A model generated the notes under the pieces. It was not told the origin of the DNA and did not search any database. It was given only the letters and a program-made list of their open reading frames with translations. Of a DNA stretch of 64,000 nucleotides, positions 1-64,000 are shown piece by piece (within the stretch, counting starts at the first letter, position 1; each line of letters begins with the position of its first letter). The translations under genes were made by a program, and so were the position numbers. Source of the stretch: Pyxidicoccus parkwaysis (GTDB taxonomy: Bacteria; Myxococcota; Myxococcia; Myxococcales; Myxococcaceae); the NCBI RefSeq assembly GCF_017301735.1, contig NZ_CP071090.1, positions 11,577,001-11,641,000 of the forward strand. The letters run 5' to 3'.

Positions 1-1
1 G

Positions 2-226
2 TATCACGCGGCCACCGGCGTCTACTTCCCCGTGGCCCGCCACGCGCGCTTCATGGTGGGCACCGACCTGGCGTGGGGCCGCCGTTCCACGAGCCGCTTC
101 GCCGACATCCTGGCCGAGTCCGGGCTCCCGCCCACGAGCGGCACCCAGCACCTGCGCGTCTTCCAGGCCACCCTCGTCCTGGGCGCGTCCCTGGGCGGAG
201 GCGAGCCCGTCACAGAGCCACCGTGA
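2..226 (+). CDS. C-terminal end of an unidentified protein (truncated by window edge)
   Basis: An open frame enters from the left edge and stops at a TGA ending at 226, giving about 74 residues. It contains two stretches of alternating hydrophobic residues (around VYFPVARHARFMVGTDLAWG and LRVFQATLVLGASL) that look like beta strands of an outer-membrane barrel. The tail after the last strand is short and proline-rich. The next gene is convergent, 21 bp away. Function cannot be assigned from this fragment; a barrel or porin-like protein is a guess. Confidence 0.55.
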   Translation, partial: YHAATGVYFPVARHARFMVGTDLAWGRRSTSRFADILAESGLPPTSGTQHLRVFQATLVLGASLGGGEPVTEPP

Positions 227-247
227 AGCCCGCGCGGAGACGGCTCG

Positions 248-2788
248 TCAGAAGCTCAGCGTGCCCAGCAGTTCGAAGGTGTTCCGGTACACGTGCACCG
301 GCTCGACGATGATGCCTTCCAGCCCATTCGGGCCCGTCAGGTCCGACAGGCCCAGCTCATGGCGGGACAGGATGTAGCCCGCGCGCAGGCCTCCTTCCAC
401 GCCGCGCACCCCCGGGACGAAATCCTTCACCACGATGACATCCAGGCCCGCGCCCAGGTGCAGCGTGTTGGGCCACAGGTTCTCGAAGAAGCCGGGTTTG
501 CGCACCCAGTCGGACTTCGCGTTCACCATCGGCTGGCCGTTGATGCTGCCCGACTCCAGCCGGTACCACGTCAGCCCGTAGCCCACCTTCGCGTAGGGCT
601 GGAAGCCGCCGCGCAGGAAGTTGTAGCGGATGCTCCCCGCGTACTCCCACATGTTGAGCTTCGTGCGGAGCTGGAAGGTGGCCGCCTGGTCCGGCAGCGG
701 CACGTCCAGCCCCAGCGTGCTGCGTGAATGGAGCAGCGTGTTCTCCGACGTGAATTTGTCTCCGAGGTAGAAGCTCACCTTGAGCGTCGCGGACACCGCG
801 GGGCGCACCACCGGCTGGATGAAGTCCCTCCCGCCGGAGGCGATGCGCGGCTCCTGCGCGACGAGCTGCCCGTACCACTCCGGGCGCTGTTTCTCGTTGA
901 GGAGCAGCCCCGTGAAGTCGTGGCTGAGCAGCTGCACGCTGACGCCGGCCTCGACGGTGAAGCGCCGGCGCGGCAGCCGCTCCTGCGGCGTATAGACGGG
1001 CTTGTGGTCCTCCACCGCCGCGCGCACGGGCAGCCCCACCACGCGGTAGATGAAGTCGAGCGGCGGCAGCGTGACGAACAGCGCTACCGGTGCGTTGAGG
1101 AACCCCAGGTTGTTGGAGAAGTCGTCCTCCACGTTGAGCGGGAAGAACCACGGCAGCTCGCTGGGCGCGTACGTGTCGAAGCCCGCGTTGGGCGCGGGGC
1201 GGTTCCAGCCCTCGTTGAAGGCCGGCCCGACGATGGACAGGTTGCCCATGTCCGAGTGCTCCACCAGGCCCGACAGCGGAGAGGCCGCCGTGGGGAAGCC
1301 CCACCGCAGCGGCAGGATGAGCCAGGACCACTCGCGGCGCACCTGCCCGTCCACCAGCGCCAGGTCGTAGACGCGCTCCCAGTCCGGCACCAGGTCGATG
1401 CGCGACGCGAGGTCGTAGCGGACCACGTCCTCCGGCAGCGGCTTCTCCGGATGCGTGAGGTACTTCTGGTGGTCGAACTCCTGCCGCACCGCCTCCGTGG
1501 AGCCCGCGGGGCCCACGTTCTTGAAGACGCCGGGCAGCGGGTACGTGGCGTGTGACTCGCGTGCGTGCGGCCCCGGCGAGGCCAGGAGCTGCTCCAATCC
1601 CTTGGAGTCCGCGCCAATGTAGCCGATGGGGTGGGTGTTGATGACGGTCTCCGCCTCGTCCGCCCAGACATAGCGGCGCACGCGCGCGAGGAGCTTCTTC
1701 TCCCCCACCTTGTCCGCGCCCCGGGCGTCCAATTGCGCCTGCCATTGCTCTCGGGGCAGGTAGGCATTGGGGTGGGCGAAGTCGAACACCATGCTGTTGT
1801 GGTGGAAGAAGTACTCCGTGCGCTTGAGCACCAGCGGGTCGTCCCCGTCCGCGGGCCACGCTCCCTGGAGGATGCGGCGCATCTCCTCCTCCGTCAGGGT
1901 GCGTCCCACCGCGGAGAGCGGGGAGATGGCCACCGCGATGTGCTCCCAGTCCCCCTCGTGATTGTTGCCGCCCGCGTTGAAGGGATAGAAGAACCAGTAC
2001 TGGATGAGCAGCTCGTAGCCGGGCGGCGTGCGCTGCGTGGCCTTCACCTCGTTCAGGAACGGGTGCGCGTACACCTTCTCCGTGCCCAGGTAGCGGCGCG
2101 CGGGCTGGCCAGCCACCGCGCCCTTGTAGGCGGCCATCCACGTCTTCGGGTCGTAGCCGGGGAAGTCGAAGTACATCACCGTGAACGGCGCCTGCTGGGC
2201 GTCCACCGCGTCCTGGCGCAGCCGGGGGATGCTGGGGTGGTCCGGGTGGAACTCGCGCAGCAGTCCCACCAGCCGGCAGTCATCGCGCGCGTCCCGGCCG
2301 GCCTGCTCGGTGTGGAGCGTGGACTCGGGCACTCCGTCCTCGGGGCACGGCTGGCCCAGGGTGGAGAAGTTGATGGAGTCGCTGCGCATCAGCACCGCGC
2401 CGGGCTTCGCCAGGTCCCAGGTGTCCAGGTTGAGCAGCAGTCCCCCGGGCTGGTCGCGGAACACCTTGTGGTCGGAGGGAAAGGTATAGGTGTTTTTCAC
2501 CAGGAACGGCGCGAAGCGGACCGCCAGGGACAGGAGGACCTGGTGGCGCGTGTCGTCCATGCCGTCACGGGGCGCCTCGTCCCTGTACGCGGGGTCGTTC
2601 GGGTCGCCGTAGAGCGACAGGGCGACGCTCGCGTCCGTCTGTCTCACGATGCGGGGGTACGCCAGCGGCACGAAGCGGAAGTAGTCCTCGCGCGTGGGAG
2701 GACCTTCCGCGTGGGCCGGGGATGCGAGTGCGAGGAGCGCGAACAGCGACAGAGCTCCGGCTGTGCGGAGTGGAGCGATGCGGTGCAT
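248..2788 (-). CDS. Secreted Vps62-like protein with C-terminal beta-barrel-like region
   Basis: 846 residues. A clear signal peptide (residues 1-27, ending SPAHA) predicts export. Around residue 276 is the motif NNHEGDWEHIAV, preceded by QYWFFYPFN; the HEGDWE core with an upstream aromatic YWFFYP segment is typical of the Vps62/DUF946 family, whose biochemical role is not settled. From about residue 610 the sequence turns into alternating hydrophobic/polar strands (for example KVGYGLTWYRLE and GGLRAGYILSRHELG). It ends in a terminal Phe (LLGTLSF), as expected for a substrate of the outer-membrane BAM insertase. I infer an outer-membrane barrel carrying a surface or periplasmic Vps62-like domain. 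The ATG start is supported by the signal peptide directly after it. It appears to be transcribed alone. Confidence 0.75.
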   Translation of the reverse strand: MHRIAPLRTAGALSLFALLALASPAHAEGPPTREDYFRFVPLAYPRIVRQTDASVALSLYGDPNDPAYRDEAPRDGMDDTRHQVLLSLAVRFAPFLVKNTYTFPSDHKVFRDQPGGLLLNLDTWDLAKPGAVLMRSDSINFSTLGQPCPEDGVPESTLHTEQAGRDARDDCRLVGLLREFHPDHPSIPRLRQDAVDAQQAPFTVMYFDFPGYDPKTWMAAYKGAVAGQPARRYLGTEKVYAHPFLNEVKATQRTPPGYELLIQYWFFYPFNAGGNNHEGDWEHIAVAISPLSAVGRTLTEEEMRRILQGAWPADGDDPLVLKRTEYFFHHNSMVFDFAHPNAYLPREQWQAQLDARGADKVGEKKLLARVRRYVWADEAETVINTHPIGYIGADSKGLEQLLASPGPHARESHATYPLPGVFKNVGPAGSTEAVRQEFDHQKYLTHPEKPLPEDVVRYDLASRIDLVPDWERVYDLALVDGQVRREWSWLILPLRWGFPTAASPLSGLVEHSDMGNLSIVGPAFNEGWNRPAPNAGFDTYAPSELPWFFPLNVEDDFSNNLGFLNAPVALFVTLPPLDFIYRVVGLPVRAAVEDHKPVYTPQERLPRRRFTVEAGVSVQLLSHDFTGLLLNEKQRPEWYGQLVAQEPRIASGGRDFIQPVVRPAVSATLKVSFYLGDKFTSENTLLHSRSTLGLDVPLPDQAATFQLRTKLNMWEYAGSIRYNFLRGGFQPYAKVGYGLTWYRLESGSINGQPMVNAKSDWVRKPGFFENLWPNTLHLGAGLDVIVVKDFVPGVRGVEGGLRAGYILSRHELGLSDLTGPNGLEGIIVEPVHVYRNTFELLGTLSF

Positions 2789-3054
2789 GGGAGCGCCCCC
2801 TGGATTCCGCGCGCGCGGGGATGCGCGGAGGTGGGGACGCTAGGAAGGGCGGCTCCGGGTGTCGTTCGCACGGAGGGGCGCTCCGTTCTTCACCGCACGG
2901 TGCCGCCCCCGGCGGGAGACATCCCGCGCGGGCTCATGTCCGGTCGCGCACGCTCGACGGACCGCTGCCTGCGCGGTGATGGCCGCACGGCCCTCGCGTG
3001 CGTGACGCATGGGGCTCCGCCAGGGAGGCGAAGATGCCCGGCGCGAATGCACGA
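2789..3054. other. Intergenic region, no gene seen
   Basis: This gap lies upstream of the Vps62-like gene and downstream of the TDAG lipoprotein gene, both on the minus strand. Open frames here are short and lack recognisable domains. It must hold the promoter of the Vps62-like gene, but I see no convincing -35/-10 or sigma-54 element. Confidence 0.4.
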
Positions 3055-3086
3055 GAGGGGCGCCACCTGTGAAGTGGCCGCCCCTC
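3055..3086 (-). terminator. Hairpin terminator after the TDAG lipoprotein gene
   Basis: Left arm 3055-3066 (GAGGGGCGCCAC) pairs with 3074-3086 (GTGGCCGCCCCTC), with one bulged C and a 7-nt loop. It lies about 33 bp past the stop codon of the minus-strand gene. There is no clear U-tract, which is common in high-GC genomes. Confidence 0.65.
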
Positions 3087-3118
3087 CCGTCAACCGCAAT
3101 CCACGTATCCGAATTGCC

Positions 3119-4741
3119 TCAGTAACCGCGCAGCACGAACAGGCGGCCGTCGGAGAGGACGTAGAGCGCCCCCGGCGTCACCGTCGGGTCATACACGAGC
3201 TGGTCGATGTCCGAGCCGCCCACGCCCTGCACCTTCTCCAGCGTCTTGTCCGGCTTCAGGCGCCACAGGCCTTTGCCCCGCGTGCCGATGAAGAGCGAGC
3301 CGTCCTCGGATGCTGCCAGCGAGAGGATGCTGTTGGTGCCCATGCCCTCGATGGCCCGGTACGACTCGTCGCGGAACTTCAGCGGGTCGTCCTGCACCTT
3401 CTTCAGCTTCATCTCCCAGAGGCCGTCGGTGAGGCTGCCCACGTAGTAGAGGCCGTCCTTCGTCTCCTGGAAGCCACGCCAGTAGTTCTTCGGCGCCTCC
3501 GAGCTGCGCCTGTCGTCGGGGCCGGGGTTGACCGGGTCCACGAAGATGTTGAGCGCGTAGATGGCTGGGTTTACGTCCGCGGGCATGTCGCTCTTGCGCT
3601 CCTCCGCGTCCCAGTACTTCAGCGAGGCGTTGGGCGGGATGATGCCAATCTTCCAGTCGTTGCCGATGAGCAGGTACCCGTCCTGGGAGATGCCCAGGCC
3701 GTACGTGTAGCCCGCGCGCTGCGAGTTGTTCATCCACCACGCCGGATGCCGGTGGCTGTTGTACGTGTACTCGCGGATGCGCGTCACGCCGTGGTTGGTG
3801 CCGATGTAGATTTCACCCGCGTACGGCCCCTTCATCACCCGCACGCACGAGAAGACGGAGCGGTCCTCGTCGTAGTGGTAGTCGTTGGTGTTCTGGATGC
3901 CGAGCGGGATGTTGCCGCCGATGCGGCTGCTGCCCGCGGACTGGGAGATGTGCACGCCCAACTCCACGTCGCTGCCGGCGCCGTTGAGCCGCACCACGTC
4001 CACGTCACCCTGCGAGTAGAGGTCGAACCGGCGCTGGCTGAACGAGTAGCACGACGGCGCGCCCTGGTACGGGTAGTAGCACTGCCCCGGGCTGACGATG
4101 TAGTTGGGGTGCAGGTCCGGGTACTCGGGGTCCTGCTCCAGGTCGTACGACGTGTAGCCCACGTAGGCCTCGCCGGCCTTGCCTCCGCAGATGACGCTGG
4201 AGCCCGTGGCCAGCTTGTCCGTGCCGAAGCCCAGCCGCGCCTGGCCGATGGGCTTGCTCGTCCACACCAGCTGCTTCGTGTCCGCGCGCAGCACGCCGAT
4301 GCTCGCGCCGTTCAGCACCCAGATGTTGTGCGCGGCGTCCACGCCCACCGACTTCACCCGGCCGATGCCGTACTTGTCCGAGTAGTTCGTCACCGCGTCC
4401 GTGGGCCACGGGTCCGGCACCGGCTCCGTGCCGCCATCGGTGCCGGCATCCGTGCCCGCATCCGTTCCGGCGTCGGTGCCCGCATCCGTGCCGGCGTCCG
4501 TCCCCGCATCCGTGCCCGCGTCGGTACCCGCATCCGTGCCGGCGTCGGTGCCCGCATCCACCTCGGGGCCGGCATCCGTGCCTGCATCCACCTCGGGGCC
4601 GGCATCCGTCCCCGCGTCGAGTGTCGGACGCTCGTCGACGTCATCCGGTGCGGGCACGGGGTTCGGGTTGTCCGAGCCACCGCACGCCCACGCCGTCACC
4701 ACCACCACTCCCAAACACGCGCCCAGCAGTCGTCGAGTCAC
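3119..4741 (-). CDS. Lipoprotein with TDAG tandem repeats
   Basis: The GTG at 4741 is chosen as start because a GGAGG box lies 5 nt upstream and the lipoprotein signal follows directly; this gives 540 residues. The signal ends in TAWAC with Cys20 as the predicted lipidated residue. A short linker leads into a low-complexity tract of TDAG units (DNA 4418-4618). That tract probably acts as a flexible stalk between membrane anchor and globular domain. The remaining 420 residues contain repeated blade-like segments (for example GLWEMKLKKV, SLFIGTRGKGLWRLKPDKTL) that resemble a beta-propeller of the two-component-regulator-propeller type; this is inferred from pattern. Myxobacteria encode many lipoproteins with TDAG-type linkers. 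The actual ligand or role is unknown. Confidence 0.75.
   Translation of the reverse strand: MTRRLLGACLGVVVVTAWACGGSDNPNPVPAPDDVDERPTLDAGTDAGPEVDAGTDAGPEVDAGTDAGTDAGTDAGTDAGTDAGTDAGTDAGTDAGTDAGTDGGTEPVPDPWPTDAVTNYSDKYGIGRVKSVGVDAAHNIWVLNGASIGVLRADTKQLVWTSKPIGQARLGFGTDKLATGSSVICGGKAGEAYVGYTSYDLEQDPEYPDLHPNYIVSPGQCYYPYQGAPSCYSFSQRRFDLYSQGDVDVVRLNGAGSDVELGVHISQSAGSSRIGGNIPLGIQNTNDYHYDEDRSVFSCVRVMKGPYAGEIYIGTNHGVTRIREYTYNSHRHPAWWMNNSQRAGYTYGLGISQDGYLLIGNDWKIGIIPPNASLKYWDAEERKSDMPADVNPAIYALNIFVDPVNPGPDDRRSSEAPKNYWRGFQETKDGLYYVGSLTDGLWEMKLKKVQDDPLKFRDESYRAIEGMGTNSILSLAASEDGSLFIGTRGKGLWRLKPDKTLEKVQGVGGSDIDQLVYDPTVTPGALYVLSDGRLFVLRGY
4418..4618 (-). repeat. 12-bp tandem repeat coding TDAG
   Basis: About a dozen near-identical 12-bp units encode (Thr-Asp-Ala-Gly)n, with two GPEVDAG interruptions at the N-terminal side. 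Codon variation is mostly at third positions (tcc/tcg, ccg/ccc). The tract is coding and in frame; unit number is likely to vary between strains by slippage. Confidence 0.85.
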
Positions 4742-4878
4742 CGAATCCTCCCTGGTCCGGCGCACAGCAAGCCGCGTACCGGGCCCACCACGCCTGTCTG
4801 GCCGGGAGGAGCACACTTCGTGGTGAATGTTCTTCCCACCGTGGGTACCGCGAGGGCACGACGCGGGAGGAGAAATGA

Positions 4879-4912
4879 CCGGGCCCGCCTCCCGTGGGGG
4901 AAGCGGGCCCGG
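4879..4912 (-). terminator. Hairpin terminator after the Gln/Lys-rich secreted protein gene
   Basis: Perfect 10-bp arms, CCGGGCCCGC at 4879-4888 and GCGGGCCCGG at 4903-4912, enclose a 14-nt loop. The structure is 31 bp beyond the stop of the minus-strand gene. On the minus strand it is followed by a modestly T-rich stretch (TCATTTCT). Confidence 0.75.
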
Positions 4913-4943
4913 AACAGGACGCCGTGTTGTTCGTGCAGGGCAG

Positions 4944-5555
4944 TTACTTGTTCAGCTCATCCTGGGCGTCCTGCTTCATCTCCTTGCCCGTGGACTCGGC
5001 CTTGTCGCCGGCCTTCTGGGCGTCTTCCTTCATCTCCTGCGTGCCCGAGCCGCCGGTGGCGGGCTCCTTCTTCTCGGACTTCTTCACGTCCTTCTTCGCG
5101 CCCTTGGGGCTGGTGGCGCGCAGCTCCAGGGCGACGGCCTCCTGGCCCTCGAGCTGGAACTTGGCGCGAATGGCCGAGCCCTCCGGAATCTGGTCGGTCT
5201 TCTCCACCTTCTTGCCGTCCAGCATCAGCACCGTCTTGTCTCGCACGTCCAGGTCCGCGTCGGGCAGGCCCGTGCGGGCGATGCTCACGCCGTCCGCCGT
5301 CGCGTCCTTCATGGTGCCGGACAGGCTCATGGCCTTGTCCATCTTGAAGGTGCCCTCGTCCTCCGTCTGGGCGCCGACGACCTTCTTGGCGGTGTTGCCG
5401 ATGGCGGGGCCGACCTCGGTGGCGTCGACGCCGGTCTCCATCTTCTTTTCCGTCTCGGGGCTGGGGACCTGATGCTGGGACGGCGCATCCTGCTTCTGCT
5501 GAGCGAAGGCCGCGGTCCCGATGCACAAGGCCAGCGTGGCGACGAGCTTCTTCAT
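4944..5555 (-). CDS. Secreted, highly charged protein of unknown function
   Basis: 203 residues with a signal peptide (MKKLVATLALCIGTAAFA, cleavage before QQK). A GGGAGAGGGAACC purine-rich ribosome binding region precedes the ATG. The middle has a small beta-rich core (about residues 65-135: SLSGTMKDATADGVSIA, KTVLMLDGKKVEKTD, RAKFQLEGQEAVALEL). This could be a periplasmic OB- or DUF-like fold. The C-terminal third is Lys/Glu-rich and probably helical. I do not recognise the family. It is a single gene with its own terminator (4879-4912). Confidence 0.7.
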   Translation of the reverse strand: MKKLVATLALCIGTAAFAQQKQDAPSQHQVPSPETEKKMETGVDATEVGPAIGNTAKKVVGAQTEDEGTFKMDKAMSLSGTMKDATADGVSIARTGLPDADLDVRDKTVLMLDGKKVEKTDQIPEGSAIRAKFQLEGQEAVALELRATSPKGAKKDVKKSEKKEPATGGSGTQEMKEDAQKAGDKAESTGKEMKQDAQDELNK

Positions 5556-5689
5556 GGTTCCCTCTCCCTTGGGTCAGGTGTCTCTGACTTCTGGGAGCAA
5601 GGGTGGGGAGGCACGTGGCCCGCGCCAACCTGCCCGGCCCTGGGCCGCTCCCTCCCGATTGGGGAGCAGGCAGGCGAGGCCCGCCGGGC

Positions 5690-6067
5690 TCAGGCCGCCT
5701 GACTGAGGCGCTTCACGGCGGACAGCAGCTCGGACAAATCCAGCGGCTTGCGCAGCCAGCCGGCCACATCCAGCCCCTCGGCCGCGCCCTTCACGTCCAG
5801 GTCCGCGCTGGCCACCAGCACGGGAATGTCCGAGAGCGCCGCCTCGTGACGGAGCGCCTCGCGGAAGGCGAAGCCGTCCATGCGCGGCATCATCAAGTCC
5901 AACAGGATGAGGCGCGGCGGCGTCTCCACCTGGCGCAGTTGGGCCAGCGCCTCCAGGCCATCGGCGGCGAGCAGGACGGCGTAGCCCTCCAGCTCGAAGA
6001 CGTCCTGGAGCGCGTCTCGGATGTCGAGGTCGTCGTCCACGACCAGCAGTGTCTGAAGCGGTTGCAC
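5690..6067 (-). CDS. Single-domain response regulator (receiver only)
   Basis: 125 residues forming one CheY-like receiver. The GTG at 6067 is favoured: GGGAGGA lies just upstream and the receiver begins immediately (QTLLVVDDDLDIRDAL). The acidic pocket (DDD), the phosphoacceptor in LILLDLMMPRMDGF and the conserved Lys in WLRKPLD are all present, so it should be phosphorylatable. There is no output domain, so it would act by protein contact or as a phosphate relay. No kinase gene is adjacent. It resembles the receiver encoded at 34218-34592 in layout and in the LLDLMMP motif. Confidence 0.85.
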   Translation of the reverse strand: MQPLQTLLVVDDDLDIRDALQDVFELEGYAVLLAADGLEALAQLRQVETPPRLILLDLMMPRMDGFAFREALRHEAALSDIPVLVASADLDVKGAAEGLDVAGWLRKPLDLSELLSAVKRLSQAA

Positions 6068-6413
6068 CCGGTCCTCCCGCGCGGCCGGGGAGCACAGTGC
6101 CCGCCCTACGCCGCGGAGTAGATGCGACCGCCTCCACCCCGGCGGAAGCCGAGCCACAAGGGCAGTCCGGGGGAGTGCTCAGGATGCGACGGAAAGAACG
6201 TGCCAACCCGTGCCGTCCCGCATCCAGCCTGTAGCGACGTGGATCAACCCGGAGGGCGGATATTGTACTTGAGTTGCAATAGCGCGCGCCACCTGGAATC
6301 TCCGCACTTCGTCGATTGTTTGGTTTGCGGATATTTCACGGTGAGACGAGCATGGGAGCCGGCCACCCATCCGTCGTGCGGGCGGCCTTCACCCCCACCT
6401 GGAGTATTCACCC
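6068..6413. promoter_or_regulatory. Divergent promoter region between receiver and protease genes
   Basis: 346 bp between two outward-pointing genes. The part from about 6230 to 6345 is distinctly more A/T-rich than its surroundings and contains TATTG-N11-CAATA (6261-6281). The position and base composition suggest promoters and an operator here; no consensus box is certain. Confidence 0.4.
6261..6281. promoter_or_regulatory. TATTG-N11-CAATA inverted repeat
   Basis: A 5-bp inverted repeat with 11-bp spacing sits in the A/T-rich part of the divergent region, 133 bp before the protease start. Half-site spacing is compatible with a dimeric regulator. No cognate regulator is identified. Confidence 0.3.
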
Positions 6414-7721
<1,308 letters not shown>

Positions 7722-7835
7722 CGGACAGTCAGGCTGACGCGCGGGCGGTGGCTGCACCGTCCACGCGTTGGCTCCGGCGGGCGCGGCCTCCCGCAATGGA
7801 GGCCTTTCGCGTCACACGCGCGGAGCCGTGGAAGA

Positions 7836-7879
7836 GGCGGGCCCGCTCACCCCGCGAGGGAGCGTAGGCAGGGCCCGCC
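7836..7879. terminator. Hairpin terminator shared by protease and Fur genes
   Basis: Perfect 9-bp outer arms, GGCGGGCCC at 7836-7844 and GGGCCCGCC at 7871-7879, enclose an inner GCTC/GAGC pairing. It ends 6 bp from the Fur stop codon and 115 bp after the protease stop, so it can serve both convergent transcripts. Confidence 0.7.
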
Positions 7880-7884
7880 GTCCA

Positions 7885-8334
7885 TCACACGCAGCGGTCA
7901 CACAGGCCGCGCAGCTGCACCTCGACGGAGCGCTGCGACACGGCCTTGGGCACGCCCTTGGACGAGGCGATGCGCACCGACTCCTCCGGCAGGCACGCCA
8001 CGGTGCCGCAGTCCGTGCAGGTGAAGTGCGGATGGCTGCTGCCATGCGCCTCACCCTCGCGCTTCAGCTCGAAGCGCCACACGTGGTCCCCCAGGTCCGC
8101 CCGCACCACCAGCCCGGCCTCGGTGAGGTCGGTCAGGTTGCGGTAGATGGTCACCCGGTCGTAACCCTCGTCACCGAGCGAGTCCACCAGGTCTGCGTGG
8201 CTCATCGGCGAGGAGGCGCTCTCCAGCTCTCTCAGCACCGCCACGCGGGGCGCGGTGCTGCGCAGGCCCGCGGCACGGATGCGGTCCTGGAACTCGGTGA
8301 GCTTCGGCTGCGCGGCAAGTCTCTTGGCTCCCAT
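7885..8334 (-). CDS. Fur-family metalloregulator
   Basis: 149 residues, the usual length. An N-terminal winged helix (GLRSTAPRVAVLRELE, then DRVTIYRNLTDLTEAGLV) is followed by the dimerisation/metal domain. Structural zinc ligands are CTDC (Cys106, Cys109) and CDRC (Cys145, Cys148). His97, His101 and His103 lie in the usual regulatory metal region. The family includes Fur, Zur, PerR, Mur and Nur; sequence alone does not decide which. Two related operator-like elements lie upstream (8352-8367 and 8450-8465). The second is a perfect TGCAA-N5-TTGCA, reminiscent of the Nur box described in Streptomyces. Autoregulation is likely. The gene stands alone with its own terminator. Confidence 0.9.
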   Translation of the reverse strand: MGAKRLAAQPKLTEFQDRIRAAGLRSTAPRVAVLRELESASSPMSHADLVDSLGDEGYDRVTIYRNLTDLTEAGLVVRADLGDHVWRFELKREGEAHGSSHPHFTCTDCGTVACLPEESVRIASSKGVPKAVSQRSVEVQLRGLCDRCV

Positions 8335-8351
8335 GATGTCCTCTCAATTAA

Positions 8352-8367
8352 CGCAACTGCCATGCAC
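8352..8367. promoter_or_regulatory. Operator-like element next to Fur-family start
   Basis: CGCAACTGCCATGCAC lies 18 bp upstream of the regulator's ATG. It matches the upstream element at 8450-8465 at 13 of 16 positions. It is an imperfect inverted repeat (GCAA/TGC). Its place between promoter and start fits an autoregulatory site. Confidence 0.45.
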
Positions 8368-8449
8368 TTTCACCTGTGTCACGAAGCAACCCGGAGGGTC
8401 CGGTACGACTCTCCAAGGCGTGGGTACGGCCGGGCGCTCGTGACGCAGA

Positions 8450-8465
8450 TGCAACTGTCTTGCAC
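8450..8465. promoter_or_regulatory. Perfect TGCAA-N5-TTGCA palindrome
   Basis: Positions 8450-8464 read TGCAACTGTCTTGCA, a perfect 5-5-5 inverted repeat, exactly 98 bp from the related element at 8352. Fur-family dimers bind inverted repeats of this size; the half-site and spacing match the published Nur consensus as I remember it. Confidence 0.5.
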
Positions 8466-8912
8466 AAGAATCTGGATTGCCCTGGTAGACAGGTAATTGC
8501 TGAGTCTGGGGCTACCCGGGTGGGGTGCCTCGCGCCCTGGTGAAGACAGATTTTTCTGAGGGCGCGGGGCATGTCCGGGGGAGTGACCCCGGAGGTCTCC
8601 TGACGGCCACGGGCCTTGTCGAGCCCGGACGGCTGGAGGGTGGCGACCCACGCTGTCCGTGTTGACGAGGCTACTTCTGTGGCCGTGGCTGCATCCGTCA
8701 TGGAGATACGTTGTCCGGAGACTCGTGCGTTGGCTCCCGAACGCACGGCGGGGATTTGTGTTCCCCAGCGGAGCGGCCGCCCGGCCGGTGTTGCACCAAA
8801 GAACACTTGTATTCAGACGGCTTGACTCGGGGGGCCCGCTGCCCAGACTGCGACTTTTCTTCATCCAGGGCGCGCGAGCGTCCTGCCTGCCCGCCCTTCC
8901 CGCCGAATCGCC
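8466..8912. other. Intergenic region, no gene seen
   Basis: About 450 bp before the hybrid kinase. Minus-strand open frames here show no domain, signal peptide or ribosome binding site. Composition is less G/C-rich in places, consistent with regulatory DNA. No clear promoter motif was found. Confidence 0.4.
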
Positions 8913-8915
8913 GTG

Positions 8916-10886
8916 ATGAAGCCCACCGTCCTGCTCGTCGAAGAAGCCGGCTCCATGCGCGACGTGCAGGTGCTGGCACTGGAGAGCCAGGGCTGGGCGG
9001 TGACGGCTTTGTCGGAATTACCGGCGGCCATCACCGTGCTGCACGCCGAGCCGGCGCACGTGCTGGTGGTGGCGGCGGGCCTGCTGGTGGCGGGGGTGGT
9101 GGCGGGGCAGGAGGCGCTGCGCAGGGCCCTGGCACTGGCGGACACGCGGCTTCGCGTCCTGGCCTTCCCGGCGGAGCAGGACGGGTTGCGCCACCTGGAC
9201 CTGCCGGGGCTCGGCTTCCTCGACCGGCCGCTGACACTGGGAGCGCTGGTGGAGGGGGTGCGGCAGGCGCTGCCGACCCAGGCCCGCGAGGCCCCGGGAA
9301 CGGCGCGGCCCATGGTGCTGGTGGCGGACGATGACCCGGTGTCCCGCAAGCTGCTCCAGCTGCACCTGGTGCCGCTGCGCTTCGACGTGCGGATGGTGGC
9401 TGACGGCGTGACGGCGCTGGAGTGGGCGAAGCGGCACCGCCCGGACGTGGTGCTGGCGGACGCGCTGATGCCGGGGATGGACGGCTTCAGGGTGTGCCTG
9501 GCGCTGCGGCAGGACCCCCGGCTGGCGCGCGTGCCCGTCATCCTCACGCACACGGTGGCGCCGGACGAGCTGGACTTGCGCATGGCCCACAACGTGGGAG
9601 CCAACGGCTTCGTGCGGCGCACGCAGGAGGGGGACGAGCTGGTGGGCGCGCTGCTGCACGAGCTGCGCGCGGGGGCGCCCGCGCACGTGGCGCCGCCGAC
9701 GGACCTGGGCACCGAGGAGCACCTGTACCGGATGGTGCGGCAGCTCGAGCGGCGGGTGGGACTGCTGGAGCAGGCGGAGCGCACCGCGCGCGAGAGCGAG
9801 GCGCGCTTCCGGCTGGTGGTGAATGGCTCGTACGACGGCATCTGGGACTGGGATTTGCGGCGGCAGACGATGTACTGGAGCCCGCGCCTGTTGGAGATGC
9901 TGGGCCTGCGGCCGGAGGACTTCGCGGGCACGTACGAGGCCTTCACGGAGCTGATTCACCCGGAGGACCGGCCGGACGTGCTGGCCTCGCTGGCGGCGCA
10001 CCTGGAGCGGGGCGTGCCATATGACGTGTCGTTCAGGTTGCGGCATGTGACGGGCGGCTACCGCTCCTGTGTCAGCCGGGGCCGGGCGCTGCGAGACACG
10101 CAGGGCCGGGCGGTGCGGATGGCCGGCATCATCGGCGACGTGACGGAGCAGCTGCGCATGTATCGCGAGACGCAGGAGGCGGTGCGCGCGCGGGACGAGT
10201 TCCTCAGCGTGGCGGCGCACGAGCTGCGCACTCCGCTGGCGGCGCTGCGGCTGCGCGTGCAGGGGGCGCAGGGGGTACTGCACGCGGGCGTGGCGGGCGC
10301 GCAGGAGCGGTTGGAGCGGGCGCTGGACGCGGCGGACCGGCAGGTGCAGCGGCTGTCGGACCTGGTGGAGTCGCTATTGGACGTGTCTCAGTTGCAGGGG
10401 AGCGCGCCGAGGCTGCACCTGGAGGACGTGGACCTGGCGTCGGTGGTGCGCGAGGTGGTGTCGCGCTCCGAGGAGGCCGCCGCGCGGGTGGGGTGCCGGC
10501 TGGTGGTGGGGGCGCTGGAGCCCACGCCGGGGAAGTGGGATGTGGCGCGACTGTCTCAGGTGGTGACGCACCTGTTGTCCAACGCGATGAAGTTCGGGCC
10601 CGGCAAGCCGGTGGAGGTGGGACTGGAGTCCGAGGCGGACGTGGCGACGCTGGTGGTGACGGACCACGGCATCGGCATTGCGCCGGGGCGGGTGGATGGG
10701 TTGTTCCGGCGCTTCGAGCGCGCGGTGCCGGTGCGGCACTACGGTGGGCTCGGGCTGGGGTTGTACCGGCTGCGGCGCATCGTGGAGGCGCACGGGGGCG
10801 AGGTGTCCGTGAACAGCACGCCCGGTGAGGGGGCGACGTTCCGGATTCGCCTGCCGCGCTCGGGCCCGGTGGTCGCGCGGGCCTGA
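8916..10886 (+). CDS. Hybrid histidine kinase: receiver-like, receiver, PAS, HisKA, HATPase
   Basis: 656 residues from the ATG at 8916 (a GTG at 8913 is in frame). Domain order: a receiver-like domain (about 1-115) whose phosphoacceptor region reads VVAAGLLVAG and lacks Asp, so it is probably a pseudo-receiver; an intact receiver (about 130-250) with DVVLADALMPGMDGF, Asp182; a short coiled linker; a PAS domain (about 295-420, GSYDGIWDWDL); HisKA with His435 in AAHELRTPL; and an HATPase with N box (LLSNAMKFGPG), G1 (DHGIGIAPG) and G2 (GLGLGLYRLR). No membrane segment, so cytoplasmic. The N-terminal receivers probably gate kinase activity. No partner regulator is adjacent. Confidence 0.88.
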   Translation: MKPTVLLVEEAGSMRDVQVLALESQGWAVTALSELPAAITVLHAEPAHVLVVAAGLLVAGVVAGQEALRRALALADTRLRVLAFPAEQDGLRHLDLPGLGFLDRPLTLGALVEGVRQALPTQAREAPGTARPMVLVADDDPVSRKLLQLHLVPLRFDVRMVADGVTALEWAKRHRPDVVLADALMPGMDGFRVCLALRQDPRLARVPVILTHTVAPDELDLRMAHNVGANGFVRRTQEGDELVGALLHELRAGAPAHVAPPTDLGTEEHLYRMVRQLERRVGLLEQAERTARESEARFRLVVNGSYDGIWDWDLRRQTMYWSPRLLEMLGLRPEDFAGTYEAFTELIHPEDRPDVLASLAAHLERGVPYDVSFRLRHVTGGYRSCVSRGRALRDTQGRAVRMAGIIGDVTEQLRMYRETQEAVRARDEFLSVAAHELRTPLAALRLRVQGAQGVLHAGVAGAQERLERALDAADRQVQRLSDLVESLLDVSQLQGSAPRLHLEDVDLASVVREVVSRSEEAAARVGCRLVVGALEPTPGKWDVARLSQVVTHLLSNAMKFGPGKPVEVGLESEADVATLVVTDHGIGIAPGRVDGLFRRFERAVPVRHYGGLGLGLYRLRRIVEAHGGEVSVNSTPGEGATFRIRLPRSGPVVARA

Positions 10887-10967
10887 AGAGCAGGGCAGGC
10901 GTGGAGCTCGCCACGCGCCGCCACTCCGGGCAACCGCGCGCTGCCCTTGCTCAGCGCGAGTTGAAAC

Positions 10968-10989
10968 AGGCGGCAGCTACGTGCCGCCT
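10968..10989. terminator. Hairpin terminator between convergent genes
   Basis: Perfect 8-bp arms AGGCGGCA and TGCCGCCT enclose a 6-nt loop. It lies 6 bp past the oxidoreductase stop and about 80 bp past the kinase stop. On the minus strand a CTGTTTCAAC tail follows. Confidence 0.6.
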
Positions 10990-10994
10990 TCGCT

Positions 10995-12620
10995 TCAGAG
11001 CGAATCGAGGAAGGCGCGCAGCGCGTCGCGCTCCGACTGCGTCAGGTTGCGCACGGCCTCGCGCGCGGCCTCTGCTTCTCCGCCGTGCCAGAGGATGGCC
11101 TCCAGCGGTGAGCGTGCCCGGCCGTCATGCAGCAGGCGGGTGTGGCCGCTCACCAGTCTCGTGCGGCCCAGGCTCCAGAGTGGGGGTGTGCGCCACTCGC
11201 GGCCCGTGGCGAGGAAGTCCTCGCGGCCGTCCGCCAATGCGTCGCCCAGGTCGTGCAGCAGGCCGTCCGTATACGGCCAGATGCGCTGGCCGGACAGCTC
11301 CGGGTAGCCCTCCAGCGTGCCGGTGGTGAGCGACGGGCGATGGCAGCTCGCGCAGCCCACGCGATGGAAGACGGCCTTGCCCGCGAGCACCTCCGGCGCA
11401 TCCACGCGCTCCCGTGTCGGTACCGCGAGCAGGTGCGTGTAGAAGTCCAGGGCTCGGGTCTGTCGCTCGCTGACTTCCGGTGTGCCCCCCTTGGGGGCAG
11501 CAAGGCATGCTGTCTGTGTTTCAGTGCAGGTCTCGTCCGGGAACAGCGCGGAGGTGAGGCCCAGGTCTCCCAGCAGTGCGGCCGCGTTCTGGTGCTCGAG
11601 GTCGGGCTGGTTGGCCTTCCATCCGAAGCGGCCCAGCACCGCGCGGCCCTCGCGCCGGCTCCAGACGCGGTTCGGCCGGCCGGAGATGCCGTCGCCATTG
11701 GTGTCGTCCGGGTCCGCCCACTCCAGCCACGTCGCCTCGGGCACCGCCGCGAGCAGGCCGAGTCCGATGAGTGGCTGTGCCACCCGCGCCGACGTGCGCG
11801 TGTCCGGAGACAGCGGGCCGTATGCGAGGTCCGTGAGGAGCAGTTCCGGCGCGGCGAGCGAGTAGGGCGTTCCATCCGCGAAGGTGCCGGCGACTTCCGT
11901 CCAGTGCATGCGCGCCTGTCCTTCGGCGGGCACGCTGGTGATGCCTCGGGGCTGGAGTTGGTCTCCATAGGTGGGCTCGGGCAGCGGACCTCCGTGTGCA
12001 TCCGCGCCGGGCACCGAGAGGCGCACCAGCAGGGTGTTGGCGATTTCGCCCTCTTCGGGCGGACGGCCCCTCCCGTTGCGCACGTGACAGGCGAGGCAGG
12101 AGATGGAGTGGAACAGCGGGCCCAGTCCATCGCGGTCCGCCGTCGTGTTGGGCGCGGGCAGCCAGTCCGCTTCGAAGACGGCTTCGCCCGTGAAGAACTC
12201 CGCGCGGCGCTCCAATGTGAGGTTTGGCGCCGGTCGCTTGAAGGCCGTGGACGCGCTCGAAGGCGTGAGGCTGGTGTCACCTCCGGGGCGCTCCTCGCCC
12301 GCCTCCACCACGTCGTGGCGCGGTGGCGGGGGCGGCTCCTCAGGGCCGGCGTCGGGAGTCGGCTCGGCGGGGCCGGCGTCGGGCTTCGGCTCCTCGATGG
12401 GCGGCGGTGTGCCGGCGCCTTCCTCGTCGTTGCACGCGACGAGACCGAGGGCGCAGAGCAGGATGCGCAGGGACAGCGCGGTATGCCGCCCCGAAGCGCC
12501 GAGCGCGCGGGGCAGGGCGCTTAGGGACAGCGCGGCGTGCTGCCCCGAGCCACTGAGTGCGCGGGGAAGAACGCCTGGAGCCGAATGGAGCTGCTGCTTC
12601 ACGAAACCGACACCGCGCAT
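10995..12620 (-). CDS. Di-haem thiol oxidoreductase-like lipoprotein (DHOR/DUF1111 family)
   Basis: About 541 residues from the ATG at 12620. Two c-type haem motifs are visible: CLACH in SISCLACHVRNGRG and CASCH in HRVGCASCHRPSL. Their spacing, with YGDQLQPRGI and GRFGWKANQP in between, fits the DHOR/DUF1111 family of periplasmic di-haem oxidoreductases. These are often linked to iron or imelysin-type uptake loci. A lipobox LGLVAC precedes a Pro/Glu-rich linker. The start is unsure: a GTG at 12662 overlaps the upstream stop (GTGA) and could give coupling. Any upstream start leaves an unusually long leader before the lipobox Cys, because the leader contains an 18-codon tandem duplication. It is probably cotranscribed with the RCC1 gene. 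Confidence 0.8.
   Translation of the reverse strand: MRGVGFVKQQLHSAPGVLPRALSGSGQHAALSLSALPRALGASGRHTALSLRILLCALGLVACNDEEGAGTPPPIEEPKPDAGPAEPTPDAGPEEPPPPPRHDVVEAGEERPGGDTSLTPSSASTAFKRPAPNLTLERRAEFFTGEAVFEADWLPAPNTTADRDGLGPLFHSISCLACHVRNGRGRPPEEGEIANTLLVRLSVPGADAHGGPLPEPTYGDQLQPRGITSVPAEGQARMHWTEVAGTFADGTPYSLAAPELLLTDLAYGPLSPDTRTSARVAQPLIGLGLLAAVPEATWLEWADPDDTNGDGISGRPNRVWSRREGRAVLGRFGWKANQPDLEHQNAAALLGDLGLTSALFPDETCTETQTACLAAPKGGTPEVSERQTRALDFYTHLLAVPTRERVDAPEVLAGKAVFHRVGCASCHRPSLTTGTLEGYPELSGQRIWPYTDGLLHDLGDALADGREDFLATGREWRTPPLWSLGRTRLVSGHTRLLHDGRARSPLEAILWHGGEAEAAREAVRNLTQSERDALRAFLDSL
12469..12576 (-). repeat. Two tandem 54-bp units inside the leader of the oxidoreductase gene
   Basis: Copies at 12469-12522 and 12523-12576 both begin AGGGACAGCGCGG. 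Each encodes 18 residues around LPRALGASGRHTALS / LPRALSGSGQHAALS. Being a multiple of three, the duplication keeps the frame and lengthens the region ahead of the lipobox. Confidence 0.75.
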
Positions 12621-12658
12621 TGAGCGCAGGGTATCCAGGAACGAGGTGATGCGCTGCC

Positions 12659-14422
12659 TCACGGCACCGGCACCGCAATGGGATTCGTATACGACCACCG
12701 GTCGATGACGGCCTCCGAGCCCAGCGAGCCGTTGAGGTTCCATCCCCATCCGTACAGCGAACCATCCTGGCGCAGCGCGAGCACGTGCGTGGCGCCCATG
12801 CCCATCGTTGCAACGGGGTTCACCTCGGTGGCGACGGGCGTGGGCTCGGCGCGGTCGGTCTTGTCACCGACACAGAGCTGTCCATTGCCGTTCTGCCCCC
12901 ACGACACCAGCGTGCCATCCACCCGCACCGCGAAGCTGAAGTTGCCGTTGGCGAACACCGCGCGCGCATCCGTGAGGCCCTTCACCTTCACCGGCGTCGC
13001 GCTCTGGTCCCCCACGCTGGGCGCGCCCGCGCCGAGCTGTCCGCTGGCATCCAGACCCCACGCCGACACCGAGCCATCCGCGTGCAGCGCGAGGAGGTGG
13101 TCCCGGCCATTCGCCAGGTCCACCACGTGCTCCAGCTCCGGCACCCGCACCGGAGCCGGGTGTCCCGCCGTGTCCGCGCTCCCCGAGCCCAGGTTGCCAT
13201 AGCTGTTGCGGCCCCAGACCCAGACAGTGCCGTCAGCCTTCAGCGCCGCCGAGTGCTGCGAGCCACCCACCACCTTCACCACGTCCGTCAGCCCCTGCAC
13301 CGTCACCGGGTAGTCCCGCGACTCGAGGGTGCCGTCGCCGAGCTGCCCGTCGGCGTTGTTGCCGAACGCGCGCACCGTGCCGTCCTCCATCAACACCAGC
13401 GCATGCCGGTACCCGAGCGCCACCGCCACCGCCCCTTCCAGTCCCGGCACGCGCGAGGGCTCGCGGCGCAGGGTGACGTCCGGCGTGTGCGGCTCGCCCG
13501 GCGCGGGAGGCGTGCCCAGCCCGAGCTGCCCGTCCGCGTTCTCACCCCACGTCCACACCGTCCCATCCGAGCGGAGCGCCACCGAGAAGTTCTGGTTGAA
13601 GGCGATGGCGGCCACGCCCTCCAGCCCGGGTACGAGCCGCGGCTGCTTCTGGTCCGCCGTCACCGCTGCGCCCAGGCCGAGCTGCCCCCGGTTGTTGCGG
13701 CCCCACGCGTGGACGCGCCCGTCGCGCAGCAGCCCGCTGTGCAGCGCGCCCGCCGTGGCCAGCCCTCCGAAGTGGAAGGCCACGGTGCTCTCGCCCACGT
13801 TGCCGTATGCATCCCGGGCACGCAGGACGAGCGCGTTGGGCCCCGGCTTCGGCGTCAGCTCGAACACCAGCGCGCCGGCCTCGTCCGGCTTCGCCTGCAC
13901 CGTCTGCTCCTCGCCGCCGTTGAGCACGTAGGCGACGGACACCACGCGCCGGTCATCCGTCACGCGCGCGTCCACCGACACCCGGCGCACGCCGAACGCC
14001 TGGTTCGCCACCGGCGACAGCACCTGTACCCGCGGCGCCGTCGTGTCCGGCGTGTGGCGCAGGCGCAGCGTCCGCGAGTCACGCACGCCCGTCGCATCCT
14101 CCGCCTCCAGCCGCACTACGCTCTCGCCCGGGGGCAGCACGAGGTCCACGGTGAACGTGTAGTGGCCCGGCTGCGTCTCCGTCACCGTGGCCGCTCGCGC
14201 GTCGCCGTCATCCACCCGCGCCGTCAGTGACGCCAGCCCGGCCGCCGTGCCCACCGTGCCGGACAGCCGCACCGCGGGCTCGTCGAACGACGCCCCCGTC
14301 TCCGGAGTCAGCACCTGGATGGACGGCGGTGCGGGCACACCTTGCACGGACGCGACGTCCGAGCCGCAGGCAGCAAGAAGCCACAGCGCGAGCAGCGCCG
14401 GGACAGGGCGGAAGCACTTCAT
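12659..14422 (-). CDS. RCC1-repeat beta-propeller lipoprotein
   Basis: 587 residues. Lipoprotein signal MKCFRPVPALLALWLLAACG (Cys19). Residues about 35-220 form two Ig-like beta domains (for example VRLSGTVGTAAGLASLTARVDDG, then RVSVDARVTDDRRVVSVAYVLNG). From about 225 to the end there are roughly seven RCC1 blades with the signature G.V..WG.N..GQLG (HAWGRNNRGQLGLG, WTWGENADGQLGLG, RAFGNNADGQLGDG, WVWGRNSYGNLGSG and others). Such propellers are protein-interaction scaffolds; here the protein is anchored in the envelope. It sits upstream of the di-haem lipoprotein with a few bases of overlap or a short gap depending on that gene's start, suggesting one operon. Confidence 0.88.
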   Translation of the reverse strand: MKCFRPVPALLALWLLAACGSDVASVQGVPAPPSIQVLTPETGASFDEPAVRLSGTVGTAAGLASLTARVDDGDARAATVTETQPGHYTFTVDLVLPPGESVVRLEAEDATGVRDSRTLRLRHTPDTTAPRVQVLSPVANQAFGVRRVSVDARVTDDRRVVSVAYVLNGGEEQTVQAKPDEAGALVFELTPKPGPNALVLRARDAYGNVGESTVAFHFGGLATAGALHSGLLRDGRVHAWGRNNRGQLGLGAAVTADQKQPRLVPGLEGVAAIAFNQNFSVALRSDGTVWTWGENADGQLGLGTPPAPGEPHTPDVTLRREPSRVPGLEGAVAVALGYRHALVLMEDGTVRAFGNNADGQLGDGTLESRDYPVTVQGLTDVVKVVGGSQHSAALKADGTVWVWGRNSYGNLGSGSADTAGHPAPVRVPELEHVVDLANGRDHLLALHADGSVSAWGLDASGQLGAGAPSVGDQSATPVKVKGLTDARAVFANGNFSFAVRVDGTLVSWGQNGNGQLCVGDKTDRAEPTPVATEVNPVATMGMGATHVLALRQDGSLYGWGWNLNGSLGSEAVIDRWSYTNPIAVPVP

Positions 14423-14622
14423 GTGGGGGACTCCCGAGGGAAATGAGATTGATTTGCAGAATCAGGCAGGCGCCCGTCTCATACCGCCCGGGTGAGGGGC
14501 AGGCAAGACGGGTGGCGTCCGCTGGCTGTGCTTTTCCACTCGGGAATCAGGTGCTACCCGGTTACCGGGAGGCACTGGAGCGCCTGGGCGGCTCCGCGCA
14601 TCCCGGTACCGTTTGTCGCGTG

Positions 14623-15120
14623 CTACGCCTTCGGCTTGTCGCCGCCGACGTTGCCGCTCGCGCCCACCTTGATGCGCTTGGGCTGCACCTCGGGCTTCTT
14701 GGGCAGCGTGAGGTTCAGCACGCCGTCCTTCAGGTCCGCGGCGATGTGCTCCGAGTCCACGCCCTCCGGCAGGGTGAAGGCGCGGCTGAACGAGCCGAAG
14801 CTGCGCTCGAAGGCGAAGTAGCGCTCGTTCTCCTCGCGCTTCTCGGACTCACGCTTGCCGCTGACGACCAGGCGGTCGCCGGTCAGCGAGATTTCCAGGT
14901 CCTTCTCCTGCACGCCCGGCAGGTCGGCCTTGAAGATGAACGCGTCCTTCGTCTCCTTCACCTCGAAGGCGGGGACGAAGCTGGGGACGGCGCCGCGACC
15001 TCCGCCCAGCAATTGGGTCATCGCTTCGAACGGGTCCCAGCCCATCAATTCCTGCATCTGGGAGAACGGGTCCCGCTCGCGGCGGGAAATGCTGCCTTCG
15101 CGACGGGTGATGTCGGCCAT
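14623..15120 (-). CDS. Small heat-shock protein Hsp20
   Basis: 165 residues from the ATG at 15120, preceded by GAGGAGG at good spacing. The alpha-crystallin domain spans about residues 48-140: FEVKETKDAFIFKADLPGV, DLEISLTGDRLVVSGKRE, then the conserved A-x-x-x-DGVLNLTLPK motif. The C-terminal tail contains the RIKV-type I-x-V element that docks between subunits. It is an ATP-independent holdase that binds unfolding proteins. M. xanthus has related small Hsps (SP21/HspA type) induced by stress and in spores. The upstream leader contains mutually exclusive hairpins (15148-15176), so heat or repressor control is plausible. Confidence 0.93.
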   Translation of the reverse strand: MADITRREGSISRRERDPFSQMQELMGWDPFEAMTQLLGGGRGAVPSFVPAFEVKETKDAFIFKADLPGVQEKDLEISLTGDRLVVSGKRESEKREENERYFAFERSFGSFSRAFTLPEGVDSEHIAADLKDGVLNLTLPKKPEVQPKRIKVGASGNVGGDKPKA

Positions 15121-15147
15121 GACGAATCCTCCTCTGACTCCAGTTGA

Positions 15148-15176
15148 GGGGTGGGTGGCGTCACCCCGGCGCCACC
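15148..15176 (-). promoter_or_regulatory. Alternative hairpins / inverted repeat upstream of hsp20
   Basis: GGTGGCG (15154-15160) and CGCCACC (15170-15176) form a 7-N9-7 inverted repeat; GGGGTG (15148-15153) and CACCCC (15162-15167) form a competing one. The element sits 28-56 bp upstream of the ATG. The N9 spacing recalls CIRCE geometry, but the sequence is not CIRCE. The rest of this 345-bp divergent gap, to 15465, shows no gene. Confidence 0.4.
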
Positions 15177-15465
15177 TCGCCCTGAGAGGACCGTAAAGCA
15201 GCGCGTCGGCGCCGCAAGGCAGGGCACGGGCGGGCGACACGTGGAATGGCTCCCCGCGCGAGAACCTCCTCGTTGGACGAGCGGCCTGCCCACGCGACAC
15301 TCGATTGCACGTGGGGAGCGGCCCCCAAGGTACTTTCCGTCCGGGTGCGCTGCTGTCCCTCTGTGCGATTGTCGGCCACTGGTCGCTGCAGAGGCCTTAT
15401 GTACGGCGTTCTCTTTCATCTTCACGGAATCGCTCTAGGGTCGGCACTCGTTGCCAGGGGAAGCC

Positions 15466-15843
15466 ATGCCAGAGGTGCTCGTCGTCGATGACAGCAAGGT
15501 GATGCGCGACATGGTCGTCGCATGCCTGCGCCCCTATCCGGGCCTCACCTTCACCCACGCGTCCAGTGGGCTGGAGGCCATCGAGCGCCTGTCGCTTCAG
15601 CCGTACGACCTGCTCGTCCTCGACCTCAACATGCCGGATATCGGAGGCATCGAAGTCGTGGAGTTCGTGCGGGGACAGGACCGGCTCCGGAACCTGCCCA
15701 TCATCATCGTCACCACGCGTGGGGACGAGGCCTCGCGCGCCCGGGCGCTGGCGGTGGGTGCCAACCGCTTCATGACGAAGCCCTTCACTCCAGATGCCAT
15801 CCTCGGCGAGGCGCGGGCCCTGCTGGAGGAGAAGCGCGGGTGA
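15466..15843 (+). CDS. cheY: CheY-type response regulator, first gene of Che7-like operon
   Basis: 125 residues; the ATG at 15466 follows GGGGAAG. A single receiver with EVLVVDDSKVMRD, phosphoacceptor Asp53 in LLVLDLNMPDIGG and the conserved Lys in FMTKPFTPD. As the only free receiver in this operon it is the expected phosphate acceptor for the CheA encoded next. It overlaps cheA by GTGA, indicating translational coupling. No output domain; the target is unknown. Confidence 0.9.
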   Translation: MPEVLVVDDSKVMRDMVVACLRPYPGLTFTHASSGLEAIERLSLQPYDLLVLDLNMPDIGGIEVVEFVRGQDRLRNLPIIIVTTRGDEASRARALAVGANRFMTKPFTPDAILGEARALLEEKRG

Positions 15844-17912
15844 CCGGCTCGGTGGACCTCGCGGACTTCCTTCCGGCCTACCTGGCGGAGGCGGAGGAAT
15901 TGCTCGGCGCGGCCCACCGGCACCTGCTCGCCGTGGAGGCCAGCGTGCGGCGGGGGCTCGCCCACCCGCGCGCCGTGCGCGAGCTGTTCCGCGCGCTGCA
16001 CACCATCAAGGGCCTGTCCGCCATGGTGGACGTGGAGCCCATCGTCTCCATCGCCCACTGGATGGAGACGTCGCTGCGCCTCGCCGACCGCGCCGGGGGC
16101 CGGCTCCCCGAGGCCAGCGTGGAGCCCCTCATGGAGGGGCTGCGAGAAATCGAGGGGCGCGTGCGGCAGCTCGCCGCCGGCAAGCAGGCCGCGCCCGTGC
16201 CCGCGGGCCTGCTGGAGCGCCTGGAGGCGCTGGAGACGGCCGCGTCGGGCACCGGGCCCACGAAGCCCGCGTCCGCCGCACTGGATTTGGACGCGGCGCT
16301 GTCCTCCCGCCTGTCCACCGCGGAGCGGGAGCAGCTCACCGCCGGGGCAGCTTCTGGGAAGCGCGCGGTGCGGCTGGACTTCGTGCCGAGCGCCGAGCGC
16401 GCCGCCAGCGGCATCACCATCAACAGCGTGCGCGAGCGCGTGGCGAAGCTGGCGGAGACCGTCAAGGTGCTGCCGCTCTCCGGGCCCGCCGCGGGCGGAA
16501 GCTCGCTGACCTTCGCGCTGCTCCTGCTCACCGACGCGGGGGACGACGCGCTGCTGGAGGCCGCGGGAGGCCCGCCCGGCTCGGTGCGCTCGCTGGCCTC
16601 CGCGCCCGCCGCACCGGCCCCGGCCCGAGCGCCGTCCGAGCCCGAGCTGGAGGCGGTGGCGTCGCGGGTGGACGACGAGCCCGAGGAGCAGCGGCGGGGC
16701 GGGGGCACCCTGCGGGTGGAGGTGTCCCGGCTGGACGAGGCCATGGAGCGGCTGGCGGCGCTCGTCGTCAACCGCTCGCGGCTCACCCGCGCGGTGGCGG
16801 CGCTGACGGCCGCGGGCGCGCCCACACGTGAGCTCACCGCCATCCTCCAGGAGAACGGGCGCCAGCTGCGCGACATGCGCGCGGCCATCATCCGCCTGCG
16901 CATGGTGAAGGTGGCGGACGTGCTGGAGCGGCTGCCCCTGCTGGTGCGCGGCCTGCGCCGCAGCACGGGCAAGCAGGTACGGCTGGAGCTGGAGGTGGGC
17001 GACGCGGAGCTGGACAAGGCCGTGGCGGACCGGCTCCTGCCCGCGCTGGTGCACCTGGTGCGCAACGCGGTGGACCATGCGCTGGAATCGCCCGAGGAGC
17101 GCCTCGCGGCCGGCAAGCCCGAGGAGGGCGTGGTGCGCCTCATCACCCACGGCGCCGCCAGCGGGCTGCTCGAGCTGTGCGTCATCGACGACGGGCGCGG
17201 CGTGGACGCGCGGGCGGTGGCCGCGCGCGCGGGCGTGCCCATCCCCACGACACAGGATGCGCTGCTGGAGGTGCTCTGCCGCCCCGGCTTCTCCACCCGT
17301 GACGCCGCCGACGCGACGAGCGGCCGCGGCATGGGCATGGACATCGTCCGCCGCATCACCGTGGACCAGCTCGGCGGCGAGCTGCGGCTGGAGACGAAGC
17401 CCGGCGCCGGCACCACCTTCCGCCTGCGCGTGCCGCTGACGATTACGCTGCTGGACGCGCTCGTCTTCGAGTGCGCCGGCCTGCGCTACGCGGTGGCGGT
17501 CGGCTCGGTGGAGGAGCTCATCGACGTGGACCCGGCGAAGCTGGTGCGGCCCGCGGGCGCCAGCGGCGTGGTGCTCGTGGAGCGGCGGGGCAGCGCGGTG
17601 CCGGTGCTGTCACTGGAGCGGCTGCTGGGGCGCGAGGGCCCGGACGGGCGCAATGGCGCGGGCGTGAAGGCGCTCATCGTCCGCCAGCGCGGCGAGCCGG
17701 TGGCCTTCGCGGTGGACCGGCTGCTGGGTCAGCAGGAAATCGTGCTGCGCACGCTGGAGGACCCGCTGGTGCGCGTGCCCGGCGTGGCCGGGGCGACGGA
17801 CCTGGGGGATGGCCAGCCCACGCTGGTGTTGGACCTGGCCGCACTGGGCGCGGCCCGGAGCGGCAACTCGAGGCGGCGCGAGTCCGTCCCGGGAAGGGAG
17901 CGCGCGACATGA
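15840..17912 (+). CDS. cheA: Chemosensory histidine kinase CheA (Che7-like)
   Basis: 690 residues from the GTG overlapping the cheY stop. P1 HPt domain with phosphorylated His54 in RALHTIKGLSAM; a divergent middle segment in place of a recognisable P2; a dimerisation region (about 300-370, RLDEAMERLAALVVNRSRLTR). The P4 HATPase has N box HLVRNAVDHALE, G1 DDGRGVD and G2 TSGRGMGMDIV. The P5 CheW-like domain occupies about 540-690. Unlike the CheA at 39205-41376 it carries no fused receiver. It forms the kinase core with the CheW and soluble MCP encoded downstream. Confidence 0.94.
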   Translation: MTGSVDLADFLPAYLAEAEELLGAAHRHLLAVEASVRRGLAHPRAVRELFRALHTIKGLSAMVDVEPIVSIAHWMETSLRLADRAGGRLPEASVEPLMEGLREIEGRVRQLAAGKQAAPVPAGLLERLEALETAASGTGPTKPASAALDLDAALSSRLSTAEREQLTAGAASGKRAVRLDFVPSAERAASGITINSVRERVAKLAETVKVLPLSGPAAGGSSLTFALLLLTDAGDDALLEAAGGPPGSVRSLASAPAAPAPARAPSEPELEAVASRVDDEPEEQRRGGGTLRVEVSRLDEAMERLAALVVNRSRLTRAVAALTAAGAPTRELTAILQENGRQLRDMRAAIIRLRMVKVADVLERLPLLVRGLRRSTGKQVRLELEVGDAELDKAVADRLLPALVHLVRNAVDHALESPEERLAAGKPEEGVVRLITHGAASGLLELCVIDDGRGVDARAVAARAGVPIPTTQDALLEVLCRPGFSTRDAADATSGRGMGMDIVRRITVDQLGGELRLETKPGAGTTFRLRVPLTITLLDALVFECAGLRYAVAVGSVEELIDVDPAKLVRPAGASGVVLVERRGSAVPVLSLERLLGREGPDGRNGAGVKALIVRQRGEPVAFAVDRLLGQQEIVLRTLEDPLVRVPGVAGATDLGDGQPTLVLDLAALGAARSGNSRRRESVPGRERAT

Positions 17913-18355
17913 GCGTGCTGCACGTGGTGTTCAAGGTGGACGGGGCCGAGTACGCGCTGCCCGCGGCGGACGTGCTGCAGATGGAGAGCTACACCGGTGC
18001 CACGCCGGTGCCGGGCGCTCCGTCGCACGTGGCCGGGCTGGTGCAGGTGCGCGGCCGCGTCATTCCCGTGGTGGACGCGCGGGCGCGCTTCGGGCTGCCG
18101 GCCATCCAGCGCTCGCTGGACTCGCGCGTGGTGGTGGGCCAGCTCGGGCAGCGCACGGTGGGGCTGCTCGTGGACAGCGCCCGCGAGGTGCTGAAGCTGG
18201 ACCCGGCACAGGTGAAGCCGCCCCCTCCGCTGGTGATGGAGGGCGCGCGCGGATTCGTGAAGGCCGTGGCGCAGGTGGGGCCGCGGTTGGTGATGCTCAT
18301 CGATTTCCCCCGGGTCATCGGGGAGGAGACGCCGGATGGCGACGGACAACGGTAG
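17909..18355 (+). CDS. cheW: CheW coupling protein (Che7-like)
   Basis: 148 residues; the ATG overlaps the cheA stop (ATGA). It has the single CheW SH3-like fold: FKVDGAEYALPAADVLQM, GLVQVRGRVIPVVDARARFGL, RTVGLLVDSAREVLKL. It couples CheA to the receptor encoded next, whose start lies 20 bp inside this gene. Confidence 0.93.
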   Translation: MSVLHVVFKVDGAEYALPAADVLQMESYTGATPVPGAPSHVAGLVQVRGRVIPVVDARARFGLPAIQRSLDSRVVVGQLGQRTVGLLVDSAREVLKLDPAQVKPPPPLVMEGARGFVKAVAQVGPRLVMLIDFPRVIGEETPDGDGQR

Positions 18356-20885
18356 CGGAGCCCTCGCGCTGGACGACGCGCGCACCCTCGCGGAGAGCGC
18401 GTCGCGCAGCGTGCAGGAGGGCGCCAGCATGGTGCAGGCGGTGGAGGCCCTGGCGACGCGGCTGGCGGCGAGCGGGAACGAGCAGGCCGCCGCCTCCGAG
18501 CAGGTGCGCGCCTCCATCGAGTCCATCGCCGCCTACGTGGAGGAGACGGGCCTGTCGGTGCACGAGCTCCTGCGCTCCCAGCGCACGGTGAGTGACTCCG
18601 CGCGCGGCCTCCAGCAGGAGGCAGAGAGCACCGCGGGCGCGCTGCAGGAGGTGAATGCCTCCGTGGCCGGCGTGCGCAAGGACGCCGGGCACCTGGCCGC
18701 CTCGGCGGACGCCACCGCCGCCACGGTGGAGCAGGTGTCGCGCTCGGTGAAGGGTGTGAGCGCCAACGCGGAGGAGCTGGCCGCCTCCAGCGAGGAGCTG
18801 CTGGCGTCGATGACGGAGATGAACGCCACCGTGGCGGACCTCGTCGCGCGCAACCAGTCCAGCGCCGCCGCCACGGAAGAGGTCGCCGCCACCGCCGAGG
18901 AGATGGCCAAGGGCATTGCCCGCCTGGCCACGGACTCGCAGGGGGTGGGCGAGCGCATGTCGTCGATGTCCAACGTGGTGGTGGGCATTGGCCGCGTGCT
19001 GGGCGAGGTGGCCCGTGACGCCCTCAGCATGGCGTCCAGCGTGGAGGAGACGGCGAGCACCACGGAGGAGCTGGCGCGCAGCGTGCGCGGCGTGGCGGAG
19101 AATGCGCGGGTGATGGAGACGCACGCCGCCTCCACCGCGTCCACCGTGGAGGAGGTCGCCGCCAGCGTGGAGGAGGTGGCCGCCACCGCGGAGAAGAACG
19201 CCGCCGTGGTGGACGCCAACGCGGCCACGATTGAGCAGCTCGCCCGCTCCGCGCAGCAGGTGGCGAAGGCGGCGGAGAGCATCAACACCCTGGCGGCCGG
19301 CAGCGCCTCCGCGTCCACGCAGCTGGAGACGTCCACGCGCCGGGTGGCGCAGATGATGGAGGAGGCCCGCGCCACCGCCGAGCGCGTGGGCACCACCGCG
19401 CGCGAGGGCGGCGCCACCTTGACGCGCTCCATCGCCGGCTTCGGCCGCATCCGCCAGTCCATCGTCGAGTCCTCCGGCGTCATGAAGGAGATGGGCAAGC
19501 GCGCGGAGGAGATTGGCGACATCGTCCAGACCATCAACCTCATCGCGGACCGCACCAACCTCCTGTCCCTCAACGCCAGCATCGAGGCGGCGCGCGCGGG
19601 CGAGCACGGCCGCGGCTTCGCGGTGGTGGCGGAGGAGATTCGCGCGTTGGCGGACCGGGCGGCGGCGGCCAGCGCGGACGTGGCCAAAATCGTCCGGGGC
19701 CTCCAGACGACGGCGCGCGAGGCGGCCAGCGCCACGGTGGAGGGCGCGCGCGCGGCGGACGAAGGCGCGGCCCTGGCGTCCGACGCGGAGCGGGCGCTGA
19801 CCACCATCCTCAAGGGCGTGGACGACCTGGGGCAGAACGTGCGCGAGGTGTCGCGCGCGTCCGGCGAGCAGGTGCAAGCGGTGCAGTCCCTCACCCAGGC
19901 CACGGCGCGGGTGAGCGAGCAGGGCCGCGTCATCACCACCTCGGCATCGGAGCAGGCGCAGGCGGCGCAGTCGCTGGCCCAGGGCGGCACGGAGATGCGG
20001 CGCATGGCCCGCCAGACGACGCAGGCCACGCAGGACCAGGCGCGCGCGCTGCGCGACGCGGTGCGCTCCAACGGGCAACTGGCGGAGGTGTCGGTGAAGG
20101 TGTCCCGCGCGGTGCAGGAGCAGGCCGTCGGCGCCGGGGAGCTGGCCAAGGCCGCCTCGCAGATGCGGCAACTGGTGCAGGCGGTGAGCGGGGCGGTGGG
20201 GGCGCAGAGCAAGGAGGTGGCGGGCGTGGGCACCCTGTCGCAGGAGGTGGCGACGGCCACCCAGCGCACGCTGCTGGGGCTGGCCGAGCAGGCCAAGGCC
20301 GCCGCCGAGGTGACGCGGGCCATGGAGGAGACGCGCAAGCAGGTGGCCCAGTCCGCGCGCGGCATGTCCGAGCAGGCCCGCGCCCTCAAGCAGGGCGAGG
20401 TGGCCAGCCGGCAGGTGGCGAAGCTCGCGGCCGACGTGACGCGGGCCACCGACGAGCAGGCGCAGGCGCTCACCGGGCTGGTGAAGGGCGCGGACGAGGT
20501 GCGGCGCGTGGCGAAGGCGACGGCGCGCGCGCTGGACGAGCAGACGGAGGCGCTGTCCTCCGTCGCCGCGTCCGCCACCCGTCAGGCCACCGGCGTGGCC
20601 TCCGTGGCGCGCGCCAGCACGGAGGCCACCACGGTGACGGAGGGGCTGGCCAAGAGCGTGGAGGAGATGCGCCTGAGGGCCCGCGACATCGTCACCACCA
20701 CCGCGCAGCAGACGCGCACCACCGCCGCCACCGCCGCCGAGGTGCGCGAGGTGGCCGGGCGGCTGGCGCAGCTCACGCGCCTCCAGGGCGAGCAGGTGGA
20801 GAGCCTCTCGCGGCTGACAGGCCTGCTCGGCGGCGCGCGCAACATCGAGTCAGGGGCCACGCGGTCCCGGGAGAAGCAGGCGTGA
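18336..20885 (+). CDS. mcp: Soluble methyl-accepting protein with very long coiled coil
   Basis: 849 residues with no transmembrane segment and no recognisable sensor domain. The highly conserved signalling tip (ADRTNLLSLNASIEAARAGE, then [17 protein letters not shown]) lies near residue 403, the middle of the chain. The flanking 400-residue arms are heptad-rich with repeated SVEEVAATAE-type segments. The protein is therefore predicted to fold as one antiparallel coiled coil, much longer than ordinary MCP signalling domains. It overlaps cheW by 20 bp and the HEAT gene by GTGA. Signal input probably comes through partner proteins, plausibly the HEAT protein; in M. xanthus Mcp7 is reported, as I remember, to work with Cpc7. 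Confidence 0.88.
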   Translation: MATDNGSGALALDDARTLAESASRSVQEGASMVQAVEALATRLAASGNEQAAASEQVRASIESIAAYVEETGLSVHELLRSQRTVSDSARGLQQEAESTAGALQEVNASVAGVRKDAGHLAASADATAATVEQVSRSVKGVSANAEELAASSEELLASMTEMNATVADLVARNQSSAAATEEVAATAEEMAKGIARLATDSQGVGERMSSMSNVVVGIGRVLGEVARDALSMASSVEETASTTEELARSVRGVAENARVMETHAASTASTVEEVAASVEEVAATAEKNAAVVDANAATIEQLARSAQQVAKAAESINTLAAGSASASTQLETSTRRVAQMMEEARATAERVGTTAREGGATLTRSIAGFGRIRQSIVESSGVMKEMGKRAEEIGDIVQTINLIADRTNLLSLNASIEAARAGEHGRGFAVVAEEIRALADRAAAASADVAKIVRGLQTTAREAASATVEGARAADEGAALASDAERALTTILKGVDDLGQNVREVSRASGEQVQAVQSLTQATARVSEQGRVITTSASEQAQAAQSLAQGGTEMRRMARQTTQATQDQARALRDAVRSNGQLAEVSVKVSRAVQEQAVGAGELAKAASQMRQLVQAVSGAVGAQSKEVAGVGTLSQEVATATQRTLLGLAEQAKAAAEVTRAMEETRKQVAQSARGMSEQARALKQGEVASRQVAKLAADVTRATDEQAQALTGLVKGADEVRRVAKATARALDEQTEALSSVAASATRQATGVASVARASTEATTVTEGLAKSVEEMRLRARDIVTTTAQQTRTTAATAAEVREVAGRLAQLTRLQGEQVESLSRLTGLLGGARNIESGATRSREKQA

Positions 20886-23251
20886 CGGCATCCTCTTCGG
20901 CCCAGGGCCATCCCCTCTCCCTGTCCGCGGATGACCGCGCGCAGGTGGAGGCGGTGGAGCAGCTCGCCCGGCGCGGCTCCGGCAGCCTCGACACGTTGGT
21001 GGCCGGCCTGGACGCGCCGAGCTGGGCGGTGCGCCGCGCCGTGGTGGGCGCGCTCGCGCGGCTGGGCAGCCCCGCCGTGACGCCCCTGCGCGACGTGCTC
21101 AGCCACCGGCGCGACAGCGAGGCGCGCCTGGCCGCCGCGGTGGAGGCGCTGGTGGCCTCCTCGGGCGACGTGGAGGGGTCGCTGGAGCCGCTCGCGGAGG
21201 ACTCGAACCCGGCCGTTGTCTGCGACGTGGCCCAGGTGCTGGGCCGCCGCCGCAGCCGCCGCTCGGTGCCGCTGCTGGCCCGGCTCACCGTCCACCCGGA
21301 CGACAACGTGGCCGTGGCGTCCATTGAGGCCCTGGGGCGCATTGGCGGCGGCGCGGCGGTGGACACGCTGCTGGCGGCGCTGGGCAGCGGCAACTTCTTC
21401 CGCATCTTCCCGGCCATCGACGTGCTGGGGCGCTGCGGGGACCCCATCGTCGTGCCCGCGCTGCTGGGCCTGCTGTCGGACCCCTTCTACGCGCTGGAGG
21501 CGACGCGCGCGCTGGGCCGCACCGGCCAGGAGGCGGCGGTGCCCGCGCTGGTGGGCCTGTTGCGCCGGGGCAACGACGCGCTGGTGCGCGGGGCCGCGGT
21601 GGCGCTGGTGGACATCCACGAGGCGCAGGTGCAGCGCTTCGGCGGCGCGCGCGCGGTGCAGGGCGCGCTGCGCGGGGACTCGGACGTGGCGATGCTGGGC
21701 CGGCGGCTGTCGCAGGCCCTCAACGGCGCGGACTCGGCGGAGAAGGCCGCCCTCTCGCGGCTGCTCGGCTGGGTGGGCGGGCCGGACGCGGCGTCGGGCC
21801 TCCTGAAGCTGCTGGACGGGCCGGACCCGTCGGTGGCGCGCGCGGCGGCCGGCGCCCTGGCGGAATTGGGCTCGGACGCGGACGCCCAGATTCTGCGCGC
21901 CCTGCGCGACGGGGACAGCGCCCGCCGCCGCGTGCTGCTGCCCCTGGTGGGGCGCCGGGCGGCGTCGGTGCCGGACGTGCTGGCGTGCCTGGAGGACCGG
22001 GACGCGGCGGTGCGCGCGCTGGCGGCGGACACGCTGTCGCGCATCGGCGACCCGGCCGCGGTGCCGGCCCTCTTCATGCGACTGGTGGACGATGACCCGC
22101 GCGTGGTGCAGGCCACCGTGGGGGCCATCCAGTCGCTGGGCAGCGAGGAGACGGAGCGCATGGCGCTGGAGGCGGCGCGCTCGCCGGACGGGCGCCTGCG
22201 CCGCGCGGCGCTGCGCATCATCGCCTACTTCGGCTACCCGCGCGGGCTGGACGTGCTGCTCCAGGCCATGAGGGACCCGGACGAGCGGCTGCGCGACGCG
22301 GCCATCTTCGGCCTGCCCTTCATCGAGGACCCGCGCGCGGTGGACGCGCTCCTCACCGCCGCGGCGCACGAGTCCGAGCGCACGCGCGCGGCGGCCATGC
22401 GCGCGCTGGGGCAGACGGAGAAGGAGGCGCGCATCACCTCCACGCTGCTGGGGGGCCTCAACGACAGGGACCCGTGGGTGCGCTACTACGCGTGCCAGTC
22501 CCTGGGGAAGCTGAACGAGGAGGCCGCCGCGGACGCGATTGTCGCGCTGGCGGACGACGACGCGGGCCAGGTGCGCGTGGCGGTGGTGGACGCGCTGGCG
22601 CACATGCACACGGAAGGGGCCATGACCGCGCTGCGGCGCGCGGCCACCAGCGCGGACGCGGACGTGCGCCGCGCGGCGCTGCTGGGCCTGGGGGTGGCCC
22701 GCCGTCCGGATGCGCTGCCGGTGCTGCTGGAGGCGGTGGGCTCGGAGGACGCGGCCACGCGGCTCGTCGCCCTCTCCGCCGTGGCGGAGTACGACGCGCC
22801 GGAGACGCTGCCCGCGCTCCTGCGCGCCGCCGGTGACAGGGACGACAGCGTGCGCAGCGCGGCGGTGGGCTTCCTCGCCACGCGCACCGGGATGCCGGCC
22901 ACGCAGGCCCTGGTGACGCTGCTGGGGGACGTGACGCTGCGCGAGCGGGTGGTGAGCGCGCTGGCGCTGCCCATCGACGGCCGGCTGCCGGGGCTGCTCA
23001 CCGCGCTGGAGGCGGCGGACGAGGTGACGGCGCCGCTGCTGGTGGCCGCGCTGGCCCGCATGCGCCGGGCGGACGCGCGCGCCGCGCTGCTCCAGTGCCT
23101 GGTGTCCGCGAGCCCCGTGGGCCGGCGCGCCGCGGCTCCGGCCGTGGCGGCGCTGGGCACCGTGGAGGCGCGCGAGGCGCTGGAGCACGCCTCCACGCAC
23201 GACGACGACGCGGAAGTGCGGCGCGCCTGCCTGCTGGCGCTGGGCCGGTGA
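20882..23251 (+). CDS. cpc7: HEAT-repeat protein (Cpc7-like) in chemosensory operon
   Basis: 789 residues made almost wholly of HEAT/PBS-lyase repeats of about 31 residues, for example AVRRAVVGALARLGSPAVTPL, VAVASIEALGRIGGGAAVDTL and AVRALAADTLSRIGDPAAVPAL. There is no catalytic motif or membrane segment. Such solenoids bind proteins; similarity to phycobilin lyase repeats explains the name Cpc7 used for the gene in the M. xanthus Che7 cluster. Its position between the MCP and cheR genes, with GTGA coupling, marks it as part of the signalling machine. I infer that it connects the receptor to the desaturase encoded at the end of the operon. Confidence 0.85.
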   Translation: MTASSSAQGHPLSLSADDRAQVEAVEQLARRGSGSLDTLVAGLDAPSWAVRRAVVGALARLGSPAVTPLRDVLSHRRDSEARLAAAVEALVASSGDVEGSLEPLAEDSNPAVVCDVAQVLGRRRSRRSVPLLARLTVHPDDNVAVASIEALGRIGGGAAVDTLLAALGSGNFFRIFPAIDVLGRCGDPIVVPALLGLLSDPFYALEATRALGRTGQEAAVPALVGLLRRGNDALVRGAAVALVDIHEAQVQRFGGARAVQGALRGDSDVAMLGRRLSQALNGADSAEKAALSRLLGWVGGPDAASGLLKLLDGPDPSVARAAAGALAELGSDADAQILRALRDGDSARRRVLLPLVGRRAASVPDVLACLEDRDAAVRALAADTLSRIGDPAAVPALFMRLVDDDPRVVQATVGAIQSLGSEETERMALEAARSPDGRLRRAALRIIAYFGYPRGLDVLLQAMRDPDERLRDAAIFGLPFIEDPRAVDALLTAAAHESERTRAAAMRALGQTEKEARITSTLLGGLNDRDPWVRYYACQSLGKLNEEAAADAIVALADDDAGQVRVAVVDALAHMHTEGAMTALRRAATSADADVRRAALLGLGVARRPDALPVLLEAVGSEDAATRLVALSAVAEYDAPETLPALLRAAGDRDDSVRSAAVGFLATRTGMPATQALVTLLGDVTLRERVVSALALPIDGRLPGLLTALEAADEVTAPLLVAALARMRRADARAALLQCLVSASPVGRRAAAPAVAALGTVEAREALEHASTHDDDAEVRRACLLALGR

Positions 23252-23260
23252 CGTGACGCC

Positions 23261-24082
23261 ATGGCCTCGCTTCCCATGTCGCCGCAGGTATTCTCCATCC
23301 TGTCGGCGCTGATTGAGCAGCGCGCCGGCCTGCACTACGCGCCGGAGGACCGCGAGCTGCTCCAGGACAAGGTGTCCTCGCGCGCGGAGGAGGCGGGCTT
23401 CGACTCGCTCCTCGACTACTACTACTACCTCCGCTACGACCCGGCCGGCTCGGAGGCGCTGGACGCGCTGGTGGACTCGCTGCTCGTCCACGAGACGTAC
23501 TTCTTCCGCGAGGCGCTGCCGCTGTCGGTGCTGGCGGAGGACGTGCTCGCCCCCGCCGTCCACGCGGGCAGGCGCCCCCGCGTGTGGTGTGCCGCGTGCT
23601 CCACCGGCGAGGAGCCCCTCACGCTGGCGATGATGCTGGCGGACCGCGGCGTCCTCTCCGGCGTGGAGCTGGTGGCCAGCGACTTGAGCACCCGCGCGCT
23701 GGAGCGTGCGCGCGCCGGCGAGCACAACCTGCGCTCCATGCGCGCGCTGCCGCCGGGCGTGGAGGGGCGCTGGCTGGAGGTGCATGACGGGCGCCCGCGC
23801 GTGAAGCAGGAGCTGGTGGACGCGGTGGACTGGCGCCGCGTCAACCTGGTGGACGCGGCGATGGTGGCGGCGCTGGGCACCTTCGATGCCATCCTCTGCC
23901 GCAACGTGCTCATCTACTTCCAGGACGAGACGGCCCTGCGCGTGGTGGAGTCGCTGACGCGCGCGCTCGTGCCCGGCGGCAACCTGCTGGTGGGCACCTC
24001 CGAGTCGCTGATGCGCTTCGGCACCGCGCTGTCCTGCGAGGAGCGGCGCGGCGCCTTCTTCTACACCCGGGAGGGTGCATGA
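23261..24082 (+). CDS. cheR: CheR receptor methyltransferase (Che7-like)
   Basis: 273 residues. The N-terminal CheR helical domain includes LVDSLLVHETYFFREALPL. The S-adenosylmethionine-binding fold has VWCAACSTGEEPLTLAMMLAD and FDAILCRNVLIYFQDE. It methylates glutamates on the receptor. There is no TPR extension, unlike the CheR at 43686-45395. It begins 9 bp after the HEAT gene and overlaps cheB by ATGA. Confidence 0.94.
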   Translation: MASLPMSPQVFSILSALIEQRAGLHYAPEDRELLQDKVSSRAEEAGFDSLLDYYYYLRYDPAGSEALDALVDSLLVHETYFFREALPLSVLAEDVLAPAVHAGRRPRVWCAACSTGEEPLTLAMMLADRGVLSGVELVASDLSTRALERARAGEHNLRSMRALPPGVEGRWLEVHDGRPRVKQELVDAVDWRRVNLVDAAMVAALGTFDAILCRNVLIYFQDETALRVVESLTRALVPGGNLLVGTSESLMRFGTALSCEERRGAFFYTREGA

Positions 24083-25128
24083 CGGCCCCCGCTCCCATCC
24101 GCGTGCTGGTGGTGGACGACTCCGCCTTCGCGCGCAAGGTGCTCAAGCAGGTGCTCTCCAACGCGGAAGGCCTGGAGGTGGTGGGCACCGCGCGAGACGG
24201 CCTGGACGCGCTGGAGAAGGTGGCCGAGCTGGCCCCCGACGTCCTCACCCTCGATTTGGTGATGCCCGGCCTGGACGGGCTGGGTGTGCTGCGCGCCCTC
24301 GCCTCCATCCCCTCCGCGCCGCGCGTGGTGGTGGTGAGCAGCGCGGGCGAGGAGAGCGAATTGGCCGTGTCCGCGCTCCAGGCCGGCGCGGTGGAGTTGG
24401 TGAACAAGCCCACCGCGCTCGCCACGGACCGGCTCTACGAGCTGGGCGCGGAGTTGGTGGAGGCGGTGCGCACGGCGGCCCGCGCGGTGCCCCACGCGGC
24501 GCCGGACGTGGCCGTGGCCACGGCGCCGGGGGGGGCCCTGGCGGGAATGCCCGCGCCGGCGCGCAAGCTGGTGGTGGTGGGCACGTCCACCGGAGGCCCG
24601 CAGGCCCTCACGAGACTCTTGACAGCGCTGCCCGCGGACTTCCCCGCGCCCATGGCGCTCGCGCTGCACATCCCCGTGGGCTACACGCTGGCGGTGGCGA
24701 AGCGGCTGGACGCGCAGTGCTCGCTGGAGGTGCTGGAGGCGGAGGACGGCGTGGAGCTGCGCCCCGGGCGCGTGGTGCTGGCGCGCGCCGGGCACCACCT
24801 CAAGGTGGAGCGCCACGGCGCGGTGAGCGTGGCGCGGCTGGACAGGCACCCTTTGCGCATGCCGCACCACCCCTCGGTGGACGTCCTCTTCGAGAGCGCC
24901 GCGAAGGCCTGGGGCGCGGACGCGGTGGGCCTGGTGCTCACCGGCATGGGCGAGGACGGACGCGAAGGCTCGCGCGCCATCCGCGCCGCGGGCGGCACCG
25001 TCCTCACCGAGGCCGAGTCGTCCTGCGTGGTGTACGGCATGCCCCGCGCCGTGGTGGAGGCGGGGCTCGCCACCGCCTCCGCCCCCCTGGAGGGCCTGGT
25101 GCCGTTGCTCAATCGCTACGTCCGCTGA
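24079..25128 (+). CDS. cheB: CheB receptor methylesterase/deamidase (Che7-like)
   Basis: 349 residues. The N-terminal receiver has VDDSAFARKVLKQ and phosphoacceptor Asp in LTLDLVMPGLDG. The C-terminal esterase carries the catalytic Ser in VGTSTGGPQAL, His in ALHIPVGY and Asp in LTGMGEDGREG. Phosphorylation of the receiver by CheA should relieve inhibition of the esterase. It is the last overlapping che gene; the desaturase follows after 132 bp. Confidence 0.94.
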   Translation: MTAPAPIRVLVVDDSAFARKVLKQVLSNAEGLEVVGTARDGLDALEKVAELAPDVLTLDLVMPGLDGLGVLRALASIPSAPRVVVVSSAGEESELAVSALQAGAVELVNKPTALATDRLYELGAELVEAVRTAARAVPHAAPDVAVATAPGGALAGMPAPARKLVVVGTSTGGPQALTRLLTALPADFPAPMALALHIPVGYTLAVAKRLDAQCSLEVLEAEDGVELRPGRVVLARAGHHLKVERHGAVSVARLDRHPLRMPHHPSVDVLFESAAKAWGADAVGLVLTGMGEDGREGSRAIRAAGGTVLTEAESSCVVYGMPRAVVEAGLATASAPLEGLVPLLNRYVR

Positions 25129-25260
25129 AACGCTCGGAAACATTCCGCGCCGGGTGGGAATGCGGCGCCGACGGGCCTACATGCCGGCAGTCCAGGCAAC
25201 CCCTCCCTCGAGTCCACGCGAAGATTGGGTAATGGACACAAGGTGGGGCAGACTCCGCGC

Positions 25261-26226
25261 ATGCTTCGATACTCCGCTGACCGCCGGACGCTGCTGTGGT
25301 GCCTGGCGATGCCCGTGGTGGCCCTGTCGATGTACGCGGCCCCCTCGCTGATTCCCTATCTCTGCCCCTTGGCTTGCTATCTGGCATTGTCGGCGGGCGT
25401 CATCGCGCACAATCACAACCACTGCCCGACCTTCCGCAACCGGAAGATGAACGAGGCCATGGGCATGTGGCTGTCGCTCTTCTACGGCTACCCCACCTTC
25501 GTGTGGATTCCGACGCACAACCTCAACCACCACAAGTTCGTGAACAAGGCGGGCGACGCGACGATTACGTGGCGCTACTCCAAGAAGCACAACTTCCTGG
25601 TGGCCTTCGTCTACCCCTTCGTCTCCTCGTACTGGCAGCAGGAGCCCACCAAGGCCTTCATCGACAAGGCCCGTGAGCGCAACCCGGCGCTGTTCCGCCA
25701 GATTGTCCTCCAGTACGTCATCTGGGGCGGCACGCACGCGGCGCTGCTCGCGCTGGCCATGGTGCTGCACGGCGTCAGCGCCGGCGCCCGCATCTGGGTC
25801 TTCGCCTTCTTCATCCCGGCGATGTTCTCGCTGTGGACCATCATGTTCTTCAACTACATCCAGCACGTCCACGCGGACCCCTGGAGCGACCACGACCACA
25901 GCCGCAGCTTCACCGGCAAGGCCATCAACTTCTTCCTCTTCAACAACGGCCTCCACGCGGTGCACCACGAGACGCCGGGCCTCCACTGGAGCCTGCTGCC
26001 CGAGGCGCACGCGAAGATTGCGGCCTCCGTCCACCCGGACCTCAAGCCCGTCAGCTTCTTCGGCTGGTGCTTCCGCGTGTACGTGCTGGCGCCCCTGTTC
26101 CCCAGCTTCGGCACGAAGCAGGTGGGCCGCGCGCCCTACGAGCCGCCCACCGGCGAGACGGTCAACGTGGCCTTCGGCGACGAACTGCAGGCCGTGGACT
26201 CGGGCATCAACGCCGCCCGCGTCTGA
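25261..26226 (+). CDS. des7: Membrane fatty-acid desaturase (Des7-like)
   Basis: About 321 residues from the ATG at 25261 (a GTG at 25243 is also possible). Three histidine boxes of the di-iron membrane desaturases are present: HNHNH after the first hydrophobic pair, HNLNHHK, and HAVHHE near residue 240. Hydrophobic segments lie around residues 12-60, 150-180 and 195-215. It would insert a double bond into membrane fatty acyl chains. An inverted repeat CATTCC-N10-GGAATG (25141-25162) lies in the 132-bp gap before it, so it may have its own promoter. The context matches M. xanthus Des7 of the Che7 cluster, which suggests that the chemosensory system controls lipid modification. A strong hairpin follows. 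Confidence 0.88.
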   Translation: MLRYSADRRTLLWCLAMPVVALSMYAAPSLIPYLCPLACYLALSAGVIAHNHNHCPTFRNRKMNEAMGMWLSLFYGYPTFVWIPTHNLNHHKFVNKAGDATITWRYSKKHNFLVAFVYPFVSSYWQQEPTKAFIDKARERNPALFRQIVLQYVIWGGTHAALLALAMVLHGVSAGARIWVFAFFIPAMFSLWTIMFFNYIQHVHADPWSDHDHSRSFTGKAINFFLFNNGLHAVHHETPGLHWSLLPEAHAKIAASVHPDLKPVSFFGWCFRVYVLAPLFPSFGTKQVGRAPYEPPTGETVNVAFGDELQAVDSGINAARV

Positions 26227-26301
26227 CGCGCTCCGTCGCCCCGTCGTGCGCATTGCGCATGACGCCTTGAAGTTCGTTTGAAAGCCGAGGATTCGGCCCT
26301 G

Positions 26302-26338
26302 GAGGCGTCGGGAGGGTTCTCCTCCCGACCTCCGCCTC
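26302..26338 (+). terminator. Hairpin terminator after the Che7-like operon
   Basis: The inner stem TCGGGAGG (26308-26315) with CCTCCCGA (26321-26328) and the outer stem GAGGCG/CGCCTC form a strong hairpin 76 bp beyond the desaturase stop. It separates the operon from the PilZ gene. Confidence 0.7.
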
Positions 26339-26486
26339 GTCTCGGTGTCCGCTTCTGTGTCGTGTATTCCCCATCTCTCCCAGGAATCAGCGCCGGGGGA
26401 GTATTCGCCGTGTGTCCGTTAGTCATATCTCGTGGGTACAAGACGAGACGGGCGTGCCGGGGGGGGTGACGACACGGAGGCTCCGC

Positions 26487-27617
26487 ATGATGACGGCTTC
26501 AGGACGCATCCGTCCGCCGCCCGCCCTGGTGACTGCCGCGCCGCGCGTGCTGTGGGTGGGCCCTGCTGGGGAGCCGTGGCTGGCGGTGACGCGGGCCCTG
26601 CGTCTGGCGGGCGGTGAGTCCCATCTCGTGTCCACGCTGGACGCCGCGAGCTCGGAAGTCCCGCGCCTCAAGCCCTCGCTGGTGCTGGTGCACTGGCGGC
26701 TCGTGTCGGAAGCGCGCGGCCCCGCGCTGAGCGCGCTGCGCACGCGCTCCGGCCACGCGCCGGTGGCCCTGGTGGTGGAGGCGGACACCCCGGCCGAGGT
26801 GCTGGAGGCGGGCGAGTCCGAGGGCGTGGAGGACTGCCTCCTGCTGCCCCTGCGCTTCTCCGAGTTGCGCGCCCGGCTGGCGGTCCTCACCGGGGAGCCG
26901 CGGGCGGCGGCGCCGGTGCGCCCGGTGGAGCGCTTCAGCCCCCGCGTGGTGCTGATGGCGGGCGCCAGCGGCCCGCGCGCGTGGGGCGGGCTGGGCGCGC
27001 TCTTGGAGGCGTGCGGCCACCACCTCGTCTACAGCGCCAGCGTGGAGGGCGCGGCGGTGCGGCTGGCGGACGGCGCCGTGGTGCCGCACCTGGTGCTCGT
27101 CTCCGGCGAGGGGCCGCTGGCGGCGCTGCGGCTGTTGTCCACGCTGCGCTCGCGGGCGGTGCTGGAGGGCGTGCCGGCGCTCACCGTGGCGGTGGGTCCG
27201 GGGACGCGGGCTCCGGGGCTGGCGGCGCTGCTGCCGCGCATCGACGCGCTGCTGGGCCGGGACTCGGGCTCGCTGCACGTGGAGGAGCGGGTGCCCTTCT
27301 GCTGCCCGGTGGAGTTCGGCGAGGGCGGCTCGCGCGAGTCGGAGTGGACGTCCGGCTTCTCCGTCGCGCTGAGCCCCGGCGGCCTCATCGTCCGCACGCT
27401 GGTGCCGCTGCGCCCGGGGACGGCGGTGAAGCTGCGCATCCACCTGCCCACCACGCGCGAGCGGCTGGACACGCCCGGCGTGGTGGCCTGGGCCAACCCC
27501 TTCGCGCCGCGCGGCGGCCTGTCCTTCCCGTACGGCATGGGCGTACGCTTCCTCGGCATGGGCCCGCCGCGCCTCATGCACCTGCGGCAACTCTGCCAGC
27601 CGGTGGCCTCACTCTAG
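26487..27617 (+). CDS. PilZ-domain protein with two degenerate receiver-like domains
   Basis: 376 residues from the ATG at 26487, which has GGAGG 6 nt upstream. Two successive Rossmann-like domains (about 12-130 and 150-255) have receiver topology but lack the acidic pocket and phospho-Asp, so phosphorylation is unlikely. The C-terminal 110 residues look like a PilZ domain (FSVALSPGGLIVRTLVPLRPGT, then PGVVAWANPF and GMGVRFLGM) of the type common in myxobacteria. The usual R-x3-R cyclic-di-GMP motif is not clearly present, so binding is uncertain. It lies 30 bp ahead of a receiver gene on the same strand, probably one operon. Confidence 0.7.
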   Translation: MMTASGRIRPPPALVTAAPRVLWVGPAGEPWLAVTRALRLAGGESHLVSTLDAASSEVPRLKPSLVLVHWRLVSEARGPALSALRTRSGHAPVALVVEADTPAEVLEAGESEGVEDCLLLPLRFSELRARLAVLTGEPRAAAPVRPVERFSPRVVLMAGASGPRAWGGLGALLEACGHHLVYSASVEGAAVRLADGAVVPHLVLVSGEGPLAALRLLSTLRSRAVLEGVPALTVAVGPGTRAPGLAALLPRIDALLGRDSGSLHVEERVPFCCPVEFGEGGSRESEWTSGFSVALSPGGLIVRTLVPLRPGTAVKLRIHLPTTRERLDTPGVVAWANPFAPRGGLSFPYGMGVRFLGMGPPRLMHLRQLCQPVASL

Positions 27618-27647
27618 TCGCGCGTGTTTCTTGCCCGGGGGGGCGCC

Positions 27648-28016
27648 ATGCGACGCAAGAAAGTCCTGCTGGTGGATGACTCGGCCACGGTGTTGCTGTT
27701 GCACCGGGGCATGCTGATGGAGCTGGGCTACGAGGCCGTCACCGCGCGCGACGGACTGGAGGCCCTGGCGCGGGCGGAGATGGAGCGGCCGGACCTGGTC
27801 TTCCTGGACGTCGTCATGCCGCACCTGGACGGCCTGGAGACGTGCCGGGCGCTGCGCACGCGCGAGCCCACGCGCCACACGCCCATCATCCTCTGCAGCA
27901 CCCGCGCCGAGCCGCGCAGCGTGCAGGCCGGCTTCGACAGCGGCTGCTCCGAGTACCTCGCCAAGCCCTTCGACGGCGCGGAGCTCCGCGCCCTCCTGCA
28001 CCGCTACCTGGGCTGA
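27648..28016 (+). CDS. Single-domain response regulator
   Basis: 122 residues from the ATG at 27648, after a run of G. A single receiver: VLLVDDSATVLLLHRGML, phosphoacceptor Asp in LVFLDVVMPHLDGL, and Lys in YLAKPFDGAEL. It lies 30 bp downstream of the PilZ gene and 17 bp from the convergent sensor kinase, which is a candidate partner by proximity. Confidence 0.87.
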   Translation: MRRKKVLLVDDSATVLLLHRGMLMELGYEAVTARDGLEALARAEMERPDLVFLDVVMPHLDGLETCRALRTREPTRHTPIILCSTRAEPRSVQAGFDSGCSEYLAKPFDGAELRALLHRYLG

Positions 28017-28033
28017 CTGAAGGGGCCCTGCCG

Positions 28034-29533
28034 CTACAGGGACGGAGGGGGCGGCGGGCCATTGGGCCGCGTCGGCTGAGAGCGGCGCGGCAGCGTCACG
28101 GTGAAGGCAGTGCCCTCGCCCTCGCTGGAGGAGACCTCAATCGTGCCGCCGTGGGCCTGGACGATTTCCCGGACGATGTAGAGCCCCAGCCCGTAGCTCA
28201 TCTTCAGCGTGCGGGCCGTCTGCGGTCCCCGGCGGAAGGGCTCGAAGAGGTGGGGCAGCAGGTTGTCCGGAATGGGGCGGCCGGCGTTGCGCACCTCCAG
28301 CACCACCTTGTTGCGCACGCCGCGCACGGCCAGGTGCACCGGCGTCTCCGCCGGGCTGTACTTCAGCGCGTTCTCCACCAGGTTGGACGCCACCTGTCCC
28401 AGCCGGTCCGGGTCCCACGTGCCCTGCGTGTTGCCCTTGTGCTCCACCTCGACGAGGCGCTGCGGGAAGGCCACGCGGAACTCGTGCGCCACCTTCGCGG
28501 CCAAATCCTTCAGGTCCATGGAGCGCGGCTCAATCGCCACGCCGCCCACCAGCCGCGTGCGGGTGAAGTCCAGCAAGAGGCGGGTGAGCCGTTCAATCCG
28601 CACCGCCGCCGTGGCGATGCGCTTGCTGGTGTGCTTCGCCTCCTCCGCGGTGCCGCTCTCCGCGAGCACGCGGGACCAGTTCATGATGGCGCCCAGCGGG
28701 CTGCGGATGTCATGGCTGACGATGCCCATGAGCTGTTCCTGGAACTCCGAGTGCCGGCGCGACTCCTCTTCCGCCCACTTGCGCTGGGTGATGTCGCGGC
28801 TGATGCCGAAGAGGCCGGACACCTTTCCCTCCGAGTCCCGCAGCACGCCCTTGGTGGACAGCCACACGCGCGGGCCCTCGGCGCCCGGCTGGGCGTCCTC
28901 GTAGGTGACGGTGCGGCCGAAGGCGTACACCTCCCTGTCGTTGGCGGCGTTGGCCTTCGCGACTTCTGGCGCGAAGAGCTCGTGGTCCGTCTTCCCGAGC
29001 ATGCCCTCCACCGTGTAGCCCACCGCCTTCGCGCCCGCGGAGTTGATGAGCTGGTAACGGCCCTGCAGGTCCTTGGTGTAGACGGCGTCCGTCGTCCCCT
29101 CGAGGATGGAGCGGAACGTCTCGCTGGTGCGCCGGAGCTCCTCGCGCGCGCGGCGCTCGCCGGTGATGTCCCGGCAGTGCACCAGCAGGCCGCTCTCCAT
29201 CGGGCGCACGCGGACGTCGAAGCACAAGTCCCGCTCCGGCCAGCCGTGCTCGAAGCGCGCGGCGGCCTGCTCGGTGGCGGGCTCCTCGAAGCGCACGTGG
29301 CGGCGCAAATCCAACAGCGAGGGGCACGCGCGGCGCAGGTCGTCCCCGGTACCGCAGCGGCCCTCCGTCAGCTCCGCCATGCGGGGGCTGACGTAGAGGA
29401 AGCGCCACTCGGCGTCGAGGAGGAAGAAGGCGTCAGGCAGGCCCTCCAGGAGCGCGAGGAGCGGTACGGCGGGCGCCTCGGAAGGGGGCGCGGCCGGAGG
29501 GCGCTGGCGCTTCTTGGCGGGGGTGGGAGCCAT
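28034..29533 (-). CDS. Cytoplasmic PAS-PAS histidine kinase
   Basis: 499 residues from the ATG at 29533 (a TTG lies upstream at 29569). A basic Pro/Ala-rich N-terminus is followed by PAS 1 (about 25-135, DAFFLLDAEWRFLYVSPRMA), PAS 2 (about 145-265, TTDAVYTKDLQGRYQLINSA) with PAC (VSGLFGISRDITQRK), then HisKA with His in GIVSHDIRSPLGAI. The HATPase has N box LVENALKYSPAE and G2 SYGLGLYIVREIV. No membrane segment. It has no receiver of its own; the receiver gene at 27648 is convergent and adjacent. Confidence 0.88.
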   Translation of the reverse strand: MAPTPAKKRQRPPAAPPSEAPAVPLLALLEGLPDAFFLLDAEWRFLYVSPRMAELTEGRCGTGDDLRRACPSLLDLRRHVRFEEPATEQAAARFEHGWPERDLCFDVRVRPMESGLLVHCRDITGERRAREELRRTSETFRSILEGTTDAVYTKDLQGRYQLINSAGAKAVGYTVEGMLGKTDHELFAPEVAKANAANDREVYAFGRTVTYEDAQPGAEGPRVWLSTKGVLRDSEGKVSGLFGISRDITQRKWAEEESRRHSEFQEQLMGIVSHDIRSPLGAIMNWSRVLAESGTAEEAKHTSKRIATAAVRIERLTRLLLDFTRTRLVGGVAIEPRSMDLKDLAAKVAHEFRVAFPQRLVEVEHKGNTQGTWDPDRLGQVASNLVENALKYSPAETPVHLAVRGVRNKVVLEVRNAGRPIPDNLLPHLFEPFRRGPQTARTLKMSYGLGLYIVREIVQAHGGTIEVSSSEGEGTAFTVTLPRRSQPTRPNGPPPPPSL

Positions 29534-29597
29534 GCGTCGTCGGGGTGCGGGTGGGCCAGAGGCCCTCAAGGGGTGAACACGGGGTGGAGGCGCGCTC

Positions 29598-31007
29598 TCA
29601 AGGCGTGGGCATGAGGCCGAGGTTGCGGGCGACGTCCTGGAAGCTCTCCACGGCGGGAGTGGGGGCGCGTGCCTTGTCGGGACTGTCGAAGTCCACGCGG
29701 AAGAGGCCGAAGCGGGGCGTGTAGCCCTCGGCCCACTCGAAGTTGTCCATCAGGCTCCAGTGGAAGTAGCCGCGCACATCCGCCCCCTCTTTGACTGCCT
29801 GCTCCACCGCGTACACATGGCTACGGAAGTAATCCGGTCGCCGGTTTCCTTCGGCGTCCGCCATTCCATTCTCCGTGACGAACAGGGGGATGCCCAAATC
29901 ACGGAAGCGGAGCAGGAACAGGTAGAGCCCCTCGGGATAGATGTCCCAGCCCAGGTCACTCACAGGGCGCCCCGAGGGGACGTACTGATTGGAAAGCGAC
30001 GCTTCGCGGAAGTCCTGCCGCACGTAGTCACGCGAGTAGTAGTTGAGGCCGAGCCAGTCGCTGGAGCCCTTCAGGTCCGCGACTTCGCGGTCGATGCTCA
30101 CGCTGCCGGGCACGGACAGGTGGATGCGGCCGGTGCGCAGCGCCAGCGGGACGCTCTCGTTGAAGAAGGAGTCGGTGAGGCCGGCGGCGGTGATGTCCGC
30201 GGTGGAGCCGGTGGCGGGCTGGAAGATGCGCACGTGGTGCGCCAGGCCCACGCGGGTGGCGTACCCGTCGCCGTCGGCGTCCACGGTGTCGCGGACGCGC
30301 AGCTGCCGGGAGGCGCGCGCGTGGGCCTCGATGAGGTGCGACAGCGCGGTGGCCATGGCCTTCGCGTCCTTCTTCCCCGGAGGCCACACGCCGTCGAGGT
30401 AGCCGAACACCGCGAGCACGTTGGGCTCGTTGACGGTGCACCACCAGTCGACCTCGTCACCCAGGACTTCGGCGACGTGGGCGGCATAGGCCTCGAAGTC
30501 GTCGAGCGTGGCGGGGTTCTCCCAGCCGCCCGCGTCGGAGACCCACTGCGGCAGGGTGAAGTGGTACAGCGTCACCAGCGGGGTGATTCCCTGCTGGCGA
30601 AGGGCGCGGGCCTGCTCGCGGTAGCGGGCGAGGGCGGCCTCGTCCCACTGGCCGCGCGCGGGCTGGAGGCGGCTCCACTCCAGGCTGAAGCGGTAGGCAT
30701 TGGCGCCCAGCGTCTTCATCAGGGCGACGTCGGTGTCGAAGCGCTGCCAGGACTGCGCGGCGTCGCCGGACACGCTGCCGTCCTTGATGTGGGGCCGGCC
30801 GTCGGGGAAGGCGCTCTGCTCCCACGCGCTCCAGTCGTTGACGGTGCCGCCCTCAATCTGGTGGCTGGCGGTGGCGGTGCCGAGGAGGAAGCCCGAGGGC
30901 AGGCCGGCGCCGAGCGTGGCGTGGCGGATGTCCTCCGCGTCGAAGGCGGGCCTGTCGCTGCACGCGGCGAGCGCGAGCGGAAGGGCGAGGACGGCGCGGC
31001 GGCTCAT
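29598..31007 (-). CDS. Glycoside hydrolase family 1 beta-glucosidase, lipoprotein
   Basis: 469 residues. The ATG at 31007 follows GGAGG and overlaps the upstream stop (ATGA). A twin-Arg-like basic start and lipobox LALAAC (Cys16) predict an exported lipoprotein. The GH1 barrel shows FLLGTATASHQIEGG at its N-terminus, the acid/base Glu194 in TVNEPNV and the nucleophile Glu379 in FVTENGM. It should hydrolyse beta-glycosides outside the cytoplasmic membrane; the specificity is not readable from sequence. It is coupled to the secreted protein at 31004-31684. Confidence 0.9.
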   Translation of the reverse strand: MSRRAVLALPLALAACSDRPAFDAEDIRHATLGAGLPSGFLLGTATASHQIEGGTVNDWSAWEQSAFPDGRPHIKDGSVSGDAAQSWQRFDTDVALMKTLGANAYRFSLEWSRLQPARGQWDEAALARYREQARALRQQGITPLVTLYHFTLPQWVSDAGGWENPATLDDFEAYAAHVAEVLGDEVDWWCTVNEPNVLAVFGYLDGVWPPGKKDAKAMATALSHLIEAHARASRQLRVRDTVDADGDGYATRVGLAHHVRIFQPATGSTADITAAGLTDSFFNESVPLALRTGRIHLSVPGSVSIDREVADLKGSSDWLGLNYYSRDYVRQDFREASLSNQYVPSGRPVSDLGWDIYPEGLYLFLLRFRDLGIPLFVTENGMADAEGNRRPDYFRSHVYAVEQAVKEGADVRGYFHWSLMDNFEWAEGYTPRFGLFRVDFDSPDKARAPTPAVESFQDVARNLGLMPTP

Positions 31008-31684
31008 GAAGCGCCTCCGGCATGCGCGGAAGCGGTGGGGCGGCCGACGACGCCCACGGTGACGAGCGACGTGCGCACGTCGCCGTACTGGAAGACGAAG
31101 CCCTCCAGGCGGACGCCGGCGCGGGCGGCGAGGGGAATGTCCACGCGCGCGCGGCCGCCGAGGGGGAAGACATACGCGAGGCCCACGGGCCCGTAGGAAG
31201 CGCCGAGGTGCGCGGGCACCTGGCCGTTCGCATCGAAGATTCCGGCCTCCAGGTCCACGGGGCCCACGCGGTAGAGGCCCTTCACGGAGGGGAGAACCTG
31301 GAGGAGCGGCTGGGACGTGTAGCCGAGGCCGACGACGGCGCCGCCCACGACGCTCCAGCGCTCGGAGGTGTAGCCGAGGCGCGCGGTGACGCTGGTGCTG
31401 CCACCGGGGCCGCCGCGCTCCAGCGGCAGCAGGGAGAGCAGACCCCCGTCGAGGGTGAAGCCGCCGAGGAGGAAGCGGGCGGAGGTGGTGTTGGCGAGGT
31501 AGGCGTCTTCCCAGCGTCCGCCCTCGAAGCCGTAGCCGCCGGTGAAGAGGCCGACAGCGGTGCCGAGCTCCGAGGTGAGTGCGCGGGGAGGCTCCACCGC
31601 GGACGAAGCCGTGGCCATCTCGCGCGCGGGGCCGGGCGCGCTGGAAAGGGTGACGGCGAGGAGTGCGGGGAGCGAGAAGCACAT
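31004..31684 (-). CDS. Secreted beta-rich protein coupled to GH1 gene
   Basis: 226 residues from the ATG at 31684, where a signal peptide begins (MCFSLPALLAVTLSSAPGPA). The mature part is Gly-rich with alternating strands (SELGTAVGLFTGGYGF, RWSVVGGAVVGLGYT, GPVGLAYVFPLGGRARVD). This suggests a small outer-membrane barrel. The reading frame extends upstream without a good ribosome binding site. Not recognised as a named family. Translational coupling (ATGA) to the beta-glucosidase gene suggests a shared role in glycan handling. Confidence 0.65.
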   Translation of the reverse strand: MCFSLPALLAVTLSSAPGPAREMATASSAVEPPRALTSELGTAVGLFTGGYGFEGGRWEDAYLANTTSARFLLGGFTLDGGLLSLLPLERGGPGGSTSVTARLGYTSERWSVVGGAVVGLGYTSQPLLQVLPSVKGLYRVGPVDLEAGIFDANGQVPAHLGASYGPVGLAYVFPLGGRARVDIPLAARAGVRLEGFVFQYGDVRTSLVTVGVVGRPTASAHAGGAS

Positions 31685-31860
31685 CCGGCGTGAACCATAC
31701 CCCGCTCGCCGTCCCGCGCGAGGGCAGCCGGGCGCCTGTGCACTGGGTGTCACAGGAGAAAACGCGAGGAGCAGGCCCCCTGCGTCACTGGGTCCACCCG
31801 AGACGTAGGAATGCGGCTGTGTTGAATGCGGGGCTCTGTGAAACAAGAAATACCTGCCAC

Positions 31861-33645
31861 TCACGCCGACTTCGTGCGGTCCGCCTCATCCTGCTCGAAG
31901 AGGCTCTCCAATTCCTTGCGTCCCCGGGCGGCCAGCTCGACGAGCTTCGCCTCGTCCTTGTGGAACTTCGCCGCCTCGCGCATGAGCTCCTCGTCGTGGT
32001 CCCTCAGGCGCTCCAGCGCGCGGTGGCTCTCCGAGTACGTGAGCCCCATGGCCATGAGCACGTCCTGACCCATCTCCAGACTCCCGGCGAACGTCTCACG
32101 CATCACGTTGCGGATGCCCATGTCCAACAGCCGGTACGCATGCACGCGGTTGCGCGCACGCGCGTAGATGGTCAGGTGCGGGAAGTGCTCCTTCACCGCC
32201 TCCGCCGTGCGCACCGACGCCTCGATGTCGTCAATCGCCAGCACGAACACCTTCGCCTTGTCCGCGCGCGCGGCCCGCAGCAGGTCCAACCGCGACGCGT
32301 CGCCGTAGAACACCTTGCTTCCGAAGCGCTTCATGAAGTCGATGTGCTCGGGGCTCGCGTCAATCGCCGTGAAGCTGATGCGCTTCACGCGCAAGAGCCG
32401 GCCCACCATCTGACCCACGCGTCCGAAGCCGGCGATGATGACCGGGTTGTCCTCCTCGGGCGCCACGTCGTACTCGCGCGCCTCCGCCTTCTTCTGGAAG
32501 CGCGGCCGTATCCACCGCTCGTGCGCGGCGTACAGCAGCGGCGTCGTCGCCATCGACAGGCCCACCACCACCACGAGCAGGTCCGCCAGCGCGCGGTCCA
32601 TCACCCGGAACGACACCGCGAGCGCGAAGAGCACGAAGGCGAACTCGCCGCCCTGTGAGATGACGACACCCAGGCTCAGCGCGGGCTCGTCCTGCTTCAG
32701 GCTGAAGCGGCCCAGGCCGTAGAGCACCGCGCCCTTGAGCACCACCAGCGCCAGCACCAGCCCAGCCACCAGCAGCGGCTTTTCCACGATGAGCCCCAGG
32801 CTCACCGACATGCCCACCGCGATGAAGAACAGGCCGAGCAGCAATCCCTTGAAGGGCTCGATGTCCGCCTCCAGCTCGTGGCGGTACTCGGACTCGGCGA
32901 GCAGCACGCCCGCGAGGAACGCGCCCAGCGCCATGGACAGCCCCACCGCGCTGACGAGCGACGCGGTGCCCACCACCACGAGCAGCGCCGTCGCCGTGAA
33001 CAATTCCTGGCTGTGGAACGACGCCACCGCGCGGAACACCGGACGCATCAGGTAGCGGCCCGCCACCACCACGGCCACGAGCACGCCGATGACCTTCAGG
33101 CCCGTGAGCCAGCCCGGCTCGGTGGACGCGGTGGGGCTCGTTCCCAGCATCGGCAGCAGCGCGAGCAGCGGAATCACCGCCAGGTCCTGGAAGAGGAGGA
33201 TGCCGAAGGCGAGCCGTCCGTAGCCCGTGGTGAGCTGGTTGCGCTCGGCGAGCAGTTGGAGCGCGAAGGCGGTGGAGGACAGCGACAGGCCGAAGCCGGC
33301 GATGATGGCCGCGCCCGGCGTCATGCCCAGGGCCATGCCGATGCCGCCCAGCAGCACGCCGGTGAGCAGCACCTGTGCGCCGCCCATGCCGAACACGGAG
33401 CGGCGCAACTCCCACAGGCGAGAGGGCCGCAGCTCCAGGCCGATGACGAAGAGCAGCAGCACCACGCCCAGCTCGGACACGTGGAGGATGTTCTCCACGT
33501 CGGTGACGAGCTTCGCGCCCCACGGGCCGATGACCGCGCCCGCCGTGAGGTAGCCCAGCACCGACCCCAACCCGAGCCGCTTGAACAGAGGCACCGCCAC
33601 CACCGCCGCCCCAAGGAACACCAGTGCCTGATGCAGGAAGGACAT
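31861..33645 (-). CDS. CPA2-family cation/proton antiporter with TrkA-N domain (KefB/KefC-like)
   Basis: 594 residues; the ATG at 33645 follows GAGGAAGAG. About 12 hydrophobic segments cover residues 5-390 (for example ALVFLGAAVVAVPLF, GVVLLLFVIGLELRP). Then comes a Rossmann RCK/TrkA-N domain beginning PVIIAGFGRVGQMVGRLL (about 405) that binds nucleotide and gates transport. A charged tail is Glu/Lys-rich. Likely role: K+ efflux or pH homeostasis. The upstream 500 bp carries the unusual palindromic repeat array (33812-34160), so repeated-operator control of this gene is a possibility. Confidence 0.9.
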   Translation of the reverse strand: MSFLHQALVFLGAAVVAVPLFKRLGLGSVLGYLTAGAVIGPWGAKLVTDVENILHVSELGVVLLLFVIGLELRPSRLWELRRSVFGMGGAQVLLTGVLLGGIGMALGMTPGAAIIAGFGLSLSSTAFALQLLAERNQLTTGYGRLAFGILLFQDLAVIPLLALLPMLGTSPTASTEPGWLTGLKVIGVLVAVVVAGRYLMRPVFRAVASFHSQELFTATALLVVVGTASLVSAVGLSMALGAFLAGVLLAESEYRHELEADIEPFKGLLLGLFFIAVGMSVSLGLIVEKPLLVAGLVLALVVLKGAVLYGLGRFSLKQDEPALSLGVVISQGGEFAFVLFALAVSFRVMDRALADLLVVVVGLSMATTPLLYAAHERWIRPRFQKKAEAREYDVAPEEDNPVIIAGFGRVGQMVGRLLRVKRISFTAIDASPEHIDFMKRFGSKVFYGDASRLDLLRAARADKAKVFVLAIDDIEASVRTAEAVKEHFPHLTIYARARNRVHAYRLLDMGIRNVMRETFAGSLEMGQDVLMAMGLTYSESHRALERLRDHDEELMREAAKFHKDEAKLVELAARGRKELESLFEQDEADRTKSA

Positions 33646-33811
33646 GGCGCTCTTCCTCGCACGGACGGTGTGGCGGCGGCAAACGGGGTCAGGCCGGCCG
33701 GGCACATGGAGCCTGGAACCTGCCCGTTCAGGCAGGCCCGGGCTCTGGTGGACCCACCGTTCCGGCGAGGTCCACCCGAGGCAGGGCCCTCCTTTCCGGC
33801 TGGACAGCGCT

Positions 33812-34160
33812 GGAAGGAACGTTCGTTCCGGCGAGGTCTGGCGCACCGCGCCGGCTCGACTGTGCTCGCGGCAGGTGCGAGTTCTCCTCGTCGGGGCAGC
33901 CGACGCAGTGGAAGGAACGTTCATTCCACCCCTCGCCTGGCGGCCGGTACGGCGGAAGGAACGTTCATTCCACCCCTCGCCCGGCGGCCGGTACGGCGGA
34001 AGGAACGTTCATTCCGCCCCTCGCCCTGCGGGCGATGCTGCGGAAGGAGCGTTCATTCCGCCCCTGGCCGACGGGGGTAGGCTTAGCCATGTCCTTGCAG
34101 GCATTCGGACGCGGCGCGTCCCCGCCTGGACGGCCGACTCGTGGAAGGAACGTTCGTTCC
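33812..34160. repeat. Six copies of an 18-bp near-palindrome
   Basis: The consensus GGAAGGAACGTTCRTTCC occurs at 33812-33829, 33910-33927, 33954-33971, 33998-34015, 34042-34059 (one change) and 34143-34160. Each is an inverted repeat with a single mismatched pair. The region is non-coding, upstream of the CPA2 antiporter and downstream of a receiver gene (both minus strand). Confidence 0.9.
33910..34085. repeat. Tandem array of 44-bp units
   Basis: Four consecutive palindromes start exactly 44 bp apart (33910, 33954, 33998, 34042). The stretch between palindromes is also conserved (CCCCTCGCC, then GGCGGCCGGTACGG in the first two units) and decays toward the fourth. 44 bp is close to four helical turns, which would place sites on the same DNA face. 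Confidence 0.85.
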
Positions 34161-34217
34161 GCCCCTTCGCCGGCCAGGGGAGCGGGGAGGGCACCCCACC
34201 CCGCGCCGGGCCCGGGC

Positions 34218-34592
34218 TCAGCTGTGCTGGCAGAAGCGCGCCACCGTCTGGAGCAGGTGGGCCATCTCCACGGGCTTGCGCAGCAGTCCCGCGGCGCCGG
34301 TGGGCAACTCGTGGATATGACTCGCGGTCATGATGAGCACCGGCACCAGGGACTGTGTGCCGGTAATGCGCAGGCGTTCCAGGAACTCGTAGCCCGTCAG
34401 CACCGGCATCATCAAATCGAGCAGGACGAGGCACGGCTGCCGCAGGCCGGCGAGCACGTTGAGCCCCTCCTGGCCGTTGCTGGCACTGGAGACGACATAG
34501 CCCTCCAGCTCCAGCAGCTCGGCGACCGCTTCACGGATGTCCTGGTCATCCTCCACCACGAGGATGGAGTGCTGGGCGTGCTCGCGGCGCAT
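34218..34592 (-). CDS. Single-domain response regulator, short alpha-4 region
   Basis: 124 residues from the ATG at 34592, preceded by GTGGGGAAC. Receiver with SILVVEDDQDIREAV, phosphoacceptor in LVLLDLMMPVLTGYEFL and Lys in LLRKPVEM. Between the beta-4 Thr/Ala (MTAS) and the Lys there are several residues fewer than in CheY. It lies between two cation/proton antiporter genes on the same strand; whether it regulates them is unknown. Confidence 0.85.
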   Translation of the reverse strand: MRREHAQHSILVVEDDQDIREAVAELLELEGYVVSSASNGQEGLNVLAGLRQPCLVLLDLMMPVLTGYEFLERLRITGTQSLVPVLIMTASHIHELPTGAAGLLRKPVEMAHLLQTVARFCQHS

Positions 34593-34698
34593 GTTCCCCA
34601 CCCCAACCGGGCCGAGAGGTTGATTGCCGGAATGGTACCTCCATTCCGGGACGCTGTCCTCCGGCGGTCTGCGGGCACGTTCGCCCAGAACACCCGGG

Positions 34699-36180
34699 CT
34701 ACTCGTCCTCCTGCTGGCCGAAGAGCAGTCGCAGCAGCGGCAGGTCCTCGGAGTTGGAGAAGACGTAGACGTGGTCTCCCGTCTGGAAGGTGGTGTCGCC
34801 GCGGGGCGCCATCAGTTCCTGCCCTCGCACCAGCAGCATGACGGCCGAGCCCGGAGGGAAGGGCAGGTCGGAGATGCGCTCGCCGGCCACCGCCGACGCG
34901 GAGCCGATATAGAAGGCGCTCAGCTCGCCATTGAGGAGCTGCGTGGAGGCAATCTCCAGCACGGCCGGAGGCGGCTCGGGGGCGTTGGAGGCGAGCCCCA
35001 GCCGCCGCGTCACCCACGGCACGGTGGCGCCGGGGATGAGCCCGTTCACCACCACGATGAAGAAGACGATGGTGAAGACCTCACGGGCCCCGTGCGTGCC
35101 GGACAGCACGGGGAAGGTGGCGAGGATGATGGGCACCGCGCCGCGCAGTCCCACCCAGCCGGTGAAGAGAATCTCCCGCGCGGGAAAGCGGAACGGCAAG
35201 AGGCACAGCAACACCGCGACGGGACGCGCGACGAAGGCGAGCACCAGCGCGAGGCCCAGCCCCTCCAGTGCGACTCCGAGGAGCTTCCCGGGGAAGACGA
35301 GCAGCCCGAGCACGAGGAACATGCCCACCTGGGACAGCCACGCGAGCGCGTCGTGGATGCGCAAAAGGCCCGTGCGGTAGCGGATGGTCTCGTTGCCGAG
35401 GGCGATGCCCACCACGTACACCGCGAGGAAGCCGCTGCCGTGCAGCAGCGTGGGCACGCCGTAAGCGAGCAGCGCGAGGGCCAGCGTCATCACCGGGTAG
35501 AGGCCGGCGACGCGCAGGCGCAGGCGATTGAGGAGCATCCGCCCGGCCCAGCCCATCGCGAGGCCGAGGCCCGCGCCCACCACCATCTGCACCACGGCCT
35601 CCGCCACCAATTCCCAGCCGGGGCGCTTGCCGCTCGCCACGGCGTGGGTGAGCCCGGTGGTGAGGATGACGGCCATGGGGTCGTTGAGGCCGGACTCCAA
35701 CTCCAGCGTGGTGCCCACGCGGCGCTTGAGGGTGAGGCCGCTGCCGCGCAGCACGGAGAAGACGGCGGCCGCGTCCGTGGAGGAGACGATGGCGCCGAGC
35801 AGCATGGCCTCCGTCCACCCGAAGCCGAAGAGCAGGTGCGCGGCGACGCCCATGATGGCCGCGGTGGCGACGACGCCCGCGGTGGCCAGCACGGCGGCGG
35901 GGCGGAGCGCGTGTTCGATGGCGGATAGCGGCGTGTTGAGGCCACCATCGAAGAGGATGAGGACGAGCGCCACCGTGCCCAGGCGGAAGGCGAAGCCATA
36001 GTTGCTGAACGCGATGCCGCCCGGGCCGCCCGCGCCGGCCGCCATGCCGACGCCGAGGAAGAGCAGCGCCACGGGAATGCCGAAGCGTCCCGTGGCGCGG
36101 CTGAAGAGCACGCTCAGTCCCAGCAGGACGCCGCAGATGGTCAACAGGATGGCGGTGGGAAGCGGCTCCGCGCTGAGCAT
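34699..36180 (-). CDS. CPA1-family K+/H+ antiporter with TrkA-C domain (NhaP2/CvrA-like)
   Basis: 493 residues. About 12 membrane segments cover residues 8-385. The functional core motif includes LILFDGGLNT and the acidic pair region GAIVSSTDAAAVFSVL and ESGLNDPMAVIL. The C-terminal RCK_C/TrkA-C domain (about 410-490: ISDLPFPPGSAVMLLVRG, FQTGDHVYVFSNSEDL) is typical of NhaP2-type potassium/proton antiporters and binds a regulatory ligand. A second antiporter of a different family lies 1.05 kb downstream. Probably single-gene or with the receiver at 34218. Confidence 0.9.
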   Translation of the reverse strand: MLSAEPLPTAILLTICGVLLGLSVLFSRATGRFGIPVALLFLGVGMAAGAGGPGGIAFSNYGFAFRLGTVALVLILFDGGLNTPLSAIEHALRPAAVLATAGVVATAAIMGVAAHLLFGFGWTEAMLLGAIVSSTDAAAVFSVLRGSGLTLKRRVGTTLELESGLNDPMAVILTTGLTHAVASGKRPGWELVAEAVVQMVVGAGLGLAMGWAGRMLLNRLRLRVAGLYPVMTLALALLAYGVPTLLHGSGFLAVYVVGIALGNETIRYRTGLLRIHDALAWLSQVGMFLVLGLLVFPGKLLGVALEGLGLALVLAFVARPVAVLLCLLPFRFPAREILFTGWVGLRGAVPIILATFPVLSGTHGAREVFTIVFFIVVVNGLIPGATVPWVTRRLGLASNAPEPPPAVLEIASTQLLNGELSAFYIGSASAVAGERISDLPFPPGSAVMLLVRGQELMAPRGDTTFQTGDHVYVFSNSEDLPLLRLLFGQQEDE

Positions 36181-36342
36181 GACTGCGCGGGACTCTACCC
36201 GTCCCCGCCACGGCCTCCGCCGCCGTGCTGGAGACAGTGTCCGCCATCACATGCGCGGAGGGCCGGGCTCTCGCTGGGACAGGCGGGCGGAGGACGGAAG
36301 CCGTGCGCGGCGTGTCAGGTGTTGAGTACCGGGCGACAGCCC

Positions 36343-38046
36343 TCAGTCCTGCGGCATTGCGCGAGCCATCGGTGCCGCCAACACCAGCGCGGTGCCCGTG
36401 GCCAGGGGCAGGGTGAAGGTGAACGTGCTGCCCTCGCCCGGCGTGCTCTCCGCGCGGATGGCGCCGCCGTGCGCTTCCACCAGCCCCTTGGCGATGGCGA
36501 GCCCCAGTCCCGTACCCCGGCTGGCCGCGTCGCGCGCCTGCCAGTAGCGGTCGAAGATGTGGGGCAGCGCCTCGGGCGCGATGCCCGCGCCGGTGTCGCG
36601 CACGTGGAGGGCCACCTCGGAGCCACGCAGCCGCGCGCCCACCGAGAGCTCACCCCCGGCGGAGGTGAACTTCACCGCGTTGCCCAGCAGGTTGCCCAGC
36701 GCCTGGAGCACCCGCACCCGGTCACACCGCGTGCGCACGTCGCTCGCGGGCAGCTCGATGTTCAGGTGCAGGCCCTTGGCCTCCGCGAGCGGACGGATGG
36801 ACTCCACCGCCTCGGTGACGAGCGCCGACACCGCGTGCTCGCCCCACTCCAGCGGAAGTCCTCCCGCCTCCAGCCGTCCCCAGTCCAGCAGGTCCGAGAT
36901 GAGCCGCGACATCCGCTCCGTCGCGTCCTGGATGCGCGAGGCCTGCTTCGCCACGCTCTCTCCTCCAGGCTTGCTCCCCGCGCCGCGCAGGAGCAGCGCG
37001 GTCCCGAGCTGCACCACGCCCAGCGGGTTCTTCAAGTCGTGCGACACGACGGCCAGCAAGTCCTCACGGGCCCGCGCTGCGCGGCGCGACTCGCCCACCA
37101 GTCGCGCGTTGTCGATGGCGAGGCTCGCGCGAAGGCACAGGTCCTCCGTCAGCGCCAGGTCATCCGGCCCGTACCGCCGCCCGGAGCCGGACGTCACGAA
37201 CGTCACCGCGCCCAGCGTGTGCCCGCGCGCGCGCAGCGGGACAATCATGTACGAGCGCGCCTGCAGCGCCCGCAGCAGCGCCGGGTGCGCGGGCTCCGCC
37301 GAGGCCGCGCGCAGCAGCGAGTCTGTCACCGCGGGCACCAGCTCCGGCTCCCCGGTGCGCAGCACGCGCAACAGGCCCACGGGTGCGTCGTCGCGCAGCT
37401 CCGTGCGCATGGGCAGCGAGCCCGCGCGCTCCTGCTGCATCGGGTCCAGGCACGCCACCGCCATGCGCGTCACCCACGGGCCCTGCTCCAGCGCATCCAC
37501 CAGGCACCAGTCCGCGAGGTCCGGCACGGCGAGGTGCGCGAGCAGCGTGTACATGCCCTGCGGGTCCGGCGGGTGGGTGAACAGCGTCGTCATCGCCTGG
37601 TAGAGGAACGAGCGCCGGCGCTCGGCCTGCTCCACCTCCGCGCGCGAGGCCTGCTCCAGCTCCAGCGCGCGCGAGTACACCGCCTCGGCCTCGGTGAGCG
37701 GCCGCGCCGTCACCAGCACACAGGACTCCTGCCAGTCCTGCGCCGGCAGCGGCGTGAGCACCACCGCGTGACGGCGGGGGCCCGTCTCCGTGGGCCACGG
37801 CAATTCCAGCGTCTCCGCGGCGCCGGTGCCCAGCACCCGCGCGCGCGTCGTCTCCAGGAGGGCGAAGTCCTGCGCGGACATGCCCAGCTCACCCCAGTGC
37901 CTGCCTGCTACCTCGGCGGGCGTGCGCTCCAGCGCCCGGGCCCCCGCGGTGCTGCAGGTGACGACCTTCCCCCGCGCATCGAGGACGTAGGCGGGCTCGG
38001 GAAGCGCGGTGAACGCGGCGGCAGGTGGCGGAGGGAGGGCTTCCAT
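36343..38046 (-). CDS. PAS-GAF histidine kinase
   Basis: 567 residues from the ATG at 38046. An N-terminal PAS (about 10-110, PEPAYVLDARGKVVTCSTAG) is followed by a coiled coil (ALELEQASRAEVEQAERR), then a GAF domain (about 155-310, MIVPLRARGHTLGAVTFVTS, ending LCLRASLAIDNARL). HisKA has His in LAVVSHDLKNPLGVV. The HATPase has N box LLGNAVKFTSAG, G1 DTGAGIAPEAL and G2 GTGLGLAIAKGLVEAHGG. It is cytoplasmic. The 100-bp gap to the upstream cheB stop is relatively A/T-rich and probably holds its promoter. No partner receiver adjoins. Confidence 0.88.
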   Translation of the reverse strand: MEALPPPPAAAFTALPEPAYVLDARGKVVTCSTAGARALERTPAEVAGRHWGELGMSAQDFALLETTRARVLGTGAAETLELPWPTETGPRRHAVVLTPLPAQDWQESCVLVTARPLTEAEAVYSRALELEQASRAEVEQAERRRSFLYQAMTTLFTHPPDPQGMYTLLAHLAVPDLADWCLVDALEQGPWVTRMAVACLDPMQQERAGSLPMRTELRDDAPVGLLRVLRTGEPELVPAVTDSLLRAASAEPAHPALLRALQARSYMIVPLRARGHTLGAVTFVTSGSGRRYGPDDLALTEDLCLRASLAIDNARLVGESRRAARAREDLLAVVSHDLKNPLGVVQLGTALLLRGAGSKPGGESVAKQASRIQDATERMSRLISDLLDWGRLEAGGLPLEWGEHAVSALVTEAVESIRPLAEAKGLHLNIELPASDVRTRCDRVRVLQALGNLLGNAVKFTSAGGELSVGARLRGSEVALHVRDTGAGIAPEALPHIFDRYWQARDAASRGTGLGLAIAKGLVEAHGGAIRAESTPGEGSTFTFTLPLATGTALVLAAPMARAMPQD

Positions 38047-38146
38047 GCGCAGCACAGGATCGACGTGATGATGACACCTGGGCGGCGCCGGGCCATCCCG
38101 GTGTGAGGGATTCTCCCGGTGATTTTACACAAGCCGATAGTGTGAT

Positions 38147-39208
38147 TCAGGGAGCGGGCACTCCCGTCCGCACTCCCTGGAGCAGCCGCGAGGCGATGGT
38201 CGGCAGCGGCACCACCTCGTGCGCCAGGCCGGCGCCCACCACCACGCCCGGCATGCCGTAGACGACGGAGGAGGGCTCGTCCTGGGCCAGCACGTAGCCT
38301 CCCGCGGCGCGAAGCTCGCGCACGCCCTCCAGCCCGTCCTGGCCCATGCCGGTGAGCACCACGGCCAGGGAGCGGGCCCCGTGCACGCGCGCCACCGAGC
38401 GGAACAGCCACGTCGCGGAGGGACGGAAGCCATTCACCGGCGCCGCGCGGGACACCTCCACGCTCCCCTCGCCGTGGAGGCCCAGGTGCCTGTCGTCTGG
38501 CGCGAGGTAGACGTGGCCGGGAAGCAGCGGCTCGTTGTCCTCGGCCACCTTCACCGGCAGGGGGCCGGCGCCGCCCAGCCAGGTGGCGAGGCCCGGGCCG
38601 AAGCCGAGCGCGATGTGCTGCACCACCAGCAGCGGCACGGGGAAGTCCGCGGGCAACTCGGACAGCACACGGTGGAGGGCGGCCGGGCCTCCGGTGGACG
38701 CGGCTAGCGCCACCACCGCCGGACGCTGCGCGGAGACGGCGGGCGTGCTCACGAGGGGAGGCGCGGGAGGTGCCGTGCGCTCGGGCCAGCGGCGCACCAC
38801 CTTCACCTCGGCCATGGCCTTGAGGGTGTCGCGCAGGCGGCGGCTCTCCGCGTCGAAGTCCGGCGACTCGGGGCCCACCGGCTTCTGGAGCACGGCGAGC
38901 GCTCCGGCGCGCAGCGCGGCCATGGACGTCTGGATGTCGCGCTCCACCAGCGTGGAGACGACGACGACGGGCGTGGGCACCTCCGTCATGATGCGGCGCG
39001 TGGCGTCGAGGCCGTCCATGCGCGGCATCTGGATGTCCATCGTCACGAGGTCCGGCCGCAGGCGCTGCACCAGGTCCACCGCCTCCACGCCATCCTTCGC
39101 CTCGCCCACCACGGTGAGGCCAAGGTCGGCGCGAAGGATTTCCACCAGCAGTCGCCGGGCGGTGGGCGAGTCCTCGGCCACGACGATTCGCAACGCGTCT
39201 TTCCTCAT
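38147..39208 (-). CDS. cheB: CheB methylesterase of second chemosensory operon
   Basis: 353 residues; the ATG overlaps the cheA stop (ATGA). Receiver: VVAEDSPTARRLLVE and phosphoacceptor Asp in LVTMDIQMPRMDGL. Esterase: catalytic Ser in LAASTGGPAALH, His in VVQHIALGFG and Asp in LTGMGQDGLEG. It is the last gene of the operon that starts at 45877. Confidence 0.94.
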   Translation of the reverse strand: MRKDALRIVVAEDSPTARRLLVEILRADLGLTVVGEAKDGVEAVDLVQRLRPDLVTMDIQMPRMDGLDATRRIMTEVPTPVVVVSTLVERDIQTSMAALRAGALAVLQKPVGPESPDFDAESRRLRDTLKAMAEVKVVRRWPERTAPPAPPLVSTPAVSAQRPAVVALAASTGGPAALHRVLSELPADFPVPLLVVQHIALGFGPGLATWLGGAGPLPVKVAEDNEPLLPGHVYLAPDDRHLGLHGEGSVEVSRAAPVNGFRPSATWLFRSVARVHGARSLAVVLTGMGQDGLEGVRELRAAGGYVLAQDEPSSVVYGMPGVVVGAGLAHEVVPLPTIASRLLQGVRTGVPAP

Positions 39209-41376
39209 AGCAGTCGTCTCAGTGTCTCCAGCAGGCTCGTCGGGTCGAAGGCGCTCTTCACCAGATATGCACTGGCGCCGGCCTGGAGGCCGCGTGCCTT
39301 GTCCTCGGGCTTGCCGCGCGCGGTGACGAGCACCACCGGCAGCCGCGAGAAGCGCGGCGAGGCGCGCACGGCCTCGGTGAGCGCGAAGCCGTCCATGCGC
39401 GGCATCTCCACGTCCAGCACCAGCGCGTCCGCGCCGCCTGCCTGGAGCCGCTCCCAGGCCTCGGTGCCGTCGGCGCATGCCACCACCTCGTAGCCCGCGC
39501 CCTCGAGGATGTTCTGCTCCAACGCTCTCGTGGTGGGCGAGTCGTCCGCCAGCAGCACGCGTCGCCTCGTCCGCTGGGCCGCCGGGGTTGGGAACAGTGC
39601 CGTGGAGGGCCGGCCTCCCGCCGCGCGCACGAGGGAGACGGGACTGAGCAACAGCGACAGCCGCCCGTCCGGCAGCACCGCCGCGGCGGACACGTGCCGC
39701 GCCCGGCGCACGCGCGCGCCGAGGGAGCGCACCAGGGCCTCCTGCTCGGACAGCACCTCATCCACCACGAGCGCGGCGCGAGCGGTGCCGGCGGCGAGCA
39801 CCACCGCGCTCCGCCGCGCGCGCGGGGGGCTGGGAGGCAGGCCGAGCACGTCCGCCAGCGAGGCCAGCGGTATGAACGCATCACCGGAGGCCCACGTGGG
39901 CCGGCCTTCCACCTCGCGCACCTCGCGGGGAAGCACGCGGACGAGCCGCGCCACGCTCTCGCTGGCCAGGGCCAGAATCTGACTGCCCACGGACACCAGC
40001 AGCACGCGCAGGGTGCTCAGCGTGAGGGGCACATCGAGGAGGAAGGTGGTGCCCTGGCCCGGGCGCGTCATCACCTCCACCGTGCCGCGCAGGGCCTCCA
40101 CCTGCGTGCGCACCACATCCAGGCCGACACCCCGGCCCGAGACGCGCGTGACTTCCGTCGCGGTGGACAGGCCGGGCAGGAAGGCGAGCCGAGCGACGTC
40201 CGTGTCGCTCTCCGGCACGTCGAGCCCCCGGGTGCGCGCCTGCTGGCGCAGGGCCTCCAGGTCGAGCCCACGTCCGTCGTCCTCCACCGTCACCTGCACG
40301 CGGCTGCCCCGCAGGCGCGCGGTGAGGCTGACGCAGCCCTCCTCCGGCTTGCCCGCCGCTCGGCGCTTGTCGGGGGCCTCCAGTCCATGCGCCACCGCGT
40401 TGCGCACGAGGTGGAGCAGCGGCTCGCGCAGGGCCTGGAGCAGCGAGCGGTCCAACTCCAGGGCGCCGCCGTGTATCTCCAGCCGGGCGGTGCGGCCCAG
40501 GGTGCGAGCCACGTCGCGAGCGGCGCGCTCCAATCCCTCACATCCATCGACGAAGGCGAGGGTGCGCGCGCGGCGGACCTCGTCATCGAGGCCGGTGGCC
40601 ACGCCGCCCAGGGTCCGCCGGTCCGCGGCCAGCTCGCGAGCGACGCGGGACAGTTCCGTCTCCGCGCGGCGCAGGGCCGCCTCGCCCGCCGTCCCTCGCA
40701 CCGCCTCGCGAGCCTGGACGAGGGAGTCGCGCACGGACTCCAGGGCCTCGGCGCGGCCATCCAGGCGCAGCGTGGCCACGCGCAGTTCGCCGCTGCGCGC
40801 GAGCAGCGCATCGAGCTTCTGTGCGGACACGCGCACCGGGAGCGTCTCGGCCATGGCGGGGCCGGGGGGCATCGGCTCCGTTGGAGCGGGCTCGGCCGTG
40901 GCCGTGACGCGCGTCGCGGGAGGCGGCGTCGCGGGTGCGCTCACGCCACGCTCGGAGGCGGCGAAGGTCGCCCCGGCGCGCCGGGCCGCCTGCTCCAATT
41001 GCGGCAGCAGCGCCTCCAACGGAGAGCCGGCGAGGTCCTGCTTCGAGGCCAGCCGCCGCCCCGCGTCGTCCAGCGCGTCCACGGTGTTGAAGCACAGCTC
41101 GTACACCTCTGGAGCACCCGTGCCCTCGTCGCGCACGCGCTCCAGCACCTCCTCCATCCGGTGACACGCCGTCTCCACCAGGGTGGCACTGGCCGCGCGC
41201 GCGGCGCCCTTCACGCTGTGCAGCGTGCGCAGCAGCGAGGCCACGTGCTCCGCCGCGCGCGCCGGTGCCCGCTCGCGCTCCAGGGCGAGCAGCTCGCGGT
41301 TGAGCGAGGCCACGTGTCCCTCGAGCTCCTCGAGGAACGTGGCCAGCAGTGCCTGCGCCAGCCTGTCCCGGTCCAT
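39205..41376 (-). CDS. cheA: CheA kinase fused to a C-terminal receiver (second chemosensory operon)
   Basis: 723 residues. HPt domain with His53 in RTLHSVKGAARAA; an Ala/Pro-rich linker (about 145-185) instead of P2; and a dimerisation/regulatory region. The HATPase has N box HLVRNAVAHGLEAPD, G1 DDGRGLDLE and G2 GRGVGLDVVRTQV. A CheW-like P5 follows, then a complete receiver (about 605-723) with LLADDSPTTRALEQN and phosphoacceptor Asp near 655 in LVLDVEMPRMDG. The architecture is like FrzE. No separate cheY is in this operon, so the fused receiver is the likely output or a phosphate sink. It overlaps both neighbouring genes by 4 bp. Confidence 0.94.
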   Translation of the reverse strand: MDRDRLAQALLATFLEELEGHVASLNRELLALERERAPARAAEHVASLLRTLHSVKGAARAASATLVETACHRMEEVLERVRDEGTGAPEVYELCFNTVDALDDAGRRLASKQDLAGSPLEALLPQLEQAARRAGATFAASERGVSAPATPPPATRVTATAEPAPTEPMPPGPAMAETLPVRVSAQKLDALLARSGELRVATLRLDGRAEALESVRDSLVQAREAVRGTAGEAALRRAETELSRVARELAADRRTLGGVATGLDDEVRRARTLAFVDGCEGLERAARDVARTLGRTARLEIHGGALELDRSLLQALREPLLHLVRNAVAHGLEAPDKRRAAGKPEEGCVSLTARLRGSRVQVTVEDDGRGLDLEALRQQARTRGLDVPESDTDVARLAFLPGLSTATEVTRVSGRGVGLDVVRTQVEALRGTVEVMTRPGQGTTFLLDVPLTLSTLRVLLVSVGSQILALASESVARLVRVLPREVREVEGRPTWASGDAFIPLASLADVLGLPPSPPRARRSAVVLAAGTARAALVVDEVLSEQEALVRSLGARVRRARHVSAAAVLPDGRLSLLLSPVSLVRAAGGRPSTALFPTPAAQRTRRRVLLADDSPTTRALEQNILEGAGYEVVACADGTEAWERLQAGGADALVLDVEMPRMDGFALTEAVRASPRFSRLPVVLVTARGKPEDKARGLQAGASAYLVKSAFDPTSLLETLRRLL

Positions 41377-43019
41377 CAGCGCCCGTACTCTCCCAGCAGC
41401 CCCTTGAGCTTCTGGCCCATGCTGTTGAGGTCCTGCATGGCGCGCTCCGTCTGGCGCGAGGACTGGACGGCCTGCTGCGTGGCCTGGTTCACGTCATGCA
41501 TCGCCTGACGAATCTGTGCGATGCCCGTGGCCTGCTGATTGGCGGACGCGGCAATCTGGGCCGCCGTCAGCGACGCCTGGGCCAGCAGGTCGGACAGCGT
41601 CTGGATGTTGGCGCCCGCCTCGGACACCACGCGGGTGGCGGCGGCCACGCTCTTGGTGCCTTCCTCGGTGGTCATCACCGCGCCGTGGGTGGCCTTCTGA
41701 ATCTGCCCCAGAATCTGCCGCACCTGCCCGGTGGCCTTCTTGGACTGGTCCGCGAGCGCCTTCACCTCGGCGGCCACCACGGCGAAGCCCCGGCCCTGCT
41801 CTCCGGCGCGGCTGGCTTCGATGGACGCGTTGAGGGCCAGCATGTGCGTCTGCTCGGAGATGTCGTTGACGGTGGTGATGATGTCGCCGATGGCCTGCGC
41901 CTGCTCGGCGAGGGCGAGGATGCGCGAGGCGATGGACTCCACCTGGTCGCGCACGACCCCCATGGAGGCCACGGCCTCCTCCACCGCGCGCCGGCCGCCC
42001 CGGCCGACCTCCTCCGCGTGCCGGGCGGAATCGCTCACGGCCCGGGCGCGCCCCGCGGCCTCCTCGGACGTCTTGGTGATTTCCTCGATGGTGCTCACCG
42101 TCTCCGTCACCGCGCTGCCCTGCTCCTGTGCGCCGGCCACCTGCTGGGTGGTGCTGGCGAGAATCTGCGCGCTGGCCCCGGCGAGCTGGTTGACGAACTC
42201 CGCCACTGTCCGCAGCGTGTGCTCGCGCTGCTCGGACTGCTTCGTGAGTTGCTCCGCGGCTTCGCGGCGGCGCTCGGCCATGGAGTTGAAGGTGCGCGCC
42301 AGCTCCGCCGCCTCATCGCTGCCCCGCACCTCGATGCGGTGCTCCAGTTGGCCGCGGCCGAGCTGCTCCGCGCCGACCATCAGCTTCTGCAGCGGGACGG
42401 TGATGCTCCGGGTGATGACGTAGCTGCCCACCGCGACGATGCTCAGGCCCAGCAGCGAGCAGATGCCCAGCACCCAGAAGAGACGGCTCGCCATCTCCTT
42501 GGCGTCCTGGGCATGGTCCTCCCACTCCTGCTGCTCGGCGGCGAGCATCTCCGCGCTGATGTCGCGCACCTGGGACATGAGCTGCTCGCCCTGGCCCACC
42601 TTGATGTAGCGCGAGCCGCCCTCCAGGCCTTCCGCGCGGCGCACGCGGACGCCCTCGGCCAGTCGTGTCATGCGCTCGGTGACGACGGGCTCGAGCTGGG
42701 AGAGCCGCGCGCGTTGCTCGGGGTCGGAGGTCAGGGTTTCTCGCAGCCGCGCCAGGTCGTCCTTCAACGACGTGGCGACCCGCTGGTACGGCATGAGGTA
42801 TTGGTCCTCGCCGGTGAGGAGGAAGCCGCGCTGGCTGGTCTCCGCCTCCAGCAGCAGCGCGCGTATATCGCTGATGAGACGGACGTCCTCCTGAATCCTC
42901 ACCAGGTGCGCGGTGCTGTCCGTGAGCTGGTTGGCGCCCTGGAAGGCCACGCCCGCCAGCACCAGCAGCACCAGCAGGGACAGTCCGAAGCCGAGTGCGA
43001 TGCGATTCCCGATGCTCAT
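41376..43019 (-). CDS. mcp: Membrane MCP with CHASE3 sensor and HAMP
   Basis: 547 residues. TM1 about 7-27; a periplasmic helical CHASE3 domain about 28-180 with the hallmark [20 protein letters not shown]2 about 184-204; HAMP about 206-260 ([20 protein letters not shown]). The MCP signalling domain has its tip [21 protein letters not shown] and [20 protein letters not shown]. It overlaps cheA and cheW genes by 4 bp (ATGA). It is the receptor of the second array; its ligand is unknown, and CHASE3 domains often sense through helical stalk movement. Confidence 0.93.
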
Positions 43020-43615
43020 ACAGCTCCTTCGTCGGACAAATCGAAGACGAGGCGACTGTCACCCAGCAGGGCCTCTCCCTCCAGCACGAGCGTGCCGTCT
43101 TCTTCAGCAGCGGACACCAGCGAGGTATCCACGGTGGCGGGCGGGGGCAGCAGCGTGCGCCCTCGCAGGAGGGTGACCTCTTCGACCTCCTCGGTGCGCA
43201 GGCCCAATTCGGGCCGTCCCGCGCCGATGACGAGCAGGGGCCCGGTGGTGTCAGGCGGCGCGCGGCCGAAGAGGGGCGCCAGCTCCACGACGGGGAGCAC
43301 CTCGCCGTGCAGCAGCGTGAGGCCGCGCAGCGCGGGCGGTGCGCCCGGTAGCGGCACGACTTCCGGAGCGCGGATGACTTCGAGCACGAAGCGGGACTCC
43401 AGCGTGTAGCGCTGGCCGGCGGTGCGGAAGTGGACGACCTCGCGCAGCGTGCCGGGCGCTGCTTCGGCCGTGGACGCGCGAGAGAGCGCGTGAGCGCGGG
43501 CATCCAGCACGGCCCGGGCCTCATCGGGCGAGAGGGCGCCCTCCGCCTCCGTCAGGGCCGCCAGCCGTGCGAGCCGCGCGCGGGCCGCGTCCCAGTCGAT
43601 TCCAGAGCCCGGCAT
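43016..43615 (-). CDS. cheW: CheW-like coupling protein with N-terminal helical extension
   Basis: 199 residues; the ATG at 43615 follows GGAGACAG. About 60 residues of N-terminal helix ([20 protein letters not shown]) precede a CheW fold ([40 protein letters not shown]). The operon encodes a second CheW at 45392-45877, so the two may couple different partners. It overlaps the MCP gene by ATGA. Confidence 0.88.
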
Positions 43616-43685
43616 CAGACTGTCTCCTCACGCCGGGTGCACACACCGCACGCTGCGGCCCTGTCGATTTCGCAAGCCGCCGCCA

Positions 43686-45395
43686 TCACGTCAGCTCTCC
43701 GCCAGCGGCGAGGGCTGCTTCCAGTCGCATCCGCTCCCCGCGCGCCACATCCGCGAGCCCGCGGGCACGCTCGCCATCCGCGAGGGGAACGGGCGCCTCC
43801 GGGGGCATCACGGCGCACAGCAGTTCCGCCTCACGCCACGCCTTGAGCGCACCGGCCGAATCGCCGCGCCGTCGCAGCACGCGGCCGAGGACGAGCCACG
43901 CCACCACCAGCGAGGGCTCCAGGTACAACGCCTGCCGCACGGAGCGCTCGGCGTCCGCGAGCCGGCCCAGGCCGAGCAGCAACAGCGACTCCAGGTAGCG
44001 CAGCCCCGCGACGAGAGGGTGCCGTGATGCGGCCTCGGCGCATGCGTCCACGGCGGCATGAGCATCGAGGTTCGCGAGCGCGCGCAGTGCCTCCATGGCG
44101 ACGGCCGCATCCTCATCGAGAGCGCCGAGCCGCTGCGCGGCCCCACGCCAGTTGCCGCGCTCCAGCGCTTGCCGTGCCGCCGCGAGCGCTTCCGCGTTTG
44201 GAGCGTGGACAGCACGTGAAGGCGCGGCAGGCGCACCCGGTGCGGAGGCGTTTGCAGGCGCGGGGACACCCGGTCGCCCCGCCACCGTGTCGACCCCGCC
44301 ACCTTCACGCCCGCCGGATGCGGAGACTCCCGAGCGTCTGGACGCGGCATCCGTGGTGCCACTGTCACGCGATGGCGTCAGGCCCGACTCCGGCGCGCCG
44401 TGCCGCGTTCCTCCCGCCGGGAGCGGCGCCCCAGGCGCAACCCCAGACATCCCGTGCGTCTCACGCGTGGCCTCGGAAGGCACCGGACCCGGAGTCCCGG
44501 AGCCCACCTCATGCATCCCTCTCGCGACGCCGGGCCCGAGCCCATGCGCCGCCGCTGACACGGAGGCACCGTGCAATGGCCGCCGGTAGAGCACGCCCCA
44601 CTCGGTGAGCACGGGCTGCAGCGGAGCCAGGTCTCCGAGCGGCGGGTCCGACGGCCCGGTGAACAGATATCCCCCGTCCGCGAGCGCATCATGGAGCCTG
44701 CGAGCCACGGCCTCGATGGTGGCTCGGTTGAAGTAGATGAGGACGTTGCGGCAGAAGATGACATCCAGCTTCCAGATGCCGCTGTCCGCCGAGGGCCACG
44801 TGTCGAGCGCGAGGTTCAGGTAGTTGAAGCGCACGAGCTGCTGCACGTCCGGAGCCAGCACATACCTGCGGCCCTCCATGCGCAGGTGGGGCCGCATCCG
44901 GTCCGCCCACGGGCCGCGCAGGGACCACTCGCCATAGGTCGCCTGCCGTGCCCGCGCGAGCGCGCCGCGAGACACATCCGTCGCATACACCGCCATGTGC
45001 TCGCTCCAGCCCTCGGCCTGGAGCAGCACCGCCATCGAGTAGGGCTCCTCGCCCGAGGCACACGCCGCGCTCCACATGCGCACGGTGTGCTCGGGCCCGA
45101 GCCGCGCCCGGAGCTCGGGCAGCACCGCGCGGCGCAGGTGCTCGAAGTGCTCGGGGTTGCGGAAGAAGTACGTCTCGCCAACGGTGAGCTCGACGAGCAG
45201 GTCATCGAGCGCGGCCGGGTCCTCGGCGAGGCGCGCGAGGTAGACGTCGAAGTCCGAGACACCGGCGCGGGCCATGGCGCCGGAGATGGACTCCTCGGCG
45301 GCGGCGGGGCAGCTCGGCGCGGCGAGCCCGGCGCGCTCCTCCACCAGTGCGAGCACGGCGGCGAAGCCGGGATGGCTCCAGGGCCCCCAGCTCAC
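43686..45395 (-). CDS. cheR: CheR methyltransferase with C-terminal TPR region
   Basis: 569 residues from a GTG overlapping the upstream cheW stop. The CheR N domain includes LVELTVGETYFFRNPEHFEHL. The SAM domain has RMWSAACASGEEPYSMAVLL and LDVIFCRNVLIYFNRATIEA. A long Pro/Ser/Gly-rich linker (about 275-400) is followed by TPR-like helices (about 400-545: YLESLLLLGLGRLADAERSV, VVAWLVLGRVLRRRGDSAGAL). TPR fusion resembles FrzF of M. xanthus, where TPRs restrict methylation-site choice. A 70-bp gap separates it from the downstream cheW gene. Confidence 0.92.
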   Translation of the reverse strand: MSWGPWSHPGFAAVLALVEERAGLAAPSCPAAAEESISGAMARAGVSDFDVYLARLAEDPAALDDLLVELTVGETYFFRNPEHFEHLRRAVLPELRARLGPEHTVRMWSAACASGEEPYSMAVLLQAEGWSEHMAVYATDVSRGALARARQATYGEWSLRGPWADRMRPHLRMEGRRYVLAPDVQQLVRFNYLNLALDTWPSADSGIWKLDVIFCRNVLIYFNRATIEAVARRLHDALADGGYLFTGPSDPPLGDLAPLQPVLTEWGVLYRRPLHGASVSAAAHGLGPGVARGMHEVGSGTPGPVPSEATRETHGMSGVAPGAPLPAGGTRHGAPESGLTPSRDSGTTDAASRRSGVSASGGREGGGVDTVAGRPGVPAPANASAPGAPAAPSRAVHAPNAEALAAARQALERGNWRGAAQRLGALDEDAAVAMEALRALANLDAHAAVDACAEAASRHPLVAGLRYLESLLLLGLGRLADAERSVRQALYLEPSLVVAWLVLGRVLRRRGDSAGALKAWREAELLCAVMPPEAPVPLADGERARGLADVARGERMRLEAALAAGGELT

Positions 45396-45877
45396 GGCGT
45401 CTCCGGCGGCGAGGCCAGCGCGGCGTCGAGCTCCAGCGACTCGGCCTCGGAGAGGAAGGAGCGCAGGTCATGGACGAGCACGAGCCCATCCGGCAGCTTC
45501 GCGGCCCCGGCGACGAAGCCCACGCCGGGCAGCTCGCGAGGCGTGGCGTCCCACTCCCCGGGAGCGAGCACGCGCAGCCCTTCCGCGCGGTCCACGCGGA
45601 GCACGACCTGGCGAGCCCCGGCGCTGGCGACGATGAAGTGGTCCATCGGCGACAGCGGACGGTGCGGGTGGCGGAAGCGGCGGCGCACGTCGAGGACGGG
45701 GAGCAGCTCGCCGCGCAGGTTGAGCAGGCCCTCGACGATGGAGGGAGCGCGTGGCAGGGCCGTCAGCCGCGCGGCGCGCACCAGCTCGCGCACGTCCTCG
45801 TCGGGCAGGCCGTAGCGCTGGCCTTCCAGGGTGAACAGCAGCACCTCGCGCGGTGCGGGCTCCATGACCTGGGACAT
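45392..45877 (-). CDS. cheW: CheW coupling protein, first gene of second chemosensory operon
   Basis: 161 residues from the ATG at 45877. CheW fold: VLLFTLEGQRYGLPDEDVREL, GLLNLRGELLPVLDVRRRFR, and a C-terminal segment LPDGLVLVHDLRSFLSE. It starts the run of six genes to cheB at 38147, nearly all with 4-bp overlaps. The CHASE kinase stop lies 91 bp upstream on the same strand. Confidence 0.9.
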   Translation of the reverse strand: MSQVMEPAPREVLLFTLEGQRYGLPDEDVRELVRAARLTALPRAPSIVEGLLNLRGELLPVLDVRRRFRHPHRPLSPMDHFIVASAGARQVVLRVDRAEGLRVLAPGEWDATPRELPGVGFVAGAAKLPDGLVLVHDLRSFLSEAESLELDAALASPPETP

Positions 45878-45968
45878 AGACACGGACGTACGGGCTGTCG
45901 AACACTCATGTGCGCTCGCGCGCGCGGTGTCCACCAGTGCCCAGTGGGCCCCGTGCTCCCTCGCTCGC

Positions 45969-47807
45969 TCAGTGCAATGGCGTCCGGGGTTCCTCGGGCA
46001 CATCCACCGTGGCGTCCGCTCCATTCCCCGGCCCCATCACCGGCAGCCGCACGGTGAAGGTGGACCCCTGGCCCGGGGCACTCTCCACGGAGATGTGCCC
46101 GCCCAGTGCCTCCACGAGCTGCCGCGTGATGAACAGCCCCAGCCCCAGCCCGCCGTAGTGCTGGCTCGACACCGCCCGCTCGAAGCGGTCGAAGATGCGC
46201 CCCGCGTCCTCGGGGGCGATGCCGATGCCCCGGTCCTGCACCTCCAGCAGCGCCGCGTCCCCGTCGCCGCGCACGCGCACGTCCACCGGCGCGCCCTGGC
46301 CGTACTTCAGCGCGTTGGACACCAGGTTCGTCAGCACCTGCTCCAGCCGCAGCCGGTCCCACCGGCCCGGCACCGGCTCCGGCGCGTCCACCGTCAGCCG
46401 CGAGCCCACGGACTGCGCGTCCGTCTCGAAGCGCCGCACCAGGTCTCGCGTCACCTCGCCCAGCTCCAGCGGCTCCAGCCGCAGCTCCATCCGCCCGTGC
46501 ATCAGCCGCGACACATCCAGCAGGCTGTCCACGAGCTGCGACAGCCGCGTCGTCTGCCGCTCGCAGGACGCCACCCCGTGCTCCACGCGCTCCGCGTCCA
46601 GCGGCCCGCCCTGGCGGAGCTGCCGGTACATCAGCTGCAACTGGAGCTTCAGTGACGTGAGCGGCGTGCGCAGCTCGTGCGCGGCGACGCCGAGGAACTC
46701 GTCGCGGATGCGCACCGCCATCCGCGCCTCGCTCGCCAGCCGCTGCTGCTCCACGCTCGAGACTTCGGCCACGGTCCGGGCCCGCACCTGCGCGCGCGTC
46801 ATCAGGACCAGCAGCAGCGTCACCAGCAGCCCGCTGACCACCACCGTGAGGAGCTGCGATGGGTTGTTCTTCTCGATGAAGGACTCGCGCGCCGTGAAGA
46901 CCAGCGTCCAGGGCCGCCCGGCCACGGTGATGGGCACCTCGCGGCGCAGGCCCAGCCGCAGCCCCTCCTGCCATGGACCGTCCTGGACCGAGCTGAACAG
47001 CAAGGACCCGGGGACCGAGTCCTCGCCGTCATGCACCTCCAGGTCCACGGTGTCCTGGAAGCCCGGGAAGCGCAGCCCCTCCACCAGGTCTCCCATGCGG
47101 ATGGGCGCATAGACGAAGCCTCGAATATGGGCCCGGCGCAGCTCGAGGGTGGCCGGCTGCGTGCCCGCCGGGCCATCGTAGACGGGCACGTAGATGAGGA
47201 AGCCCGCCTGGGGCCGGGTATCCCCCTCGAACTCCTGCACCAGCCGCACCTTGCCGCTGGCGGCCGGTAGTCCCGTCTCCATCGCGCGGCGCATGGCCTC
47301 GCGGCGGGTGGGGTTGGAGTACATGTCGAAGCCGATGGCGCGGCGGTTGCGCGCATCCAGCGGCTCCAGGAAGACGATGGCGGTGTACGCCGAGCGTGGG
47401 CCCTCCGGCCACACGTGGTAGTCCGGGAAGCCCTCGCGGCGCACCGAGGCCTCGTGCGCCTTCACCTCCCCGGGCTTCAGCCACAGCGAGAAGCCGAGCC
47501 CCTGGAGGCCCGGGTAGCGCCGGCGCAGCTCCAGGCTCTGCACGTACGCGTGGAACTCGCCGCGCTCCACCTGCTGGCTGCTGCTGAACAGCCCGCGCGT
47601 GCCGAGCAGCATGGCCTGGTACGTGTCCATGCGCTGCTGGAGGCCCAGCACGCCCTCGTGGACGGCGTCGTCGAAGCGCCGGTCGCGCCGCTCGTCGATG
47701 TCGCGCTGCACGAAGAACGCGGCCACTCCCGTGACGGCCAGGCCGACCAGCAGCGCGCCGTACACGGAGGTGTGGCGACGCAGGTGGGAAGACGGGAGGG
47801 GGGACAC
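45969..47807 (-). CDS. Membrane histidine kinase with CHASE sensor domain
   Basis: About 612 residues from the GTG at 47807; GTGs at 47891 and 47912 are alternatives and none has a convincing ribosome binding site. TM1 (YGALLVGLAVTGVAAFFVQ), then a CHASE domain (about 45-260: GTRGLFSSSQQVERGEFHAY, PGLQGLGFSLWLKPGE). TM2 follows (LLTVVVSGLLVTLLLVLM), then HisKA with His in GVAAHELRTPLTSLKL. The HATPase has N box LVSNALKYGQGA, G1 DRGIGIAPEDAG and G2 GGLGLGLFITRQLVEALGG. CHASE domains bind small extracellular ligands. It may be cotranscribed with the chemosensory operon 91 bp downstream. Confidence 0.87.
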   Translation of the reverse strand: MSPLPSSHLRRHTSVYGALLVGLAVTGVAAFFVQRDIDERRDRRFDDAVHEGVLGLQQRMDTYQAMLLGTRGLFSSSQQVERGEFHAYVQSLELRRRYPGLQGLGFSLWLKPGEVKAHEASVRREGFPDYHVWPEGPRSAYTAIVFLEPLDARNRRAIGFDMYSNPTRREAMRRAMETGLPAASGKVRLVQEFEGDTRPQAGFLIYVPVYDGPAGTQPATLELRRAHIRGFVYAPIRMGDLVEGLRFPGFQDTVDLEVHDGEDSVPGSLLFSSVQDGPWQEGLRLGLRREVPITVAGRPWTLVFTARESFIEKNNPSQLLTVVVSGLLVTLLLVLMTRAQVRARTVAEVSSVEQQRLASEARMAVRIRDEFLGVAAHELRTPLTSLKLQLQLMYRQLRQGGPLDAERVEHGVASCERQTTRLSQLVDSLLDVSRLMHGRMELRLEPLELGEVTRDLVRRFETDAQSVGSRLTVDAPEPVPGRWDRLRLEQVLTNLVSNALKYGQGAPVDVRVRGDGDAALLEVQDRGIGIAPEDAGRIFDRFERAVSSQHYGGLGLGLFITRQLVEALGGHISVESAPGQGSTFTVRLPVMGPGNGADATVDVPEEPRTPLH

Positions 47808-48002
47808 GGTGTCGCGAAGAGCACGAAGAAGGGACCCTGGATAGGGTCCACCAGGGCGATAACCCGGCGTGAGCGCGCGCGGGAGTCCCACCCGTCTTCG
47901 GACGGTGTGCACTTGTCCGGCAGGCGAAAGGCCCATGGGGCATCCGTCCGCCCGTGCACCAGGAGGCGTGCAACCTCCCGGGCATTCAGGCATCCATGCG
48001 GC

Positions 48003-49577
48003 ATGGTGCGTCACGTCATCGTCGTGGGAGCCGGCCCGGGAGGCCTGTCCGCCGCCATCAACCTGGCCGGGCAGGGATTGCGCGTCACCGTGGTGGAGAA
48101 GGACGCGGTTCCGGGTGGGCGGATGAAGGGACTGAAGCTCGGTGCGGCGGGCGAGTATTCGCTCGACACCGGGCCGTCCATCCTCCAGCTCCCGGGGGTG
48201 CTGGAGCAGATGTTCCGGCGCGCGGGCCGGCGCCTCGAGGACTACGTGAAGCTCGTCCCGCTGGACATCAACACGCGGGTGCACTTCTGGGACGGCACGT
48301 ACCTGGACACCACGCGGGACATGGCGCGCATGGAGGCGCAGGTGGCGAAGTACGGGCCGGAGAAGTCCGCCGGGCTGCGCCGGTGGATGGAGGAGGGGCG
48401 GGAGAAGTACGCCATCGCCTACGAGAAGTTCATCTGCACCAACGCGGACAGCCTCGCGTACTACGCGCCGTGGCGGCTGGCGTCCACGCTGCGCTTCAAG
48501 CCGTGGCAGACGTTGTACCGGCAGCTCGACTCCTTCTTCCGAGACGACCGGATTACGTACGCGCTGGCGTACCCGTCGAAGTACCTCGGGCTGCACCCGA
48601 CGACGTGCTCGTCGGTGTTCAGCGTGATTCCCTTCCTGGAGCTGGCCTTCGGCGTGTGGCACGTGCAGGGCGGCTTCCGCGAGCTGTCGCGGGGGATGAT
48701 GCGCTGTGCGCAGGACCTGGGTGCCACGTTCCGCATGGGCACGGCGGTGGAGCAGGTGCGCGTGGAGGCGGGCCGGGCGGTGGGCGTGAAGCTGGTGGGC
48801 GGCGAGGTGCTGGACGCGGACGCGGTGGTGGTGAACGCGGACCTGGCGTACGCGGCGACGAAGCTGCTCCCGGCCGAGGCGCGCGAGGGGACGCGGCTGA
48901 CGGACGCGGCGCTGGAGAAGGCGAAGTACTCGTGCAGCACGTTCATGGCGTACTACGGGCTGGACACGGTGTACTCGGAGCTGCCGCATCACCTCATCTA
49001 CCTGTCGGAGTCGGCGCGGCGCACGGACCGGGACGCGCTGGAGGACAGGCACGTGGACGTGGACGACCCGCCCTTCTACGTGTGCAACCCGTCGGTGACG
49101 GACGCGTCGGGGGCTCCGAAGGGACACTCCACGCTGTACGTGCTGGTGCCCACGCCGAACACGGCGAGGGACGTGGACTGGGCGGACACGGAGGCGAAGC
49201 TGCGCGAGCGCATCCCGAAGATGTTGGAGAAGGTGGGGCTCAAGGGCGTGCGCGAGCACATCCGCGAGGAGCGCTACTTCACGGCGGAGACGTGGAGGGA
49301 TGACTTCAACGTGTTCCGGGGCGCGGTGTTCAACCTGTCTCACACGTGGCTGCAGTTGGGGCCGCTGCGGCCGAAGGTGAAGAACCGCGACATCGAGGGG
49401 CTCTACTGGGTGGGCGGAGGCACGCACCCGGGCAGCGGGCTGCTGACCATCATGGAGAGCGCGAACATCGCGGCGGATTACCTGACACGCGAGGCTGGCA
49501 AGGGGCCGCTGCCGGGCTGGCCGTATGTGCCGCCGCTGGACGGCGCGGAAGTCGTGCCCGAGGCGCGGGTGGGCTGA
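48003..49577 (+). CDS. CrtI-type phytoene desaturase / carotenoid dehydrogenase-like flavoprotein
   Basis: 524 residues. An N-terminal FAD-binding dinucleotide fold (VIVVGAGPGGLSAAINLAGQ, then VEKDAVPGGRM). The CrtI family C-terminal signature is present in GLYWVGGGTHPGSGLLTIM, then ESANIAADYL. CrtI enzymes introduce double bonds into carotenoid precursors such as phytoene or hydroxyneurosporene; the substrate here cannot be told. No other carotenoid gene (crtB, crtE, cyclase) is in the window, so it is isolated from a pathway cluster. The last 111 bp are duplicated at 51062-51172. Convergent with a minus-strand gene 6 bp away. Confidence 0.88.
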   Translation: MVRHVIVVGAGPGGLSAAINLAGQGLRVTVVEKDAVPGGRMKGLKLGAAGEYSLDTGPSILQLPGVLEQMFRRAGRRLEDYVKLVPLDINTRVHFWDGTYLDTTRDMARMEAQVAKYGPEKSAGLRRWMEEGREKYAIAYEKFICTNADSLAYYAPWRLASTLRFKPWQTLYRQLDSFFRDDRITYALAYPSKYLGLHPTTCSSVFSVIPFLELAFGVWHVQGGFRELSRGMMRCAQDLGATFRMGTAVEQVRVEAGRAVGVKLVGGEVLDADAVVVNADLAYAATKLLPAEAREGTRLTDAALEKAKYSCSTFMAYYGLDTVYSELPHHLIYLSESARRTDRDALEDRHVDVDDPPFYVCNPSVTDASGAPKGHSTLYVLVPTPNTARDVDWADTEAKLRERIPKMLEKVGLKGVREHIREERYFTAETWRDDFNVFRGAVFNLSHTWLQLGPLRPKVKNRDIEGLYWVGGGTHPGSGLLTIMESANIAADYLTREAGKGPLPGWPYVPPLDGAEVVPEARVG

Positions 49578-49583
49578 CGCGGG

Positions 49584-50177
49584 CTACTCGGGCTCCACGT
49601 CGTAGTTGATGGAGCCCGGGGGCGCGGCCCGTGAGAGTGGGTAGATGGCGCGGAGGCCGACCTTGTAGTGGTACGCGACGAGGTGGGGCTCGCCGGCAAT
49701 CGTGATGACCACCAGGCGCGGCGGCTCCGGCTGGCTGTCCACCCAGGCCCGGGCCTGCTCCATCGTGTCGAACGTGGCCACCGGCGGAGGGAGCCCGTCG
49801 TCGAGCATCTCCCGCAGGTAGTACTCGAGCGTGAGCCCGCTAACGAGATGGCGGCGTTTGAGATCGTCGTCGCAGAGAACGCTGTAGTACTCGCCCGCAA
49901 TCAACACCCTGGCGCCGGACGGTGGGTTGGGGTGTTTCTTCAGCCAGGCTTCGGCGTTCTCCTTCGTGTCGAAGGCTGCGACGACAAGTGGAGGCGCATC
50001 GGTCTCGACGCTCTCGCGATAGGCGTCGAAGTCGTGCGACTGACCAGTCCGCATGATGAAGTAGAGCGCGTCCATGGCCGCACCAAGGTACTCCTTGTTC
50101 TCCTCGGACGTGGACTCCTCCCAGAGTTTTCCCAGGAGGTTCAGGACGCGAAAATGGAACTGCCAGTCCTTCGTCAT
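49584..50177 (-). CDS. Cytoplasmic protein of unknown function, copy 1 of duplicated cassette
   Basis: 197 residues; the ATG at 50177 follows GGAGG and overlaps the lipoprotein stop (ATGA). No signal or membrane segment. The N-terminus is helical (DWQFHFRVLNLLGKLWEEST). Two related segments follow: AFDTKENAEAWLKKHPNPP..VLIAGEY (about 75-105) and TFDTMEQARAWVDSQPEPP..VITIAGEP (about 135-170). Thus the protein contains an internal repeat of an alpha/beta unit with the pattern FDT-x6-AW-x4-P-PP. I do not recognise the family. The copy at 51179-51772 differs mostly at about residues 30-55 and 95-130 while the last 60 residues are nearly identical. Confidence 0.75.
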   Translation of the reverse strand: MTKDWQFHFRVLNLLGKLWEESTSEENKEYLGAAMDALYFIMRTGQSHDFDAYRESVETDAPPLVVAAFDTKENAEAWLKKHPNPPSGARVLIAGEYYSVLCDDDLKRRHLVSGLTLEYYLREMLDDGLPPPVATFDTMEQARAWVDSQPEPPRLVVITIAGEPHLVAYHYKVGLRAIYPLSRAAPPGSINYDVEPE

Positions 50178-50812
50178 GGTGAGACCTCCGCCATCCAGGG
50201 CTCGGCAGCAGTTGCCGGCTCGGCCAAGAGCACGGCGGGCGCGAGGACAACAAGCCCCGCGCCGGCGGAGAGCACCACGAAGGCTACGCCCGCCACGACG
50301 ACCACGCTGCCCACCAGGATGGCCTTGCGGTTGCGCTTCAGCCAGTCCACCGCGCTGTCGATGGCTGCGAACTCCTGAGGTTTCAATCTCTCTAGCTCGA
50401 TGCAATCGGCGTAGGGCTGTCTGCATTCATCGTCACAGTGTGCCTCCTTCCCGCCTTTCCCTCGGCCGCCTGACGTGATGTGCCCATACCCTCGGGGGAG
50501 CGGGCGTGACATGCACTTGCGCAGGCACTCCCGGTTCTCCGCGTCGCAGTCCCGAGGTCGGGCAACCACGGTCAGCAAGTTCCGGAGGCCCTTACGCGAG
50601 CGTGACACAGCCCTGTACTCAGCCAGGTTCACCTCTTCGGCCCGCTGCCATGAGTGGGTGACTGTGCCGTCAGGCAGCTCCCGGATGAAGAGCACGAAGC
50701 GGTTGAGTTCGCTGGCGCTGGCTGGAGCGATGTGGCGCGTCGAACCGCAGGCGACGAGCAAGCCGCTGAGCAGTACCGCCGTGAAGCTCGTCAGTGTCGG
50801 GGGGATTCGCAT
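50174..50812 (-). CDS. Cys-rich lipoprotein with C-terminal membrane segment, copy 1
   Basis: 212 residues. Lipobox SGLLVAC (Cys22). Residues 22-67 are identical in both copies. The middle (about 68-145) is variable but keeps six cysteines in the mirror pattern C-x6-C-x3-C and C-x3-C-x6-C, suggesting two helices clamped by disulfides. Next come a conserved helix (FAAIDSAVDWLKRNRKA) and a long hydrophobic segment (about 172-200, LVGSVVVVAGVAFVVLSAGA). Lipid anchor plus hydrophobic segment would keep both ends at membranes. Function unknown. The layout (variable centre between constant ends, tandem copies, coupled cytoplasmic partner) resembles recognition or toxin-immunity cassettes, but no toxin domain is seen. 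Confidence 0.78.
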   Translation of the reverse strand: MRIPPTLTSFTAVLLSGLLVACGSTRHIAPASASELNRFVLFIRELPDGTVTHSWQRAEEVNLAEYRAVSRSRKGLRNLLTVVARPRDCDAENRECLRKCMSRPLPRGYGHITSGGRGKGGKEAHCDDECRQPYADCIELERLKPQEFAAIDSAVDWLKRNRKAILVGSVVVVAGVAFVVLSAGAGLVVLAPAVLLAEPATAAEPWMAEVSP

Positions 50813-51061
50813 GAAGGGGGCGCCAGGAGGAGCACGCCGCAAGCTAGGCCATCCCAGTGCACTCCGTTCGGGAGACAGCGGCCCGAGGCCCGATTTTTCG
50901 GCTTCGGCGGCAGTCGACCCCGACGGAATCGGCGTTGACTGGCCGGGCAGGCGTGGAGGCGTGCACCGACCCTCGAATGGAATGACAGGGTCGAGCCTGC
51001 TTCCCCCACGGGCAGTCGACCCGAAATCCCATCGCGCGGCGGGGCGATGCTCACACCCTCT

Positions 51062-51172
51062 ATCGCGGCGGATTACCTCACGCGCGAGGCCGGCAAGGGG
51101 CCGCTGCCGGGCTGGCCGTATGTGCCGCCGCTGGACGGAGCGGAAGTCGCGCCCCAGGCGCGGGCGGGCTGA
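51062..51172 (+). pseudogene. Fossil 3' end of the CrtI-type desaturase gene
   Basis: 37 codons corresponding to the desaturase C-terminus (IAADYLTREAGKGPLPG onward) up to its TGA, carried along by the duplication. A few substitutions are present relative to 49467-49577 (for example CTGACA to CTCACG). It has no upstream coding part or start, so it is non-functional. Confidence 0.9.
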
Positions 51173-51178
51173 CGCGGG

Positions 51179-51772
51179 CTACTCGGGCTCCACGTCGTAG
51201 TTGATGGAGCCCGGGGGCGCGGCCCGTGAGAGCGGGTAGATGGCACGGAGGCCGACCTTGTAGTGGTACGCGACGAGGTGGGGCTCGCCGGCAATCGTGA
51301 TGACGACTTGTTGGGGCGGCTCCGGTTGGCTGTCCACCCAAGCCCGGGCCTGCTCCAGCGTGTCGAACGTGGCTACCGGCGGAGGGAGCCCGTCGTCAAT
51401 CGCCGCGCGGAGGTAGTGCTCAAGCGTGCGAACGGGGAGCAGATAGCGACGTTTGAGGTCGGGTGAGCAATTGGCGTAGTGGTACTCGCCTGCAATCAAG
51501 ACATCGGCGCCGGTTGGAGGATTGGGATGATTCTTCAGCCAGGCCTCGGCGCTTTCCTTCGTGTCGAAAGCCGCGATGACGAGCGGGGGCGCATCGGCCT
51601 GGACGCTCGCGCGATAGGCCTCGAAGTCGCGGGACTGCCCGGTCGCGTGGATGAAGTCGAGCGCGTTGATGGCCGCGCTCAGGTACTCCTTGTCCTCCTC
51701 GGACGTGGACTCCTCCCAGAGTCTTCCCAGGAGATTCAGGACGCGAAAATGGAACTGCCAGTCCTCCTTCAT
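51179..51772 (-). CDS. Cytoplasmic protein of unknown function, copy 2
   Basis: 197 residues, the paralogue of 49584-50177, with the same two FDT...AW...P.PP segments and the same C-terminus (SINYDVEPE). It starts MKEDWQFHF, with the ATG overlapping the lipoprotein stop. Variable positions cluster at about 30-55 (AAINALDFIHATGQSRDFEA) and about 95-130 (HYANCSPDLKRRYLLPVRTL). Retained reading frame, start overlap and conserved ends indicate that both copies are under selection. Confidence 0.75.
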   Translation of the reverse strand: MKEDWQFHFRVLNLLGRLWEESTSEEDKEYLSAAINALDFIHATGQSRDFEAYRASVQADAPPLVIAAFDTKESAEAWLKNHPNPPTGADVLIAGEYHYANCSPDLKRRYLLPVRTLEHYLRAAIDDGLPPPVATFDTLEQARAWVDSQPEPPQQVVITIAGEPHLVAYHYKVGLRAIYPLSRAAPPGSINYDVEPE

Positions 51773-52416
51773 GGTGCAGCCTCCGCCATCCAGGATTCAA
51801 AGGGAGTCGCGGGTTCTGCCAGGAGCACAGCGGGCGCGAGGACGACAAGCCCCGCGCCAGCGGAGAGCACCACGAAGGCCACGCCCGCCACGACGACCAC
51901 GCTTCCTACCAGGACCGTCTTGCGGTTGCGCTTCAGCCAATCCACCGCGCTGTCGATGGCTGTGAACTCTTGAGGCTTCAGTTCCTGCAGTTCGCTGCAG
52001 TCTCGATACGGCTGCCAGCATTTATCCCGGCAGAAACTCCGTTTGCTGGCCTTGCTGGCATTCTTGGGCTTGTCGGAGGTGATGTGTCCGTAGCCCGGGG
52101 CGAGTGGGCGTGACACGCACTCTTCAATGCAGTCGACGAATTCCTGATGGCAGTCCCGCGGATGCGCGACCACGGGCAGGAAGTTCCGGGGTCTGCTCCG
52201 CGAGCGTGACAGGAGCCTGTACTCAGCCAGGTTCACCTCTTCGGCCCGCTGCCATGAGTGGGTGACGGTGCCGTCGGGCAACTCTCGGATGAAGAGCACG
52301 AAGCGGTTGAGTTCGCTGGCGCTGGCTGGAGCGATGTGGCGCGTCGAACCGCAGGCGACGAGCAAGCCGCTGAGCAGTACCGCCGTGAAGCTCGTCAGTG
52401 TCGGGGGGATTCGCAT
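51769..52416 (-). CDS. Cys-rich lipoprotein with C-terminal membrane segment, copy 2
   Basis: 215 residues. Identical to copy 1 through residue 67, then divergent (LLSRSRSRPRNFLPVVAHP) with the six-cysteine mirror pattern kept (DCHQEFVDCIEECV and FCRDKCWQPYRDC). It converges again in the DSAVDWLKRNRK helix and the hydrophobic segment, and differs once more in the last 10 residues. Its upstream region is shared with the divergent gene at 52692. Role unknown; see copy 1. Confidence 0.78.
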   Translation of the reverse strand: MRIPPTLTSFTAVLLSGLLVACGSTRHIAPASASELNRFVLFIRELPDGTVTHSWQRAEEVNLAEYRLLSRSRSRPRNFLPVVAHPRDCHQEFVDCIEECVSRPLAPGYGHITSDKPKNASKASKRSFCRDKCWQPYRDCSELQELKPQEFTAIDSAVDWLKRNRKTVLVGSVVVVAGVAFVVLSAGAGLVVLAPAVLLAEPATPFESWMAEAAP

Positions 52417-52691
52417 GAAGGGGGCGCCAGGAGGAGCACGCCGCAAGCTAGGCCATCCCAGTGCACTCCGTTCGGGAGACAGCGGCCCGAGGCCCGATTT
52501 TTCGGCTTCGGCGGCAGTCGACCCCGACGGAATCGGCATTGACTGACTGGGCAGGCGTGGAGGCGTGCACCGACCCTCGAATGGAATGACAGGGTCGAGC
52601 CTGCTTCCCCCACGGGCAGTCGGTCCGAACTCCCATCGCGCGGCGGGCACGGATGGTGCGATGCTCACACCCTCTTCTGGAGGAGACGCGC

Positions 52692-53549
52692 ATGCCCTTC
52701 TTCATCCCCTTCACCATGGGCGGTCTGGTGCTGACGGCACTGGGGCTCGGTGTGAAGCGGGTGCTAGGAGAGGCCGAGCCCCGGACGCCCGAGGAGGCAC
52801 GGCTCCGCGATGCACGAGTACGTCACCGCGAGGCCCTGGCCTCCCTAAAGGCAGCCCGGCTGCGCGTGAGGGACGGTGTCATCGCCTGGGGGGAGCTCCA
52901 GTCACGCGCGCATGCGGAAGGCGTGGTGCCCTTCCGAGCGCTACTGGAGCGCCTGGAGCGCTGGGAGCTCGCGAAAGAGTCCGACGTGCTCGAACCCGGC
53001 GCACGAGAGGCGCTGCGAGCCGTGCCTCTGGAACCGCCGTCGCGCGGCACGGTGCGCCCATGGCCGTTGCTCGGCGCGGGCGCGGAATCATCTCCGGCGC
53101 TCGTGCCCGTGCTCATATGGCTGGACCGGGGCTGGCTGGAGGAGGACGCGCCACCGGTGGTGGTGGATGGCGCGTCACTGTTCGAGGCCGCGGCGCCATT
53201 GGCCGCGACGATGCCGGGCACGGAGCCGGATGCGCGCGTGCGGGCGCTGGACGAAGCCGCTGGAACGCTCGCGAAGGCCACGCTTTTTCTCGGGGAGCTG
53301 CATGTGAAGCTGGAGGCGCGGACCCTGCGCATGGCCGGAGTCTACGGACGCGCCTCGGCGCAGCTCGCGTACCTTGACCCGGCCAGCTTCGAGGATGGCA
53401 GCCCGGAGCCTCGCGAGCGCCTGCGGCGACTGGCCGAGCTGATGGGCGAGGTGGCCGTGCTGCTCCGCGCGCCAGTGCTGACACTGGAGGGACGTCTCGC
53501 GCCCGAGCCGCCCGGGGCTTCCGGCGAAACGCCAGCGAATCAGACGTAG
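52692..53549 (+). CDS. Hypothetical protein with N-terminal membrane helix
   Basis: 285 residues; the ATG at 52692 follows GGAGGAGA. The first 25 residues are hydrophobic (FIPFTMGGLVLTALGLGV) and could anchor the protein. An Arg/Ala/Glu-rich helical region follows (about 28-100). A mixed region contains PVLIWLDRGWLEEDAPPVVV and a helical C-terminus (ARVRALDEAAGTLAKATLFL, then RERLRRLAELMGEVAVLL). No family recognised. Divergent from the copy-2 lipoprotein gene; its start lies just beyond the end of the duplication unit. Confidence 0.7.
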   Translation: MPFFIPFTMGGLVLTALGLGVKRVLGEAEPRTPEEARLRDARVRHREALASLKAARLRVRDGVIAWGELQSRAHAEGVVPFRALLERLERWELAKESDVLEPGAREALRAVPLEPPSRGTVRPWPLLGAGAESSPALVPVLIWLDRGWLEEDAPPVVVDGASLFEAAAPLAATMPGTEPDARVRALDEAAGTLAKATLFLGELHVKLEARTLRMAGVYGRASAQLAYLDPASFEDGSPEPRERLRRLAELMGEVAVLLRAPVLTLEGRLAPEPPGASGETPANQT

Positions 53550-53717
53550 CGCCTCGCTCCTGACGCGCCATGACCCATCTCGGGCCTGGGCGCCGCGCCT
53601 GCGACAGCATCACGCCTCGCGATAGCGGAAGCCCTTGGGCCTGACTCCTCGGGTTCCGCGCCTCCGTGCATCGCATCGTGCTTCATCGCGTTGAACGCTC
53701 CGAGGCAGGGCTTCTCC

Positions 53718-54572
53718 TTACCCACGCTTCAGGAACTCCGCGAGCACCGTCTCCAGCTCGACGGTGCCCCGGATGGGTGTGCCCTCGAACTCAATCCACC
53801 CTTCGTTGAACCCATCGAGCATCTGGATGCGAGGCGTTGGGTTCTTCATCCCCTGCGCGGTGAACAGGTCGCCCCACGTCGCGCGGGGAACGGCCTCCAT
53901 GCGCACCGGCCGGCCCAGCAGTCGCGAGAAAGTCTTTGCGACATCATCGGGGCTCACCCGCCGAGGCCCCTCCAGCTCGACGACGCGCCGCCCGCTCCAT
54001 CGCTCCTGGAGCAGTCCGGCCGCCACGCGCCCGATGTCCGCAGTCGCCACCATCGGCACCGGCTTGTCGAGCGGCTGCAGAAAGCTCGGAACGACGCCAC
54101 GCTCGCGCGCCGGTGCGACATCCCACGCTGAGTTCTCCATGAACCACGCGGGCCGCAGGAACGCGAGGGGCACCGCCAGCTCACCCAGCGTCTGCTCCAG
54201 GATGCCGAGCTGGTTGAGCAGGTGCGGCTGGCGCGTCTGCGCACCGATGGTCGACAGGCACACCACCCGCGACGGGCGGGCCTCGGCCAACGCCGCCCGA
54301 AGCGCGGAGGCCATGACCCGTACCTCGGGGAAGCCGGGCGAGGGGTCGAACATCGGTGGGAGGACGACGAACACGCCCTCCGCTCCCTGGAACGCGGCCC
54401 TCAGCGCACGGGCGTCATTCAGGTCGGCGAGGGCCACTTCACAGCCGCGCTCCCGCCACGTGGCACCCTTGTTGGCATCGCGCACCACGGCGCGCACCGG
54501 CAGCTTCGCGGCCAGCAGCTCACGGGCCACGGCGCCGCCGACCTGCCCGGTGATTCCTGTCACGACAAACAT
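53718..54572 (-). CDS. NmrA-like NAD(P)H-binding protein
   Basis: 284 residues; the ATG at 54572 follows GGAGGGAG. Rossmann motif MFVVTGITGQVGGAVAREL, then AVVRDANKG and GVFVVLPPMF, typical of the NmrA/atypical short-chain dehydrogenase family (quinone oxidoreductase 2-type). The classical SDR YxxxK is absent, as in NmrA proteins. It may act as an NAD(P)H-dependent reductase or redox sensor. It is divergent from a LysR gene with a 105-bp gap, the usual arrangement for a regulated target. Confidence 0.85.
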   Translation of the reverse strand: MFVVTGITGQVGGAVARELLAAKLPVRAVVRDANKGATWRERGCEVALADLNDARALRAAFQGAEGVFVVLPPMFDPSPGFPEVRVMASALRAALAEARPSRVVCLSTIGAQTRQPHLLNQLGILEQTLGELAVPLAFLRPAWFMENSAWDVAPARERGVVPSFLQPLDKPVPMVATADIGRVAAGLLQERWSGRRVVELEGPRRVSPDDVAKTFSRLLGRPVRMEAVPRATWGDLFTAQGMKNPTPRIQMLDGFNEGWIEFEGTPIRGTVELETVLAEFLKRG

Positions 54573-54615
54573 GGTGTCTCCCTCCTCGAGGTTGGACACA
54601 GACACCATGCGTCCG

Positions 54616-54630
54616 GAGTCGTGTTGACTC
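54616..54630. promoter_or_regulatory. GAGTC-N5-GACTC inverted repeat in divergent promoter
   Basis: A perfect 5-bp inverted repeat with 5-bp spacer, centred between the NmrA-like and LysR starts. LysR regulators bind dyads in such positions, often T-N11-A within about 15 bp; a further GAGTC lies at 54663. Confidence 0.45.
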
Positions 54631-54677
54631 AACCGCACCTCGCTCACATCATTCATGACGAGGAGTCACGAATCTCC

Positions 54678-55577
54678 ATGGCCTTCGATGGAAGATTGCT
54701 GGCCGGCATCGGCGTCCTGGCCGCCGTCGTCGAGGGCCGGAGCTTTGCGCGGGCCGGCGAGGCGCTCGGAATCTCACCGTCGGGAGTCAGCCGTGCGATT
54801 GCCCGGCTGGAGGCGCGCGTCGGCGTGCGGCTCCTCGACAGGACGACGCGCTCCTCGCGGCTGACGGACGAGGGACACCGCTTCTACGAGCAGGTCCGGC
54901 CGCTCCTCGATGGCATGGAAGACGCGGCGGCCGTGGCCTCGGGCTCCGCGAACACGGTGCGGGGTCGGCTGCGCGTGGACATGGACCCGTTCTTCTCGCG
55001 GCTCCTGCTGGCACCCCGGCTGGGCCCATTCCTCGCCCGGCATCCGGACCTCCAGTTGGAGCTGCTCACCCGCGAGGAGCAGGGCGACCTCGTGGCGGGT
55101 GGTTTCGACGTGGCGGTGCGCTTCGGGCATCCGCCCGCGTCGTCGCTCGTCTCGCGGCGGCTGCTGGAGACGCGCATCCTCACGGTGGCGGCGCCGGCCT
55201 ATCTCAAGAAGCACGGCAGGCCGGCAACACCGGCGGACCTGGCCCGGCACTCCTGCATCCAGTACCTCGACCCGCTGTCGGGGCGCCCCTTCGAGTGGGA
55301 GTTCCTGCGCGGCACGAAGCGCGTCCCCGTGGAGACGCGCGGGCCGCTGCTCGTCACGGACGTGGGCACCATGCTGGGCGCGTGTCTCGCGGGCGCGGGC
55401 GTGGCCCAGGTCATGGCGCTCGGAGTGCAGGACCTCCTGAAGCAGGGGAAGCTGGTCGAGCTCTTCCCCGACTGGCCGGATGAGACATTTCCTCTCTACG
55501 CCTTGTACCCCTCGCGACACCATCCGCCCGCGAAGGTCCGCGCCTTCATCGACTTCTGTCTCGAGGTCCTGCGCTGA
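54678..55577 (+). CDS. LysR-family transcriptional regulator
   Basis: 299 residues. The winged-helix N-terminus (RSFARAGEALGISPSGVSRAI, ARLEARVGVRLLDRTTRS) and the effector-binding domain (about 90-295: GRLRVDMDPFFSRLLLAP, LVTDVGTMLGACLAGAGVAQ) are complete. Divergent to the NmrA-like gene, its likely target. The ligand is unknown. Confidence 0.92.
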   Translation: MAFDGRLLAGIGVLAAVVEGRSFARAGEALGISPSGVSRAIARLEARVGVRLLDRTTRSSRLTDEGHRFYEQVRPLLDGMEDAAAVASGSANTVRGRLRVDMDPFFSRLLLAPRLGPFLARHPDLQLELLTREEQGDLVAGGFDVAVRFGHPPASSLVSRRLLETRILTVAAPAYLKKHGRPATPADLARHSCIQYLDPLSGRPFEWEFLRGTKRVPVETRGPLLVTDVGTMLGACLAGAGVAQVMALGVQDLLKQGKLVELFPDWPDETFPLYALYPSRHHPPAKVRAFIDFCLEVLR

Positions 55578-55583
55578 CGCACC

Positions 55584-56411
55584 TCACGCCCCGGGCGAGA
55601 ACCGCGAGCGCATGAACGCCATGTACTGTGACTCGGACGTCTCGCGACGCGCCTTCACCTCGGGCTCGATGTCCTTCGTGGCCACGTAGCGCAGCTGGTC
55701 CGTGCCATCCGTGGCAGCGCGGAAGATGACGCCCGCCACCTCCTCCGACGTCGCCAGCCGCCGGGCCCGCAGCCCCGTGAACACCTCATTGGCGCGCGTG
55801 AGGAACGGCGCGTAGTCCGCGGGCGGAGTGATGCCAGCCACCTCCTGGCCGCTCCGCTTTCCGAAGTCAGTGCTGAGCACCCCGCCGGGCTCCACAATCT
55901 TCACGACGATGTTCAGCGAAGCGAGCTCGTACGACAGCGCCTCACTGAACCCCTCCAGCGCGAACTTGCTCGCGCAGTACGCCGAGCTCATCGGCAATCC
56001 GAAGACACCGGCACCCGAGCTGACGTTGATGATGAGCCCGCGCTTCTGCTCCCGGAAGTGAGGCAGCACGGCCCGCACGACGTCCATGACACCGAAGACG
56101 TTGACGTCGAACTGCTCCTGCAGCTTCTCGCGGGGAAGGGACTCGAACACGCCGAACAGTCCGAAGCCGGCGTTGTTCACCACGGCATCAATCCCACCGA
56201 AGCGCGCGAGACCCGCCTGGAGGGCCTGCTCGATGCTCGCGCGCTCCTGCACGTCGAGCCGGGTGACGAGCACGTTGTCCCGGCGGGCCAACTCAGCCCC
56301 GGCCTCGGGAGAGCGCATCGTCGCGATGACATTCCAACCCTCGCGGGCGAACAGGTGGGCAACGTCTCTTCCGAAGCCAGTCGAAGCACCGGTGATGAGG
56401 ACGGTTTTCAT
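55584..56411 (-). CDS. Short-chain dehydrogenase/reductase
   Basis: 275 residues. Classical SDR: cofactor motif VLITGASTGFGRDVA, structural NNAGFG, catalytic Ser (INVSSGAGVFG) and Tyr/Lys in YCASK. An Arg after the cofactor loop (ATMRSPEAG) suggests NADP preference. The substrate is not readable. It is divergent from the LysR gene at 56487 with a 75-bp gap and convergent with the previous LysR gene. Confidence 0.9.
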   Translation of the reverse strand: MKTVLITGASTGFGRDVAHLFAREGWNVIATMRSPEAGAELARRDNVLVTRLDVQERASIEQALQAGLARFGGIDAVVNNAGFGLFGVFESLPREKLQEQFDVNVFGVMDVVRAVLPHFREQKRGLIINVSSGAGVFGLPMSSAYCASKFALEGFSEALSYELASLNIVVKIVEPGGVLSTDFGKRSGQEVAGITPPADYAPFLTRANEVFTGLRARRLATSEEVAGVIFRAATDGTDQLRYVATKDIEPEVKARRETSESQYMAFMRSRFSPGA

Positions 56412-56486
56412 GGCCTCAAGGTAGCGGCCATGAATTGCTGACACTATTGGGTCAAAGTGAGATGACTTGATGCAGGACTTCGAACA

Positions 56487-57398
56487 ATGCCCAGAGCCGG
56501 TCTCCTCGAACTGAACGCAGTGGTGGCGGTAGCGCAGCACCGGAGCTTCCGAGCGGCCGCCGCGGAGCTGGGCCTGTCGCCCTCGGCGCTGAGCCACGCC
56601 ATCTCCACGCTGGAGCAGCGGATGGGCGTGCGGCTCTTCAACCGGACGACGCGGAGCGTGGCCCTCTCGGAGGCCGGGGAGCGGTTCCTCTCCCGCGTCC
56701 GCCCCGCGCTCCGCGAGATTTCCGACGCGATGGAGCTCGTCAACGAGTTCAAGGACAAGCCCACCGGCACGCTCCGCCTCAACACCTCGGAGGGAGCCGC
56801 GCGCCTCATCGTGATGCCGCTGGTGATGGAGTTCCTCCGGCGCTACCCGGAGATGCAGGTGGAGCTCGTCACCGAGGACCGCCTCGTGGACATCGTCGCC
56901 GACGGCTTCGACGCCGGAGTGCGGCTCGCCGAGGCCGTGCCGCAGGACATGGTCTCCATCCCATGCAGCCCGGAGGTGCGCTTCGCCGTCGTCGGCGCGC
57001 CGCGCTACTTCAAGGGGCGCACGCCGCCGGCCACGCCAGGAGACCTCCTCCAGCACGACTGCATCCGCCACCGCAAGCGCAGCGGCGGCTACTACCGCTG
57101 GGAGTTCGAGAAGCGCGGCAAGGAAGTCGTCGTGGACGTGAAGGGCACGCTGGCGCTCGACAACGACACCCTCATGCTCCAGGCCGCGCTGAAGGGCGTG
57201 GGGCTGGCGTACGTGAGCGAGTGGGCCGCCGCTTCGGACCTCACGGCGGGACGGCTGGTCCGCGTGCTGGAGGACTGGACGCCGCCGTACCCCGGCCTCT
57301 GCCTCTACTACCCCGGCCACCGCCACGTGCCGGCGGGGCTGAAGGCCTTCATCGGCATCATTCGCGAGGCGCGCTCACGCCGCGCGAAGGGGGACTGA
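56487..57398 (+). CDS. LysR-family transcriptional regulator
   Basis: 303 residues. HTH: HRSFRAAAAELGLSPSALSHAI with STLEQRMGVRLFNRTTRSVAL; effector domain about 95-300 (TGTLRLNTSEGAARLIVMPL, DNDTLMLQAALKGVGLAYVS). Divergent from the SDR gene, its likely target. It is related to the LysR at 54678 but clearly diverged, so the two modules are not a recent duplication. Convergent with the MCP gene, 6 bp apart. Confidence 0.92.
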   Translation: MPRAGLLELNAVVAVAQHRSFRAAAAELGLSPSALSHAISTLEQRMGVRLFNRTTRSVALSEAGERFLSRVRPALREISDAMELVNEFKDKPTGTLRLNTSEGAARLIVMPLVMEFLRRYPEMQVELVTEDRLVDIVADGFDAGVRLAEAVPQDMVSIPCSPEVRFAVVGAPRYFKGRTPPATPGDLLQHDCIRHRKRSGGYYRWEFEKRGKEVVVDVKGTLALDNDTLMLQAALKGVGLAYVSEWAAASDLTAGRLVRVLEDWTPPYPGLCLYYPGHRHVPAGLKAFIGIIREARSRRAKGD

Positions 57399-57404
57399 CG
57401 TGGC

Positions 57405-59180
57405 TCAGACGTAGCGCTCGGCCAACTGGGACACCTGTCCCGTGGCCTGGGTGACGGCGGTGGCCGCCTGCTGCGTGGTGTCCAGGTGGCGCAGCGTGTC
57501 CGTCGTCAGCTCGTCCAATTCACGCACGGCGGCGAAGAGCTGGTCCACGCCCTGGTGCTGCTGGGACACGGCCTCCGTAATCTGCCGCACCGCTGTGGCG
57601 GACTCCTGGGACAGCGCGGCCAGCTCGCGCAGCCGCTCGCCGCTGTGGCGCAGCGGAGCCAGCGCCGTCTCCACTCCCTCCGCGCCCTTGTCCGACATGG
57701 CCGTGGCCTGGTGCGTGGCGGCGGCCATCGTCTCCAGCAGCCCGCGCACCTGGTTGGTGGCCTGAATCGACTGGTCCGCGAGGTCCCGCATCTGTCGCGC
57801 CACCACGCCAAAGCCCTTGCCGTGCTCGCCCGCGCGCGTGGCCTCAATCGCCGCGTTGATGGCGAGCATGTGCGACTGGTCCGCCAGCGCCTTCACCACC
57901 TCGGACACGCGGCCCACCTCGCGGGCGCGCTGCTCCAAATCCAGCATCTGCTCGTGCAGGCCGGTGGCGATTTCGCGGATGGAGGCGAGCCCCTTCTCGG
58001 TGCCGGCCAGGGACTCCTCGCCCAGCTTGCCCACGGCGGCGGCCTTCTCCGCCACGCGGAGGATGCTGGTGGCGCGCGAGGCCGTCACGGTCGAGGCCTG
58101 CTGGATTTCCTGCGCGGTGGCGCGCGCCTGATGCAGCGCCGCGGCCTGCCTCGACAGCGTCTGGTTCTGTTGCGTGCTGGCCTGCGACAGCCGGTGCCCG
58201 GCCACGGCCAAATCCCCGGCGGACGAGCGCAGCGAGCGGGGCAATTCCTGGAGCCGCTGGTAGAGCTGCCACGTGTTGGCCGCGAGGTCGCCCATCTCGT
58301 CCGCGGACACCCACTGCGGCGGCGCGGCGCGCCCTTCCACCAGCGCCTCCAGCGAGGCACCCACCGCGCGCGAGCCCCGCGCCAGCCGGCGAGCCGCCCA
58401 CCCGGCGGTGATGATGGAGCCCAGCGCCGCGTAGCCGCCGAACATCACCACCGGCAGCACCAGCTCCTCGCGGAGCGGATTGATGGTGGCCCTCACGCGC
58501 TCCGAGGCCCCCGCGTCGCCGTGCTTCTGCATGTCCGCCGCCAGCGCGCCCAGCCCGCGCTCCAGGCGCAGGTTCAGCGTGACGATGCTGGTGAGGCAGG
58601 TAACGAGCAGCGCGGAGACGACGGTGGCCGGCAGCAGCCACAACTGACGCGGCGCGAAGCCGTCACCCGCGGGCCGGGCGGTGGGCGCCTGCCGGTACGC
58701 GTCCAGCACCGTGGGCATCATCACCCGCTCGAAGGCCATGAACATCAGCGGGCAGCTGAACAGGCCCGCGCTGACCGCCACCGCCACGCCCACGAAGACC
58801 ACCGAGGCCGGCCTGTTCAACAGCACCGCCACGCCGCCGTTGAAGAGGATTCCTCCCACCGCCCAAGACACCATCGCCTCGACGAAGGCCAGCGTCGGCG
58901 GAATGCGAATCAGCCGTTGGACCCGCAGTGCTCCTTCAGAGTTGAAAGCACGCCGTAACAACCAGGGAGTCACCAGCAGCGGCTGGGCCACCGCGCACAG
59001 GCCTAAAACCAGCGGGGTGATGACGCCGAGGAAGATGCGCCGCTCGTAGTCACCCTCCAGGTCGAGCAACTGCATGTCGACGTAGAGCGCCGGCATGAAG
59101 GCCACGGTGGTGATGAGGGAGCGCAGGAGGTACAGCCGCCGAAGCAATACGCCAGGGGTCGGAAGCGTCGAGGTGGACAT
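57405..59180 (-). CDS. Orphan methyl-accepting protein with polytopic membrane region
   Basis: 591 residues. The N-terminal 270 residues contain six or seven hydrophobic segments (for example LGVITPLVLGLCAVAQPLLV, ASVVFVGVAVAVSAGLFSC, LPATVVSALLVTCLTSIVTL) instead of the usual two flanking a periplasmic domain. A HAMP-like linker (SLEALVEGRAAPPQWVSADE) precedes the signalling domain, whose tip is ADQSHMLAINAAIEATRAGE and KGFGVVARQMRDLADQS. A sensor embedded in the membrane is implied. No che gene is adjacent, so it must use kinases encoded elsewhere. Confidence 0.88.
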   Translation of the reverse strand: MSTSTLPTPGVLLRRLYLLRSLITTVAFMPALYVDMQLLDLEGDYERRIFLGVITPLVLGLCAVAQPLLVTPWLLRRAFNSEGALRVQRLIRIPPTLAFVEAMVSWAVGGILFNGGVAVLLNRPASVVFVGVAVAVSAGLFSCPLMFMAFERVMMPTVLDAYRQAPTARPAGDGFAPRQLWLLPATVVSALLVTCLTSIVTLNLRLERGLGALAADMQKHGDAGASERVRATINPLREELVLPVVMFGGYAALGSIITAGWAARRLARGSRAVGASLEALVEGRAAPPQWVSADEMGDLAANTWQLYQRLQELPRSLRSSAGDLAVAGHRLSQASTQQNQTLSRQAAALHQARATAQEIQQASTVTASRATSILRVAEKAAAVGKLGEESLAGTEKGLASIREIATGLHEQMLDLEQRAREVGRVSEVVKALADQSHMLAINAAIEATRAGEHGKGFGVVARQMRDLADQSIQATNQVRGLLETMAAATHQATAMSDKGAEGVETALAPLRHSGERLRELAALSQESATAVRQITEAVSQQHQGVDQLFAAVRELDELTTDTLRHLDTTQQAATAVTQATGQVSQLAERYV

Positions 59181-59505
59181 CGGAAGCGGTACTCCGGGTT
59201 GCAGTGACCCCAGCCTGGGGTGCGAACACGCCCCACGTCAATGTCCCGGTTTACTCCCGGTTAGAACGGCTTCTCTCGCAATTGCAGGGCACCGGGTGCG
59301 GGAGTCTTCCCGGCCTCGGAGCCGCGCTCCTCCTGCTCGGGTGGATTGCAAATAATTCATGGATTACCCGTCTGGTTCTGGAGCGCGTTCCAGGGGGATG
59401 GCTTGCTTCCCGCCGCGTTCCGGGAGGGGCCTGTGGGCAGGCCTCCCGGGGCGCGCTGACTCCCGGGAGTGCAGCGGCTCCCGGCTCGAACAAAGGAAGG
59501 CATCC
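59181..59505. other. Divergent intergenic region, no gene seen
   Basis: 325 bp between the orphan MCP and the metalloprotease. An A/T-rich patch (ATTGCAAATAATTCATGG, about 59343-59361) lies about 145 bp before the protease start and could be promoter DNA. No open frame with coding character was found. Confidence 0.4.
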
Positions 59506-60894
59506 ATGAGGCAGTCATCGAATCCGTCCTCGCGGAACGCGCGCCTGCTGTGGGCCGCGGGGCTGGTGTCCCTGGGCATGGTGGGCTGCGGCGAGGCGCG
59601 GGAGGCGCCCGTTTCCGAGTCGCGTGAGCCGGTGCTCACCTACGAGGAGTTCCGCGCACAGGCCTGGCAGGAGCCGGACACCGGCATCTACGTCGTCGAC
59701 GGCGACACGCCGGTGCTGGGCGAGGACGGGCTGCGCGAGGTGTACCGGGACTACGTGCGCAGCGCACGGGCCGAGGAGTCGGACCTCGGCACGCAGCGCG
59801 CGCCGCTCATCGTCAACCGCGTCAACAACGCGGATGACCGCTGGGACTACCGGCGCCAGCGCAACATCACCTACTGCGTGAGCACGGCGTTCGGCTCCAA
59901 CTACAACGCGGTGGTGCAGGCCATGAACCAGGCCACGTCCGCGTGGCAGCAGGTCAACGTGCGCTTCCAGCACCGGAGCGACCAGGACGGCGCCTGCACC
60001 GCCACCAACACCAACGTCGTCTTCGACGTGCGTCCGGTGAGTGGCCAGTCGTACCTCGCGCGCGCCTTCTTCCCCAGCTACCCGCGCGCCAGCAGCAACG
60101 TGCTCATCGACGCGTCGTCCTTCGGCAACACCGCGCCGTGGACGCTGGCGGGCATCCTGCGTCACGAATTGGGCCACACGCTCGGCTTCCGCCACGAGCA
60201 CACGCGGCCCGAGGCGCGCACCTGCTTCGAGGACAACAACTGGCGCGCGCTGACGGCGTATGACGCCGCCTCGGTGATGCACTACCCGCAGTGCAACGGC
60301 TCCAACCGGGGTGACTTGAATCTCACCGGCTCGGATGTGAATGGCGCGTACTCGCTCTACGGCCCGCTGAATGACCGGGACGTGGATGTGGCGTTCTATC
60401 TGCTCAACCAGACCGACCTCGCCAACGCCTTCGGCACCACTGGCTGGGATGCGGCGCGCAACCACTGGCTCAACTCGGGCATCCCCGAGGGCCGTCGCAG
60501 CGCGGCCTGGTTCGACGTGCGCTTCTACCTGTCCTCCTACGGGGACCTCGTGAATGCCTTTGGCGCGACGAACTGGCCGGCCGCGCGGAGCCACTGGCTC
60601 AACGCGGGTATCAACGAGGGCCGCCGTGGCTCGCTGGAGTTCGACGTGCAGTACTACCTGGCCACCAACCCGGACCTCCGCGCGGCGTTCGGCACCAACT
60701 ACGGCGCGGCGCTGGACCACTGGCGCACGCAGGGCCTCTACGAGGGCCGTCGCGGCTCGGCGGACTTCGACGTGCAGTACTACCTGGCCACCAACCCGGA
60801 CGTGGCCGCCGCCTGGGGCGCCACCAACTACCCGGCGGCGCTGGAGCACTGGATATTCCACGGCCGCGCGGAAGGGCGGCGCGGCGCGCCCTGA
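59506..60894 (+). CDS. Metzincin-like zinc metalloprotease lipoprotein with four C-terminal repeats
   Basis: 462 residues; the ATG at 59506 follows AAAGGAAGG. Lipobox LGMVGC (Cys28). The zinc site HELGHTLGFRH (His220, Glu221, His224, His230) is followed by a Met-turn SVMHYP (Met258), diagnostic of metzincins; the closest look is matrixin/astacin-type (M10/M12) enzymes. From about residue 293 to the end are four repeats of about 42 residues with the pattern DV-x-YYL-x-NPDL-x-AFG...W-x-AA-x-HW...G-x-EGRRG. Such repeats probably bind surfaces or polymers. It acts in the envelope or on prey/extracellular protein. It is followed by csbD after 111 bp. Confidence 0.9.
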   Translation: MRQSSNPSSRNARLLWAAGLVSLGMVGCGEAREAPVSESREPVLTYEEFRAQAWQEPDTGIYVVDGDTPVLGEDGLREVYRDYVRSARAEESDLGTQRAPLIVNRVNNADDRWDYRRQRNITYCVSTAFGSNYNAVVQAMNQATSAWQQVNVRFQHRSDQDGACTATNTNVVFDVRPVSGQSYLARAFFPSYPRASSNVLIDASSFGNTAPWTLAGILRHELGHTLGFRHEHTRPEARTCFEDNNWRALTAYDAASVMHYPQCNGSNRGDLNLTGSDVNGAYSLYGPLNDRDVDVAFYLLNQTDLANAFGTTGWDAARNHWLNSGIPEGRRSAAWFDVRFYLSSYGDLVNAFGATNWPAARSHWLNAGINEGRRGSLEFDVQYYLATNPDLRAAFGTNYGAALDHWRTQGLYEGRRGSADFDVQYYLATNPDVAAAWGATNYPAALEHWIFHGRAEGRRGAP

Positions 60895-61005
60895 AGTCCG
60901 ACGCCCGGCGGCCAGGCGGGCGGGCCTCTGGCACCTGCACGCCACCGCCCGCATGCCCAACCTTGAGGGGCTGAAAGGCTTCAGCGGAACGAAAGGAGCT
61001 CCGAC

Positions 61006-61197
61006 ATGGGTGAGTGGACCGACAAGGCCAAGGGCCGCGTGAAGGAAACCGTGGGCACCGCCACGGGCGACCGTGAGCTGGAGGCCGAGGGCAAGGCCGA
61101 TACCGCCAAGGGCAAGATCAAGGAGAAGGTCGAGGACGCGAAGCGCGCCGTGAAGGACGCGCTGGACTCCGACAAGCCGCGTAGGGAAGAGCCGTAG
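61006..61197 (+). CDS. CsbD-family stress protein
   Basis: 63 residues; AAAGGAG lies well placed before the ATG. The sequence is a small charged helical protein with the CsbD pattern KAKGRVKETVGTATGDRELE, EAEGKADTAKGKIKEK. CsbD proteins are general stress proteins of unknown mechanism, often sigma-B or starvation controlled. A strong hairpin follows within 30 bp. Confidence 0.88.
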   Translation: MGEWTDKAKGRVKETVGTATGDRELEAEGKADTAKGKIKEKVEDAKRAVKDALDSDKPRREEP

Positions 61198-61224
61198 CTT
61201 CCCCACCTGACTGAGCCGTTGAAG

Positions 61225-61252
61225 CGGGCCGCGGGGACCTCCCCGCGGCCCG
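61225..61252. terminator. Hairpin terminator after csbD
   Basis: Perfect 12-bp arms, CGGGCCGCGGGG (61225-61236) and CCCCGCGGCCCG (61241-61252), with a 4-nt loop ACCT. It starts 28 bp after the csbD stop and is followed by TCGTCGTT. Confidence 0.8.
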
Positions 61253-61348
61253 TCGTCGTTCATGCTCGCCGACCTGTCGCAGTGACGGTGGCCTGTTCAC
61301 GACGACGGCGAAGGCCCGCGCTTGGGTGATGCAGGCCTCGAAATGGAA

Positions 61349-61378
61349 CGGGCCGCGGGGATTCGCTCCCGCGGCCCG
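61349..61378. terminator. Hairpin terminator after the small minus-strand gene
   Basis: Perfect 11-bp arms, CGGGCCGCGGG (61349-61359) and CCCGCGGCCCG (61368-61378). It ends 10 bp from the stop of the 52-residue gene at 61389. The arm sequence is the same as in the csbD hairpin 97 bp away. Confidence 0.7.
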
Positions 61379-61388
61379 CTTCTGCGTT

Positions 61389-61547
61389 TCAGCGCTTCGT
61401 CACCGGCGGGCAGGCCACCTCGAGGAACGTGGTGGTCTTCCCGCTCAGCATGACCCACAGGCAGCGCAGAACGCAGCTGGCACCGAACTCCCGGTAGATG
61501 AGCCCCAGGTTGGCGACCACCTCTCGTCCGGTGATGACCCCGCGCAT
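61389..61547 (-). CDS. Small protein of 52 residues, unknown function
   Basis: The ATG at 61547 is preceded by AAGGGGG at about 8 nt. The product has three Cys (CVLRC and a later C) and a hydrophobic centre (LRCLWVMLSG) too short for a certain membrane helix. Evidence that it is real: usable ribosome binding site, a strong terminator 10 bp after the stop, and a composition less Arg/Ala-biased than the shadow frames around it. Not recognised. It could instead be part of a small RNA gene ending at the hairpin. Confidence 0.45.
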   Translation of the reverse strand: MRGVITGREVVANLGLIYREFGASCVLRCLWVMLSGKTTTFLEVACPPVTKR

Positions 61548-62278
61548 TGGTACTACCCCCTTCTTCGCTTCCCGACCGACCCGCCGCCCACTGCACCGAG
61601 CGCAGCCGTGACATCCCCTCTGCAAACGGCTGGCCGTGCTTCGTGTGGCCGTCCGGAGTCGCTCTGTTGCCCTTCGGACGAGCCAAGCACGCCAACCGCC
61701 GTTCGCCGATGCACGGCCTCCTGCGCCCAGGTGTGATACGTGCGCCACGTCGCTGGAGATTTTTCAGGGTGCTCGTCCACCGTGTGACGCACGGGCCGGA
61801 CTCCGCGCGGTGGCACCCGGGCGGCCGCGTCCTGGTGTGACGCGTCGAGGATTCCAGGCGCGCTTCCTGGAGGCGGCCTCGGCGGTTCTGGTTGGACTCG
61901 GAGGTGCGCGTGTACCTGGGGGGTTGCCGCGCTCCTTCGCGCTGGACCGCATCATGTGTGTGCCCGAGCACGCGTGGGGCGTCGCCATGCTGTCTGTCCA
62001 TCACCCATGAATGACGTTTCAACGGGGGTGTCTGGGAATGTTCCCGCGCGGCGACAGGGCGCGAAGGGTCTCGCTCGGCCGCGGCATTGGCGGCCCGGCG
62101 GCCCGGGTTGCGCCGCTGTCACGGGCCCTGAATCTCTTCCCTGCGGGACGTTTCATCCCGAGGCGGGACGGTTGCTCGCGGAGCGGCGGTGCGGGAGCCC
62201 GCATTGGACGCGAGAACGGGTGTCACTGAGACGGCACGCACACACTAAAGAAGTGGAGGGTGGAAGGAGGGACGTGAG
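61548..62278. other. Long intergenic region, no convincing gene
   Basis: 731 bp between the small gene and the universal stress protein. Open frames on both strands are Arg/Pro-rich without domains or ribosome binding sites. A small hairpin CGGGA-cgtttca-TCCCG lies near 62144-62160. The last 30 bp hold a strong ribosome binding site (GGAGGGTGGAAGGAGG). Confidence 0.4.
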
Positions 62279-63217
62279 ATGAGGACACAAGAGCTTTCAC
62301 AACGAGCCCTTCCCTTGCTGGCGGCGGGGCTCTTCCGGGGGCAGCGAGGTGTCTCGCGCCTGCTGGTGGGAACGGACTTCTCCCTGCGCTCCGAGTTCGC
62401 GCTGGCGCGAGCGCTGCGCCTGCCGTTGGGGCAGGGCGGCGCCTTCTCGGTGCTGCACGTGACGCCTCCGCTGGACGGGCATGACGGCGCGGGCGGAGTG
62501 GTGTCGTGCGAGCGCTGCCTGCGCAAGGCGGTGGCCTCGGTGTGCCGGCGGCTGCGCCACCGCGTGGACGTGGAGGTGCAGGAGGTGCTGCGCCAGGGCG
62601 ACGCGGTGGAGGCGGCCTCCGTCGCATCGCGCGAGCTGGGGACGGAATTGGTGGTGCTGGGCCGTCCGCATGTGACGTACCCCGTGCGGGAATTGGCCGA
62701 GGACTCGATGGTGCGGCGCATGGTGCGGCGGCTGGGCGCATCGGTGCTGGTGGTGGTGCCGCACCCGGTGCGGCCGTACGCGCGGCCCCTCGTGGCGGTG
62801 GACTTCTCGCGGGAGTCCCGCCGGGCGCTGGAGTTGATGCTGAGGCTGTGTCCGTCGCCCATCCCGGTGGACGTGCTGCACGTGGTGGACACGCGCGAGG
62901 AGGAGGCGCTGCTGCGAGCCTCCGGAGCGCCCGCGGAGCGGTGGCTGCTCCTCCGGCAGGAGCGCGAGCACGGGGCGAGGGTGGCGCTCGGCCGGTTCCT
63001 CGCTCCCTACCGTGAGACGGGGCGCGAGCTCGAGGTGCGGGTGCGCAGCGGCGAGCCCGGGGACGGCATCCTCGCGGAGGCCGCGGAGCGCGGCACGGAT
63101 GTGCTGGCGGTGGCGATGTCGGGCACGGAGGCGCGCACGCCGCTGACGGAGCGCGTGCTGGCGCGGGCCGGCTGCGACGTGTTGGTGGCGAGGCAGGGCC
63201 GGCCCACCGCCTCTTGA
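62279..63217 (+). CDS. Tandem universal stress protein (two UspA domains)
   Basis: 312 residues with two UspA folds. Domain 1 (about 25-160): RLLVGTDFSLRSEFALARAL..ELVVLGRPHVTYPVRE..SVLVVVPH. Domain 2 (about 168-305): PLVAVDFSRESRRALELML..TDVLAVAMSGTEARTPL..CDVLVARQG. The ATP-type signature G-x2-G-x9-G(S/T) is only partly kept, so nucleotide binding is uncertain. Domain 1 has an inserted loop with a CERC motif after HDGAGG. A GGAGG precedes the ATG. It is followed by a hairpin and an ABC exporter gene 35 bp downstream. Confidence 0.88.
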   Translation: MRTQELSQRALPLLAAGLFRGQRGVSRLLVGTDFSLRSEFALARALRLPLGQGGAFSVLHVTPPLDGHDGAGGVVSCERCLRKAVASVCRRLRHRVDVEVQEVLRQGDAVEAASVASRELGTELVVLGRPHVTYPVRELAEDSMVRRMVRRLGASVLVVVPHPVRPYARPLVAVDFSRESRRALELMLRLCPSPIPVDVLHVVDTREEEALLRASGAPAERWLLLRQEREHGARVALGRFLAPYRETGRELEVRVRSGEPGDGILAEAAERGTDVLAVAMSGTEARTPLTERVLARAGCDVLVARQGRPTAS

Positions 63218-63218
63218 G

Positions 63219-63252
63219 CGCGGACGGAGGGTCCGCGTTATGAACGCGGACC
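63219..63252 (+). promoter_or_regulatory. Mutually exclusive hairpins at the ABC exporter start
   Basis: Segment A CGCGGAC (63219-63225), B GTCCGCG (63231-63237) and C CGCGGAC (63245-63251) allow A:B or B:C pairing. B:C extends to perfect 10-bp arms (63230-63239 with 63243-63252, loop ATG) ending directly at the GTG start. In A:B the loop is GGAGG, the probable ribosome binding site. Confidence 0.55.
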
Positions 63253-64000
63253 GTGTCTCCTCGCCCGCCTGCTTCCCCAGTCCCGCAGTCCCTCCTGGCC
63301 CGTCTGAAGAACACGGGCAGCCTCTTCCGGCAGCTGCCCGGAACCTTCCGCCTCTTCTGGCAGGCGAGCCCCCGCATGGCCGTGCTGCTGGGCGCGCTGA
63401 CGCTGGTGGCGGCATTGCTGCCCGCGGCCATCGCCTGGGTGGGGAAGCTGATTGTCGACACGGTGGTGGCGGCGTCGAAGGGCTCGGTGGAGGCGCGCTC
63501 CCACGTCTACGGCCTGGTGGGGCTGGAGTTCGGGCTGATGCTGGGCTCGGCGGTGGTGGAGCGCGGGCTGACGCTGACGCGCGAATTGCTCCGCGCCAAC
63601 CTGGGCAACCTCCTCAACGAGCGGATTCTGCAGAAGGCGCTGGAGCTGGAGCTGCGCCACTTCGAGGACTCGGACACCTACGACAAGATGCAGAACGCGC
63701 GGCGCGAGGCGAGCAGCCGGCCGCTGTCGCTGGTGATGCAGGTGTTCTCGATTGTGCGCAACGGAATCACGTTGAGCACCTTCGCGGCGCTGTTGATTGC
63801 GCTGTCTCCGTGGAGCGTGGCGGTGCTGATGGCGGCGTCGGTGCCGGCGTTCATCGCGGAGGCTCGGCTGGCGGCGGAGGGCTTCCGGCTGTACTCGTGG
63901 CGGGCGCCCGAGGGGCGGAAGCTGAACTACCTGGAGTGGATTCTCACGCGGGACAACCACGTGAAGGAGGTGAAGCTCTTCGGGTTGGGGCCGCTGGTGC
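63253..64000 (+). CDS. ABC exporter, N-terminal transmembrane part (truncated by window edge)
   Basis: 249 codons visible. An in-frame TGA at 63241 leaves the GTG at 63253 as first start. The N-terminus has SLLARLKNTGSLFRQLPGTF and TM1 MAVLLGALTLVAALLPAAIA. An EHEFD-like coupling segment ERILQKALELELRHFEDSD, then YDKMQNARREA, TM pair (NGITLSTFAALLIALSPWSV) and REVKLFGL-like NHVKEVKLFGLG identify the type-1 exporter membrane domain (MsbA/HlyB class). The ATPase domain should lie past the right edge. The substrate is unknown. Confidence 0.85.
   Translation, partial: MSPRPPASPVPQSLLARLKNTGSLFRQLPGTFRLFWQASPRMAVLLGALTLVAALLPAAIAWVGKLIVDTVVAASKGSVEARSHVYGLVGLEFGLMLGSAVVERGLTLTRELLRANLGNLLNERILQKALELELRHFEDSDTYDKMQNARREASSRPLSLVMQVFSIVRNGITLSTFAALLIALSPWSVAVLMAASVPAFIAEARLAAEGFRLYSWRAPEGRKLNYLEWILTRDNHVKEVKLFGLGPLV

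Follow-up and report, generated by a model that had tools for sequence, protein, structure and literature searches.

A Che7-type chemosensory locus of Pyxidicoccus parkwaysis with a HEAT-repeat protein as candidate output and a separable desaturase neighbour

Introduction

In Pyxidicoccus parkwaysis a gene for a membrane desaturase follows a compact set of chemosensory genes. Does this array signal to lipid unsaturation, or is the desaturase a separable neighbour? The window analysed here is a stretch of 64,000 nucleotides (contig NZ_CP071090.1, positions 11,577,001 to 11,641,000) from a 13.2 Mb genome that is assembled in a single contig, and the closest named relatives of its host are Pyxidicoccus caerfyrddinensis and P. 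fallax. In Myxococcus xanthus che7 corresponds to MXAN_6965-6958, che6 lies nearby, and the operon is taken to end with the desaturase gene (PMC4320627). An interaction of Mcp7 with CheW7 and a role in development are described in the literature, and CheY7 of M. xanthus has been linked to temperature-stress resistance (PMC9040617).

Gene content and identity of the locus

Gene calls in the window combine the open reading frame listing, translation and Pfam, and gave the following features (window coordinates):

15466..15843, plus strand: cheY7, single-domain response regulator of 125 aa (Pfam Response_reg, 1e-25)
15840..17912, plus strand: cheA7, GTG start, 690 aa, with Hpt, dimerisation, ATPase and CheW-like domains
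17909..18355, plus strand: cheW7, coupling protein of 148 aa, 88% identical to M. xanthus
18336..20885, plus strand: mcp7, predicted cytoplasmic, sensor-less receptor of 849 aa, coiled-coil hairpin
20882..23251, plus strand: gene of the HEAT-repeat protein (Cpc7 ortholog), GTG start, 789 aa, 49 predicted helices
23261..24082, plus strand: cheR7, methyltransferase without TPR, 273 aa
24079..25128, plus strand: cheB7, receiver-methylesterase, 349 aa
25261..26226, plus strand: desaturase gene (Des7 ortholog), membrane fatty-acid desaturase (Pfam FA_desaturase, PF00487, 1.1e-28)
26490..27617, plus strand: PilZ-domain protein, at the position of MXAN_6957, part of the desaturase-PilZ-response regulator (des-PilZ-RR) block
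27624..28016, plus strand: receiver-only response regulator, part of the same block
28034..29569, minus strand: PAS histidine kinase, convergent to this block

A sequence-only reading of this DNA had proposed an overlapping run from cheY to cheB with a desaturase behind it, and all eight open reading frames were found with the named domains. From cheY to the HEAT gene the junctions are overlaps of 4, 4, 20 and 4 bp, followed by a 9-bp gap between the HEAT gene and cheR, a 4-bp overlap of cheR and cheB, and a gap of 132 bp from cheB to the desaturase ATG. The catalytic and phosphorylation motifs are intact in CheY7 (DD8-9/D53), CheA7 (Hpt H54 plus N and G boxes), CheB7 (GTSTGGP, T-MG-DG) and CheR7 (CSTGEEP), and the desaturase carries three histidine boxes (HNHNH at 62, HNLNHH at 98, HAVHH at 244) together with four hydrophobic segments. 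Orthologs of the desaturase from the M. xanthus group align only from the ATG at 25261, which is residue 13 of a longer frame, and we therefore prefer this start over the TTG at 25225.

The same reading had matched the locus to Che7 of M. xanthus with its Cpc7 and Des7, and this assignment holds: locus L013 of M. xanthus AM003 (9627-20307) comprises all eight genes in the same order at 80-89% identity, and the protein lengths agree with the published table. CheY7 is 89% identical to M. xanthus and 98% to Pyxidicoccus, while CheA7 is 80% identical to its M. xanthus ortholog. Since L013 holds all eight genes and the other CheA genes of the host genome share only 31-37% identity with CheA7, the best matches lie in this one cluster and not elsewhere. 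The gene order is kept in dozens of genomes and therefore does not reflect chance. The locus is an ordinary ortholog of the Che7 system known from predatory soil bacteria, here in a Myxococcus/Pyxidicoccus-type host.

Several neighbouring features were recorded as well. An Hsp20 gene (14623-15300) is divergent to cheY7, likewise in several relatives including Hyalangium. A second che cluster of the window (38147-45900; CheB, CheA with receiver, MCP, CheW) has a position that fits che6 of M. xanthus. A Myxococcus Che7 locus is also borne by a record titled Comamonas sp. KCTC 72670 (L023), an organism title that looks wrong.

Distribution of Che7 and the desaturase, and losses of Che7

The operon layout is tempting as a pathway, in which Che7 would act through the HEAT protein on the desaturase and so set membrane unsaturation, with all genes forming one functional operon. 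Two lines speak for this reading: in those genomes of the genus that bear Che7, the desaturase has stayed next to it (Che7 and the desaturase occur together in 22 genomes, side by side in the loci read), and Che7 seems, according to a 2022 paper, to have an effect on membrane composition (PMC9548883). In the 96 genomes of the GTDB family, with desaturase orthologs defined by at least 59% identity, the desaturase and the Che7 HEAT gene occur together in 29, HEAT alone in 18, the desaturase alone in 15 and neither in 34, so that the two are found together more often than expected by chance in a test that takes no account of phylogeny (Fisher p 0.004). However, the desaturase is not tied to Che7 across lineages in the genomes compared. 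All 16 Corallococcus-type genomes (g6) have Che7 only, all six of g3 have the desaturase only, and g8 and g9, two further genera, contribute seven genomes in which both are present but on separate contigs or far apart. Furthermore, the Che-HEAT cassette persists without the desaturase in Corallococcus and in distant loci, likewise in Hyalangium and several metagenome-assembled genomes (MAGs). Where the desaturase ortholog is unlinked, in g3, g8 and g9, it adjoins a CspA-like cold-shock gene (L131, L135, L136 and L137, divergent in L135), which suggests a temperature role for the desaturase. With about 20 other PF00487 proteins in the host genome this enzyme is one of many; a comparison with PDB sequences found no relative.

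The surroundings of cheB point to how the two became neighbours. In Corallococcus, in G036 (g8) and in G043 (g9), cheB abuts a convergent kinase orthologous to that at 28034-29569 of the window, and the des-PilZ-RR block stands between the two in the Myxococcus/Pyxidicoccus genus only. In the simplest history this block was inserted in the genus stem; loss in the other lineages is possible, with more steps needed.

Within the genus, five genomes (G061, G067, G069, G071 and G072; loci L126-L130) keep the desaturase at 86-89% identity along with its downstream neighbours, and in these genomes neither the Che7 HEAT gene nor any CheA above 39% identity to CheA7 was found; three of the five are single-contig assemblies. 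An rpoB tree requires two losses of Che7, as G067 groups with G057 as its sister inside a Pyxidicoccus-like clade and the remaining four make up a clade of their own. Presence of Che7 is ancestral, because Hyalangium (L029) has Che7 with the same upstream genes. The deletions left different traces: in G067 (L127) the scar comprises the terminal 42 nt of cheB along with a cheA fragment of about 50-59 bp, and in the G061-type junction a point about 300 bp before cheY is joined to one about 100 bp before the desaturase. The desaturase has a dN/dS of 0.136 in the clade of four genomes without Che7 versus 0.142 in Che7-bearing relatives, and selection on the enzyme is thus not relaxed.

Two natural deletions have removed Che7 and left the desaturase in place. 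The proposal of signalling to lipid unsaturation therefore finds cassettes without desaturase, desaturases without Che7 and two Che7 deletions beside a desaturase under the same selection set against it, and we regard the one-operon pathway as quite unlikely. Since each partner is found without the other and Che7 was lost twice, the desaturase is a later, separable neighbour and at most an added, non-obligate branch of Che7. The Che7-less Myxococcus and the desaturase-less Corallococcus species provide natural controls for Che7 function.

The region between cheB and the desaturase

Two features of the 132-bp gap bear on how the desaturase might be transcribed:

25225..25254, plus strand: promoter-like element TTGGGT-N18-CAGACT, 6 nt before the desaturase ATG
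25144-25152 and 25163-25171, no strand assigned: inverted repeat of 9 nt, 8 of 9 paired

All 27 genus loci, among them the five that lack Che7, have the N18 spacing and CAnnnT, 6 or 7 nt upstream of the start codon. The first hexamer varies, being xTGnnn generally, ATGGnn in the M. xanthus clade and TTTGGC in L105. The element scores 26 of 30 against a shuffle mean of 0.06, a control that keeps no relatedness and overstates the evidence because the loci share ancestry; its survival across both Che7 deletions is the stronger point. A promoter of the desaturase's own, as predicted from the conserved element, is supported, and we infer from its position that the transcript may be leaderless or nearly so. 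The inverted repeat, which had been put forward as the mark of an extra promoter, is not conserved in the nearest relatives. It is therefore probably incidental in DNA of 70-75% GC and was rejected as a promoter mark, while the extra promoter itself keeps its support from the element.

As an alternative, the desaturase could be co-expressed with Che7 by read-through for development, a regulatory adjacency without protein contact. Its position on the same strand behind a gap of only 132 bp and the order conserved in the genus fit this view, as does the lack of a terminator-like site, a weak scan: sigma-70 and terminator scans of the region between cheB and the desaturase gave no sites and are uninformative at such GC content. 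However, the promoter-like element upstream of the desaturase persists where Che7 was deleted, which makes read-through an improbable explanation of the layout.

Receptor, HEAT protein and associated kinase

Mcp7 shows no hydrophobic segment (maximum 1.08) and hence no transmembrane segments. None of its 849 residues is a proline, and hydrophobic positions recur with a period of 3.5 residues from end to end. The signalling tip, residues 408-434, lies nearly in the exact centre between arms of 407 and 415 residues; most orthologs have arms near 404-409 and 409-419, and in the length variants L027 and L138 both arms are altered. Ten other receptors of the same genome have C-arms of 129-166 residues, so that the C-arm of Mcp7 is about three times the normal size. 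The simplest reading of these features is that Mcp7 would form a single, sensor-less, antiparallel coiled-coil hairpin. An AlphaFold model of low confidence (pLDDT 68) has long helices meeting at the tip and speaks for consistency only. In M. xanthus, Mcp7 belongs to class 40H and forms mobile, subpolar cytoplasmic clusters (PMC3945109). The predicted giant hairpin offers a sharp prediction for cryo-tomography.

What, then, is the output of such an array? Among Che7 loci, which were collected by search with CheA7, the block cheY-cheA-cheW-mcp-HEAT-cheR-cheB recurs in Myxococcus, Pyxidicoccus, Corallococcus and Hyalangium, and in several MAGs labelled Myxococcales, Polyangiaceae, Deltaproteobacteria, Bdellovibrionaceae and Planctomycetota. 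The cross-phylum cases are three MAGs (L037, L040 and L041) for which binning errors are possible, although the tree places their HEAT proteins well apart from Myxococcaceae. Every complete Che7 block examined has the HEAT gene, in L033 placed before cheY. For M. xanthus, binding of CheY7 to the HEAT protein Cpc7 has been reported (PMC11514114). Because Che-HEAT and the desaturase each occur without the other, and Che7 was lost twice beside a retained desaturase, CheY7-HEAT is the constant candidate output of Che7. Foldseek with the HEAT model returned generic eukaryotic HEAT solenoids and artificial alphaRep proteins only, with no functional lead. Two irregular genes were seen in these cassettes: the HEAT gene is apparently split over two frames in G068 (L141, 7925-10290) and G065 (L012, 15037-17399), by frameshift or assembly error. 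In a distant Che7 cassette (L139, 5799-7553) the encoded CheB is longer at its N-terminus by about 240 residues.

Che7 cassettes outside the genus and outside g8/g9 usually have a further gene, encoding a REC-(PAS)-HisKA-HATPase kinase (REC-HK), divergent and directly upstream of the block (for example L016 7880-9541, L031 8057-9499 and L041 8054-9472). This kinase might be the output in most lineages, with the Myxococcus-type Che7 as a reduced form that lost it. It was found in nine Corallococcus-type and ten deeper loci at 484-781 bits versus about 170-220 for other local kinases. Six of these loci had served as seeds for building the model, so that their match is built in; L172/L173 duplicate L032/L031 and were counted once. 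In addition, CheA3 of Rhodospirillum centenum phosphorylates a REC domain of CheS3 (PMC3868531), and this kinase with receiver domains is the closest described analogue of the REC-HK. On the other hand, the weaker candidates in L027, L037 and L038 (306-366 bits) may not be orthologs, the gene is absent at this site in Myxococcus, Pyxidicoccus and Hyalangium, and according to the literature the M. xanthus system still functions. The model gave no match above 300 bits in the host genome (G000); the window's gene at 8913-10886, tried as a CheS3-like REC-HK, encodes a different REC-PAS kinase. We thus treat output through the REC-HK as a tentative possibility, and this recurring kinase as a testable Che7 partner outside Myxococcus.

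Proposed mechanism

We consider it likely that the Che7 array outputs via the HEAT adaptor and that the desaturase is a separate, separable transcription unit and no obligate output. Together with CheW7 and CheA7, the sensor-less long hairpin Mcp7 would assemble into an array that CheR7 and CheB7 tune; CheA7 would phosphorylate CheY7, the details of this phosphoflow being deduced, and the state of CheY7 would control its binding to the HEAT solenoid, the constant output adaptor. The desaturase gene, which came to lie behind cheB in the genus stem, would presumably use its own promoter. A later-arisen link between Che7 and the desaturase in this genus is possible, whatever role the enzyme may have in it.

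Viewed more broadly, Che7 could be an old module of Myxococcota and of MAGs labelled Bdellovibrionota and Planctomycetota, with a giant hairpin receptor (arms of about 407/415 residues, about 60 nm by helix geometry), a fixed HEAT partner and mostly a divergent REC-kinase, to which the desaturase came as a late neighbour in one genus; we see the case for this wider picture as evenly balanced. While the Che7 system itself is already known, what is probably new here, all read from sequence, are the natural losses of Che7, the geometry predicted for the receptor and the candidate association with a REC-kinase.

Comparison with known systems

With FrzCD of M. xanthus, Mcp7 shares the cytoplasmic location without membrane segments. 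However, FrzCD has 417 aa (PMC3945109) compared to 849 in Mcp7, and it binds DNA (PMC12077210). Che3 of R. centenum resembles Che7 as a Che-type system whose output is developmental (cyst development through CheA3-CheS3-CheY3), and a REC-bearing histidine kinase is encoded alongside, a trait shared with the Che7 cassettes found beyond the Myxococcus genus. In contrast, its CheA carries a receiver, the accessible part of PMC3868531 mentions no HEAT protein, and the REC-HK is absent from the Che7 locus of the window. The closest system is Che7 of M. xanthus, with its published protein table (CheY7 125, CheA7 683, CheW7 148, a cytoplasmic Mcp7, CheR7 273 and CheB7 348; PMC3945109). While the two differ by species-level divergence only, and the locus of the window is known here from sequence alone, they share the eight genes and their order, the lengths of CheY (125), CheW (148), CheR (273) and CheB (348/349), the cytoplasmic receptor and the flanking PilZ gene.

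Follow-up and report, generated by a model that had tools for sequence, protein, structure and literature searches.

A promoter-like element with a Myxococcus hairpin between uspA and an ABC exporter gene of Pyxidicoccus parkwaysis

The 35-nt gap between a universal stress protein gene (uspA) and an ABC exporter gene in Pyxidicoccus parkwaysis resembles a promoter region with a superimposed hairpin, and does not look like the two-way RNA switch that a sequence-only reading had proposed at this position. Comparison with related genomes suggests that the exporter gene most likely has its own promoter and a leaderless mRNA. The window analysed here is a 64,000-nt stretch of the 13.2-Mb genome (G000:C1:11577001-11641000), and its features were followed through the genus group, namely Myxococcus in the wide sense, represented by 27 genomes including the window's own. 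The features discussed below are as follows.

62279-63217, + strand: uspA, universal stress protein (Usp) gene and upstream neighbour (Pfam PF00582 in two matched stretches, E 1.7e-24)
63217-63219, + strand: AGC, putative upstream (-35-like) element of the inferred promoter, invariant in 27/27 genus sequences
63219-63237, + strand: first stem, CGCGGAC / GGAGG loop / GTCCGCG, without support from the comparison
63230-63252, + strand: second stem, inverted repeat GGTCCGCGTT-ATG-AACGCGGACC of 10 pairs, covarying within Myxococcus
63239-63244, + strand: TATGAA, putative -10 box, inside the conserved GCGTTATGA
63251-63253, + strand: predicted transcription start, from the TA-box geometry of leaderless genes described in PMC3160421 and a genome-wide peak before ATG starts
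63253-63999, + strand: ABC exporter gene with a GTG start (Pfam ABC_tran, E 5.6e-31), 618 aa in total, cut by the window end

The exporter gene was matched in 49 of the 61 genomes searched, including all 27 of the genus, where it invariably has uspA upstream and the GTG in frame. Only the first 249 of its 618 residues fall inside the window, and the top NCBIfam match is MsbA_lipidA, with a score under that model's cut-off. The initial exporter codons align across Myxococcus, Corallococcus and Citreicoccus as M-[SA]-P or close to it. Two further records were encountered: a second, more distant exporter copy in a genus genome (L035, G009:C1:824900-826400; 75% identity), where a TA box precedes the GTG by 13 nt and no uspA was found in about 1 kb upstream, and a sequence titled Comamonas sp. 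KCTC 72670 (L170, BNCN01000005.1), which carries a Myxococcus-like exporter (87% identity) with a uspA neighbour and the hairpin, and looks like a mislabelled genome.

Promoter-like sequence ahead of the exporter gene

The strongest conservation at the locus is not pairing. In an ungapped alignment of the 27 genus sequences anchored on GTTATG, the invariant positions are the AGC, the TTATG at 63238-63242, and five further positions inside the repeat. The AGC is fixed 21 nt before TTATG, and since the position of the uspA stop codon varies, overlapping the AGC in some genomes and lying upstream of it in others, coding does not explain its conservation. The same spacing is found beyond the genus: [AG]GC stands 21 nt before T-TA at 15 of 17 other family loci, some of them without uspA (no other offset between 6 and 39 nt exceeds 8), and the exact AGC is present at 9 of the 17. 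This peak is absent in more distant loci (2 of 15). The test covered 32 hand-chosen loci with a TA box in place, grouped by hand into 17 family loci (seven from Corallococcus, together with the paralogous copy L035 in G009) and 15 distant ones. The fixed spacing of this bipartite element is shown statistically; that the element is a promoter we infer from sequence.

The downstream half of the element lies at a characteristic distance from the start codon. A TA dinucleotide occurs 12-16 nt before the start at 27/27 genus loci and at 17 of 22 other loci, compared with 0-5 for other 5-nt windows (L052, one of 23 loci, has no usable start and was left out of the TA tests). Since TAA and TAG codons inflate this count, 8 of the 17 matches being in-frame stop codons only, in-frame stops were also excluded, leaving 27/27 genus loci and 9 of 22 others against the same 0-5. 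The loci without a TA in this range are L042-L046; at four of these (L042, L043, L044 and L046) the bases immediately preceding the start resemble, by our reading, the tail of a different reading frame, so that a promoter of their own may not be needed. Within the genus, the ATG of the conserved TTATG stands 13 nt before the GTG in 23 genomes and 14 nt before it in 4, and the TA accordingly 14 nt before the GTG in the first class, which includes the gene in the window, and 15 nt in the second. No Shine-Dalgarno sequence was found in range of the GTG, the best match to AGGAGG being 3-4 of 6 positions in 27/27 genomes.

This geometry corresponds to that of leaderless genes preceded by a TANNNT box. 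PMC3160421 interprets TA-like signals located some 12 bp ahead of start codons as promoters of leaderless genes, which it reports in 8 of 33 delta-proteobacterial genomes; leaderless genes are likewise described for Mycobacterium and Deinococcus (PMC3898074, PMC12340547), and PMC8844925 refers to a public Cappable-seq data set for M. xanthus (E-MTAB-11042). Shared with these systems are the TA 12-16 nt before the start and the lack of a Shine-Dalgarno sequence in range. The locus differs from them in two respects: in Myxococcus the box falls within the loop region of an inverted repeat that covaries, and the final T of the TANNNT consensus is missing. That T is also absent, by our own reading, from 30 of 32 related boxes, which makes the claim of a standard box weaker, though not that of a promoter-like position.

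As in known leaderless systems, the genome shows an excess of such boxes before candidate ATG starts. In 1.664 Mb of this genome (742 genes, called with looser settings than in a first scan of 464 kb and 201 genes that it replaced), TANNNT was found 12-16 nt before ATG starts 39 times against 10.8 expected, and 23 times against 5.8 when out-of-frame offsets alone were counted, TANNNT being one of about ten patterns tried. Before GTG starts, the excess was not significant (14 vs 11.0 expected; out of frame, 7 vs 5.9), and in our judgement a genome so rich in GC probably yields mostly spurious GTG candidates. Shine-Dalgarno motifs, meant as a positive control, gave no clean peak and displayed only codon-like periodicity. 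Judging by the enrichment before ATG starts, leaderless genes do not seem to be rare in this Myxococcus genome. A scan for sigma-70 promoters between 62400 and 64000 found none.

Covariation in the inverted repeat

The second stem, folded alone, forms 10 pairs closed by an ATG triloop at -16.6 kcal/mol (z -6.0; 0 of 200 shuffles as good) and outcompetes the first stem in a 45-nt context (z -3.0). In a 101-nt context the overall fold is unexceptional (z -1.38; 16 of 200 shuffles as good). A search of 1.664 Mb of the genome, window included, for perfect stems (10 or more pairs, loops of 3-6 nt) gave 38 hits, corresponding by hand count to 30 distinct places, and in the same 1.664 Mb a 7-mer followed by its reverse complement and then by itself within 34 nt occurs 6 times, the occurrence at 63219-63252 included by our reading. 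Such features are rare and not unique, and since structure in a single sequence is weak evidence, the argument must rest on conservation. No match to Rfam covariance models was found at E up to 1 between 62000 and 64000. Elsewhere in the window, a perfect 12-pair stem (CGGGCCGCGGGGACCTCCCCGCGGCCCG, 61225-61252) lies outside the range of the terminator scan described below, 27 nt past the stop of a small ORF (61006-61197) that looks CsbD-like.

Across the 27 genus sequences, the second stem is paired in 89.1% of cells, compared with at most 51.3% for versions in which the partner is displaced (slid) by 1 to 3 columns, and it contains 22 double-change cells, compared with at most 10 in the slid versions. 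To account for shared ancestry, changes were simulated along the tree of the exporter gene, their number in each column being kept: pairs 7-10 are paired in 84 of 108 cells against 42.2 expected (p 0.0002), with pairs 7 and 8 carrying the covariation signal (p 0.005 and 0.025) and pairs 9-12 not significant on their own (0.11-0.21). The stem around the ATG is present in 25 of 27 predicted folds by our own reading, altered in L005, L006 and L023 and lost in L021 and L027. Four genomes have an extra base before the GTG, and in three of them (L019, L022 and L025) an 11-pair stem again ends one base before the GTG. Together, the pairing relative to slid versions, the tree-based simulation and the predicted folds indicate that the second stem is a selected pairing within the genus, and its outer pairs are shown statistically to be selected as pairs.

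It could be argued that only the promoter is real and that the repeat is a by-product of shared ancestry and drift in a GC-rich genome, since perfect stems of this size recur at the 30 places noted above, the six inner pairs scarcely vary and could be explained by the promoter, and the covariation comes mainly from two pairs. This account sits poorly with the combined tree-aware probability for pairs 7-10 and with the sharp drop of the slid versions, and we regard it as very unlikely.

Selection on pairing could act on DNA as well as on RNA. Operators of dimeric repressors can overlap a -10 box, and a dimeric regulator binding the palindrome across the -10 box could repress or tune the exporter promoter, the arms covarying as both half-sites follow the protein. 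The repeat is indeed centred on the inferred -10 box, the feature it shares with such operators, and near-invariance over its inner 15 bases extends to the sequence itself as well as the pairing. One of the two covarying pairs (columns 23 and 41) shows equal numbers of G-U and A-C departures, 3 sequences each, so that RNA and DNA are not clearly told apart by the pairing data; G-U accounts for 8 cells of distinct rows across the four outer pairs. In contrast to such operators, GCGTTATGAACGC has a single exact occurrence per genome in the 4 genus genomes searched, and in this genome the 15-base core with at most 2 mismatches is found at 30 sites against 27 for a reversed control. No regulator gene was recognised by inspection among the nearest downstream ORFs, and two arm positions have changed symmetrically within one genus, outer positions changing in pairs between species, which is unexpected for a single operator. 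Overall, we consider an operator rather unlikely.

The possibility that the element belongs to a repeat family or regulon was also pursued and set aside. The 13-mer that, as noted above, is single in 4 genus genomes is absent from G033, which belongs to another genus; in three genus genomes, the bipartite pattern was found at 8 sites against 5 for reversed controls, and GCGTTATGA at 15 against 27. A one-mismatch site near 1,747,963 was dropped, as it overlaps the end of an ORF that appears by inspection to be aminopeptidase-like. A mini-ORF starting at the ATG of the loop was rejected as well: this ATG is always out of frame with the exporter, and the frame it opens ranges from 9 to at least 754 codons, the longest reaching the end of the locus, with no conservation of length.

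The first stem and the proposed switch

The sequence-only reading had described three segments able to form two mutually exclusive stems, and had interpreted them as a translational or attenuation switch. The segments are all present (CGCGGAC at 63219-63225, GTCCGCG at 63231-63237 and CGCGGAC at 63245-63251), GGAGG (63226-63230) forms the loop of the first stem, the exporter GTG stands at 63253, and either stem can fold as RNA on its own, the first at -12.8 kcal/mol. The search for covariation in relatives that it had called for upholds a structured element at the exporter start, namely the second stem at 63230-63252, and gives no comparable signal for the first, which barely rises above its slid versions.

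Specifically, the first stem is paired in 68.3% of cells, far less than the second, compared with 59.6% at a slide of -2 columns and 57.1% at +2. Its 11 double-change cells are fewer than those at slides of -2 (13) and -1 (15), and its covariation score (0.119) is also below theirs (0.147 and 0.129). It does exceed nearly all column shuffles, with 5 and 4 of 500 reaching its values, in a control that ignores relatedness. In folds with the 3' arm omitted, the first-stem helix appears in L001 and L003 and is absent in L002, a close relative, and the GGAGG loop is not kept across the genus (GGCGG in L003). The first stem is most likely a local accident.

The idea that two such stems toggle translation or attenuation of the exporter draws on the feasibility of both in this sequence, on the possibility that the first forms earlier during transcription, and on its margin over the column shuffles. 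Against it, only one of the two stems is conserved, and the first is not distinct from its slid versions. A ribosome-binding site hidden and freed in turn is not apparent, since GGAGG lies 22 nt before the GTG, which is too distant for it to serve the exporter, and is unconserved; nor was any terminator-like site found between 62400 and 64000. A transcription start at the GTG would moreover exclude both stems from the main mRNA. The promoter evidence predicts a start downstream of segment A, the first of the three, an outcome that the sequence-only reading had itself named as counting against a switch. We therefore give the switch very little chance of being correct.

A possible role for the hairpin on read-through RNA

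We propose instead that the exporter promoter lies in the 35-nt gap, with its upstream element around the AGC at 63217-63219 and its -10 box at TATGAA. Judging from conservation and geometry, RNA polymerase would start at or within about two bases of the GTG and produce a leaderless mRNA without a Shine-Dalgarno sequence. In Myxococcus, the bases flanking the -10 box would have evolved into the inverted repeat that ends one base before the GTG. With transcription starting at the GTG, the main mRNA would lack the stem, whose action would be confined to DNA or to RNA that reads through from uspA, any such transcript containing the repeat. On read-through RNA the stem would fold over the ATG loop and abut a GTG that has no ribosome-binding site, and such mRNA would presumably yield no exporter, leaving exporter output to the gene's own promoter alone. 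Both in the window and in three of the four genomes with the 14-nt spacing, the 3' arm ends at the base before the GTG, so that the stem would close off a start codon lacking a ribosome-binding site. We consider the chances of this whole account, from promoter and leaderless mRNA to silencing of the GTG on uspA read-through mRNA, to be about even.

Hairpins acting in cis can block a start codon or a ribosome-binding site, and the present locus shares with them a stable stem ending beside a start codon. It differs from them in that there is no Shine-Dalgarno sequence to mask and no conserved alternative stem, and in that the hairpin lies upstream of the predicted transcription start. A literature search combining Myxococcus and leaderless gave, among the matches listed, no title about leaderless genes of myxobacteria, and one combining leaderless, hairpin, readthrough, internal promoter and start codon gave no such arrangement in titles and abstract openings.

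Other genera indicate that the hairpin is younger than the promoter-like element. L028, L029 and two Archangium loci (L184 and L191) retain TTAGA...GTG without a palindrome, and no uspA was found within 1.5-2.5 kb upstream. At 8/8 Corallococcus and Citreicoccus loci (seven and one, respectively), uspA lies 26-85 nt before the GTTATGA core, compared with 19 nt in the window, and these loci lack a palindrome, with structure after uspA no greater than expected by chance (z -1.45 to 1.04). The palindrome is thus best seen as a Myxococcus addition around an older element. Adjacency to uspA had seemed to go along with the hairpin when the 27 genus genomes were set against L028-L030, a link refuted by the Corallococcus and Citreicoccus loci, where uspA and the core occur without it; the same observation weakens a role on read-through RNA. 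In all seven Corallococcus loci (L178-L182, L185 and L186), the conserved TTATGA contains an ATG that shares the exporter's frame and precedes a TTG by 15 nt, and the start codon may thus differ between genera.

The Corallococcus and Citreicoccus loci also bear on a further explanation, in which the hairpin is the 3'-end stem-loop of the uspA mRNA, as a stabiliser or a terminator without a U tract, and overlaps the exporter promoter by position only. The hairpin lies 12 nt past the uspA stop codon, and 22 of the 30 perfect-stem places noted earlier overlap no called gene, by a hand count on a simple caller that misses genes; the stem at 61225-61252 likewise follows the stop of a small ORF, at 61197. 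Against this stand the empty terminator scan between 62400 and 64000 and the eight loci where uspA is followed by no structure above chance, and an mRNA 3' end leaves unexplained why the stem ends at the GTG in both spacing classes. Such a function strikes us as improbable, more so than an operator.

Within the proposal of a promoter with a hairpin acting on read-through RNA, the repeat around the -10 box may more specifically be a translational insulator, clamping the start codon only in uspA read-through mRNA and leaving the leaderless mRNA free of structure. We put this forward tentatively, as a reading that is more probably wrong than right and about on a par with an operator. If true, such an insulator would work by distinguishing leaderless from internal starts, and would illustrate a way for a genome to uncouple a leaderless gene from the gene upstream of it. 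The locus offers a small test case: within 35 nt, the end of one gene, the transcription start of the next and the choice of its first codon have to be accommodated, all under a genus-specific hairpin.
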